A stretch of DNA of 64,000 nucleotides, from the NCBI RefSeq assembly GCF_019649055.1, contig NW_026570224.1, positions 1,178,001-1,242,000 of the forward strand. Reading direction: 5' to 3'. The notes below the pieces were generated by a model. The model saw nothing but the letters and a program-made list of their open reading frames with translations. It was not told the origin of the DNA and ran no database searches. Origin of the DNA: Paramacrobiotus metropolitanus. Lineage: Eukaryota; Tardigrada; Eutardigrada; Parachela; Macrobiotidae. Below, one piece after another: positions 1 through 64,000 of the stretch. Both the position numbers and the translations under genes were made by a program. Numbering within the stretch: position 1 is the first letter of the stretch; each line of letters begins with the position of its first letter.

Positions 1-128
1 AACAAATTTCCACTTAGTGAAATACCAAAGCTGAATAGCCAAAGCCCGCAAATGTTGTAATTGCCATAATAGAAATAACGTAAGATGCACACAGATACGA
101 ATAAAAATGATGTACTGTATTCTTACAG
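1..128 (+). other. Intron of the CUB gene
   Basis: No open exon with usable splice sites was found before the acceptor TTACAG at 123-128. All three frames of 1-80 contain stops, so this is most simply the intron preceding the first visible CUB exon. Confidence 0.4.
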
Positions 129-1901
129 ATCGCTAAACTGCGACTTGTCGGACTCTGTCAAGATTTTCGTGGGCACCAACAGTCGGCCCACTTCCGATCC
201 CGGAAATCAGATCGGGGAATACTGTGGTCGCAAGCAACCTGAGGTAGTTATGGCCGTTGGACCAAGACCTTTGACCGTCTTGTTTACCGTACGGGCAAAG
301 GAAAATCCTAATATAAGCTCGGTGTACATGTTTAAAGCCAAGTACACATTCCTTAAGGATTATGGATTAAGCAAAACGATTGCACAACAAAACCGCACAG
401 CAGGTACGGACGTACTGGCGCTGATATTACAAAGCAGATGTTCTACAAAAGCGTTTGTTAGTAACTCGTGGTCAGTGTTGTGAGCATATATCACAATAAT
501 TTTAACGTTTTTGCGTACTTTATTCGCAGTGTTGCTGTCATCAGTAATCCATATTATACTACTTTGGATAATAACATTAAATTGCTTAGGATGTCATTTC
601 ATATATGATGGAAGGAGAGTGCCGGCCACTGGAACCTTTGAAAGGTAACTGATAATTTGATTTCGGCTTTTGACTAATTCGGATTCAAATTTCCCACGAT
701 TATATCACGTCCTTCTTTGTTGTATATTTCATTTGTTATTTATTGTTTGTGCTGCTTGCAGCCCAAATTTTGGAGGATATTATCCGTTTTCCACCAACTG
801 TATTTACACATTTAGATCATTTAACAATCAAAGCCTTCGACTGCGATTTAACACATTTGAAGTGGAAGGACAACAAGAGTAAGTCAGTTAAATGCGACTA
901 CATCAAATAGTAAAAATCCAAAAAAGTACATAAATGACGCAAGAAGCCAGAATACGTGGTTGGATATACTGTATTCTTTGCGCAACACGGAAACTCTCGT
1001 ATTCTGACTTATGTTTTTGCAATACTGTTGCGCAGTGGAATAAACTTGTGATTTATTTCCTATCGATTCACGACTGTATCAGCTGGCAATGTTCAAGCTT
1101 CCGTTTTATATTTGCAGTTGTCGACGATCGGATGACGATATATTGCAGATTAAAGAGGGCGAATATGACTGGAAAGAGTTTGCTGCTCCGGCCGAAGAGG
1201 ATCCGGCAAAACGGCAGTCCAACAGCCAGCTATATTGTGGCTACAAATCCCCACCGGAGCTCAATTCTAAGAGCAATGTTGTTAATGTAATTTTTAAATC
1301 CGGACAATGGCGGACGAAGCTTGGTTTCCAAGGGACTTACACCTTCTTCGGGCATCCAGGAATTTATCTCCCGGCTAGCTGTAAGAACTGTTTAACTTCC
1401 GAATTTCAGCAGAAATTTCACACCGGTACCGCATCTTACTCGATTGACAGTTCGCCATTTGCATAAGAAATTACTAACTTCACAAATGAATAAAACTCTA
1501 TGGAAGTATCTATTCAGTATCCATGTGCATCTTTTAGAAACCTTTGTTACACAAGGTACCGCAGTAGAACCCACCTAAACAATATCAACAATTGTTTGGG
1601 CGGGTTCTACAACAAGGAAGAAATCGCAATTGTTTCTTTTATTTAGGAAGAAACAATTGCGATTTCTTCCTAAACAATTTCTTTGTGTAGCATCAAATCA
1701 TAATATTGATGCTCATCCGTTAGAAAACTATTGACAAGTAAGTAATTTAATTCGAAAGCGAGGTTTTGGTGGCATTCGGTAAAGCTTGTACCGCTACCTA
1801 GGTTTAAAATTGTTATTTCAGCCTCTCGAAATGGATACGACATGGTTCTATTAACATCCTTCCTAATTGTTGTGCTGGTTCTGTGGAACGCGAACAAGTA
1901 A
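129..1901 (+). CDS. CUB-domain membrane-anchored protein (5' end outside window)
   Basis: Five exons join in phase: 129-403, 590-644, 762-878, 1118-1380 and 1822-1901. The product begins with the end of one CUB module (Cys, then YCGRKQP and the strand YMFKAKYTFL). A full CUB module follows: it opens with CHFIYDGRR, then PNFGGYYP, the CIYTF strand and a DDDILQI acidic stretch, and closes with YCGYKSP and GTYTFFG. The last exon encodes a short linker and a hydrophobic tail (MVLLTSFLIVVLVLW) before TAA, so the protein is probably extracellular and held by a C-terminal membrane segment or GPI-type signal. CUB modules bind ligands or proteins outside the cell; the substrate here is unknown. The start codon lies upstream of the window. 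The last intron (1381-1821) carries palindromes listed separately. It could be a neuropilin-, cubilin- or tolloid-related protein, but no protease or other domain is visible. Confidence 0.7.
1563..1671. repeat. Two adjacent hairpin-forming palindromes in an intron
   Basis: The first palindrome (about 1563-1610) has arms gtagaaccc and gggttctac and near-perfect pairing for about 20 bp. The second has perfect 24-bp arms, 1615-1638 and 1648-1671, around a 9-nt loop. Both sit in the last intron of the CUB gene. They could be a foldback element, a MITE remnant or a source of a hairpin RNA. No flanking gene signal or target-site duplication is clear. Confidence 0.75.
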
Positions 1902-4319
1902 CATGCTATCAAGAGTCAATTGCAAGATGACCATTCCACTCCGATGTCTGCACAATCCAATTTGCTGCGCTGAGCCGGCGTTGTGAAAAATTGATATCTG
2001 GTTAGCATTCCATCTGGTTGGTATCCCAAAGAGGATACAAAATCAAAGGTATTAGTATTCTTTTTGTGGACAAATCAAAAAGCATTTACAGCGCCACTCG
2101 GTTTTCCAAACCCGTTTGGTTGTCTGCTCTCTCTGATGCTCCTCTACGTTTCGGTCTCCTAATTTGATGCCTCATTATATATATATTTATACGTAGCCAA
2201 AGTTTTATCCTTTTGTCAAGTGTGTTTGAATAAGCATTTTCCCCCATTACGTTGATTGATTGTAAGTGGACTTCCCGGTGACAAAAGGGTGACTTCCCGT
2301 ATCTGATGGTTATACCAACAACGAACGCCCAAACGGATGTGTCACTGATGTGTGTCAGTCTTGTCATAAATTTTGTATGTGTTTTTGTATAAGTGTTTCC
2401 TGTCTCAAAATTGTCTGTGGTTTGTTCTGACAAATTCCAAGCTAATTTTGTAGAATAAAGTTTCATCGTTCTTCTTATAATACTAAGGCTTCAAAATAGT
2501 ACTCGTACGAGGAACAAACTGCAATAGCAAATAATTATCGGCTGCAGATACTTGCGACATTCAGGTAATGAGCTGATCATGAAGTTTATGTAGCCGATTT
2601 CGCTTAACCATTTACAAAACAAAACTTTTTTTATGTACCGATTAGCGCCAAAATTAAAAACTTGTAGCTGTATATATAACAGCTGTTGCAAACTTGTAGC
2701 TGTATATATAACAGCTGTATTGTAGCAGCCGCAAACATGTACTACTGCGCCGTGGAAAAGAAATTTATTCACATCTTTATAAATTTTCACAAAGTATGTC
2801 TTCTACGGCGGCTTGCTGTCTAGAGCTGGTGAATCCGTATGCTCGATTATATTCGTCACTTCTGTTAAAAGTGGGAATCTCTTTAAACTTGTCCTGTTTT
2901 GAATTTAATGGTATTTAATTGCTAGATGATTGGTAAAATAATACTGACGGGGCAACATTAAGAAATATATACAGTATAATATGTTATCGTTAGAGTGTTA
3001 ATCACATTCCGGCATTCTCGATCACGCACTTAAGGCCATTGGATGTGACACACGCTCGTAAAGGGATGGCCTTTAAAGGATACTCAAACTATCCAGTGTC
3101 CTTCAGCTGAATAGATGTTTGGATAATACGTTAGCTTCTGCGACTGTAATGTGCATCGATTTGTTGTCCTGTGTGTATGCTATCCAGCTCGGATCTCGTC
3201 CATTCTGGTGTTTATATATGGAGCGGGATATGGATGTTTGGCGGAGGATACGGGGCCGGAAGGAAATAGCTCAAATGCAGTAGCAAGCATTATAATAATT
3301 CTACGTTAGAGCCAGCAGCATCTGTTCCGATAGCTTTTAATTACTCTGACATCCGTTCAATTAACAATCCCGATACTTCCTCTTCAAACTCCGCGTGTGG
3401 TCACTTAGCGTAATCTTCCGATCATTGCCCGCGGACAGTTAGGTCGGAACCGTGAGAACTATTTCGTGCGTATCTGCTAGTTGGCGATTGTGTTCATAAA
3501 CACAAGAAAAACCGCTAAAAGTCGTTGCACGAGTATCATGATAATGGTGATACTGCACAGTAGAAATGGGTTGTTTTCGATAATATTTTTTCACATTATC
3601 AGCTTTAATTTTCAGAAATAAAACAAAACACATCCACAGTACTCATTTAAAAAATTTTAAATAATAGTTTAATTGCTTCAAGATTATAATTGTTTGGTTA
3701 ATTTGTGAAGCATCGGTGTATATTATTCTCTATTTCCGGGCCAAATGTACATAAATCGATCCACAATTCACGATCAGTTGTTAGTGTATAGTGTATACCT
3801 ATTTTACGCGTACAGTTAGTCGTGAATCAAGAGAATAATAATTATTCCGAATAATAATTTTTTGCTAGTTATTAGCAAATAGGATAATTTCTTTGGGTTA
3901 TATAATGTTACCATGGATGACCAAAATTCACTCAACAGATGAGTCACGTAGTTATTTAAATTGGGCTTCATAATAATGATTACTATATTTTTTAAATTAA
4001 TAATAATATTATGCTGTACGTCTTTGCAGTTCTGTAATTACATTAGTGAATAAGCAAGTACGTTACTAACAATAAATTGCATTAGTACACTGGTAGATTT
4101 TGTATCGTTAATAATGGTATTATTTTCATTCATGGTTTACAGAAGATTAGCAAGTACACGTGTCATATTGGCAACACTGTGCCTCTTGCAATTGTGCCTT
4201 AAAAGTCCGACCTCTACGGTTTTCTCACTTAAAAAACGCACTCGTAAAACATTACGCCCGTATCTAATCAAGCGAGTCCTTATTTGACGTTTCCGGTCGT
4301 CATTCGCTTCCGTGCTTCC
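1902..4319. other. Intergenic region with weak coding-like stretches
   Basis: No gene could be assembled. An AATAAA at 2454-2459 could serve the CUB gene. A 32-bp-period tandem repeat lies at 2658-2718. Between 2797 and 3410 several short open stretches look protein-like but do not join by convincing splice sites: an ATG frame at 2797 beginning MSSTAACC, a minus-strand stretch ending near 3015 in CVIENAGM and a Ser/Asn-rich stretch at about 3282-3410. They may be exons of an unrecognised gene or chance. From 3640 to 4280 the sequence is AT-rich with no coding signal. Confidence 0.4.
2658..2718. repeat. Tandem repeat, two copies, period 32 bp
   Basis: A 29-bp unit at 2658-2686 recurs exactly at 2690-2718. 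Each copy contains a quasi-palindrome, agctgt...acagct, around a TATATA core. Confidence 0.8.
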
Positions 4320-5585
4320 ATGGCCGTCAAAGACACGCACCTGCAGCCAATCGTGGAATCAGGCACGGAAAACCCCTTAGTCCGGCAACAGCAAAAAATC
4401 ACTTTTGACATTCTGAAGGATCTGTATGAACGACAGCTGATTTACAGCGACCAAGTGGAGGATTTACGGCGTCGTCTGTACACACAGGACGCAGAAGAAC
4501 AGACCCGCTATTCGGATGTGGAAGATAGTATGCAGAAAACCACGCAGACCTATGACGAACAGGAAAGAATTATCGAAATTGCGGATTATGTCTCGGAGGA
4601 GCAGGAAATCATAAAGCTGTTGGAGGATTTCGAAACTGAGCAAGAACGCGAGAATATGCTGATTTATTTGTCTAACATCATTGACCGTCGAATGGAGAAG
4701 ATCTTCAGTCGAGCGCAATATCTGCGCTCCAGTATGGAAAAGCGCCAGTATGACTATTACTGTAGCTATAAATTCGCTAAAATGATCAAAACTTACGCCG
4801 GCTCTTACACGCATTTTGGCGCGCGGGCCGCCGATTTTTTCTCCGCCGTTTTTCAGACCTTTCTTATGTTGGTCGTACGGGCGATCCTGATCTTACGCGT
4901 TTTATCGGCTTATTTCGATAATTACAGTGGATGCCGGACAGCGCTGTTTTGTGTGATCATGATCACCGTATCAGTGAATATGTATCTGCAGCGTCAGCTG
5001 TGGGATTTGACCTTCTTAGGTAAAATCTTCCGTTTATTCCAGCGAATTATCATGAGACTGGATTTACTGATAATGCCGGCCATAATGCGCCTGTTACAGT
5101 GGCCGTTGGGTGTGTCATTAGCAGCGGCGGAACTGCTGGTTGGGATGGGGGAAAGTGGGTTAAGATTGATCAGCAGGAGATTTGCGGCGACGCAGATTGT
5201 CAGTAAAGTGCTAAGTGTAGCCCACTGGCTACAGAACAACACACTCGGCCGCATAGTGGGGCCGGATAGCGCTCTTTTCCGCTGTGCCAGCGCACTGTGG
5301 TCAATGATTGATTATGTGTTATGTCCATTTTGCTCCACCTGGGAGGGCAGTGTGGTGAAAAGTAGCCTCTGTGTGTATGCTGCCGATGGGCGCGGAAAAA
5401 ACTGCGCCAACTGGTTTGACATAATAAACACGGCACTGCATGATGTTATGGCGTGGCTAGCACGCGGGCTAATAATGTTAGGCTGGACAGTGTTACCGTG
5501 GAATTGGTGGCAGTTTTTCGATCATGTCGAGGATGGGCTTGTCAAGTTTAAACGCAATGTACTCGATGCATATGCAAATGATTAA
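4320..5585 (+). CDS. Intronless multi-pass membrane protein with N-terminal coiled coil, unknown family
   Basis: A single uninterrupted frame of 421 codons starts at ATG 4320, in a favourable context (TTCCATGG). The frame stays open upstream to 4284, but only with a TTG. The first 150 residues are charged and heptad-like (for example LKDLYERQLIY, DQVEDLRRRLY), suggesting a coiled coil. After that come hydrophobic segments: LMLVVRAILILRVL, ALFCVIMITVSV, an Ala/Leu-rich stretch near LGVSLAAAELL and a Trp-rich one near the C-terminus (LGWTVLPWNWW). An organelle or ER membrane protein is likely, but I recognise no family and assign no function. Absence of introns is unlike almost every neighbour and could mean retroposition. 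An exact partial copy follows immediately. Confidence 0.7.
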   Translation: MAVKDTHLQPIVESGTENPLVRQQQKITFDILKDLYERQLIYSDQVEDLRRRLYTQDAEEQTRYSDVEDSMQKTTQTYDEQERIIEIADYVSEEQEIIKLLEDFETEQERENMLIYLSNIIDRRMEKIFSRAQYLRSSMEKRQYDYYCSYKFAKMIKTYAGSYTHFGARAADFFSAVFQTFLMLVVRAILILRVLSAYFDNYSGCRTALFCVIMITVSVNMYLQRQLWDLTFLGKIFRLFQRIIMRLDLLIMPAIMRLLQWPLGVSLAAAELLVGMGESGLRLISRRFAATQIVSKVLSVAHWLQNNTLGRIVGPDSALFRCASALWSMIDYVLCPFCSTWEGSVVKSSLCVYAADGRGKNCANWFDIINTALHDVMAWLARGLIMLGWTVLPWNWWQFFDHVEDGLVKFKRNVLDAYAND

Positions 5586-5602
5586 AATCATATTTGGGTC
5601 AG
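4625..5602 (+). repeat. 978-bp tandem duplication, copy 1
   Basis: The segment from the middle of the membrane-protein gene to 17 bp past its stop is repeated at 5611-6588 (offset 986 bp). The translations are identical, and I saw no nucleotide difference by eye. Confidence 0.9.
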
Positions 5603-5610
5603 GAAAGCTT

Positions 5611-6588
5611 GGATTTCGAAACTGAGCAAGAACGCGAGAATATGCTGATTTATTTGTCTAACATCATTGACCGTCGAATGGAGAAGATCTTCAGTCGAGC
5701 GCAATATCTGCGCTCCAGTATGGAAAAGCGCCAGTATGACTATTACTGTAGCTATAAATTCGCTAAAATGATCAAAACTTACGCCGGCTCTTACACGCAT
5801 TTTGGCGCGCGGGCCGCCGATTTTTTCTCCGCCGTTTTTCAGACCTTTCTTATGTTGGTCGTACGGGCGATCCTGATCTTACGCGTTTTATCGGCTTATT
5901 TCGATAATTACAGTGGATGCCGGACAGCGCTGTTTTGTGTGATCATGATCACCGTATCAGTGAATATGTATCTGCAGCGTCAGCTGTGGGATTTGACCTT
6001 CTTAGGTAAAATCTTCCGTTTATTCCAGCGAATTATCATGAGACTGGATTTACTGATAATGCCGGCCATAATGCGCCTGTTACAGTGGCCGTTGGGTGTG
6101 TCATTAGCAGCGGCGGAACTGCTGGTTGGGATGGGGGAAAGTGGGTTAAGATTGATCAGCAGGAGATTTGCGGCGACGCAGATTGTCAGTAAAGTGCTAA
6201 GTGTAGCCCACTGGCTACAGAACAACACACTCGGCCGCATAGTGGGGCCGGATAGCGCTCTTTTCCGCTGTGCCAGCGCACTGTGGTCAATGATTGATTA
6301 TGTGTTATGTCCATTTTGCTCCACCTGGGAGGGCAGTGTGGTGAAAAGTAGCCTCTGTGTGTATGCTGCCGATGGGCGCGGAAAAAACTGCGCCAACTGG
6401 TTTGACATAATAAACACGGCACTGCATGATGTTATGGCGTGGCTAGCACGCGGGCTAATAATGTTAGGCTGGACAGTGTTACCGTGGAATTGGTGGCAGT
6501 TTTTCGATCATGTCGAGGATGGGCTTGTCAAGTTTAAACGCAATGTACTCGATGCATATGCAAATGATTAAAATCATATTTGGGTCAG
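5611..6588 (+). pseudogene. 978-bp tandem duplication, copy 2: 5'-truncated copy of the membrane-protein gene
   Basis: This copy encodes the same amino acids as residues about 103 to 421 of the gene at 4320-5585, ending at the TAA at 6569-6571. It lacks the N-terminal coiled-coil part and the promoter region. The first ATG in frame is internal (MLIYLSN). The two copies are separated by 8 bp (gaaagctt), and a similar aaagctt follows the second. It is either a very recent tandem duplication that left a non-functional 3' fragment, or an assembly duplication. It would be expressed only as read-through or from the internal ATG. Confidence 0.75.
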
Positions 6589-8275
6589 TTAAAGCTTGCT
6601 TGACGTCCCACGGGATCATCGCCTCATCTAACACAACTCGTGCGCCCCGGCCACACACACAAAAGGCAAACCAAATCCACTGGCATATTAAACTTTTTCT
6701 CTCCTGATCTTAATTGCGTTTTCCATGATTCACTTCTTTTTCCCCGTCAGATGCCCTATGTGTAACCGAGGATTTAATATGACGCTAAGATCAATATGGC
6801 AGCTGTATATTATTCACTACCATGGTAATTTCACCTTGCAGCTGTTTAATCATAGCTTCTTCAAGATCCTTTCTTCGCCAGCGCCAGCACCGAGCCGGCA
6901 CTATCTTCCGCATGAAATCGCACGTTGCAGATGCCACAAAAGCCCAAAGCTATCCATAGGGTAACATCTGATGCGGCCTCACACGGAAGTCGGCGTAATC
7001 ATGGTCTTCATAGATTTTGTTGCGCTCTGATATGTTTAAATCAAAAATTTTAATCGATGAAAAGTTACTGCACAGGTAGATATTACGAGTATTTTTTAAA
7101 TAGTAGTAAACTAAAATATAAGTACGAGTACGGATAGTGCGATATATTTCACGTTTTGGACTCTTGACTGTTGCGTACAACGAAACCTCATCTACGGAGA
7201 TACTGTACAACTCCGCAGCAGTTCAATCAAAGCTTTAGTTCCAATAGTCAGTGTACAAGTACACAGAGTCCAGAGGCCCAGAGCTATCCGTGGCATGTGA
7301 TTCAAGCCGCGAACGGACATCCCGAGTTTAACGTCGAAACCAAACGTAATTCCGCTTCGAATTAATTCCAGTTTGCAATTAATATGGAGCCCAGTATATA
7401 AGCCAACATGCCAATGCCAGTTAGTTTAAATCAATCAGAACATGCAGCCGATTTCCTGTATCATACATACACGGAGTTCAACGGACAGATTATTAATGGT
7501 TCAGTTAACTACTACCATCGTTGTTGTCGGCAAGATAATTTCAAAGGATCCTGAATTGTTGGATACAATAGATCCAAATTATTTGTGGTTTTAGACCGAA
7601 GTTCGGCGCCCAGTACTCGATAAAGTGATTAGTAAATGCGATAGTTCAGCGCTGTCACAAACTGTGGTACCCAGAATTATCGCCAAAATAGTTTAATGGA
7701 TCACTAGATTCATTACTATACGTATCAACCGCAAAGCAGCGGTACAACGATATTCGCTGAAACGACATTATTTATCGACGCAGTTATTCAGCGCGGTCCG
7801 CAAACCAAAAACAGCAATACCATAAAATTCTAAAACATTTGTCGATTTTTGAAGGAGGTAAAAGCGGTAATTCATTTACAAAAAGCGTACGTAACTACGT
7901 ATTCTTTTTGCACGTCGATGAACATCTCAATTCTCACTCCACGCTAGTAAAATGTACGTAAACGGTAAATGAAACCGATTTACGGTAAATGAAACCGAAT
8001 GTCAACTGACGCCTGACGGTAATTTATACGGTGATGCTGTATTGGTAATTAAGGTACTCACAAAACGCTCACAAAACCGCAAAAATCCACAAGCAAAGTC
8101 CAAAGTAAACAGATAAAAATTTACAAATCCGTCCAGAATATTAGAATTTCTGTCACACCATTCCTTGCTACTAAGCCAACCAAACTTTCCCTGAACTTAA
8201 TAAATAAAAAAACAACTAACTCGCTCATTTAGGTACACAAACAAATACTAAAAACAAGCGACAAAAAAAACAACG
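6589..8275. other. Intergenic region without a supported gene
   Basis: No splice-consistent gene was found. Two short plus-strand frames look protein-like: one ending at 7365 that contains EAQSYPWHV, and an ATG frame at 7408-7551 beginning MPMPVSLNQ. Both lie close to a TATATAAG at about 7394, but neither has homology I recognise or neighbouring exons. The last 300 bp before 8276 are AT-rich and probably the 3' flank of E(z). Confidence 0.4.
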
Positions 8276-11200
8276 TTACTTTCGCGCTCCCAACTCCTTC
8301 TTCAAACTTCCGGATCCTGAACCAGTCAAGCTTGGTTCATGGGAAGACATTTCCGGTGAATCCAAAATCACACCCGGCACCGTGCCGCACACGGCCTGCT
8401 CGGCGCGCTGAGCCAAGGAGCTCAGAAAGGCCATTCGCGAACTAAACTGTGAGGGATCCTTCAGACAGTCCTCATAAGAAGGATACTTCATTCGATAAGC
8501 AGCTTTAACGGCATCGGCGCCCAACGCTTTTCCTTCAGCATCCTCGCCCACAACCACCGGTCGCAACACCGACGGCTCAATTAAGTCAAACCCTTTCATA
8601 ATGCTCTGCAGCTCTTTATTGTTTTCCTCTTCATCGTCACTGTTCTCGCAAGCCATCGTTGCTTTCAGCAAACGCACCTTTACTGGCATCTCGCGGAACT
8701 GTATATTTTGTTTACTTACTTTATTACCGCTTTTTCCTCCTTTTTTTGGCCGGGGTGTCCGCATCTGGCGCGTTTCCATGTTTTGTACGATGCAAGCAAT
8801 TCGGAAGTCTTGGTTTCCATTTTGAGCGGCTTTCGCTTTCGCTGGCTCAATTTGGACAAACTTCAACGATTCCGCACTATAGCTGTAGTCAAAAAACAAC
8901 TCTTCCCCGGCTAGCAAATCCCTTCTCGCAAAAATTCCGATCCGATTTTCTCCCTGCACGCGAAATATCTCCGGATAGCAATTGGGACTAAGCTTCGAAT
9001 GATTGGCATAACGAATTTTATTTCCCTTCCGCGCCGCATCCACCACACACTCCACATTCAAATCAAACAGGTAGCTCACTTTAATTTGATCGTAAAGTTT
9101 CCCACGGCGCTCTGCTTCCTCTTGACTGATCACTTCCCCTGTGTACTCCATGATAAATTCCCCGGTTTTGGCATCTTCCATGATAAAAGCTCCCCATCCG
9201 TGGATATCTGACGGGCCGCATTTAACCCTTTTCTTCGAATTAAACAAAATGGCGGTATTCTTACAACATCCGCCTTTGGCCAGTTTGGCCTGACAACGAC
9301 ATAGTTCCGGGTCACATTCGCGGCGGGCCACATAACACGGACAGCGGTTATTTCTGCAATCTCCCACACAGTTGCAGCCCGGAAAACGATTGGCGCAATT
9401 CGACGGGCAATCACAATACCGTTCGCAGTAGGTGCGCCGATCGACACATGTGCAAATTTCTTCATCATCACAGCTAACATTCGCCCCGTGGTTACAGGGA
9501 ATATACTGGAAATGGCGCACGTGGCCCTCCTTCATCAAATCCTGGCGCATTCGGCGACCGGCTGGCGCGCTGGCGAAGCGTCGAGCGGCCTTTTGTCTTG
9601 CACGAGCGCGTCTTTGAATTCCTGCGAAAAAATAATAACCAGCTCAAAACTGTGCGCACCAACTGGCAAGTCTAAAACGTGATTACCGTGCACATGTGGC
9701 ACATGGTTATCATACGATTTATAACGAACATTAAACGCTGTGTTATCAGAAATATCAACTCAGGACTGATGCGGGAAATCACAAAAATCAAATTCGCTGC
9801 GCGTGGTTTCAAAATTAGACCGTAACTATGACATAAAATTTTACCATTAGTCTCGTCATATTCCGCCTCGTCAGGTGACATTAGCAATTCCCGGATGGCG
9901 TCGTGCGTGAACTGACACGGTCGATCGACAACAACGGCCAAATCACAGTAACTATAGCTTTGTTCATCGCCCTCCGTCATAAAAGTCTTTAGAATAGCCT
10001 TGTCGGCTAATGTCAGCGGCGCACAATCGGACAGCGGAATTGCGGTTTTCGTTGGCTTATTCTGGTGACAATGGTCACCACAGGGATTGCTAGCCAAACT
10101 GGGGGGAACCAGCGGATACACTTCCGCATTACGACTACTTTTATATGGATGCTCCAAGCAGTCATACCGGAAACAGCGCGTACAAAGGATTCGATTGATG
10201 GAGTCAATAAAGCGGGAGACTGTGGGGGGCTTGCCGGTCTCCGCACCCAGATTGTGCAGGTATGTGTGTCGCGGTTGGCCCAAGGAGCGATAATACCGAT
10301 GCATGACACCAACAGGTGTTTCCGTACCCCCGAACGCTTCACTTATGGCATGAAAGACTTTTTCCGGAATGTTCTGTTGTTGAGGTCCATTTGAAGACGT
10401 GCTAGGTTCCTACACAAATTCCATTACTGATTTATTTGTATGCATTCGGTTGATTGACGTGTCAGATTTTACTGCTGTAGAAAGGGATAAAAAAGAGTAC
10501 ATGCAAGATTTAAATAAAACCATAGTAAAACGTCAACAAAATTCCCAAAATTCGTTAACAAAACTAATCATTTACGGTCAAATTAAAGAGTAAAATTGAA
10601 TCCTCGATTACTGTTAATGAGTTTTTCTCAAGCAATTTCCGAGCATGCAACAAAAGTTTATTTAAATCAGATATACCTTCAGTGTATGTTCATTCACTGA
10701 TTCCACGATTTCCTTGATCCATTTGTCACTCAAAAACAGATTTCTCGTGCGGCGACATTCCACAGTTTGAGCCGTTTTCACGTACTGTTTTTCGTACTCT
10801 TTTATAAACTTACTATCCAGCTGATCTACAGCAGGACAAGCGAACACTTTCTCGTCTTCAACAACCTCATTCCGCGGCAAGGAAGACCAGGCGAAATATC
10901 CAGGCAGCTTTTCAATCAACGGCAATTCACGGGCTGGCCCGCATTCTGAATCCACTGTTTTGCCTAACCAAACCATTCTGACATGAGACGAATCATGCGA
11001 ATCTCAACAGACAACATCTGTTACAGACACTACAGAAGCTTTCGAAGACGATGATGTTAAAAACAGTTGACTAATTGGGCGCCCTAATTTCAAAATGCGT
11101 CTTGGCAAACCGCCAAAAATTTGGCGGACTTTTCAGAAAAACGTAAAACACAGGCATTCTGGTGAAAAAAAATAAAACAAACTTCGTCGCTTCTCTTGAA

Positions 11201-11659
11201 TAGGTTTCTGTTTTCTGAACACTTACCAATCAGATAGGATCGCTTCACATACTGAGATTCCGCAAGCAGGTTCCCGTCGACGTCACGGGCAGGAGACACG
11301 GGATTCTCCCATGGATTATAATAATTTGGCAATTCCAGCATTTCTGGATGGCAGACATCGGCTGGCCTGCATCGTTCGTTTTTGTGGCCGTGTTGCGATA
11401 TGGCCTTAATGGCATCCAGAAACTTCTCTCGTCCCTCTTCTTCTTCTGTAGAATGCATGCGTTTTTCCAGTTTTTTCGCACACTTACACGCCACATCGAT
11501 AAGTTCCTGCAGTTCCGGATCGACAGGCGGTTTCGTATCCACCAACAGATCGGCTTCATTGTGGCCTGCCTCAGCTTTTCGTTTACGCTTTTTGGCACCC
11601 TGGGTGTCTGACGGAGGTTTGTTATTCGACGCACTTGGTCCTGCCTCGCAAGGCTCCAT
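8276..11659 (-). CDS. E(z): Enhancer of zeste histone H3K27 methyltransferase (PRC2 catalytic subunit)
   Basis: Four exons in minus-strand order join in phase: 11659-11227, 11002-10677, 10409-9845 and 9621-8276, giving 889 aa. Homologous EZH landmarks appear in order. The N-terminal SANT-binding/SAL-like part ends in SSLPRNEVVEDE. It is followed by IPEKVFHAI, the Cys-rich CTRCFRYDC and NPCGDHCH, and a second SANT-like helix region. The pre-SET CXC domain lies at about residues 484-566 (NRFPGCNC, CPCYVARRECDP). The SET domain lies at about 574-690 with GWGAF, NHS at 648-650 and GEELFFDY. E(z) methylates H3K27 with EED and SUZ12 in the nucleus. Two oddities stand out: one extra residue between NHS and PNCY relative to vertebrate EZH2, and a tail of about 190 residues after SET, where EZH proteins normally end within about 10-20. 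The first 140 residues are poorly conserved and rest on splice phase. Confidence 0.93.
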
Positions 11660-11695
11660 GTTGACAGCACAACTCAACGAGCCAACAGACGACAA

Positions 11696-12156
11696 TTAAA
11701 GCACGGTCAATAACGAAAACCAGAGGATAGAGATACGCCTCACTCTACGCAATCGGACGGGCATTCCATATAGCCAAAACTTCTTCACAAATAAAAAAAT
11801 GAAAGTAAGACTGTAAGAAACTAATTAAATGTGCATATTACTAACAGCAACTTACGTATGCGAAAATAACGCCATGATAAAGGATATCAAGGTAGTTATC
11901 ACTGGCTTAGTAACAACGACTGTTGCACCGAGCGAAGCGATGTGTAACAAAAGCGTTAGCTGAGCACGAATTTCCTCTGTCCCCCCGAAAGTCAAGGCGA
12001 AGAATGTTCCGTAACACTTTTTCAGTTCAACTTTACAATAATAGATGTCCCTCACTCCGGACTCGGAGATAGAACTCACCGTGGAGCCAATAAAAACGCA
12101 AGAAATGTGTCGCCGCGAAATTGCTGGAAAGCCGTCAGCAGCTCGTTCGTGCAAGC
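11696..12156 (-). CDS. Possible small membrane protein upstream of E(z)
   Basis: Two minus-strand exons join in phase: one ending at 11856 (its 5' end, about 12156, follows a CTTCAG acceptor) and 11810-11696. The 45-bp intron has a GTAAGT donor and a TTTCTTACAG acceptor. The predicted sequence has hydrophobic segments (ASLGATVVVT, ISFIMALFSH, LTFIFLFV) and a basic loop (RLRRVRR), suggesting a multi-pass membrane protein. No start codon was found for the first visible exon, so at least one 5' exon is missing. The stop is only 36 bp from the E(z) ATG on the same strand, so it may instead be part of a long E(z) 5' leader. AT-rich sequence favours chance hydrophobic frames. Confidence 0.3.
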
Positions 12157-13277
12157 CTGAAGCCGGCAAACGGCTTTAAATTTCCGTGCTCCCCAGGACA
12201 GATACCCGTATGACCGTATCTATAATTCTACGGTTCTACCTATTGATACATCCACTCTATGAGATCTTTCAGGGTCAGACCTTTGGTTCCGTTCTAGTTG
12301 GGAAACCGGCAATCTTTACGTGATACTCAGTGATATTGTGATTCCAGGTATAAACTTGCTGTGCATGGATGCGATATACGTAACTTATGGTTATAAGTAC
12401 TTACATCAGTTACATTATTACGTACTCGTACTGTATTTCTGGCACTTCCGTGGTCTTCGGCGCTGCTGTAGAGCTGCAAGCTAAGAGGAAATAATTTTAT
12501 GAGAACAGTTGGCTACAACCAAGATTCAGTTTTGTTCCATCTGCTTTCGATTTTTTTGGGTCCTGGAAAAGCGAAAAAATACTGTACTTGTGAACAAATT
12601 GGAAACGAAGTAACAGCCGCTACCGGCCAGGTGAGAAACGCGCGAACGGAATTTTTCGGCAACGGCTACGTATACAATCTGAATTCAACAGCAGCGATAT
12701 GGCAGGCTTCCTGACCACGATTGCCTAGCGGAAGTCTTTCGTTGTGAACATGATTTCATAGAACAACTACTGTACGGGGTAGGTGTGAGACCACCGCGAT
12801 ACCCGATAACTCAGACATTGTAGCCGGAAAAAGTTTTATCAAATAACTGAAATAAGTGCAAGTACCGTATCGAGCGCACCGGGCAAATTGTTTATTGAGC
12901 CATTGGCCGGCAAACTTTTGAAGTGGACCTGAATTTCTTCTCGCTAAATGTTGAAAATATTTAATTTTTCAGTAAAACGACTTTTAAAATGACTCTTAAC
13001 AGCAGAGTTCTACGAAGGCGCGTCACGATTGACACACTCCGTTCACCACCGTCCACCTTCACCAATCCAACACCACACCAACACCAAGTAATAACAAAAA
13101 AAATCAAGAAATGAAAAAACTATAGTTTCTATCATCAGCTGCAATAAAAGAGAAAATCGTCGAACATTTTCCGCTAATTCACCAAATCACCGAGTGTGAA
13201 ATCATTGGCCACAAGAGAACTGCCGCGCCCAGGCTCACATGCCGTCATGCATGGGAACGTCGCCATAGACAACTTCC
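12157..13277. other. Intergenic and probable ALDH 3' flank
   Basis: No supported gene. A plus-strand 71-codon ATG frame at 12499-12714 has no recognisable features. A minus-strand stretch near 12260-12300 reads LTLKDLIEWMYQ but runs into a stop without a usable donor. An AATAAA on the minus strand at about 12889-12894 could be the polyadenylation signal of the aldehyde dehydrogenase. Confidence 0.4.
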
Positions 13278-16241
<2,964 letters not shown>

Positions 16242-17577
16242 GGTGCTGTTCTGTAAAATCTTCAGACTGCAGAAGCAAATTACAGAAGCAACCGATATTC
16301 CGCAGGGGGAGAACTATAAAAAGCAAAACAGACTACACTGCACTTGTAATACTTGGTCAATGGTCTCATTATAGTAACTAGCGAATAAGCAGTTCTGATA
16401 AAGCAGTTAAAGATTAGAATTTTCCTTTGTCAGTTTTTGACTTACGCACCTGGACTTTGATCGCAAACTTTCGCGGTCATCAGTTATGATTTGTCCGTCC
16501 TTATCAATTTCTGACACAACCAAAAGGATAACGAGGTCTTCCTTAATGGGCAAATAACAGGTCTAGCAACTTTTTCATCTTTGACCGAAGTCGTCAGCTA
16601 ACTTTCAGATACTTTGTACAAATGACACACAACACAAACAGGTTTTGTGGATTTCTGTTTTTGGTTGCAGAACTGCGACAGCTCGCATACGTACTTCTAT
16701 ACTTCAAGACAGTTCACACTTCATAGTATAGAAGTACGGTAATAACGATAATAAGATACCACGTATAATAATCGTAAGATACCACGTATGTACGTGTATG
16801 TGGATGTATTGTAAATTTACACATGCATGGTTGTATCCACATTCTACAGCGAAGAAGCAACGGGTAGCATACTTACACTGGTGTAAAAATAATTATTTAA
16901 AATGTCACATTATTGGACATAACGGGATTATGGAATTATTGGACACAAACTACACAGCTACGTACTATAGATTAATAAATATTTTTGAAAAAAAAACGAA
17001 ACACCTGACGCTCTATAGAGTAGTCACACCGGGTGGCAGCCACCATGGTTGCAAAGCTAAACAAAATACAGTAGAAGCATATCCCTTAAAAATCTACTTT
17101 CTATGGTAGAAGCACGGTACAAAATTATCCTTTTCTATGGTAGAAGTATGCAAGTACTACCACAAAAACTACGAGCGAAAAAACGTTGGGAGTACGAAAC
17201 TCTTACAATCCTATTAATTTTTCGAAGTTTACACTTTACAGCTGCGATCAAACAAACATACAAATGTCACATACAAATGCACACTGAAGGTGATCTTTAA
17301 TTCCTCAAGTAAAACGAAAGCAACTACAGTAAAAAAGTTATGAAGACGGCATTTATTAACAATTACAGTGTACTCCGTCACTGCCTAAGAACAAGTCTTA
17401 ATATCAACAACACAACAGATTAATAATGAAAGATACCAAGAAAACCGCAATACAAAAAATCTAATATTTATATAACGTCCAGACCGAAAAAAACACCCGA
17501 AGTTTTCATAGCAATGCTCTGGACCACGTCAGTAACATAAGATTCCGAAATCACTTTCCTTGTGGATTTGCAAAAAA
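16242..17577. other. Intergenic region with short scattered repeats
   Basis: No gene supported. Between 16691 and 17147 there are related short repeats: inverted arms gtacttctatac (16691-16702) and gtatagaagtac (16726-16737), two direct copies of aagataccacgtat (16752-16765, 16776-16789) and two copies of ctatggtagaag near 17100 and 17135. They may be remnants of a small transposable element. Confidence 0.5.
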
Positions 17578-19133
17578 TCATACCGGCGAAGTTATGCCGT
17601 GCTCTCGTCGGCTCAATCTGGCGATCCCGTCCAAAGTGACTGCGATTCCTACCGGAACTTTCAAAAGACGGACAAAGCTATCCACTGACAACAAGACGAA
17701 ACTGCTTCCATCGATTTGCTGCACAAAAACAAACAAGGCACTTCATGAATTAAATGAAAGCATTATTTAACGGACAACCATCCCATAAGTTTAATAACTA
17801 ATTGAAAAGTTTATGTAATGAGAGACAACAAACCGTGAAGTATCGATCTTTTTACTGCGAATCAACGAACAAATCTCATTTTCACCTCTTTACGAAAGGC
17901 ATCACAGACCGCTTGATCAGATCCAAACAATTTCTCCACCATACTGAGGATTCCAGCAGTATCCATGGTGGGAACTCTCTTAATGTCGATCTCGAATGCT
18001 TCAACCACATCAACGACGGAATCCAGAGCATCATCCTCAGGCATGCGCCGTATTCTCTTTCTACGTGACCCCTGGTGGAACGAGTGCTGGTGGGATATTG
18101 CAGTATGGATGTCCTTCAACAACATGGATAGTTTGGTCTTCGTCGGCAAATGCGGCATGTTCTGCAGATCGGACAAATCGCCGCAGTCCATATCAGCCGC
18201 ACAGTGTTTGCAGCGACTGCCATCTACAAAAAATACAGAAATTTATCGAAAACAAACACAAATATCTGCGAAGTCGAACAACATAAGCACTTTTCTGTTA
18301 CGTACTAAATTCTGAATATTCTACAGGCCAAGGAAGTACGGATTTATTGTGGGTACTACCGAAAGCTAACTAAGCACTTACTTCGCCTGTCACTGCCGAT
18401 CATCTTAGACAGCTCTGCCTCGCTTTCGGAAGGTCTAAAACAAAAATGCACAAACTAATCTTGATATGCTTTGAAGAAACAAAAATCCTTCAGCCTTACG
18501 GGATGAAAATCTTCGACGCTAAAACCTTGCGCGCTCCAGGCGTGTCGTTTGCTACCGCGAGAATGACGGGTCTGTCATGGCTCGTTCCGCTTATCTGTAT
18601 CCCAGATATAAATCCCTCCAGCAGGTTCAAATTTCCCCCAAGCAATGGGTTGCTAGGTGACAGTGGGGCTAAGTTATGAATCTGCATAGGCAGCTCATCC
18701 GGAATTGACAAATGAAAATACGAGAGATCATTTTCGCTCTTCATGGCAAACTGCGGCGGCAAAGGTGTGTCACATTTGAATTCCATTGGTAATTTTCGAA
18801 GGCTGTCACTCAAAACAAATACTCGGACTCGATCAGTCGAGCTAATTAAAATGTACCATGTTTGTGAACGATAACAAGACAGAACAGGAAAGAAAAAACT
18901 AATCGTGCGTGCACGGATTATGCAAGGCAAGAGGATAACTACGAGCACCAGTGTTTCGAAAAGCGAAACAACAGCCAAAAGGCCCAAACCTGCATTTGCA
19001 ACAGCAAAACTCTATGGCAAAACTGACAGGAAGTCATGAACAGATGTCAGGGACTCAAAAGCATTAAGGCTTACTCATACCGGCGATATCGGCGTCCGCC
19101 CTGGGTTACACTATAAATTTTGTGGTGACTCAT
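17578..19133 (-). CDS. SAM-domain protein
   Basis: Five exons join in phase: 19133-19075, 18841-18500, 18434-18382, 18223-17886 and 17718-17578, giving 310 aa. The C-terminal part (about 240-300) fits a sterile alpha motif domain: ILSMVEKLFG, then VCDAFRKE, then QIDGSSFVLLS and LLKVPVGIAVTLDGIARL, matching the usual helix-IDG-LL-LT pattern; an intron splits it. Upstream are a Pro-rich stretch (DTPLPPQF), a small Cys/His cluster (RCKHCAADMDC) that might bind metal and a basic patch (SRRKRIRRM) that could be a nuclear localisation signal. SAM domains mediate oligomerisation in Polycomb, signalling and RNA-binding proteins, and I cannot say which applies. The minimal sequence around the ATG (MSHHKIYS) makes the first exon the least certain. 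Confidence 0.65.
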
Positions 19134-20236
19134 TAATTTGTGCCGCGCTTTGATGACAACAGGGTGTCTGCGTGTAAAACAGGCGACTTTACTACAGCCG
19201 TTTTGCGGCACTTTACCGCGCTGGCGCAGGTCTGAATCTCTGAGTCGTCTGATGATGCTTACTAATTACTCACTTTAAAACCATTGAAGATTTCTAAATT
19301 GGACTATTGTAATTTGTAAGCCAGGCAAGTAAGTACATCCTGATTAAGTTTTTCTAAAAGTGTTTCATTTTAACTTTACAACGCAAAATGATTACCCATA
19401 CCAGCGTTATGCGCACCTGTAATGCGTGCAGGCATCACCTGTGACCCTGTGGCCTGTGCACTTGCAGCTTTTACCTACATATATATGTACAATATATGTA
19501 CTGCACTTGCTTCTACGATTTAAACCTGGACAGTTGTCAGGAATATTGATTATTGCATTCACGAAGGAGAAATCAACCGGGATGCGTGATCCAGTTTCCA
19601 GTGAACCCTCTGTAATGCGTTAATCTTGTTTCTTGGTTGGGTTGATCAACGGCCATAATAACATGGTACCGGAGAAATTTATTTGAAAGTGGCTTACCAA
19701 AACACTAGCTGTTGAATAGCAGTGACTCGCTGCTTTGGGATTCTTATACTTACTATTCTTCGAATCGGATCTGCTAGATTCTTTCAGATAGTTTACAGTG
19801 TTTACTGTTATACGATTCCCAGTGTCATAGTGTGTATCCACTATTCAGTCTCCAAGGTGTTCTCCAGTTGCTGGTGTTCTGATTGCAATTGTTACAACTT
19901 GTCGTTGTTGGGGGGTTGCGGAGACATCTCTGTGTGGTGGTTCTGGCTCATGTTTTGTTGAATCGGATTTCGATTCTCATTTTTTATGCTGTGCCTGACA
20001 GCTGAATTCGGAATAACAATTTCATTAATCAACTGTCCACGGAAAACGCGAAGATATGCATATTAGTTCATTTGGTGGAGCTTCTGTAGTATAGTGTTAC
20101 GGACGGGACTGTCTGGACTTCACAAATAATCACAATGTGATTGTTTGGTCAAAATCATGGGACAAATCATCAGCTGGCAGGATTTTTCGCTTGATTCGCG
20201 CCATTACTGAACCGGTGTGATTTGTTAGTATTCAGA
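19134..20236. other. Intergenic region, probable divergent promoter
   Basis: The space between the divergently transcribed SAM-domain gene and RPGRIP1L. I see no exon with usable splice sites. Short frames at 19426-19623 and 19722-19961 lack any recognisable feature. Confidence 0.4.
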
Positions 20237-23200
20237 ATGTCGCAGCTATCGAGAACAATGGATGATATCAATCTGGCTGAAGTGGAAGAGATGGCACGTG
20301 GATCTGGTCCGAGACCACCGTCTGATCGTCAGCTCCATTTGAGTGTGTACTTGTAATCAATTAATCCGTACAAGTATTTGTTATCTGTCACGATATCATA
20401 GCACTGTTGATGACTCGTAATTATTAGATATTTTTCCATGAGTGAATGCTTTCCAATCTGTACACAGATATGCTGCGGAAGAAGATCCAGCAGCAGCGCA
20501 GCATGGTGACCAAATTATCCAGGGATGATTTGGAAAATCAGCACTTACATCTTTTGGAGGAGCTAGAAATTTTGAAAAAAGATTCAAACACCAAAGATTT
20601 GTATATCAAGAGGTACGATAAGCAGCAGCCCAGGTGTTTTTTTGCGAGGCGTTGTTTATTTGGATTATCCCATATCAAGATGTGCTGGGGTTTGGCAGAA
20701 TTACTGGTATTTTTTTACTGTACCTTAATGGAGGATTGTTTTGGTAATTAGGCTATCCACAAAAATTCTGAGGCTGCAGAAGAGCGAGAATCTGTTTCAT
20801 GATGAAGGAAATAAAACGCTGAATGGATCTTTGCGCCTTGAGATGGAGCAAAAAATCAGAAGTCTGGAAAATCAAGTGCGTACGAGATTACTTATGTGAA
20901 AAATATTGCACGAAATAAATTCCAGTTATCATAACACTGTTACATACGTATGCTGCATACGCTTGTCCACACCGTTATTGACAATTAAAGCTTGATTAGG
21001 TAGCGTAGTAAGAAGAATTTACAAGTTAAGGTCGTTTCAAATAGATTAGAGCGATGCCTGTACGAGTGCATCACGTATCGATGCTGTTGGGCTTTCGGAG
21101 AGTGCTCATTAATAATTGATTTTAGTTAAAAACTGCCAAAGTGTACGGAACATCACTTGCTGGCAGAAGAGGATCTCGCACACCGGAACCAAGTATGCCG
21201 GCTTCCAACAAAGGTCAAATCGACATTTTACGGAATCAGATTCAGGCACTAGAAGTACAGCTGAAGGAGGAACAGGAACACCACGCCCAAAATGTAAAAC
21301 ACCTAAATTATTGTACTGTATTTAAAGATTTGCTGGATAATTGCTGTCGCTTACTAGTATTTTAAGTTTTTATATTCTGTAGTGGGAATATTTTTAGGTC
21401 ACAGAATTACAAAACGAAATTCAGCTACTGAAGCAGAAATCTGCAAACGATAACGCCCGCTCAGTAATGTTAGATAACATGGAAGTGACACGATTGACCA
21501 GAGAATTATCGAAATCTTCCCAAGAACTGCAACTGCTGAGAAGTGACTACAATGAGATTAAGCCGGTTCGCGTGGTTTGATTGTACTGGCACCAGTCGAG
21601 ATCTTAATAATTTTGTTTTCGCCTTTTGTACAGAAGTTTGAAGAGCTGCAGATCAACAAAATCATCCTTACAAGGGAAAATGAGCGGTTAAAATGGGAAG
21701 TGGAACGCCATGTTCAGAACGTGGACAGTGTAGAACGACAGCTGCGGGAAGCGCGTGAGAAGTCATTACAAGGCATACAAGTAAGCGCATGAAAAATGTC
21801 TTCGCTGAAAGAAACGATTTTCCTATTCTTGTTTTGGTTTGTAGGATCAGGAACGAATAGCCAGAATGGAAAACGAGTTGACCCGGTTAAGGCGTCTGGA
21901 AACGGCACCCTCTGTCTAATCGTGCCGAGAACAGCCAAATGCTCCACGGAACAAGGTTACTGAAGACGTGCTACAGGAGCAGATAAAAAATTTGGAATCG
22001 GAACTCGATAAGGAATACAAAGAAAGTCAAGCACTGCGGAAGCGTCTGACGGATCGTGAGCAGGAAATGGAGAAACTTCTTAAGGACATTACGGAACTCC
22101 GTAGTGCTCATGTTCTGTTAACGAAGGAGTGTGAGAATCTGCGGAATCGAGTGCATGACGCTATTGAACCACTAAAGGACACTGACGGCTGGTTTAAAAT
22201 TCCCCCTGTTAGTTCGCATTCGTAATACCAAAAATTTTATATTTGATCTTTCGCATAAGTATACAATAAGTTCATGGGTTCGATTTCGGTTGATTTTTTG
22301 AAAAAAACCTCATAAAATATTTTTTTAGAATTTGCGCAAAGAAGAATTTGGCCATGCCCTTCGCCTATATGATTCCTTCCAGTCACGGCGTGATGCTGGA
22401 ACTGCTACAGAGCCGTTTACGGAACGGATATCCAATGTGCCAGATAAACAATTGGCTACAGACGAAGTCGATCTAATGAAAGGAGATCTGGATCGCTTGA
22501 ATCGTGAACTAAGAGTCACAAAAGAAGAGCTGCGAAAAGCTCGAGATATTTTTAGTGCCGAAAATATGCAAAACCAACGAGCATACAATGACGTACGAAG
22601 CCAGATATAACAATGGGCGAAAAGTGCGTCGGTCGTAATTTTTACGTGTTTGTATAGGTGCAAGTGGACATTGATCGGTCACGGACAGAAATTGCCAGTC
22701 TTAAGCAAAACCTGGAAGAAAGCCATCGTGAATTATCGAAGAAATCAAAACTTGTTGAGGAATTGCAGCGTCAGTTACGCGACATTGCAGAAGGCAGCAT
22801 GGTGTACAATTTGGAGGAAGATTTGGTGGATCAAAGTCGACTTAGTGCGGATAATATTGTGCTGCAACATGGGGATAACCTGTTGCAGCTACACTTTGGG
22901 CCATTCGCTTTTAATCAAGAATTCTTTGCCCAAGCTGATGCCCTCCGGATTTCTCGATGGAGACTTAAGTGGAGCGTTTTTGGAGAGGATATGTTCGCAC
23001 AGGATTCAGAACAGTTACGACCGGATTTCGATTTCACAGCTGTGCACTGCATTACAATGGACGAACGCATTATGAAGGACATTGCTGAAGTGAGTAATCG
23101 ATGATAAAATACTTGGATGTTTTTTTTTCGTTTTTTCATTAATTATTTTTAGGGTTTTATCCGCATTGAACTTGTCGGCATTCGGAATGATTTTTCAAGG

Positions 23201-26098
23201 GCCTTCGCTTTCGCTACATTTAGCTGTCGCAAATTCTTGACCGAATCCAATCTGAAACTGAATCGAATCCGTGGCGAGGTGCCACTGGTTAGTCAGTTCA
23301 ATATCGGAAAGGATTTCGGCATTATGGTATATTGGATGCGGTTGAAATTTGATGTGCAAGAAACTCAGGCACTTTTCAAGGTAAGCGGTTTTTTCAGGGC
23401 TGTTACGTTTGGCGTTTGAAAATTGCCCCAAATTTTTGCCAATATGTAGGCTCGACAGAAAGCGTTGTCGTATGTCGAGAGTAAGGCGAACGGATTACCC
23501 GATCCCGATCAGCTTTGGCTGCAGGAACAATCTTCACTGGCTAATTTGCTGCACATTGAAGTGAATAACTGTCGCAGCGTGAAGGCCTCAACCGGTTCCT
23601 CACCTCCAAACCCGTGTGTGCTGTACCAGTTTTATAATGGAAAAACGACTTACACACCGACCATCATTTCCAGCGAGAATCCCCGGTTTGAGCACCGTGC
23701 CACGTTTCGTGTTACCGAGGATGAAGATCTGCGACATTATCTTATGCACAAAGTATTACAGTAATATTATAGAACTGCTTATTACTGTAGAGTATTATTA
23801 GTTAATGTAGCAGTATTTTGTTGTTTTTTTTATGCCAAAATATGGACATGCAAAGAAGATTTCATCCCTGAAAACATGATTTAAACATCGTCACGCAGAT
23901 GCAGACAGTATTAGCGTAATGTGCTTGCAGAAACTGGATTTCTACGTAACCGATACAAAGGATTATAATGACGATCATTTCCTGGGCTATTGCCAGATCA
24001 GTTTGTCGGAATTAACGGAGCATCCCATACTGGACCGCGAATTGCAGCTTTTCGCTCAAAATGAACATCCCAACGGTACTATTACGGTGTCGTTATATTG
24101 GGAACGACCATATGGAAAACACCAAGACAGCAACGGTTATTCTGCAGCTCATGTGCCTAACCTTTCCGCCCGGGTTAATCGAGTCAGTCTCACCCCCAGA
24201 GGCAGTTTGGTTAGCGTGACACACAACGCAAAGTTGTTAAAGGTGGACAAGCCGAACGAGCCGCATACGACTAGTCCATCCCGTCATCCTACCATCGACA
24301 AAAGTGGTATGCCGGCTCAGAAAACTGAAGAACCACATCCTATTCCGCGAAAGAGTATCCGAATTGACATGCAAGCTAATGCCGCAATGCAGGCGGACTC
24401 ACGAAAGGGAAATGATTACTTTTCGCCACCATCATCGTCCAATCATCGCACTGTCAATCATATTAGTAGCGGCTTTGAGCAAACTAGGGTCACATTGTGG
24501 AAAACGGAAATGGACATGCAGACAAAGCGGTGAGTCGTGATTACAGAATGTTATTAAGGAGGTGTTATGAGGAAGAAATATTTTGGTTAGTAACGTGGTC
24601 AGTGTCTTCTGTCCGCGGATCATTCGCCCTAATTTACAATTCTGAATTTGGTTTTTTTGCGGGCTGCTTTTTAATCTCTGAGCAATGTGACAGTTAAATG
24701 TTAGTAGTTATTTATGACTGAGGTCCATGTTCTTTCTCAGTAACTTCTCTGTATCTGTTAATATTAAACTTGTAGAAAAACGAATCCGGTCGTTCTCAGC
24801 GTGGAAATTCGGTTGACAGTATTTCCGAACCCCCAACTAACCGCAATGGCGGATCAGCCAGAAAGACATCATCGAACAACCCGATTCCACAACGCAGGGA
24901 TAACCACTCAGAGGAATCCCGCACGGCACTGCCGCACTCCGATGTCACTCAAAAATCGAAAGACGAAATAAATCGAAATAATGCCAGCCAACCTACGTCT
25001 GCCCGAAATCTGGAGGCTCCTCGCCGCCCACCGCGAAGGATACGGGATACGCCTCGTTCGGAAGGCGCACTTTCTAGTCGCGGAAATATAATAGGTTCGC
25101 CTACGGAAGGCAGCGGTGATGCCACAGCACTGATGAGCCCTGATCACGTTCAGACTGTTCGAGCGGAACTGCACTCAGTGCCAAATGGCGATCTCACCCG
25201 AAAACCTTCCAATGCTTCGAACGTCCGGCAAGCACAGATGGGAACGAGTCCAAGGAATATCCCCGAAGATAGCGTTGTGATTATTGTACATTCGTTGTAT
25301 TTCATACCGGGAGCCTCTGTCCTCAGTGATGATAGGCCTGGGGAAGTATTTGTAGTGATTCAGTTTTTATCCGTGGAATACGAGTCTCCTCTGGCTGTGA
25401 TCAAGCCGAACTTGCCTAACAAGGATCTGACCTTTGAATTTCAGAAAGGTACTGCATCCCGATAGACTTCGGTTTCTCATTTGTGTGATTATTTATAACA
25501 GAAGTGTTGCGTATATCATTTTGTCATTTCAAAAGTAGAATATAACTTGAAATTACGCGTAAAGAGGGGGATTATTTCGAAGAGATAGAAACATTCGGTA
25601 CTGCGACCACCGGCCCGGCCTCATAGTTTTCCTCATGCACCTTTGATGCGCATGTGTTGTCATTACATTGTACTAAGCAATCTTTACCTGTTTTTTGACG
25701 TAAACCTCGTTACGATTTTAGTTTTCCCTATGAATTCCAAGACCCATTCCGAGGAACGTAGACTGGTGTTTGATATGCTTAACTCCTCTCCATCCGGACG
25801 TATTCAGTTTAGTGTATACTTGCAGTTAGATGACGAGGATTCGGATTCTGAGTTGATCGGTGTTGCCGCTCTGAGTCTAAACAGGCTATTAATAAAAGAG
25901 CAAGATGCAATCGAGGCCGAACTGAAGTGTGGGTTTATTATGCGCTTTGTACGATAATTTACTTTTTATGCATTAATTTTCTGGTGTTTTACAGTAATAA
26001 ATCCAGCAGATCGAGTGACCGTTGGATATGCTAAAGTTACCGTCCATGCCGTTCAAGTGCTGCTTGATATTCGACAGGAGTATAGACAGTCGGTGTGA
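20237..26098 (+). CDS. RPGRIP1L: RPGRIP1-like ciliary transition-zone protein
   Basis: Sixteen exons: 20237-20342, 20468-20612, 20752-20875, 21126-21293, 21398-21565, 21634-21780, 21845-21913, 21977-22207, 22329-22592, 22658-23089, 23153-23380, 23450-23752, 23931-24488, 24776-25448, 25722-25928 and 25995-26098 (1308 aa). About 480 residues of coiled coil come first, including VTKLSRDDLENQH, which aligns with the start of human RPGRIP1L. Then come LRDIAEGSMVYNLEED with GDNLLQLHF, a first C2 domain (about 523-690), a second C2 domain (about 715-860, with FYVTDTKDYNDDHFLGYC), a low-complexity linker and a final C2-like RPGR-interaction domain (from SVVIIVHSLY). RPGRIP1L (MKS5/NPHP8) scaffolds the transition zone of cilia. 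Two junctions are uncertain. Exon 7 must end before an in-frame TAA at 21917, needing a weak GTCTAA donor. Exon 13 keeps phase only with a weak donor at 24489, while a strong donor at 24530 is out of phase. Confidence 0.9.
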
Positions 26099-26994
26099 TT
26101 TATGATCCCGGTTCCAGAAACGAATTATTGCTTAATTTCGATTACTGTACAAAGAAATGAATCTCGGTGGTTGAGTGCTGCTCTACGTGAACATAACTGA
26201 TTTGTGAACTGTTTCTCATTTTGATCTTCTTAAATACGCGGTTGTGCCGGCTTTTTTGTTTGTGATCTTTGTCACCAAAAAATGCTAAATTATGAAATAA
26301 ATCAATGATGATGTTGGAGAGACTTTATCCTAACTACAGATTTGTCAGCAAATTCATTTTATCACATCACGTTATCAACTTCTCAACAATAGTAATGGCT
26401 CTGTGCTCGCATTTCGCATCCACAAAGGCTTAAGGACTCAGTTTCACCTTTCCCGATTGTCCCGATTGTCAAAATGCACACGAAATCGCCGTAACATTTA
26501 ACCATACATTTACCCGGTATCATTTAAAGTACAAAACAAACGCAAAAATACAAGCAGACAGCAATGACGTTTTCATCAGTACAAAGTATGAATGCGCACT
26601 TAGCCGGCCGCTAAAATCACAGGAGATTTCATATATCCTTGGTTTAGAATTCCGTTACTTTGGATGTCGAAGGAGCAAAATAATCCGTAATTCTCTTCGT
26701 CTTTGGCTTCGAAGGGGGCGTTTTCGTTCGGACTGCGATAACGGGATCTTCTAACTTTAATCTAGAACACATTTCAACACCAGTTCATTCCACATCGGTT
26801 AAACCAGAAAACAACCTACTGGCTGCCTTCTAAGCGGACCAATCGTAACTTGCAAAATTATGTTTGTGTAAAACTTTTTTACGTTTGATTTCATCAAGAG
26901 CATGCCAGAAGCGGGACAACATAAAACATGTAACAACTGCTTAATGTTGAAAAGTGTAACAACTACCGTATGCATCAGTTTACTAATTCAAGTC
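26099..26994. other. Convergent 3' flanks of RPGRIP1L and POLK
   Basis: No coding signal beyond antisense or chance frames. It should hold the 3' untranslated regions of the two convergent genes. Confidence 0.5.
26296..26301 (+). promoter_or_regulatory. Poly(A) signal AATAAA
   Basis: A canonical hexamer 198 bp after the RPGRIP1L stop, in AT-rich sequence; the best candidate for its 3' end. Confidence 0.5.
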
Positions 26995-29900
26995 TCAAGC
27001 ACACCTTTTTGTCCCTTTGGAAGATACATCACTAAGCTGTTCGGAATTGAGGCAAAGATCGATGTGTTGGTTCAGCTGAACGAAATCTGGATCTGTCTGA
27101 ACCGTCTGTGCACAATTCGGACACTCAATAGATATTGCCGGCGCCAACGTGTTTTGATCGACTCCTGGCGAAATCACACTGCACTCGTTAACTTCTTCGT
27201 CCAATTGCATTATGGGGGATTCAATCTCTGTATGAGCACCGTCAGTGTCGTGAACTGGACTGCTTTCGTCGATTTGTTTTGCAGGTACCAAAAACTGCGA
27301 AATGCTCTTTTGTTTAAATTTATCATCAGCCGCAGCAACATCCTGTAACTGGGATACTCTCACGCCTGGACAAACACACCACGCGTAATTAGCACTAAGG
27401 CAGAAATTACTGTAAAGCGGAGCATTCTGTCGTCATTCGGCATTTCGTCACATATTCGGCAATCTTCTCACCCATTAACCGTAAGCGCAGTTTCCCATTT
27501 GCGTTCCGGATTTCCGTTTCCAGCAGTTTCTTAGCAATCGGGTAAATTTCATCCGCATGTCCGATCAGACGAGGCACAGAATTAGCGCGAGTATAGGTTT
27601 CAAATGTGATTAACTTGAGCTTAATGGTTACGCATCTTCCCTGTATAAGACATGCCGACTGCAGAATCTGCAGGCTAATTTTTCACGCCAATATTTTGCA
27701 TAATAACGTGAGCAACGGCTTACGCATATGTTTTTCTCTTCCATGGATTCTCCCAAATCTTCCGTAAGCTCTTCCAGTTTCTTAAACAGATCTTCTGGTT
27801 TCCACAGTTCTCGGAATGTTCTAAAAAAGCGATAAAAGTAAAAAATATGCCTAAATCTGAAGGGAAAGTTCTGGCAAAAACTGAGTTCCGAATTTAACAA
27901 AAGAATCATAAAACAACACAATCTGCACAACTGTCAACATCACAAAATAGTTGTGCGAGACCTGGAGTAAACGCCCAGATACAACGATCCACGTACGGTA
28001 AATTGTAAACGCAAACAATTAACTCACACTTTACTGGCGCCAGTCACACAGGCTGCGATTATGAAAACCAACAGTCTGAACCAAGTGAAAATTACCTTTC
28101 CGTGCTGATGCTCTTACGCTCATCATCGTTATCCAAGACAGTAGACCCTATCCCCAGTGACACCCGCAAGAAATGCTCCAGGGATAAATCAGAAAACACC
28201 AACGCCTGTGTAAATAAGTGATTGATTTCACACAGTGCTAAGCTGTTTCCACTGACAGCGTCCTTAATTCCCCATTGTTATGCATGAAAGACTCACCAGA
28301 ATGTCTCCCTTCGTATTCAAATCACCGCATGTTGTTACACCTAGTGCAGTTAAAATCTCCTCCGTTGCCGCACCGATACCTGGTACCTAAATCATATTCA
28401 AAATCCGTAAAAAGAAATAACAAAAGGAAACAGACTATGATCAATGCGCAACCTTTACGGATGACGCATTTGCAGTGTACACAGTACACCCACATTAGTT
28501 TGCTCAAATGAAATCAGTCAACGAAAAACAACGGGGTTGCCTACCTTTCGCACTGGGAGATCACGAATGAACTCCAAAATCACATCTCTAACTGAAGGCA
28601 GTTGATATTGACCGTTGGGTTTGTTCTTATCCGTACAGATCTTGGCAAGCCTACAACCATATGAACCTACTGCAGCACCATGCAAACTAATACTTATACC
28701 GTATTCGTACACGAAATTTATTACTGCATATTACTGAATTTATACGTATCAGAACTCTTAAAAATTCTGTGTTATTTTTAGTGACTAGGACCATATTAGT
28801 AAACTATCAGTCAATTAATACAAAACGAGACTGAGAAAACTGTGATATGAAAAATCAATAACAAAGGTAAAAAGCAAATGATTATGAATTCGTTGATTTT
28901 TGCAGGAAAACCATACATCGTGTTACAAGAAATCCCAGCGCTGCAGGTTAAGGATGTTTTCTGAAAGATTCTTATTCGCAGCTCATGTACAGCACCATCC
29001 GCATCCACCCCGGCAACAATCTTCTCAGCTGGACGCCCACACCGGGGACAGCATGATTCTATTTCCGCCCCACTGTCTGGATGAATCGGGTCAATCGATG
29101 CTTTCTTTTCAGTTAAATACAAGCAGTCGCACTGCCACACCGTGCGCTGAGCTTCCGAAAACTGACTTCGCCTGTGGAGATGATCCGTAATGTCAAGGTA
29201 CGCTTCGTCCAGCGATGCCGAAACGAAGTTGGGATCGTATTCCGCGAACAGCTGTCGTACGATTCGACCCACATCTTGATATTTCACGAAATTCGGTGGA
29301 ATGATTATGAGATCAGGGCAGAGCTTTTTGGCTAGAAATCCCGGTTGAGCGGCGCGCACGCCGTATCGCCTGGCCACGTAATTTGACGTAGATAACATTG
29401 CTAAAAAGCATAAAAATTATCGCTACGAAAGCGAAAAATTAAAACAAATCTGGAAAAAGACACAGGCGTTAAATTTATTTACTTAACTATTTTTCCTGAC
29501 TGAGCCGCCACTAATCGCACATCTCAAATTTTCCATTTACATATGAATTAAAACAATTCCCATTTAATTTTTCTTCTGTTGAGCAAGAAACTGATTTAAA
29601 TGCCAAAACTTGTACCAACCATTTGGCATTAATTAAAAGCAACAAGGATTCATCGCGTCGAGGGTTTAAATCAAACCAGCACATCAAAACCATAATAAAA
29701 AATCAAATTAAAAAAATTTTTTTACCAAATCCACTAACCGTTCTATCGTAGTAGACTAGTAGTTGTCCAGTGCGTCAGAAAAAATACTATTACAAAAAAA
29801 AGATGAGATTAACTTACACGAACATCCAACAGCTACAGGCTTGGTTTTAAGCTGAGGATTATCGCGCATTTCCACCGCCGCAAAGAACATATCCATGTCC

Positions 29901-30361
29901 ACATGCACGATTGTGCGGCTCAAATCCCGCTCGTCTTCCAATTCTTCAATAAGCCTCTTGGCCTACAACACCAAATCTAAGTAAATATTTGGGCTAAACA
30001 CTGACGTAACGACAAACGTTTTAAATCTTGCACGTATGATTGCCCGTATTGTGGCATTCGTCATCTAGAGAATAACAACTTAATAAAACAGTGTACATAT
30101 GCTGATATGCAGTTCTAAAATGCATACCTTCCGTTCCGCTTCTGCGAAGTCCTCCGCTGACGCTTTCGCCAAAACGTCCTTTTTCGAGGCAATCCTTTCC
30201 TCTATCAACTTATGTTTAACCTTCTTATTTTCGTGAAATAGAGAACCTTTGGAGGCCTCCGTAAGGATTCGACTAATATCGTCTTTGGAAAGTCCATCCA
30301 TCTGCGAAAGACCCGCTTTGTTGTCGTTTAAACGGAACATGCCCCCGCTGAAATCGGCCAT
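26995..30361 (-). CDS. POLK: DNA polymerase kappa (Y-family translesion polymerase)
   Basis: Nine exons in phase: 30361-30128, 29962-29818, 29400-28917, 28650-28545, 28386-28297, 28205-28096, 27820-27724, 27658-27472 and 27365-26995, giving 607 aa. Landmarks in order: LNDNKAG of the N-clasp, [12 protein letters not shown] with metal ligands Asp100/Asp102, [15 protein letters not shown], the second catalytic motif SLDEAYLD (Asp191-Glu192), [10 protein letters not shown], the helix-hairpin-helix [16 protein letters not shown] and DERKSIS, then the little finger through RCVTIKLK and LRLRLMGVRVSQ. The C-terminus has one C2HC ubiquitin-binding zinc finger: Cys566, Cys569, His585 and Cys589. The enzyme extends DNA past bulky lesions in the nucleus. 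It is shorter than the vertebrate protein, which carries two such fingers. An insert in the palm at about 217-247 carries Cys217, 219, 243, 244 and 247. The neighbouring plus-strand frames are antisense shadows. Confidence 0.96.
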
Positions 30362-31908
30362 TGTATATCGGGAACTGGGATCGTCAACCCCAGTTCACCG
30401 TGCGGAAGCCACAAAATACTCCAAGAGAATTCTCAACCTTTAGAACTAATAAAACAGAACTGAATTATGTTTTCGGTGTCTGTATAATAGTACCGAACCA
30501 ATAATTATTTCAGTAACACCATTAATTTAGTTGTTGGCGAAAGCGGGAACTGAGCAGTGAGCACAGCTGCACGGCATGTAATAGGCTAATAGCGACACAT
30601 GGCAATGAAACACTGTCGCCCGACTGCGGTGGTGCTCGCGGTATTCGGTACCAAGAAAGTTGTAAGTACTTGAGTCTACTTCCAAAACGGAAAAATTGTT
30701 GAAAGTTATACTTTCACAGCTGATGTGATAAACTACTTATTAATAATATTAGTTAACGTTCAAAAACAACTTACTAAAAAGAATTTCACAATACATGTGT
30801 TATGTAAGTATCAGTAGAACACAGGCAAGCTTCCTTCTCGTGGTCGTTCCCTTTTAGCGTATGTGTTTGAAAACGTGCCCTTATACAGCTGCTCACTTGC
30901 CTTCCATAGAATTTCAAGTTGATTATTAATCGTAAGTACTGATACAACGAAAGATACACTATTTGCACTTGTTGCCATCTGCATGAACTGCAGTTTCAGC
31001 ATAATCAAAGCAGAATAATCACGTCGACGAATGTACTATTGCTGCCAGTGTGAGGTTGTCAAAATGGACCGAAATATTATAAATTTTCGAAAATACTGTA
31101 CACGTATTGTTGTAGTGGTATCTGACTGCAAGAGTTCCGCGTATAACCGCAACATTACTGCATAAATCGCAGTATTGCATAGGTATATGACAACTATACC
31201 AGCTACTTTCAGAAAAGGTCATGATTATCGAAGGTTATGACATCGATGTCGAAGTCGTAACTGCGCAGCTGCGCGCATGCATTTCACGTTTCTAAGAATC
31301 AAGCAATCTTTTCTTGTTAGTAAATTAAAAAATAATTAAGACCACCTGTGCGTCCACCATATACGGCTGTTAGTTAGTTGCATTACGCGCACGAAAGCGA
31401 ACGGGTGGATTATTGCATGTTGGAGTCGGTTTCCCTTTTCTCATATCCTTTTAATCTGGTTAATGAACATCGATCCATGCAAGCGTATGCCGGCCGGCAG
31501 TAAATCTACCTGGGTTTCTTTCTTCGGAGCATTTCTATTTCCATCAATCACCTATTCTATGATTAATCACAAGATGATACAGTGAAAAGCAGAACGAATA
31601 ATATAACATCCTATTCCACCAGATCAATACGTCGTCTATAACAGAGTAGAATCGTATTTATCGTCATCATTATTTTTGAATTTGTTCATCAAGATATCCA
31701 TCCGTTCTGTGATTAGTAAATTACTGAGATTCGGTCCACCGTATGCTAAGATATCACGTGATGGGCATTACAGTAATGAATTTGGGGAGCCATTTTGCCA
31801 CGATTATCTATCATGTAAAATTAAGACTGTTTCGGAAAACCACGACTGTTACTGTACGCATCCATAAATATTAATAATCAGGATCACAACTAATCATGCT
31901 TATTGACG
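30362..31908. other. Intergenic region between POLK and the guanylate cyclase pair
   Basis: Divergent upstream regions. No exon could be supported; short minus-strand frames at 30786-31222 lack features or splice context. Confidence 0.4.
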
Positions 31909-34900
31909 ATGATCCTTCTAATTGGCTTTTGGTTTGTAATCGCTAATTTGGCCATATCTTCGCTTGCGCATTTGAATATTGTGTCGGTGACACTCGGTGG
32001 ATTTCCTTCCTATCGATATGGATTAACCGCTCCCACTTACGACATTGCCTTGGAGGATGCGATGACCACGTATCCCGACATTCTTCGAAATGTTTCGTCG
32101 TATTTGTTTCTATAGCATAGGACGGACGAAAAACTGCGAAGAGGAAGAAGACTTAATTCATAATCAAATAGGATTTATTTATCAAAATCTAACTGCAATG
32201 CGTGGCACTCCCACGATAATACAAACTTCCGGTAGGTTAAACCATGAAACACCTAACTTTGACGAGCAGTGACTTTCAAATTTCCACTGCTGAATTTATT
32301 AGTCATAGAGTCGGTGTTATAATTACACATTAAAATAAAAAGAATACCTAAAGTGTTGTTCGAAAAAAAATCGAAAAAACACGTGATTTTGGATGTTTTA
32401 TCATATGCATAATTTACGCGTAGGTTGCGACTCCGTTGCTTTCACGTTAGGAGATTTTGCCCGTGAGCTGGATCTGCCCCTCGTCATAAGGTAAGTAAGC
32501 TATAAGTTGTCAGTGCTGTTCGCCAGCAATAGTTTCGCGATTTCGCCAACAATTTCCTATGCGTTTTAAAAACTATCTCTTGGCGAAAGGTGATGAGACG
32601 CGGGTCGAAAAGACTGAATAATATGAGAAAATCATGCAAATGCCGTATTCTCCAAGTTAATTGGATTTTCTGTAGGGAACAAATGTTACAAAAGTCATTA
32701 CCGGGAACAGCATTTTTAACTTTTGCAGTTTAATAATAATCGGGATATCAGTTATTTATTGTTAAGATACATAGGTTGTAAATGGCACAAGGAATTAGGG
32801 TGCATTTTGTTTTCAGCACTGCCGGCAATCCTGAACTTTTCAGCGATATTCGTTTCCCAACAGTGATTGGCTTTGGCCCGGCCGATCATTCCATGCTGGC
32901 TCATGCTGCATTGCGATTTCTACAGAATTATAACTGGACCACTGTAACATTATTGTGCGCCAGGCCTAGGGACAGTGAGAAATTATCCCCATTTGATAAA
33001 TCTACCTGCAACACGTTGGAAAAGCACCTGAAAGCCCATCCGCTTGACTATGATGTCCACATTCTAGGATTTAACCCGGAAAACACTACCAGCTATCTCT
33101 CTATTCTCCAGAACATAAGACGACAATCTAGAGGTAAGCAAGCAAATCAATCTTGACACGCCTGTATATTTATATATGTACGAATGGTAAGAAAAACCTT
33201 GTTGTGCTAATATTTGCTTTTTACAGATTATATATATTGGATGAATGCACGAAATTCTCATATGTTTTTATTTTTATAGTTGTCTTTCTATCGTGTGCGA
33301 TTTCAATTCTGCGACCAATTATGGTAACTTTTTGCCCAATCATGTGTCACATTACATGCTCGCACTATTAATTCAAACCACGTACAGATATCCGCTATTA
33401 AAACAAATTCCATATATGTTTATAAAAATGCTGTGTTTTCGTTGCAGTCGGCAGCGCACGCGCTGGGAATGACCAAAGGAGACTACGTATGTGCATAATA
33501 CAGTAAATCGAATGCTATGTAAATATTGTCGCTGATTATTAGTGGTTTTTGCGTGTGATTTAAGTTTCAGCCATCATAAGAATAATATATTAAGGGATAG
33601 GTGGATGCCTGATTTTGAGGATGGTGATCATAAGATTTCAAAAAAAAACGTTTCTAAATTACATAATTTCTTTACGCACGCTATCCAGTGCACAGAGCCG
33701 TTAGGTAAACGTATGACCAAACTGCAATATTACTGAGAAAATGATCTGTAAAGTCAAAGTAATTGCTTTCGACTGCACGAAACCAAAACATCCATTTTTT
33801 TATAAAATTTTTGTTATCGGGCTCTTCAGATTTATCCGTTCTAAGTTAACAATCCGTAAACCGGCCAAGGAGTTTAGAACCCAAGAAACGCGGAGGCGAA
33901 GCCGAGGCTGTTTCTTGTAAGGTATAAGGTAATATAAGGTACTATAAGTAAGTAAACTATAAGTTGTCAGTGCTGTTCGACAGCAATAGTTTCGCGATTT
34001 CGCCAACAATTTCCTATGCGTTTTAAAAACAATCTCTTGGCGAAAGGTGATGAGACGCAGGTCGAAAACACTGAATAATATGAGAAAATCATGCAAATGC
34101 CGTATTCTCCAAGTTAATTGGATTTTCTGTAGGGAACAAATGTTACAAAAGTCATTACCGGGAACAGCATTTTTTAACTTTTGCAGTTTAATAATAATCG
34201 GGATACCAGTTATTTATTGTTAAGATACATAGGTTGTAAATGGCACAAGGAATTAGGGTGCATTTTGTTTTCAGCACTGCCGGCAATCCTGAACTTTTCA
34301 GCGATATTCGTTTCCCAACAGTGATTGGCTTTGGCCCGGCCGATCATTCCATGCTGGCTCATGCTGCATTGCGATTTCTACAGAATTATAACTGGACCAC
34401 TGTAACATTATTGTGCGCCAGGCCTAGGGACAGTGAGAAATTATCCCCATTTGATAAATCTACCTGCAACACGTTGGAAAAGCACCTGAAAGCCCATCCG
34501 CTTGACTATGATGTCCACATTCTAGGATTTAACCCGGAAAACACTACCAGCTATCTCTCTATTCTCCAGAACATAAGACGACAATCTAGAGGTAAGCAAG
34601 CAAATCAATCTTGTCACGCCTGTATATCTATATATGTACGAATGGTAAGAAAAACCTTGTTGTGCTAATATTTGCTTTTTACAGATTATATATATTGGAT
34701 GAATGCACGAAATTCTCATATGTTTTTATTTTTATAGTTGTCTTTCTATCGTGTGCGATTTCAATTCTGCGACCAATTATGGTAACTTTTTACCCAATCA
34801 TATGTCACATTACATGCTCGCACTATTAATTCAAACCACGTACAGATATCCGCTATTAAAACAAATTCCATATATGTTTATAAAAATGCTGTGTTTTCGT

Positions 34901-37900
34901 TGCAGTCGGCAGCGCACGCGCTGGGAATGACCAAAGGAGACTACGTATGTGCATAATACAGTAAATCGAATGCTATGTAAATATTGTCGCTGATTATTAG
35001 TGGTTTTTGCGTGTGATTTAAGCCAGCCACATCATAAGAATAATATATTAAGGGATAGGTGGATGCCTGATTTTGAGGATGGTGATCATAAGATTTCAAA
35101 AAAACGTTTCTAAATTACATAATTTCTTTACGCACGTGTTGATCATGGGCAAACTCATTTTCGTAGGTATTTCTTTCGCCACAGAGCGTCGCATATCAGA
35201 GACAAACCAAACGGCCGTGGTCGGCTAGTGATACCAATGATGATGTACGACTTGAAAAGTAGAAAACTATAATTATCTGGATACATGATTAATTCTGTTG
35301 ACATTATATGTAACTGCAGAATCATTGCAATGCCCTTTTGTTTGTAAAGGAGATATTATTGGCTTATCGATCGCTAATAATTTACAACATCATGGAGCCG
35401 GACTGGCAGAAATCGGGAGTTCTCATGGACCGCATTGCTTTCGCTGCTGCTAGCAATTATGAGAAAACTCGAGTCAACCTGACCGAAGTGAGCAAGGCAA
35501 AAAAACCAATTTATACGTATCGTATAAATACATAATTATCAGTGGTGCAGTAACATTCTTTTGGCATAATATAAGTATTGTTATAGGAACATTATTACAG
35601 GACATTTTACTGTACTGCTTAACAAGACAATCAAATATAGCTGCGGATGCTAATGCTACCGGCTTTGTGTAATGATTAAATTTTACGTCCTTGGTATACA
35701 AGTATATTTACACCTTTAACTCAGCTTGTTCGAACTGGTATTTTTCGTAAAATGTTAATAAAATGTTAATTAGGGGCATATTGTTTTAGATTAACATGTT
35801 AAATCTTGCGGCGTACGAAGGCTTCATGGCCAGTGCCCAGATGCTTAATGAGTACCTGAAAACTGAGAAACGCCAAAACTTTTCGGGTGCATCATTTGCG
35901 CAGATGTTTGCTGAAAGGAGATTCTCTTTTGTAACGGAAGAGGTTCGACTTAGCGACGCTGTTGCCCGAAACCCAGATATAATTTTTCGACGCTTTTCCT
36001 ACCGTACTAAAGATTTTGAGGTAATTTTGTCCTCCGTACATATGCATAAAAAGTTTTGCTATTCGGTTTGATGATTGATAATATTATAATGTAGAAAACA
36101 TGGCGATTCATTGCCTTTTTGGATACACTGGAGGCAGTCTCCGATCTAGCCGAAAGCTGGCCAGGAGATAGTCCACCGCCAAACCGTCCTGCCTGTGGTT
36201 ATATTGATGAATCATGTGATGTTCTGAAAGGTCAGCCTTTAGTAAAGTAAAAAAATTGCCGTGTAACTTGTAATGCATATCGTGGGTATACAGTGTCTTA
36301 CGCAGTTATCATTAATTACTCCTGCATGATGTAAGCAGTACATCATAGTCTCACAGATGCCACTTTGTTTAGGGTGCAAGCTGTATTGCGTAATCTGATT
36401 AATATACATATAGAAGTATATATAGATATACTGATAACTGGCAATGTGTTATCCAACGATCGCTGTAGTAGTCAACCGCCATAATTAATAAGAGGGAGCT
36501 TTAACTCTGCACCCGGGATGCGGTCGTTAGGAGCGTCTTCGCCAACTTAGAATGAAATGTCAAAGGATATAAACTCAAATTAAATATAATTCAATTAATT
36601 GCTTTAATTTTCGTTGTCTCAGCTGAATTATGACTGTCCTAATAGTTTCACAAATCCTGGTAAGAAGCTAGGAGAGGTGTCCTGTAAATGATCCCTATAC
36701 TTTGCGATATTATGCAGTTACATACTATACGTATTTTGCTGTTAACTATGAGAAAAATTGTTTCAGGCCAGAGATTTATCCTTTCGGTGGTTATTCCCGT
36801 GGTGCTAGCTACATTATTTCTGAGCAGCGTGGGTGTGTTTTTCGTAATTCGGTACGTTCGGAGTGGGTCAAGAACCTGAACAGCCAGCAGATTTAATGGG
36901 AGGTTATATATATCACATCGTGCGCTTCTGTTTGATTTTAGGCGCATCAATAGTTTGGGGCAAAAAAACCTCGCCTGTCGGTGGCTGTTGGATGCAGCCT
37001 CCTTTGTCCTCTATGACCTTTCCCACGCCCTCCGCATGGGTTTAGTAGAATCACTGACAAACCCAACAGGAGTAACTCTGAAGAAGCGTATTACACATGG
37101 ATATGGTGAAAAATGATGGTGCATGGCAAAGACATCGTTTTTGTTGATAATATAATGGAACATCCTAACAAGCTCCTTGACCATTTCACCTGCGTGAGCG
37201 ATATTGCTTCTGCAGTAAGTGAGCCACTGTTCGCCCAGCTAAATTTCCTCCGTTCTAAAGTACTGTATCATTTTGTTGCATACATAAAATATAAAATTTT
37301 ACGATAACAGATAAATTATTAATTGTGTGGTCTGTTGGAGTTCCTTATAAATTTCCCTTTGCAACAACCGTAGATAGCCACCCTTTCCCATCGCAATGTT
37401 GGCTACTTTTACGGGATTCTCATGAACGGATTTTCGATATCATCAGTCTGGCGGTATGGAAGCAATGGATCGCTCCGTCACTTTCTGGACGCTGATTTGT
37501 ATCCAGTTGATTCTACTGTTAAATTTTCCTTATGCTGGGACATATTATCGGTGATCAGTGCTTGGTGCTTGCTATTAAGTGAATAAGTGCAGTGCCGTAA
37601 ACTTACATGGAAAGACCCGCATGTTTACATGTAGTCATGTACTACTAATCGTACAATAACTATTTATGTACTGTACCAGTATTATAATATCTGCTAATTC
37701 CGTGTAATTCAGTAATTCAACCCGGCAAAAGTTTTTGTATGAATGTGGTAACATATCGATATTTACAGGGATTGCATCATCTTCAAAGCTGTCCAAGAAT
37801 AAAATGCCACGGGAGCTTATCCAGTTTAACCTGCATGGTGGATGACCGACTGTCGCTTCAGTTAGTGGGAATAGGTTCCCGTGATTTACGGAGAATTGTT

Positions 37901-40539
37901 ATCAGTGCTCTGCTATCAAAACATGGGAAGTCACATGACCATGTAGCACCCCAGTCGGTATTTGATTTATGGCTGGCTCCAGAACTTTTACTTAATCCGC
38001 TGGCGGTCTCCACCGAGTCTGGTGATATGTTCAGCCTAGCTATTGTGATTGGTGAAATTTGGAGCAACCAGTATCCCCTCAAAGTGCCCCTCCGAAAACC
38101 TCTAGCGCTGCAAGGTTAGCAGTTTGAATTTTAAGTAGCTACTAGCTAGTTTGTTTATATAGATTGAGCATACTTGAATTACGGAAGTCATGAAATAAAT
38201 TTTAACCGAGATAAATGGACGTTAAGTTTTTCTTGTGTGAGTGATATATTGTGACAATTATTATTGACAGGACGTTTGCAATATAAACTGCTTTATGTAC
38301 CTTCGCACCGCTCTGTTATTTTGATACGATGGCACAGCTAACCACTATATATAAGTTCGTTTTATCACATTATACTTGAGTAATTTGTTTCATTAAATGA
38401 TTACTGTAAGCGAAAGACTGCGCACATTATGATATGCAGTATATGCGGTATTCACGTGTTACATCTGCGTTTTAATTAACCTATCCAAAGATTCGCAATC
38501 TGGTGTTTCCGTTCCTTGATATACAGTATGATGCGTTAATTACAATTAGAAGCCTTATGGAACCTGATTCCGACACCTGGAGGCAGCTGGCCTTCACGAA
38601 TATCTGTCAAGCGACCGGAAGTGCCTCCTCAACTGCATTCCGCCCTTTCTGCCTGCTTGAATACCGATCCGAATAAACGGCCTACTCTGAAAGATTTCAT
38701 AACGTTGATGATGGACCGCTATCCACGCGAGAACATAATGGACAATCTGTTTCGCCGGCTGGAATCATATGCGACGGAATTAGAAATTCGCATGCAGGAG
38801 CGTACAGCTGAACTACAGGAAGAAAAAGCCAAAACTGATGAAATCCTCTCCTTGCTAATGCCAAGGTAATTGATAAAAGCTCCTGAATACCGTGCTAGTA
38901 CGAAGTGTTTGTAAGCCTACAAAAATTTTATTATTAATAATATACATCGAGTAAGTCACACTGATAAGTCTGATTTTGAGCGTGCATTATATGACTAGAA
39001 TTATGTTATAGCTCAGTTGCCAAACTGCTTCGGAATCATCAAATAGTGCATCCAGAAATGTTTGAGTCGGCGACCGTGCTCTTCAGTAAAATTCCCAACT
39101 TTCTGATTATATGCAGCACATGGCCCGGCATTCACATTATTCAAATTTTGACAACCTTGTATCGAATTCTGGATGACCTTATTTATGCGCACGAAGTTTA
39201 CAAAGTCGAGGCTATTACTGATAGCTACATGGTTAGTAAGCCGCAATTCCGCTAGATTAAACTAGGTATTTTATAAACCCTGCATCTCAGAAAATCCTTT
39301 ATCTTTAAGGTCGCCAGTGGAATACCACAGCGAATAGGTACGCGCCATGCACTGGAAGCGTCACTTTTGGCAATCAGCTTTCTGGATGGTTGTAATGCAG
39401 AGCTTGGCAGTTCAGCCGAAATACCACAAAAACTGCAATTACAAATTGGCATACATTCCGGTATGCGCGTACAGTCTATAGCTATAAAATACATTAGATT
39501 CACATATTCTTTGCAGTACTAATAATGAATCGAGATTTAGTTGTAATACTGTACGCACTTACTCGTAATAACAATTATTTTATAGCAGAAATATTAAGAA
39601 TTTAAGGTCGACTACCGCGCGTCATATGAGCGATGCCATGCTTGATGTCTGGAAGCTTACAACTACGCAGTACTCTTGTTAAGCAAAATTCTTGTATTTT
39701 AGGACCCTGTGCGGCTGGTATTATTGGACACCGGCTCCCGAGATATTGTCTGTACGGAACGTTTTGAAAGCATAATAAATTTGTTGAAGCTATTTAAGTG
39801 TTGTGTGTATATACGCGTATGATCTAGAGTTCGCTGTAATTTTAAGACTATATAGCAGCTACATACTAGCAGGTGCTTCGAATTTTGCGTTCAGGAAGAA
39901 ACTGTGAAATTCACAGGTTTGGTGATACCGTGAACACTGCAAGCCGCATGCAGACTTACGGCGAAGGTCAGCTGGAATTTCTGCGATACACGTACTTTGT
40001 ATATGAGAGTTTCTCCGATATACCAGTATTATACGATTTTAGTAAACAAAATACACATTGGGCAACAAACAAAAGACCTACTGGATGACTACCCGTGCAG
40101 TAATTTTGACATCGTGGAAAGGGGAATTCTTAATATTAAGGTAAAACAGCAGCTTACAATCGTACTACAGTACAATAATATTGCTGTATTGATGTCTTAC
40201 GTACATATTGCATTATATGGCATATTGCATCATTTTGTAGATAAGTTGTAGAAAAACACACGATATTACACAATAAAATTTTTATGGATAATTTGATGCA
40301 AATGTTTGTACCGATATATAGGTGGCCTTTTAGGGTTTACTTTGGTAGCTGCGCATCTGTGATGTAAATATAATGCGCAAATTAATTAAACATACGTAAT
40401 AAGTTAGCGCCCGAAGAATTTCCATTTAGCAAGAGCGATTATGATTCAGAAATGTTTTGCACTGATAAATTTTTGCCTTTCTTAACAGGGAAAAGGAGAA
40501 GTGGATACATTCTGGCTGATACCAACCATAAAAATTTAA
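31909..40539 (+). CDS. Receptor-type guanylate cyclase A, likely catalytically impaired; frame broken in two places
   Basis: Twenty exons: 31909-32231, 32424-32490, 32817-33133, 33280-33323, 33448-33486, 35167-35244, 35350-35487, 35790-36020, 36095-36230, 36767-36851, 36942-37214, 37374-37550, 37769-38114, 38550-38865, 39012-39231, 39310-39460, 39703-39751, 39917-39966, 40043-40140 and 40489-40539. Product parts: signal peptide; ANF-receptor ligand-binding domain (FGPADH, LGMTKGDY); transmembrane segment (VVIPVVLATLFL); kinase-homology domain (HRNVGYFYG, WLAPELL); coiled coil ending EILSLLMPR; and a cyclase domain. The usual metal-binding FSDIVGF reads FSKIPNF, so the first Asp is Lys. The second metal Asp (ITDSYM), substrate Glu (YKVEA) and catalytic Asn/Arg (NTASRM) remain. 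Frame breaks occur in exon 1 near 32100 and at an A-run at 37109-37113. With both ignored the protein would be about 1057 aa, normal for the family. It is an old pseudogene, a signalling pseudo-cyclase or a gene with sequencing errors. Introns at 36231-36766 and 38115-38549 hold nothing recognisable. Confidence 0.8.
32486..33680 (+). repeat. Tandem duplication inside cyclase A, copy 1
   Basis: This copy starts at the exon 2 donor and contains exons 3-5 of cyclase A (32817-33133, 33280-33323, 33448-33486). It is repeated at about 33944-35136. I count roughly a dozen differences, all in noncoding parts as far as I can see; exon translations are identical. Confidence 0.9.
33944..35136 (+). repeat. 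Tandem duplication inside cyclase A, copy 2
   Basis: Exons 3'-5' lie at 34275-34591, 34738-34781 and 34906-34944 with the same splice sites and lengths (317, 44, 39). Exon 5 ends in phase 0 while exon 3' needs two bases from the preceding exon, so an mRNA containing both copies would be out of frame. Only one copy can be used in a given in-frame transcript. The 260-bp spacer 33681-33943 has no coding signal and ends in short ataaggta-type repeats. Confidence 0.9.
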
Positions 40540-41944
40540 AAATCTTTGGCCATTGTTAAAGAGTCGTATTTAATTGGAACCTGAGTTCCTTTTTTATACA
40601 ATTAACGCTCGCAGTTATTGATGGAGCTTGATAAAATTTAAGCGCGTATATATGGCACAAAAATGATTTTATTAACCGATTCATTATGACTTACCTTGCA
40701 GTCTTCAGATAACAGCAAATAAAGAATGTCCTATACATGAATATACTCGTCAAATTGGTACTCGTAATTATTAGTAAACAACTATTTGTCTGTGGACACA
40801 GAAGTGTCTTCAAAACTCGTTATATTTTACTGACTGAATTACCGCTAAGTGGTTTTCATTTAAATTTGAACAAAAAATGTATCAAAAGCGACTATCTTAT
40901 TTTTTGTTCGGGGGCAGGTCAAAAGCTCCTGGAAACTGTCGTTTCAGCAGAGAATCCTATCATTAAATTTTACAGTATGAATACCGGTCATTACACATTC
41001 ATCCAACACCTACTAACGCAAATATAGCCTTATACAAAAAAGGTGGGCAATGGACTGATTAAAGCTACCTATCCGTACTTCCGGTCCAAACAACGAAGAG
41101 ACGGTTGCATGTTCTGCTACTCATTACTCATACTTCCTCGTGTTTTGAATATGGAATAAAATAAAAAAAGGAAAATTCGAAACACGATCAGCCTTTATAC
41201 GAGGTAATTACGGAATTTTTGGTGTCGGTCAGCCGGGCCTCAACTGGCGTACATGGTGCACTTTTTGTTGCCAGAAATAATATTATCAGTAAAGCTATAC
41301 TCCGACACTGGATACACAAGCCGCCTTGAAGTTCAATTAACAAAAAGTAAATAATTGATCTACAGACTTTTCTGCGTACGCAATCGTGGAGAGCAGCTAT
41401 AAAAATAATACTTACTATTGTGATAATTATACGGCCAATTAAAACAAGGAAGCAGCAGCAGACAGGCATTTCACAAAAATTTGAGGGCGGTACTCGACCA
41501 TCAAATTAGAATGCGGTATGTGCTGTTTAGTTTAACATACTGGAGGTCTGCAGGAGTTGTGGCACCGTACATTGGGCTGTAACAGTGCAATACATTCGTA
41601 CGATCTTTTGATTTCCGTAGTGGTACCCGACGTACAGCACGAAGTATTATAGTCGTCATCCCGCAGTGTGGTGTTTTGTAAAAAAATAGCATTCCAAAAT
41701 TTCTGGAGCTTTTTAACGGGATTTTGTGCGCGAATAATCAAAAATCATCTACAGCACTGTACAGCACTTGCAATGGTGTCCTGAAATCCTATGTCTGCTA
41801 TAAGGTCAACGCAAACCGCAGATCTTTAGATTATCAAAACTTCTGAACAACAGCGATGTCTTAGCGTATAATTACACCCTCTTGTGTATTAATATATTGC
41901 ACGGTTAAACTGTTTGCATTTGGAACCATTATATCAGTACCAGT
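40540..41944. other. Intergenic spacer between the two cyclase genes
   Basis: It presumably holds the 3' end of cyclase A and the promoter of cyclase B. Minus-strand frames at 41188-41469 and 41501-41741 have no splice context or recognised motif. Confidence 0.4.
40718..40723 (+). promoter_or_regulatory. Poly(A) signal AATAAA
   Basis: A canonical hexamer 179 bp after the cyclase A stop; a further one lies at 41155-41160. Confidence 0.45.
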
Positions 41945-44900
41945 ATGATTTTGTTCATCCCATTTATTGCTGTTTGTGCTTCTTTGTCCACCATTGCAAT
42001 GGGGAATGGCTTAATCCACGTTGTCAGCATCGTTTTAGGCGGAAATCCTGCTTACGAGTACAAACTGTCAGTGCCGACATATAAACTTGCATTTCAAGCA
42101 GCACACAACATCCTTGGAAACTTCAGTTTTAAAGAAATCAACATTTTCGAACGAGGAATCAGTAAAAGTTGTGACGACGAAGAGAATCTGGCATTCTCCA
42201 AAATCACACAGATCTATCAACTTATATATCAACTAGATGGCCCGATCGTGATGCAGACCACCGGCAAGTAGCGTAGCGTATTGTAGAACTAGAAATACTG
42301 TTAATTAGCGCTTTTCGAAAAATTGCTGCTCTCAATAGCATTCTTGTGGCATCTAGATTCAATCCTACCTATAAGAATTAATTTTTAAAACAAGATGCTG
42401 GAAACTAGCAAAAAGCTGGTATGATCACTGCACTAACAGATCTCCGTTTGCTTATCTTTTTTAACCATTTAACCGAATTATGATCTAACATTCCTAAACA
42501 GTTAAAATATGCTTACAATTAGTTCTGTTTAATTAATTCAACCTTTCTTTAGGATGCACAAATGTGGCACTGCTGTTAGGCAATTTTGCGAGAGAGTTGA
42601 ATATACCAATGCTGATAAGGTAAAGTGAAAGTTTCTTCGTCGACAGTAGTTAATGTTTCTGGCACCTTATACCCATAAAATTGAGGTAATCTATCGTTGC
42701 ATAATATTGACACCAGGCCATCAGGTGACGGTAGTCGTGCTCCAATGATGTGCAGTTTACTTATCGTTAATATAACGAACAATTGCAACACTGCTTTGTA
42801 TACTTGTACGGAATTAGCACGTCTCGCTTTCGCTGTAGTACAAGGTTTGATTTGCATCATAAAATTTACTTCGCACACGCACCGAAATCGCTGTCTCACA
42901 TCCGACAGCTATAACATGATGTTCTGTAAACGACGCTAATTTCTATAATATCAAGTTATTATCAACACAACTAATTAGTCCTGTATTTTGATAGCACAGC
43001 AGGTGATCCAGCTTTTCTGGATAAAAAACGTTTCCCCAACACACTGAATTTTGGTCCAGCTGATCATCGATCGCTGGCGGACGGAGCCAAACAGTTTTTC
43101 CGCACATATCAGTGGTCAACTATAATGCTCCTGTGTGGGACGCAGTACACTAGTGCTAAACCTTTTGACGTGTCCACATGTTCAACATTATACAACGTGT
43201 TGACCACAGGAAACGAAGTAGAACGCTTTGTTGTGTATCGCGCTTCGTTTAATCCCGAAATCCAAACCGATTACACATACCATTTATCGCAGTCCAAATC
43301 TCGAGCAAGAAGTACGGTTTTTCTAAACGCTTGCGTTACTTAATATTTCCAGCTATACGAGAAATATGATAGCTAAAATTTTGTGCGGCGGGTGTTACAC
43401 ATAATAATATTTTCGAATATATGTGGCCTGTCTGTCTACACAATTTCATTAGATGTATATCATGTATTAATGATCATGATTATATATGTAGATCGATTTA
43501 TATAAAATCGGATACTCGTACATCTGGCGCAACGAGTTTTCATGTCTTTCAGTCATTGTTCTGTGTCTGGATGCTGCATTCGTACGGCAAGCGATGGTAA
43601 TTCGTGTTATTGCTTATAATTATTAGATCGCCCTACGCAATTAAATGAAGAGCCATTAATTTACGGATATTTGCAAACTAATTCTGCTCTACAACTTACG
43701 AAGTCAGCATATGACCAGCTTCAGTCATATAATTAAAATAAATTGTCGCTGCGAGCGAATAATAAGGATGACCTTCTCATTTTCTTTGATTCACTTTATT
43801 TACTTTATTTTTTCTAAGAAAGTCCCTAACACCTATTTTGCTACTAAGGCGCGGCAATAACTATTTATAAACCAGACAGTATAAGATTTCGAAACTTGTC
43901 AAATTACGAGTGTGTGCAGGTAGAAAATTGAAACTGCTTGCAGAATTTTTGCTACCCAAGCAAAAAAGCCTTTGAAACAATTTACATGTTCTAGATGGAA
44001 GCAGCATCCCTAAACATGACAAATGGGGACTACGTGAGTTGATCCAGATTAAGTGATTAATTAAGACTGCATTATGCGGTTCTGTACCCAACTGCATATG
44101 CTGCATTTAACATAAATGTTCTAATAGGTTTTTCTGTCGCCTCAAAGCAACGTTTATAAAAACCAACTGGACCGAATCTGGAATAAGAACGATTCTAATA
44201 ACATGGTAGGGAAGCAAATTTACGTGAACACCAGATTAAATTGAGATTCGTGTAACTTGCAGATGCTAATTCAAGCTTTTAAGACAATGATTGTGTATGC
44301 AAATAAAGGACCAAATTGGGATGTCATTTCCGATTTGGTACAAGGAATACAAGCGAGTTCAGTCACCGATAGCACCAGAAGCAGTAACCAAACTGGGATC
44401 CCTTCAGTGACGGTAGGGTATCAGGAACGAAAAGGGGTTTGCAGCTACGTTTTAAGTGAAACAGAATTCTTTTGTCTATAAGCAATATAAGCTAAAAACC
44501 AAGACATATAATGTCATATACTGCATATTGTGCACTGTTGCACGTGCAGCATGTTCTGATAAGAGTAAATAAGTATACGAAAACTAGTTTCTTTTCCAGC
44601 GGAAGATTCGCTCATACGCTTGCCATTACATTGATTACATTGATTTTGCAGGTGAATAGTTTGAACGTCGCTGCCTATGAGGCTTTTATGGTGATAACAT
44701 CCATGTTGCAAGAAAACAGTACTCTAACCCAACATTATCTTTCGGTCCGGGAAAGGTCGCCAGAGCTAACACTGCAATTCGTCCAGCAATTCTGGAGTCG
44801 GCATTTCTATCTAGACTCTGGAATCGTGCATTTGAATGCCTATGGTTATAGGCGAACGGACACAGTATTTCTACGTTTCAATGCCATTTCAAAACGTTTC

Positions 44901-46545
44901 GAGGTGAAATCATGGTTTTGCAAAAACATGTTAAATGGGTCACTCGTAGTAGTACTCTGTATTAGGTCCGCCGTAGGCATATGTGTTATTTACAATATTT
45001 ATGAACGTTAAACTAACAAAGTTATTATTCCGTTCAGAAAGAGTACGCCAAAATGTTTTCTTGTAATAATATATATTACTTTGTTTTAATGAATTATGTT
45101 CCTTGTATTAACAATATCATCGGAACGAAAATACAATCGGTTAACATCATGAAGTAGATTGCTTTTGTAGGAAGGATGGTTTTTTAATGTGTCCCAATTC
45201 ACATTGGCGGCTATACCGAACATTTCCCAAGCGTGGCCAAATAGTAGCGGTCCACCACCTAATCGTCCAAAATGTGGATACGGCGACGACGAGTGCTATG
45301 ACGATTCCGGTATGATCTTAAATCGTTATTATTATGTTAATTTTAATATGAAACAGTTTTCAAGGACAAAGAACAATTCTTATTGGAAGCTTTTTTGCTG
45401 TTGCTGGAATCGTGCTAACGGTTACAGTGATTATCTTTGCCATCAGGTATGATTGCATTAGAAATGTTGTTACATTGCAAACTTGTCCATGAGAATAAAA
45501 TGGTATATTGCGCCTTTACATTTCACCAAAAAAGAATTTGTATAGGTTTTTGTTACCTTTAATTTATTTAGATGGTCAAATTTTCTCGCCATGCAGAATA
45601 ACGCCTGGTGGCTCTTAAATCCTGCTGCACTTTTTCCACTTCAAGCCCAGAGTCACGTTTCTAACAGAACATCAACAAAGGTCACGGATGCGCAGAGCAT
45701 TGTAATACCGTGGATAAAGAAATACTCCAACTCCAGATTTCATAAAGTGCGATTGTACGAGAATTCATTGGTTTTCCTTGAACTATTGGTGCACAAGTCA
45801 ACTTCTAAACCACACATTCCAAATAGTCGGAAAAGCATCGCCCTAATGAATAATGTACGCCACGACATTTTCAGGGATACTCACTGGCTCCACAATAGCG
45901 TCCATTTTAACTTTTTCTGTATTAAATCAGATAAAAGGTTTATTGCACGTAAATATTGGCACCTTTATCGGAACTACAATATGGGATAATGCTGTGGCAG
46001 TGGTGTGGGCGTGTGAGTCAAGAGGTCCGCTACGGTTGCTTCTGGACGCCGAAGACATACATTTTGACATGCCCATGAAATTGTCTTTGTGTTGGGACGT
46101 ACTTGGGGTAAGGAGGAACTATTATTGTGCATGCACTTTTGCCCCGATACTTGAATTTGTTTATTCGTCGGATCACCTTTATTATTGTTCCTGGTTTGTA
46201 AGTTTATCACAGATAGGTACCCTTCTGAAAACAGCTATAAGGAAAATTAAAAATTAATACAGATACTGTTGCAAATTCGAATAAACCTGGTGCGGATGAA
46301 AAAAAGATAAGGAATTAAACGATTACGATACGAAAACGGTCGTATTCGGATGCTACTAAGGATGCGTTATCTGTTCGATTGTGCAGGGTATAGCATATTT
46401 ACATCGTTCCAATGTCCCATTCCATGGAAATTTATCCAGCTTTACCTGTTGGGTTGATCGAAGATTAACCGTTAAACTTCTTTCAATTGGCACAAGACGC
46501 TTAATGGCTGACAAAGTTATAAGTAAAAGTACCACTAACAGGTAG
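41945..46545 (+). CDS. Receptor guanylate cyclase paralog B, truncated before the cyclase domain
   Basis: Thirteen exons: 41945-42263, 42553-42619, 42995-43311, 43553-43596, 43995-44033, 44128-44205, 44263-44412, 44652-44903, 45171-45309, 45365-45446, 45572-45854, 45931-46107 and 46387-46545. Exons 2-6 have exactly the same lengths as in cyclase A, proving common descent by tandem duplication. Intron 1 uses a GC donor (GCAAGT at 42264). The product has a signal peptide, an ANF-type ligand-binding domain (FGPADH, LNMTNGDY), a transmembrane segment (IVLTVTVIIFAI) and the first part of the kinase-homology domain (NIGTFIG, IAYLHRSN, HGNLSSF). It stops at TAG 46543-46545 after about 701 aa, before the WAPE motif, coiled coil and cyclase domain. 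The TAG overlaps a GTAGAC that could be a donor, but its phase does not fit the next recognisable exon. It could act as a cyclase-less receptor or be a decaying gene. Confidence 0.75.
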
Positions 46546-46773
46546 ACTGGTGTTATGTATTCGTCCGAAGTTATGCCTGACTTTGTCTTCGCCGGAATAA
46601 ATACAATTCCCATTGCACTGCCCTGAGTGCCTGTACGACGCACTTTAATCACTCTTAGAAAATCTGTGCAGCCCTGACTCCAGCATTGTGTATCTCGGCC
46701 TTTTGCACGTTTTCATAATCATGATAAACCGCGAAATGTTTTGCGGGAATAAGTAACTGATGATTTCCCATAG

Positions 46774-47549
46774 GACCTTGCGCGGCGGGTATTGTTGGAC
46801 ATCGTCTTCCTCGATATTGTGTGTAAGCCCAAAACTGTTACTTATTGCGACAAAGTATCGTTGGGATAAATAAAATGCTTAAATGAATTTTTTATTTCAT
46901 TCTATTTCATTTTTTAAAGTAGAAGGAAATTCCTTTTCGCTTAATACTCGTAGTCTCGTACTTTGGTTTTCTTACGGCAGTCTTGTTGCATTTAATGGCA
47001 ACATATACAGATAATTGACAAGATTTTCAAATCGATCACCCTTCAACCATAAAATCGATCGTGACCTGTTGGCAGCACTGTTGTTGAACAAAGTAACTAA
47101 CGGCTTTATCGCCCGTCGCAGTTATACCTTTGTTTTATAGAGCAATTGAAAAGTGTTTTTTTGCAGATTTGGGGACACAGTCAATACAGCCAGTCGAATG
47201 CAGGCGTATGGAGAAGGTACGCACTATGCACCTACAGTGCATGGTATAATTAAAATGCATTACTAAATTCTTCGCTCATGGCACACGTGTTGATAATAAG
47301 TGCTTGTCACCCATTATTCTAGGCGGAAAGATTCACATTTCGGAACAAACAAAAAATTTGTTGGCTAAATATCCTGATTTTTTAATTCAAGAAAGGGGAT
47401 TTCTAGAAATTAGGGTGAGTTATAAGGTTCATCTACGACATTACTGTAGCATAATTATACGAAGCTTTCCAAGTCTTTTTAATGCAGTTTTTGGCTTTCT
47501 ATTGCAGGGAAAGGGAAAAATCGTGACCTTTTGGTTGTCAGATGTCTAA
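46774..47549 (+). pseudogene. Orphan 3' cyclase exons of paralog B
   Basis: Four exons remain with intact splice sites and phases: 46774-46822 (GPCAAGIVGHRLPRYC), 47167-47216 (FGDTVNTASRMQ), 47323-47414 (KIHISEQTKNLL) and 47508-47549 (GKGKIVTFW, then TAA). They match the last four exons of cyclase A in order; the first two match in length. The exons for the WAPE part of the kinase-homology domain, the coiled coil and the first half of the cyclase domain (metal-binding Asp residues and substrate Glu) are missing between 46546 and 46773, where only stop-ridden sequence is seen. Confidence 0.75.
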
Positions 47550-47650
47550 TATATGCTTGTGTAGGATTCTTCACGCACAGATCTATTTTGCAATCCTTTA
47601 TTACAGTTTGGGCTTGCGTATATAAGATTACCCTCAAAGGTGAACATAAA

Positions 47651-47656
47651 AATAAA
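47651..47656 (+). promoter_or_regulatory. Poly(A) signal AATAAA
   Basis: A canonical hexamer 102 bp after the last orphan cyclase exon, with a second at about 47667. Retention of a 3' end signal is compatible with transcription through the orphan exons. Confidence 0.45.
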
Positions 47657-47915
47657 AGGCGGAATCAATAAAAAATCTAGCCTAAAAAAGTAAAAAAAAT
47701 CAGCAGATTAATAGACAAGAACAGGGGATCGACATTCGACACCACATATTTATGTAAATACATCAATACAATCCTATATTTTTCAGTAATTGAGATTAGG
47801 CACACCATACCGGGCAGTGTAATTAGGCATTTCGGACCAAAATAATACAAAAACGTCAATAAAGAGATGTAAGCCGAATAGCCGATCCTTAAGCTTTTTC
47901 ATATCTATGCCACAC

Positions 47916-50900
47916 TTATTCCCCAGTGTTCATAGACATCATCGCGTTCTTCACTTCTTCCATACGTACCAACATTTCGGTGTTTAGGAGACCATGACGT
48001 CTTACTTCACTTTCTAATGTTTCTTGACGTTGTTTCGACTGCTGCAGTTTTTCTTTCAGATCACGGACACGGAGCTCATTGATATTTTGAAGATTATTGA
48101 ACTGCACAACAGAGTATAGGTCACCAGAGATGCATTAACATTTTGGTTTATGATACGTACGTTACTGACATACTGCTGCTTGACGCATTAGAACAATTTT
48201 GCAAGCTTTTGATTCATTTTTCATCTGAATTGTTCAAAATTATATTAGAAATGATGATATATGCATTATGCATCTTTTTAAACATATTAGAAATGCTTTA
48301 GATAGCTGTTTTTGTTTCAAGTAGTATTGTTTGTTACGTTTGTATGTTTGGTATACCTCAGCCTGCCAGTGTGCTACTTGTTGACGAAGCAGCTTGTTAA
48401 CTTGCTGCATATCCAACAAACTCTGTTTTTGCGACTCTTCCATTGCGATTTCCCGCGCAATACGCTCAGCTTCCGCTAATTTCGTTTTTTCCCGCAAGGT
48501 GAAAACCTGTCAATGTAACCCTGAAAACCTTTCTCATGACAGGGCTAAGCGTGAGAACGGTGTACCTCTGACTGAATTTCCCGATTCATAACTTGCAAAG
48601 ATTTGTCTTTGACCCCCAATTCCATTTCCAGTCGGTGAATTTCTTCGGCCATCTGTACACGCTCATTATTGAGCGCTTCACAGCGCTCGACGGTCTGTTT
48701 CAGGCGATCATTCTGATCTTTCATGCTCTTCTCAAATTTGATTTCCCGCTGGTTCATTTCCTCGATTTTCTGCTTTAAAGAGGTTTGTATACTTTCCACT
48801 AGTAGAGCTAATCGATCCCGTTCTTGCTCGACGAGATGCAGACGTCGGTAAAGCTCTTCCGGCGTTGTCGTCTGCCGGTTAGCCGTCAGGACGTCGTTCT
48901 CCATTCGGTTGACATGTTGTTGGAGAGCTTTTATCTCCCGAAGTCCCCGGTTCACTTCAATATCTTTATCCATCACTTTACTCTCCAGTTGGCGGACATC
49001 CTCTTTCAGCTGACTAACGATGTCTTCGCTGGATTGTTTGATTTGCTGAATCTACAATGCACATTTGATGGAATGCTCACAAAATACAGCAATTTAAATA
49101 AGTAAGCAGCTCGATAATTTTGTACATTTAATTTGTAGAGTGCATATTCTGCAGAATTCGGTTTGCATATCGATGCTAGTGGCATTGTGGCAGTTGAGTG
49201 CATGCAGGTCGACATTGAATTATTTCAGTGTTGTACGCACTTTTGCATCGCGGAATGCAGAGAACTGAATTCGTAAACACTTCTACTTTGTAGTCTTGTA
49301 TTCGTTTCGTTTTTTCGGTTTTTGTTTGCTAGTTTTAGAGCCTTAGCATAGGGATATTCAAAATCTAATTTCGAATTGTGTGGATTACGTTCAATAAAAT
49401 TGCGAACGCTTAGAAAAACGGTATGAACCATAAATTGTGTAGACAGCATAAATTGTACGGAAAATTATTTACAGATATATTGCAGTTCCTGTAATATGTA
49501 AGTGCACTAGATTAGGAAGTGGCCTACCAGCAGTATACGTATGAGTGTGTCATACATACATCGCGTTTGGATTTTTCTGTCAAATCGTTGTATGTTTTGG
49601 CTTCTTGTTCGCGAAGTTCGGCCATTTCCGCCGCTTGTTCCCGCAGCCGTTGAGCCAGTTGATCGCGCGCCCGAATTGCTTTTTCACCGAATTCTACGGC
49701 TTCCTCCAGTTTATTAATGTTTTCTGCATTATTGCGACCTAACTCTTCGCTAAAAAATAAACATCCATGAAGTATGTTTTGCCTTTTTCGAAATACTGTA
49801 TGTTTAGTCAGCGTTTCCGGTCCACCTTACCATTTTTGCGCCAGAATTAAGTTTCGTTCTACGGCGGCTTGACTGTCATTCATCCGCACATTTCGCTCTT
49901 GTTTAAACATCGTAATTGTGGATTCTGATGTAGCCAGCGCCTGTTGTAAGCTAAAACATCTAATAAAATAGCACATTTTTATTTACGTGTTTTCAACTGG
50001 AAAGAGGAATGTTCAACCCATGCATTACTGGCACTGCTTGTTCAAGCCGAATATCAAATGCAAGGTTACACTTGGGCTGGCAAAGAGCATATACTTGTAC
50101 ATGTATACTATATATTTAAATTTATATAATGCCATGATTGTACTTTTAAGTGACTTTGAGTTGTCTGTACGTGTTCGTACGAATTAAAAGTACCACAACG
50201 ATGGCCTGCAAAAATAGGTAGATCCCGTTTGCATTGAAAATAAAGGTACACATAAGTAATTATAGAAATTGAATTTTTAGGTAAATTATGTATTAGAACT
50301 ATCTATACGATGTACCGGCGTACCATTCTAAGAGTTTTCCTTGTTTTTTAAGTCCTGATATTAGCAAAATTCTTTTCGAATTTCAGGAACTTGCTGTTAA
50401 ACTGTGTGTACCCATTTTAATAATTCATAATTTAAGCAGTTTTCGAAAAGAAATTGACTGCTGGGCATCACGGAGCTGCAGTAATCGTTACTCACTCGTC
50501 CGTCAGACGTTTAATGGTGGATTCCGATTCATTCAAATTATTTTCCTGCAATTTCGATCTGGTTCGCAACAACTCCAGCTCTTTCTGAGCAGCCACCAGT
50601 TCCAGGCGAATCTTTCCCTTTTCGTTTCTTTCCATTTTGTACATCTGTCGCAGCTCAGCCGCATCGTTATTCAGCGCATTAATGGTCATTTTGGATTTTT
50701 TATAGATTTCAATGGCCTTCTGCTGCAGCAGTTCCAATTCCGGATGTTCCGATTCCAGGCGCAGCTGTGTTTCCAAGTCAAATATGCGACTAACGGCATC
50801 CCGCAGAAGCTCTTGATAACCGTCTCGCTCGCGGGCTAATTCATCGATACGCAGATTCATTCGCGATTCCGCAATTCTATCCCCGCGGTCATTAACCGCA

Positions 50901-51678
50901 GCCGTTCCATTGGAGCTGCTGGCTGGCGGAAGTGAAGTTGGATGACGGCGATGCTGCACTTCACTGCCATAAGAAGCCGGCATCCCCTGATGGGCAAAAA
51001 ACAGTAACGGTAAGTCCGAGCATTGCTCAGAACTCTAATAACTGGTAAAGCACCTCCTGGGCTACGGTAGGCAACAATTACGAGTACCCTTACTGCTAGA
51101 AATATACTATATTCTTAACCATGAAATCCTGCATAGCTGTGAATTTACTCGTACTGTTAGTATTGTACTTACCGCCCTGACGTACAGTATGCTCGTACAA
51201 CATAATTACGATTTACGAGTAAAAGTACTTACTTATTCACAGCAACAATTACGAATTCTATCCCTGCTCTATTTTATTTAGCATTGGCGAAAATTATGAA
51301 TCCAGATTCGGTCATAATTAATGGTATTTTCAATTTTCTGAATAACCCTACACACCTTGAAAGTAATTACATATGTGTTAGATAGATATCTAATCTCCAT
51401 ACTGTACTCACGTAAGTCACGTTCTACATTACAACATAACTTTCTTAGAAAGCTGAAGACAATGATAAATAGTTTTGCATTCACTATTTGTCTCATCCTA
51501 CAGTGTTCTTACATTTCGGGAGACAAGTATCTGCGCAAATTACGCACGATTTTCTTTTATATTTAATAGTGAATTATAATTATTAGTTAAGTAATTTAAT
51601 TCTCACCTTCTCGGTATTTCCGTCATGCTTGGAACCTCCGTTCAGGACACTTGTGGAAGCAAATTCAGCAACCGACAT
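47916..51678 (-). CDS. Long coiled-coil protein, possibly SCLT1-like
   Basis: Seven exons in phase: 51678-51607, 50986-50496, 49950-49831, 49749-49560, 49051-48566, 48506-48357 and 48101-47916, giving 564 aa. After a Ser/Pro-rich N-terminus nearly the whole protein is heptad-patterned and rich in Glu, Lys, Gln and Arg, with no membrane segment. The C-terminal stretch (LLRQQVAHWQAE, then VRDLKEKLQQSK, then LNTEMLVRMEE) resembles the end of sodium channel and clathrin linker 1, a distal-appendage protein of centrioles. Coiled coils mimic each other, so I leave the symbol empty. The introns at 50987-51606, 49951-50495 and 49052-49559 contain nothing recognisable. Exon 1 (MSVAEFAST) was added because its donor, phase and the CATCAG acceptor agree. 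Confidence 0.7.
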
Positions 51679-52807
51679 TCCATTAACAAACAAATAAATA
51701 GGCCTGTTGCAGCGGTACAACCTCTGTATCTGAATGCTCTACGCTATAATTATTTCAGATGGGTGTCGCTAGGAATAACGAACGCTTGCAAAAGCCGTAT
51801 CTGCATCGATTCACCCGGCCGAAATAAAAAATTACACGCTGCGGCTGATGGTGACAAAAACAATCACTTGTAGTGTGCTCTTGCGGTTCAGAGGTTTATG
51901 AAAGAATTGCAGTGCAAATATTAGATCGTTGACAGAAGTCTGGACGTTTTCAGCAAATACTGCAGGAACAATTGCTACCCTGATACCCTTTACAGCAGCA
52001 GCCGGAGCGGTTTCATTCGGTTCTCACGCCCCAGCCTTGACATTGACATGCACGAGATAAGATTGGTAGAGCGTAGTATATGGCACAGCAGGCAACATGC
52101 AGAAAAAACCATTAGTTCTAAATTGAAATCCAGCGTAAAATGTGGCTACAGGAGCATACGGCCGTGGAAAATTGTGGATCAGAATTCAAAGAGCACCAGA
52201 CATGACGTGACGTGCTGGAAGCAGTATCAGTCGCATTGCAGTTGGGCGCCGTATTGGGCAGACACTCTACACGTGGAGTTGAGCGCTCTACTCAAAGAGA
52301 CACCACTTGAGCGCAGCCGGGAAACAGGGATCAGCCGCTGTAACGTGCCAGCTCAGTTTCTGGATCGATCACATACGTCGTTGCGCCAGGGGTGAGTACG
52401 ATAAATGAGTCCCATGGCCATTAGGCTACGGTACAGAAACAGGAAATTTATTGCTCATTGCATGCAACACGGTGCGGCTGTTGCGTAACCACATCATTAA
52501 GATCGCTTTTTGATACCGTTTAAGATGCTATATGAAGCCGATACGGTAGTTCTTTTATGCAAAATGCAACGCGAATATGTTGAGATATTTTCACGTTTTA
52601 GTAAAATTGTTAGTTTTGCAGAAGCTAAACTATCGCATTCACGAGTTGCGGAAATATTCATGCCTTTGGTTTCTCAAAATTATTCAGAAGAATCGAAGAA
52701 GCCGATCAACGATTTCTGGAAAAGTTGGAACAAATTTAAAGCGCTTTACACTGTTCATTCAGTACGCAGCGCAAAATCTGTAACTTGTCTTGAAAATAAT
52801 AAAATAC
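51679..52807. other. Intergenic region between the coiled-coil gene and TBCE
   Basis: Plus-strand frames at 52048-52395 (115 codons) and 52510-53010 were examined. The second runs into antisense of the TBCE last exon. Neither has recognisable motifs, and I do not call them genes. Confidence 0.35.
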
Positions 52808-55800
52808 TTAAAAAACAACGGGCACCCGCTCATTGCCGCTCTTCAAAAAAATTGTATCACCCGACCGTAAATCATAGTGCGCAATCTCTTTCTGATCATC
52901 GTCTAATACAAACTCCACACCGGGTTGACTTGGCGTCTTGTAGGCAAGAACCTGTGCCACTTCAAGGGGCTCACGGAACAGACGCTGGAATATACGCTTC
53001 AGTTTCATGACACTTATGGTCGGTGGAATGGTTTTCTGGTGCTGGCAGTCGTGGTGCTGCAGTGTCACCGTCAAAGGAGCCGGTGTCAGCTGGATAGCAG
53101 AAGCCGGGATAACTTCATCTTGCTCCAGAGGTCCCAGTCTGGCAACTATGTCCAGAAAGCGTGGATGACGGGATAAAAACAGGGAGCGTCGCTCGTCGTT
53201 CCCGGAACAGGAAAGATATTCGCGCGCGAAATGCCGCATGTAATCCAGCTCGGAATCGCGCCGCTCACTCGTACTGATCTAGAGAAAGTTTATTTGGCAA
53301 CTTTATTTTCATTCAGCAACTCTATACAGTAAAACCTCCCTGATACGTACACTCTTATGTACGTACACCCTCTGTATTAAGTTCACCAAAACGTTATTCA
53401 AAATTACTGTAAACTGCAAAATACACCTCTGAGTTCCGTACACCCTCTACATTACGTACGAAATTTTTAACGGAGGTGTACGTATAAGAGAGGTTTCACT
53501 GTATATATCATTTAGCAACTTTATTTTCGCCTCGATCCGTATGCTATTTCAAATGCACCCATAGCTTTAAATAAAAAACTGAAAACCCGTATATTAATCA
53601 AAACGATTCACACATATTAGAATAAGTCAAAATCCAGAAACCGAAAAACATCTATTGAAATTCTTATGCAGTTTTGTGATATTTTACGAGCATTTACAGA
53701 GCACAGACAAAACATACAGCGTATAACGCGTGATAACAAAGGTTTACATACCGGGCTTTGGTTTAGCATTTTCAAATTAGCAATCTTCGCGACTATCCAC
53801 TGCCGTGCTGTTTCTGGAGACTCGCTGTCCAGGAATGAGTTGCCAGTAATCTTCAGGTTTTCCAAAGTTTTCAGTTTGTTCAGCTCATCTACCGATGACC
53901 ACTACAGATTAGCCCTGTTAGTCGTAATACATACTGTACACTTTCACACTTATGGTTAGAGTATTTTATGAGTGCCGAGGGTTAAAATCAGAGGAAACTG
54001 AAACAAAGCTATTACCGGTATCACGGAATTGACTACGTAGCAGTGGCACAAAATACTGCATACTTCGAACTCACGGTTTTCAAGGCATTAAGCTTAATCG
54101 TCAGATGCGTTAAATTCGAAAAAAGATCGGTCTTGCTTCCAGCCGACGTTCCGGAAAACGAAATTTCTCCGATGTTGTTGCCACTGAGTTGCAAGGATTC
54201 CAAACTGGAAAATCCACATAAACAAGAGGTAAATTTTGTACAAGTAAAGCACATGTCGTAAGCAAGCTTTTGGTACCACATGATAAAGCATATTATGGCC
54301 ACATTCATTTTTCGCAGGACCAGACTGCAACTCACCTAACACACCGACCTAAAGGATCCAAAGCGTTCCAGTCTGCTATCGGTGGGGATTGGGAATCGAG
54401 ATCAATCAGCTTAAGCGTGCTGAAATTATTCCCGACAACAGCCGGATTTCCACAACTATGGATGCAGTTTTCTGAGAGATACAGTTCTTCCAAACGAGGA
54501 AACATTTCCGAAATGCGTATGACATCTTCCCATACAAGCACATTTTTTCGCAAGACCAATTTCTTTACTCTGCTATTTGCTGGCGAGGAATGAAGATCGA
54601 CGTCGAAGGCCAAGCGGTTATCAGAAAGATCCAGGGCGTCCAGACGGGGCAGAGACTGAATTAGCGACATGACAGTGGACCAACAGCCGATCAGGCTCCG
54701 TCCAAGACCCAAAGAACGGACATTAGGAATCAACTGACTGAGATCGTCTTTCAAGGGCATCGGGATACACACGTTTAGACCAGTCAAATCCACAAGGGTC
54801 AAACGCTCGAGGTTACTGGAAGTACCCAAAACAACACACGGTCATCAGCAACGTGCAACATGTCTATGCGCCACTAATTAATTACTGCAACCGAGAAAGA
54901 AAGATAAAAGCACGATACTACAAGTACTACCAATTCTTTAACATTCATAAAACATTTTTAGTTGCTTAACTTTGTACGGGAGCGGTTTCTAAAAATTCTT
55001 CTTTCATGTGAAAGCGTTTGACACTAAATACTTCAACACGAAAGAAATTACTTAGTAATACTTACAGTAATTTGACTACTGCCACAGAATTCATCATTAA
55101 ATTTAAATGCTATCTTACCTTATTTTTTTCATGACTTTCTCCCATCCCACAGCCAAAACTTCCTTATTTCCAAAGCTAACTCCGAGGTGCGTATCCGCTG
55201 GCGTCCCGTATTTTTCCATCAGCGCAGCGATAATAGTCTCGCCTTGATTTAATTTACTCATCGGGATGAACGAGCCACTGGAGGGTCTATTTATTAAACA
55301 GCGGCACATGCTTATCACTTATCGTGACTCATGCAATACTCGTACTAAGACAAGAATTACAATAATTATTACACGGAAGACAATACATCCGAAAATAAAA
55401 TTAAATTAAGTACGTAACTACGTATGTATCAAGTCATTCAGTAAGGTACTGTAAAGTCTAGGACCAGGAGGTTACTTAAGTAATTCAAAAATTATAATTA
55501 AAAATAATAACAAATTCGCTTCAACCTACCAGTCCTACCTGCACTGAAAGTAGCGTATTCCTCTGAAAACCCCATCGTGAAGGCCAGGCTGACTCTCGTC
55601 CCAGCAGATCCCAGCGAAAATCCCTAAAAACGTTTCATTATACCGTCTAGCGTCTGTACCAAGAGCAAACCAAAACAGTAGAAGAACATCTATGCTGGTA
55701 CATCTCTCGAAATCAGACCATCCACAAGCAAATTTCCTGTATTGATACCTGGATGCTCGGAAGAGTGAAGGGCTCCAACAAAGCACACCGTGCCCCTTCG

Positions 55801-55842
55801 ATCACCGTACATAACACGCGTTCCCACCCTGAGTTCTGCCAT
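52808..55842 (-). CDS. TBCE: Tubulin-specific chaperone E (tubulin folding cofactor E)
   Basis: Seven exons in phase: 55842-55749, 55623-55539, 55286-55119, 54815-54345, 54204-54075, 53901-53752 and 53278-52808, giving 522 aa against 527 in human. The order is characteristic: an N-terminal CAP-Gly domain (GTRVMYGDRRGTV, CWDESQPGLHDG, SSGSFI), leucine-rich repeats (LDALDLSDNRL, LEELYLSENCI, LESLQLSGNNI, LENLKITGNSF), then ERRDSELDYMRHF and a C-terminal ubiquitin-like domain (LTVTLQHHD, LRSGDTIFLK). TBCE binds alpha-tubulin and, with cofactors C and D, completes tubulin heterodimer assembly in the cytosol. The intron at 53279-53751 carries a small inverted-repeat element. Confidence 0.95.
53325..53503. 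mobile_element. MITE with Tc1/mariner-like (pogo-type) terminal inverted repeats
   Basis: The ends read TA-cagtaaaacctccctga and, on the opposite strand, TA-cagtgaaacctctctta. The inverted match continues into tacgtacac over about 28 bp. TA dinucleotides flank both ends, as expected for Tc1/mariner-superfamily insertion. At about 179 bp it has no coding capacity, so it is non-autonomous. It lies in the TBCE intron 53279-53751. The flanking DNA also carries a direct repeat of gcaactttattttc on each side (about 53298 and 53516). Confidence 0.75.
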
Positions 55843-56275
55843 TCTGCCACGGTGAGAAGGATCAAGTGTTAACTTCTAACACTCCATCAAGGCATCGACA
55901 ATAAGGTAGCCGACCGCGTCGTCAGAGCAATTTTAACAAAACAATGGAAACAGTTTAAAACACGACCAAATGTCCTGCAGTAAAAAAATAGTCACACAAC
56001 ATCATTCCAGTTCGTGGTTTGGAAATGGAAATCACGAAATGTAATTGGGGATTGGCATTTTAGCTCGTTATTTGGATCCGTATTCCCGTGGATCATAAAT
56101 AAGAACTTGGATCCAATCTCAGTGGACTTTCGTCGCCCAACATTTCTTTGAGTTTGTTTTTGCATTATGCGGAACTTTCAACTAACGCGATTGGAGACTG
56201 CATTGTAAAACATATTTAATTATTTGCGGTTTGCGCGTGTTTTGACGATACCGGTTTCCTTCTGATGATCAAAGC
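55843..56275. other. Bidirectional promoter space between TBCE and NDUFAF2
   Basis: 433 bp between the two divergent start codons; no coding signal. A shared promoter is likely from geometry alone. Confidence 0.4.
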
Positions 56276-57408
56276 ATGAGTGGTGGCAGAGTGAGACCGT
56301 CAGCATGGCGAACAGTAATAACTAATTTCGTCAATTCACTTAGAAAAGCTCCACCAAGGGAGTTTATTGGCGAAGACTATTTGGGAAACCGTTATTACGA
56401 ACAGCCCACGCGTAAGTGAAAGAATGTCGTATGTGAACATACGAGGCTGAATTTCGGAACATCTGTTTTCGAGTACTTTAGAGTTTAGACTTGTAAATAA
56501 ATTTTTGACTTCTAGTTTAGTTTTGGACTTTTGGTTCAAAACTTTAATAAGTTTTAGTTGTTACGATGTGGCTCACAATCATCATTAATTGTGCATTGAA
56601 CACCGTTTGTGTTTGCAGCGTACTCAAGTAACAGGAAATTAGCTAGATCTCTGGAACCTGCGAACAGGCATAAATATCACTTCGAGCATGACGCTCGATG
56701 GGAAGAAATTCCTCCGGAATGGGAAGGTACGGTTTTCCGGATACTCGTAACTCAGCCGTAAAGCTGATTTCTCTCTTTAACTTTTGCCGCTTTTGCAGTC
56801 TTAAGTTTAGATTCTTGTTTTTTTTGTTCTTACTAAGAAAACATCCTTCCTTACTTCTTTCATGCATGAGCGTAAACTTGTTTTAGTAAGTACTTGTACA
56901 GTCGTACTAATTAATTTTTAAGCCCAGATTTGTTTTTATGAAAAGAAGACCCAAGTAATTACTAAATTTATATATTCATATACCTAGAGTAGATATTATT
57001 TATGTAAAGCAGTTCTTTAAAAAAAGTTAAATGGGTTTTAGCGTGGTTACGCAACAAACGGAAAGATCCTCCTACAGCAGAGGTAAGTGCGCACTACGCA
57101 GTAATGAACTGTAAGCTATGATTGTGCGGCTAAGCACCGTTAGCACACCAGTAATTGGACAAATTACAAATTGTGATGGACGAATTACGTATGTAGAAGC
57201 AAACCTTCAGCAGTCGGATATTTTTCTGCAATAGGAAATTCAACAAAATATTGCTTTGATGCTCCAAAAGCAAGCTAACGGTGCTCGTCTGGAAGCTGAA
57301 CGAAGACAACAGTTAGCCAGCGCTTCTGAACGGCTTCCGGTGCCGGCTCCAGTGGATTCCGATGCCCCAGGTTCGATAAGTCAAATTTTGTTAAATGCAG
57401 TATGTTAG
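56276..57408 (+). CDS. NDUFAF2: NADH dehydrogenase (complex I) assembly factor 2
   Basis: Exons 56276-56411, 56619-56726, 57042-57082 and 57235-57370 or beyond join in phase. The sequence begins MSGGRVRPSAWRT and contains IGEDYLGNRYYE, ARWEEIPPEWEAWLR and RKDPPTAEEIQQN. This is the NDUFAF2/B17.2L pattern: GxDxxGNxYY, then PxEWxxWxRxxRxxPPTxEE. It assists late assembly of respiratory complex I in mitochondria. The C-terminus is unresolved. Without a further splice, exon 4 stops at TAG 57406-57408. A donor at 57371 in phase 1 joined to an acceptor at 57438 gives an unusual hydrophobic extension to about 57701. The most protein-like frame there (RYDDFNVSATQD) is in a phase I cannot connect. Confidence 0.85.
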
Positions 57409-57701
57409 GTTGCACTAACAATCATACATTTGTTTCAGTTCCCTTTCCCGGTACGATGATTTTAATGTTAGTGCCACACAAGATCGCTCCAAAGTTGAGC
57501 CAGAGTATCATGCCACTATTCGAGATAGAACAATTCGTTGATATGACACCTCGACGAGCGGGTTCCTTTTGTGCTGGGCCAGTGTGGGAACTTAAACGTC
57601 GAACGATTTTTGAACAGTTCAAATGGTTGTACGGTTTTAGCAGTAGTTTGTGGAGCGTGCTTGGTGCTGCTTACTGCTCAGAAAGGTGTGCTATAATATA
57701 A

Positions 57702-58046
57702 TTATGTTAATATACTTCAGTGGCTTGCCGCTGTTTATCCTTGAAACTGTACTTGCACTCTACTTGTATGGATTCTGTATGGTACTCCAAATGATTGCGT
57801 GAAGTGAAAAGAAGACTTTGGGACAGAAGCTTGTTCATGCTTTCGACAGCAGCAAAAGTACTGTAGTCTAGCGTACATTATAGCGTCATTATGCCGGTAC
57901 ACGAACTCATTGTTAGGCTTTATGACGGTATAATTAGGAAAATTATGGAACTCCATAATAGTAAAAGTGGCAAACCTGATGCAACAGCGAAGTGACCAAA
58001 AATGTGATAAAGAATACATGACACAGCGGAAAACAGAAGAGAAAAA
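57702..58046. other. Convergent 3' flanks of NDUFAF2 and PSMD6
   Basis: No coding signal seen; expected to contain both 3' untranslated regions. Confidence 0.5.
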
Positions 58047-60477
58047 TCAGACGTTAATAACTCTCGAGAGGCGCTGGATCTTGTTCAGTAAATGATCACC
58101 TTGCTTAATGAACAACTGATATTGTCGGTTCTTGTTGTCTGGCCGGGTTGTTTCCACTACACCGTTCACCTTTAAGAAAAACAGGTCTTTAATGCCATAT
58201 TCCCTTGGTTCATCACAACCAGAGCAGAACTGAAGCACATCTATTATAGAGACTGATGATCTGCGATTCGCCGGGGATTTCCGGTTTTACAAATTATACG
58301 AGCAGCGATACTTTAAGATAAGCAGTTTTCATAAGAATTAATAAGTTACAAAATTACTGACCTTGTCAATCTTGCAATGCAGGCGACCAGCGGCAATAAA
58401 GCGCGACAATTCCTTGTCAATAAAACCAGCCGTAACGCCAAAAGCCTGGCCCATATAATCGAGCGTCAAGGATTGATAGGACTCCAACAGCTGGTTGTAG
58501 GCGAGGATACGCATTTCCCGCGTGTAGTAGCGGTAATGGTCAGCCCAGTACCGGTCCACTTTCAGTTTCTGCTCAACGTTTGCTGTAATTTGAATAAAAT
58601 CACACAATTTTTTTGAAACTTCAAATAACTTTTTCGAAAAGGAAAACTTACCCAGCTGCAGAAAAAATTCAGCATAATGCGATCCATACAACGAGCTGAG
58701 AAACTGTCGCAAATCCGGCAATCTGAACAAAACTTCCGCAATTTCAGCGCTCCGGACCACCTAATACAATGATATTCGAGGAATAGTCATTAGCAGCGTT
58801 ATAAGAAGCAACGGCCATAATTATTGTATCTACGGTATTCGCTCCGGTCGCAGTGAAAAGTTGCAAAACCAGCAAACAAGTATGTTGGGCAAGTGCTGTA
58901 TCTGTATAACACTGACAGTCTTGTCATCATAAGAATAATATGTACTTGACTAAGGTGTATAAGGGATAACTATTAACTATACACCTTGCTTGTACAGTAC
59001 AATATAACTTTGGTCAACATTCGACTCAACAATGCAACTAAATGCCTTCATGAAAGCGAAAGTAACTTTACGTACAAATGGGCAGAGGGCACCGCAGTGA
59101 AAAATTAAAACCACAGTTAGATCCTTATCCCCACTTTTAAATGACTTAAACACCTACTTTTTCTTTAAGTTTCACTCGTTCCAGTGTCAACATCGCGCAC
59201 AAGACGGCATACGTCACGAAGGTATCGTAGTCCAATATCTCCGAACAGGTAAATGTGCTAACTGAGTCCAGGAAATTGGTGGTGGCTTTCGGAAACTCAC
59301 GGATCTTCATGAAATGCAAACCCTCGTACACCTTCAACCGGTTTCGCCGATCCCAATCACCGCCCTCCTCCACTAGGCTGTGCATAACAAAATGAAAACC
59401 GCTCATAAAAACTGGCAAAAGCCAGAAATGATATGCACGGACAATAAAGTAAACACGGCAGAAATTTCTGAAAATAAGTATATAAGCCAAGTAGTATGCA
59501 CCTGCGTGCTTTATCCAAATTGCGAGTGGTCAAATCCAAATCATCAAAGAAGAGACCAATACGGATCATTTGGAAGATCAGATCGAGTTTGTTGCCGTGT
59601 CCTACGGTTTTTTCGAAGCACTGTCGAAACGCACTTTCAGCCGCTTCCTAGTGAAATCAAGTTGGGCATTCTGAAACATGAATTTCTTCAAACATGGTCC
59701 TACCTTGTCTCCAGTGCGGGAAAGATAATTAAACTTCGCAAGGTACGCTTCGCGCACTTCAATGGATCCCAAATTCTGTTCGGCATCCAAAATTGCCGCA
59801 TCAAGTTCCTTAATTTTTTGCTCGTTCTTTTGCCGCAGTTGGTTAAGTAAAGAAGTGTCCGCATTAAACCCTAATGTTTTCGTCACCATTTCATAGTACG
59901 GCGCCATTTCTACAATGTCAAAAATTAATTAAATACGTCAGAAATTAAATTCTTAGCAATCAACTCACGAATACAAAAGCTTTACCGCCTTTACGAATCA
60001 ATAATTTTGTAGTTCTGCATTCTGTTTTTAAGCGACTCGACAAATCGAAACGGTTCCAAGTTTCAGTAAAACATTCGACATCTGATGAAATCGTAACTGA
60101 CTATACGAAAAAGCTTGACCAATCTACGTATACAAATAAAACAAAAAAACTGTTAAAACCATTAAAAACAGTTAAAGAACTGTACTGTAAAACTGTACTG
60201 TAAACTTCCATTCAAGCTGCCAAAGCACGCACTGAGTAACCATTAAAGATGTTTAGTATGTAAAGAAATCTGAACTGGCATAAAAGGTTTTGGACAAACC
60301 ATTGGCTTTGATTGCCTCCATTAGTGAGTTCTTCACCGCTGAGTCGTTTTTGAACTGGTCAGTTTTCAATAAAAACAACCACTGAGCAATCTGGAAATCT
60401 GGGTTCTTCTCCACTTTGTCCTCATTGCCATCTGAGGCCTCAGACGGTGCTGTAGAAGCACTCGAAACGTCTGGCAT
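58047..60477 (-). CDS. PSMD6: 26S proteasome non-ATPase regulatory subunit 6 (Rpn7)
   Basis: Seven exons in phase: 60477-60300, 59909-59704, 59647-59502, 59377-59158, 58760-58652, 58582-58362 and 58169-58047, giving 400 aa (human 389). Near-identical family motifs are [34 protein letters not shown], the very conserved [58 protein letters not shown] and [18 protein letters not shown], ending RLSRVINV. The N-terminal half is the Rpn7 helical repeat and the C-terminal third a PCI domain. It is a scaffold of the proteasome lid. The N-terminal 25 residues (Ser/Asp-rich) are lineage-specific. Intron 58761-59157 contains a palindrome. Confidence 0.97.
58942..58995. repeat. Imperfect palindrome (hairpin) in a PSMD6 intron
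   Basis: Arms at about 58942-58960 and 58978-58995 share gtac and aaggtgtata in inverted orientation around a 17-nt loop. It may be a remnant of a small inverted-repeat element. Confidence 0.6.
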
Positions 60478-61354
60478 GATGAATTCAAAACAGATCCAAG
60501 ATTAGTCAAAAACACCTACGAAAAAAGGAAAAATCGAAACTGTATTCCTCCAGGTCTCCTGAAAACAATGCAGAGAACTACGCAGAAGAACTTGGAGGCC
60601 TTTCACTACTGCTCCGTTCCGAGAGCATCCTTACACTAGAGCAGGATCTGGTCTAAACGCGGGTTTCCAGGAAATGGCTCAATAACAAAAGATTCTGGTG
60701 CTTTGGATCTAGGAAATTTGTATCTGAAAAACTTCGAGGGTAAGAAACAGTGAATTTCAAACTTTCACACTAATCACTGCTAATCATCTAATGCATACTC
60801 GTAGCAAAACTCACACTGCAAACATACTCCATTATTTCGAAACTGCTTCGTAATCTGACAACCGCAGAAATCCAGTTCCATTGGAAGTTGTAAAAAGAGC
60901 AGTCGCCTGCCGCTAACGGGATGCGACTGTATGTATCATAGGAAATTTTGGGCTGGAGGAAATGTCAACCCCGAATAAGGATATCCGATAAAATTAATGA
61001 TAAAAATCATAAAATTATTACTTATGAGTTATGATAAATGAAAATCCGATTTTTTTTATAAATTTGTAAGATTTTTTCGCAAACCATCTCGAGTTTCTTT
61101 GAAAAGGGTTTTGTGGAGCGGGTAGCATATTCAGAAGCAAAATTTCATATCCCATGATCGAGAATTTCTTCGTACTTTGCTTGCGATAGTACTTTCCATC
61201 TACATACGCACCATGTCCCATTTGGGATACGCTGGCTTAATGGCTCTTCCTAGATACGGTTGGTGTTCCTGTTTTATCATTAGCAAAGTCTCTACTGCGA
61301 ATTAGTGCGATAATAATTTGCAGTCTTTCTTCAATACTGCAGTCTTGATTGTAG
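60478..61354. other. Region between PSMD6 and the PDHX-like gene with unassigned minus-strand frames
   Basis: On the minus strand there are three protein-like pieces: 61221-61018 (begins MGHGAYVDGKYYRK), about 60920-60826 after a CATACAG acceptor (contains RRLLFLQLPMELDFCGC) and about 60730-60660 after TTTTTCAG (reads YTNFLDPKHQNLL in the phase that joins). The last two can be spliced in phase; the first could not be connected. It may be a short, fast-evolving gene or chance. No lipoyl-domain exon for the downstream gene was found on the plus strand. Confidence 0.25.
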
Positions 61355-63888
61355 GTGAAGGAGCGGTTAGTTGCTTGTTTTATCTCGCGAAAAGAGGTAC
61401 CGCCACCTCAGCCAGCCGACCGTAAGTTTAAGGACAACCGTATGGCGTGAGAATTTGCAGTGATTTTACACTTAATTTTACTGCTTGAACCAAAAGTGAA
61501 GGGGTTTCTCATTGTTTTTGACAGTTATGTCTGAGCGAAGTTGAGCTAGTGTGTCTTCCTGTTCGTAGATCGCACGCTGTTGGTTTGATGGGTCCAGCAG
61601 TAAGGAATTTACTGGAACAATATGCGATAACGAAGGAAAAAATCGAAGGCACTGGACCAAAGGGAGTTATTCTTAAAGGGTAATAGAATAAACCATAAAT
61701 GATTAAAGTACTTTGTTATTTAATTTTCTCAATTTCAATCGCTACCTCAGCGACAGCGACAGAAAGTTACAGACAAAGCATAAGTAAAACGCATGAAAAT
61801 GATAAACAGCAAAAATTGTGAAAAGTTTTTCCAGTTAATATACTGTAATTCGACGGTTTAATAGAATAGAAACAAGAATAAAGTCCAATAAAGGTCTTTA
61901 GAATTGTATGTTTTTGGTTTTGGAAAGTGTCTTTTACTCTTTTTTATTATACTCCCTCGATTAAGTGTCTTTTACTCTTTTTTATTATATTCCCTCGATC
62001 TTAATCATCTTATTTATTGATTATTGCAGTACACTGTAATAATCTGTATTAGTTTCCTGATATTTTCGTTGTTTTTGGTACGGTATGTTGAGTTGTTCCT
62101 GAATCATGCAGTGCCTGGAATACCACCTTAATATTTGTTAGCAGTTAGCACGGAAAGCATTTTCTGAAATCATGGTATAAATCAATTCACTTATTTTTTG
62201 GCAGAATTTGGTTGACTCTTTTGGAGCGACCTATTTCTCTAATACTGCAACTGCACACATAGTTGCAGAATTGTTATCCCGTTGGTTGTCCGTGGATCGA
62301 AAATTTGTAACGAATCGTCTAGAAATGCTTAATCACTTACTCTTCTAGTAATGCATGTGACTGATTTGCTGAAATGCAGAATTTATCATATTGCAGAGAT
62401 GTTTTACATTTTATACAAAGCCAGAAGCTAAAACCAGCGGTCATTAAAGTTCCACTTCCTGTATCCAGCGGTAACTCTGCTACGCCGGCAAAAACGACTG
62501 TGCCCTCTGGGAAGCCTGGACCGAAAGACTCCCGAGGGCGTATAAAATATTTTGACGTTCCCGTTCCTCACGATATTAAAGAATCTTCCACTGCTGTCGT
62601 GAAGGGAAAGGTAAGAAGTCGGGAACAGTTGCGAAGCTGATTTTTGTTGGCATTATTCAAAATTAAGGCCACCGTTATTTTTCGTATTTTACTTTTCGGA
62701 ATTATAGTGACATTAGAAATATTTGCCCCAAAAAGTATACAACGGATTTTCTTTTTATATGCAACGTATTTCGAATTTCTCTTGTGACGGATCGGCATCA
62801 CGAAAGTAGTGACAATGTTTTGTTGCAGACAGCTGTCCCGCATGGTTATTTGTATGCAACTTGCAGAGTGGACGAAGCGCTGAAGTATTTTGCAGAAAAC
62901 ACAAAAGATAAACAGCCTGTTACTTTAACTGACGTAATCGTACGGGCTGCGGCATCAGCTGCTCAGGTGAGCCACCCCGAAAGTGTTGTGTTTATGTACG
63001 TAGTTGCTGGAAGTAAGTACGTTTAATAAATGTGCGATAAGCTTCCTCAGCTCGACCTACCGGTAGTGGAAATTCTTGCGTAAATATGAAGCGACTACAT
63101 TGCAGTACAGCGAAAGATTTTTCTTTTGGGTGGTGTAAAGCTGAAGTCTGTTGCAATTACACGAAATATCTTCGTTTCAGAAAGCACTTTCACAATTGTA
63201 CTCAAAGGAAAAATATTTGGATCTGGGTGTGCAATCGTTCAGAAATGGAAAGTTCGAGACTCGCCTATTGAAGAAAGCCAACGCGCTAAGAATAAAAGAT
63301 ATTAGCAAGCAGCTAATGGTACGTGTGTGCTACATACGTAAACACCTGTTTATTTAAAGCTCTTATCTCATGATCGTGAAACGATGACTTAAAATTTCCT
63401 TGCACGGATCCTGCATAATGCGTTCAACGTAAAGGATTTTGTAGGAAAGTGGCCAAATGGATTCGACTAAAACAAGTCATCTTTCTCAAAGGTACAGAGT
63501 AGACACGCTAGGTGCTTAAAAGTTAATAGAACCGCTCCGATGCAGGTTGTGCCGTATAAGTACTTGCACTTTAACATCGGTGTTTTGTGTACACAGGGTG
63601 GTCAGTCTCGTTGGGAGTCGGTTAGACCAAATTACGGAAGTTCTGACCCCCGCGCAGACGTGGGTTCTGTCGGTCGGGGATGCACTAACTCGTATCGACG
63701 CACAAACTAAGGCGCCATCAAAAATCGTTACGCTGGCGTTCACTTACAACTCCGCTATAATTTCGGAATATGAAGCTTCGCAATTCCTTGATAACGTGAA
63801 AAATTCGGTCGAGAGACCGGTATTTATTTTGCTCGGTATAGGTGGTATGCGACCACAAATGGATAATAATGCAGTTGATACTTTGTGA
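61355..63888 (+). CDS. PDHX: Pyruvate dehydrogenase E3-binding protein-like (PDHX-type acyltransferase homolog), 5' end unresolved
   Basis: Supported exons: 61569-61679, 62397-62610, 62829-62966, 63181-63318, 63445-63491 and 63546-63888, all in phase. A preceding exon at 61355-61421 is possible. The first exon holds the peripheral subunit-binding domain (GPAVRNLLEQYAIT, then GTGPKGVILKGDV), which binds E3. A linker with KPGPKDSRG follows. The core acyltransferase-like domain comes next (AVPHGYLYATCRVDEAL, PVTLTDVIVRAAASA, TPAQTWVLSVGDA, then SEYEASQFLDNVK). The usual active-site HxxxDG is absent: the position reads FTYNSAIISEYEA, so it cannot be an active acetyltransferase. This matches PDHX rather than DLAT, as the protein anchors E3 to the mitochondrial pyruvate dehydrogenase core. 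No N-terminal lipoyl domain or start codon was located. Confidence 0.8.
61925..62000. repeat. 38-bp tandem duplication in an intron
   Basis: Copy 1 at 61925-61962 and copy 2 at 61963-62000 differ at two positions; the unit is T-rich and ends ccctcgat. It lies in the PDHX-like intron 61680-62396. Confidence 0.85.
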
Positions 63889-64000
63889 TACGTGGTTTGT
63901 GGGATTGCGATAGTTCTTGTTTATTGGCGTTATTCAACCAAGAGCCCATGATGTAACGTATTTATTTAATTGTGCAGTGAATTTATTTAGAAGTCTGAAA
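63889..64000. other. 3' flank of the PDHX-like gene
   Basis: AT-rich sequence with no coding signal up to the window edge. Confidence 0.4.

Follow-up and report, generated by a model that had tools for sequence, protein, structure and literature searches.

The window, i.e., the whole stretch of 64,000 nucleotides that was analyzed, contains two neighboring genes, copies A and B, both for receptor guanylate cyclases of the hormone receptor type; they arose as a tandem pair long ago. The pair is flanked by one gene on each side, DNA polymerase kappa and proteasome subunit 6, and by its gene content the window resembles the DNA of an animal. Among the literature matches listed, none deals with this locus. 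The main features are:

28518-30394, minus strand: DNA polymerase kappa, directly upstream of copy A (PDB match with an E value of 4e-57 for the joined stretch)
31909-40539, plus strand: copy A, 20 exons (gene model)
41945-46541, plus strand: copy B, exons E1-E13 (gene model; Pfam ANF_receptor and PK_Tyr_Ser-Thr)
46542-46773, plus strand: gap of 232 nt in copy B, in place of the rest of E13 and of E14-E16 of copy A
46774-47549, plus strand: copy B, orphan exons E17-E20 (gene model; Pfam Guanylate_cyc)

The tandem arrangement, which had been proposed in a sequence-only reading of this DNA, turned out to be real, and the lengths of E2-E6 (67, 317, 44, 39, and 78 nt) are identical in both copies. 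The same reading had claimed that the 3'-terminal exons are shared as well. This holds for the lengths of E17 (49 nt) and E18 (50 nt), but not for E19 (98 nt in A versus 92 nt in B) and E20 (51 nt versus 42 nt); E12 (177 nt) is a further exon of equal length. The introns of both gene models are GT-AG introns throughout, with the sole exception of intron 1 of copy B, a GC-AG intron with the donor GCAAGT at the end of B E1 (41945-42263). The 35 acceptor sites listed for the locus comprise 19 TAG, 13 CAG, and 3 AAG, which is possibly a hint to the phylum. Elsewhere in the window, a 455-residue open frame on the minus strand (8279-9643) resembles, by eye, the CXC-SET end of an Enhancer-of-zeste protein.

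Copy A is composed of the following parts, all on the plus strand, with exons E3-E5 present twice:

31909-32231, plus strand: E1, signal peptide and start of the ectodomain (frame break, stop at 32113-32115)
32424-32490, plus strand: E2, 67 nt (gene model)
32486-33680, plus strand: first cassette copy, with E3a (32817-33133), E4a (33280-33323), and E5a (33448-33486)
33944-35136, plus strand: second cassette copy, with E3b (34275-34591), E4b (34738-34781), and E5b (34906-34944)
35167-36230, plus strand: E6-E9, remaining ectodomain (gene model, Pfam)
36767-36851, plus strand: E10, membrane helix (hydrophobic stretch by eye)
36942-37214, plus strand: E11, juxtamembrane region and start of the kinase-homology domain (frame break, stop at 37114-37116)
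37374-38114, plus strand: E12-E13, kinase-homology domain (Pfam PK_Tyr_Ser-Thr)
38550-38865, plus strand: E14, end of the kinase-homology domain and coiled coil (by eye)
39012-39231, plus strand: E15, metal half of the cyclase (residue comparison)
39310-39460, plus strand: E16, carrying Gln for the triphosphate Arg (codon at 39442; residue comparison)
39703-40539, plus strand: E17-E20, second half of the cyclase (Pfam and residue comparison)

The ectodomain of A, queried from E3 to the 5' part of E11, matched the Pfam family ANF_receptor with an E value of 4.2e-16. The kinase-homology domain, located between membrane and cyclase, matched PK_Tyr_Ser-Thr (E 2e-10) with a query in which E11 was entered in two frames with an X between them. 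For E14-E20, the match to Guanylate_cyc (E 6.1e-51) covers positions 3-182 of the 183 positions of the profile and thus the whole class III cyclase domain. The best solved relatives of this cyclase are natriuretic peptide receptor A (NPR-A, E 1.3e-51) and guanylyl cyclase C (GC-C, E 2.1e-49).

The catalytic residues of A were compared at eight positions, a list of our own that was compiled from the passages on the roles of the catalytic residues in PMC2576301 and PMC3591389. At these positions, A has K, D, Q, E, C, N, R, and K. The sequence-only reading had noticed FSKIPNF at the site of the first metal Asp, and the alignment to FSDIVGF of NPR-A bears this out (Lys codon AAA at 39088). The second loss is that of the triphosphate Arg, which is replaced by Gln (CAA, 39442). 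The other six residues are retained, i.e., the second metal Asp (39220), the base Glu (39208), Cys (39747), Asn (39933), Arg (39945), and Lys (40138). Two of the three residues of the metal side are therefore lost, while all five residues expected of a base-giving subunit are present (base Glu and Cys, ribose Asn, transition-state Arg and Lys). A homodimer needs both metal Asps in every subunit, and neither copy has them: A has Lys and Asp, and B lacks the respective exon.

The same two of the eight positions are lost in sGC beta-1. The chains 6jt0_B and 9oxn_B, which we take to be the human and the Manduca protein, have G, D, T, E, C, N, R, and K. If all positions are treated as equal, two lost positions of eight would match by chance in 1 of 28 cases by our own count, so that this agreement is of modest weight. 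In A, the distance between Gln and Cys (119, 140) is 21 residues and that between Lys and Asp (27, 71) is 44 residues, as in sGC alpha, for which the residue numbers given in a passage of PMC3591389 place Arg and Cys 21 and the two metal Asps 44 residues apart. Among 26 pattern matches in prokaryote contigs, one relative was found, a bacterial cyclase at 31% that was of no use for the comparison, and among 14 pattern matches in viral contigs there was no relative.

The sequence-only reading had argued that class III cyclases need both Asps. According to passages in PMC2576301 and PMC3591389, this is correct for each active site, but not for each subunit. Base and metal residues reside on opposite protomers in the description given in part of PMC12264004, whereas a passage of PMC2576301 assigns the base Glu to the monomer that also carries the Asp; the base Glu is kept in A whichever assignment holds.

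The conservation of the two cyclase halves was quantified at positions where NPR-A and GC-C have the same residue. Copy A keeps 21 of 43 such positions in E15 and 13 of 22 in E16; for E17-E20, the count is 35 of 46. The difference between E15 and E17-E20 has a Fisher p value of 0.009, in one test with one sequence and two reference receptors. No such contrast between the halves is seen for sGC beta-1 (30 of 43 in the E15 part and 29 of 46 in the E17-E20 part, p 0.65). With a stricter set of positions, which are also equal in sGC beta-1, A keeps 19 of 30 in E15, 9 of 11 in E16, and 25 of 29 in E17-E20. Further losses in E15 that are not shared by sGC beta-1 are the changes of LLNDLY to ILTTLY and of IGD to ITD; these extra losses fit a plain loss of function as well. 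The exchange of Asp for Lys requires at least two base changes and thus is not one base-call error. The location of the E15 changes in an open exon suggests that they date from a time when the protein was still produced.

Copy B has an unbroken frame of 701 residues in E1-E13, which comprises the ectodomain, the membrane helix, and half of the kinase-homology domain. It is closed by a TAG (46543-46545) in the kinase-homology exon E13 that overlaps an apparent donor site, and the 2,100 nt and 12 introns ahead of this stop contain no lesion. The ectodomain matched ANF_receptor (E 1.5e-19) as well as natriuretic receptor A (E 7.5e-12) and the clearance receptor (E 8.2e-5). The match to PK_Tyr_Ser-Thr (E 1.3e-7) covers only a part of the domain, positions 45-155 of 258 of the profile. 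The exons E14-E16, which were missing from B in the sequence-only reading as well, were detected neither in the gap nor elsewhere in the window by tblastn of A E12-E20 and blastn of the gap. Intact copies of these exons at another place in the locus, which the sequence-only reading had named as a finding that would refute it, thus did not turn up. Outside of the exons of both genes, A E12-E20 matched only 23368-23496 (E 0.001) and 42718-42915 (E 0.19), and the gap yielded nothing past short chance-level matches with A and the rest of the window. A 118-residue open frame on the minus strand (46356-46712) spans B E13 and the gap and has no Pfam match at an E value of 0.1.

The orphan exons E17-E20 of B are open and mutually in frame, have intact splice sites, and keep Cys, Asn, and Arg; E19 ends at 47414, which keeps E19 and E20 in frame. 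They retain 35 of the 46 positions shared by NPR-A and GC-C, the same number as A. Their match to Guanylate_cyc (E 5.1e-24) is confined to positions 109-182 of 183 of the profile and thus does not extend over a whole cyclase, and splicing of E13 to E17 would break the frame. In the assembled sequence, B has neither the coiled coil nor the metal half of the cyclase. The undamaged orphan exons make this loss look recent. Any protein made from B would be a receptor that binds ligand and has a membrane helix and half of the kinase-homology domain, but no cyclase. The two copies hence depart from the enzyme by different routes, as had been claimed, A by loss of residues and B by missing exons.

The reading frame of A is broken twice, in E1 and in E11. 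These breaks, the doubled E3-E5, and the exchange of the triphosphate Arg had not been mentioned in the sequence-only reading. B E1 aligns to both sides of the break in A E1 (tblastn). Introns that could rescue the frame were sought with site scores whose training set, the 34 model introns, also served for the comparison. The best candidate in E11 scored -2.7, versus 7.5 for the weakest of the 34 model introns, and was rejected. In E1, a candidate of 46 nt (32070-32115) reached a total of 7.5, equal to the weakest model intron. Its acceptor is normal (6.6), but its donor scored 0.9 versus 4.7 for the lowest model donor, its length lies below the 55 nt of the shortest model intron, and it would excise about 15 residues that are present in B. 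Therefore, rescue by this intron is unlikely.

The two cassette copies are 98.4% identical (self-blastn). There is no difference in the 400 nt of exons E3-E5, while 17 of 792 aligned bases outside the exons differ, 7 of the 17 in one block, in addition to 4 gap columns. The probability of finding no substitution in the cassette exons by chance is 0.017 without the 7-nt block and 0.001 with the block. The cassette looks like two alleles of a gene under selection, or like a very young duplication. A role of the doubled exons as a splicing switch that generates diversity was considered and rejected: the exons are identical and would yield the same protein either way, and joining of both sets would break the frame, because E3-E5 sum up to 400 nt (1 mod 3). 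The 263 nt between the cassette copies (33681-33943) have no second copy in the window and end, by eye, with steps resembling ataag/gtaag.

The age of the pair was estimated from the divergence of A and B. The amino acid identity is 39.4% for the ectodomain (E2-E9), 36.1% for the membrane and juxtamembrane regions, 41.3% for the kinase-homology domain (E12 to the end of E13 in B), and 71.4% for the second cyclase half. In these four regions, pS ranges from 0.74 to 0.86 and pN from 0.18 to 0.47. The synonymous sites are thus at or near saturation, which shows that the pair is old and at the same time rules out a useful dN/dS analysis; a finite value was obtained for one of the four regions only (0.21 for the kinase-homology domain, at a dS of 3.1) and is not reliable. 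The excess of silent change supports the view that both genes were maintained as proteins over most of this time.

For the dating of the lesions, 0.05-0.15 indels per substitution and neutrality since the lesions were assumed, and the cassette and the B gap were left out as events. Under these assumptions, a neutral divergence of 0.003-0.006 would account for the two lesions in A, and the absence of lesions gives upper bounds of 0.008-0.014 for B E1-E13 and of 0.057-0.087 for its orphan tail. The lesions thus look much younger than the A-B pair, if the genes have been neutral since. Recent decay or null alleles that are segregating may underlie the breaks in A and the gap in B, or else these may be errors of the assembly. 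We infer as the likely order of events that an old pair underwent a long translated phase, that A then lost its metal side, and that the recent breaks or errors came last.

A half-site and a dead cyclase are told apart by all catalytic positions and not by one Asp, and by this measure, copy A is better called a half-site than dead. The earlier statement that both genes have lost cyclase capability is adequate for B, as assembled, but too strong for A, which has a half-site like that of sGC beta-1. The reading that we prefer, and to which we would give about an even chance, is that A represents a half-site in an old tandem pair and served as a base-giving subunit, that B was recently stripped of its cyclase, and that the lesions are young. 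In this view, the past role of A, and possibly its present role where the allele is intact, would be that of the base-giving partner in a one-site heterodimer. The other subunit would contribute the triphosphate Arg along with both metal Asps, and A alone would be silent. Accordingly worded as a prediction, A should fail as a homodimer but could function with a metal-giving partner. Against the heterodimer stands that A as assembled is not translatable through E11, and through E1 only via the weak 46-nt intron with its excision of residues present in B. A more far-reaching version, in which A is a dedicated base-giving subunit at the sGC beta-1 profile, its Lys in the metal site possibly locking the dead second site and tuning the live one, and B has only just been reduced to a receptor devoid of a cyclase, so that the pair displays two stages of a transition from enzyme to partner, appears unlikely to us.

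The two frame breaks in A also keep in play the alternative of two decaying genes, which had been raised before, and the decay would be recent if the breaks are real. Both genes would then be young pseudogenes that were working receptors until recently, which we regard as somewhat unlikely. The gap in B, which removes the coiled coil and the metal half, is in line with such a decay, and the divergence of 0.003-0.006 for A is of the same order as the 1.3-2.1% between the cassettes outside of the exons (10 or 17 of 792). However, 22 of 43 conserved positions in E15 are changed, too many for a short time of decay, in an otherwise open exon, and these changes therefore probably occurred earlier, in a translated protein. 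Young pseudogenes are also difficult to reconcile with the lesion-free 2,100 nt and 12 introns of B and with cassette exons that are identical while the remainder differs. The latter pattern is one to expect if the copies are two alleles of a living gene, and not if the exons are redundant, and it favors another explanation, namely that the breaks, the doubled cassette, and the B gap stem from joined alleles or a local misassembly and that the genes are intact in the animal. The assembly is open to doubt because the window contains a second near-identical tandem repeat of about 1 kb, a head-to-tail repeat of about 988 nt at 4625-6598 (4625-5611/5611-6598, 99.8%) over the 3' part of an open frame, which is either a very young duplication or itself an assembly artefact. 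Nevertheless, the 263 nt without a second copy between the cassettes, the absence of any N in the window, and the two base changes behind the Lys at the metal site speak against an artefact, which we likewise consider possible, but on the unlikely side. Stretches of two control genes, 304 residues of proteasome subunit 6 and 203 of polymerase kappa, were joined by eye from open frames, and they match solved structures over nearly their full length, except for residues 93-131 of the kappa query. Together with B E1-E13, they comprise about 1,200 codons without a frame break, compared to about 1,060 codons in A; at such similar codon numbers, they are a weak control and weak evidence that the breaks in A are real.

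For B, the product that its unbroken 701-residue frame would give leads to the idea of a functional receptor without a cyclase, which acts as a ligand sink or a dominant partner like the natriuretic peptide clearance receptor. The 13 exons of this frame, the stop that overlaps an apparent donor, and the ectodomain matches to natriuretic receptor A and the clearance receptor agree with it. Nevertheless, the orphan exons E17-E20 are undecayed, so that there was too little time to show selection for the short form, and half a kinase-homology domain is retained, whereas the clearance receptor has a very short tail. Taken together, we regard a function of B as a cyclase-less receptor as improbable.

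Should A function together with a partner, the set of residues seen in sGC beta-1 would have been reached by a receptor lineage, and the pair would then be a test case for how a receptor changes from an enzyme into a partner or sink. Should the lesions prove to be assembly errors, the locus would be a caution against calling pseudo-enzymes from single genomes.

A close known parallel in residues is sGC beta-1, in which, as in A, the first metal Asp and the triphosphate Arg are missing and the other six residues are present. Despite these two losses it supplies the other half of the single sGC site, and A has the same profile. In contrast to A, sGC beta-1 is no membrane receptor, has Gly and Thr instead of Lys and Gln, and has a better conserved metal half (30 of 43 versus 21 of 43 positions). 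The half-site pattern is known in principle from receptor cyclases of C. elegans. Those that lack GTP- or Mg-binding residues have been proposed to be obligate heterodimers, e.g., ODR-1/DAF-11, in passages of PMC8045692 and PMC5225109, which also report experimental support for a heterodimer of the intracellular domains. Formal proof in native cells is awaited and homodimers are possible according to a passage in PMC8045692. Similar to A, these are animal receptors, and each monomer is described as giving essential residues to a single site (parts of PMC5225109 and PMC8045692). Unlike them, A carries frame breaks as assembled. A heterodimer with one catalytic and one degenerate site is NeoR/RGC1, a chytrid rhodopsin guanylyl cyclase, in which removal of a metal Asp from the base-giving subunit increased the activity about ninefold (excerpt of PMC12264004). 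In contrast to A, it is a fungal light receptor, its Asp loss was made in the laboratory, and it is NeoR that lacks the NxxxR motif.

Atrial natriuretic peptide receptor A (GC-A) and guanylyl cyclase C share with A the succession of ectodomain, membrane helix, kinase-homology domain, coiled coil, and cyclase, but the cyclase domains of mammalian receptors each hold all residues and act as homodimers (passage of PMC8045692). B, if made, would resemble the natriuretic peptide clearance receptor as a ligand-binding receptor without a cyclase; it differs in its retained half of the kinase-homology domain and in a loss that looks recent.
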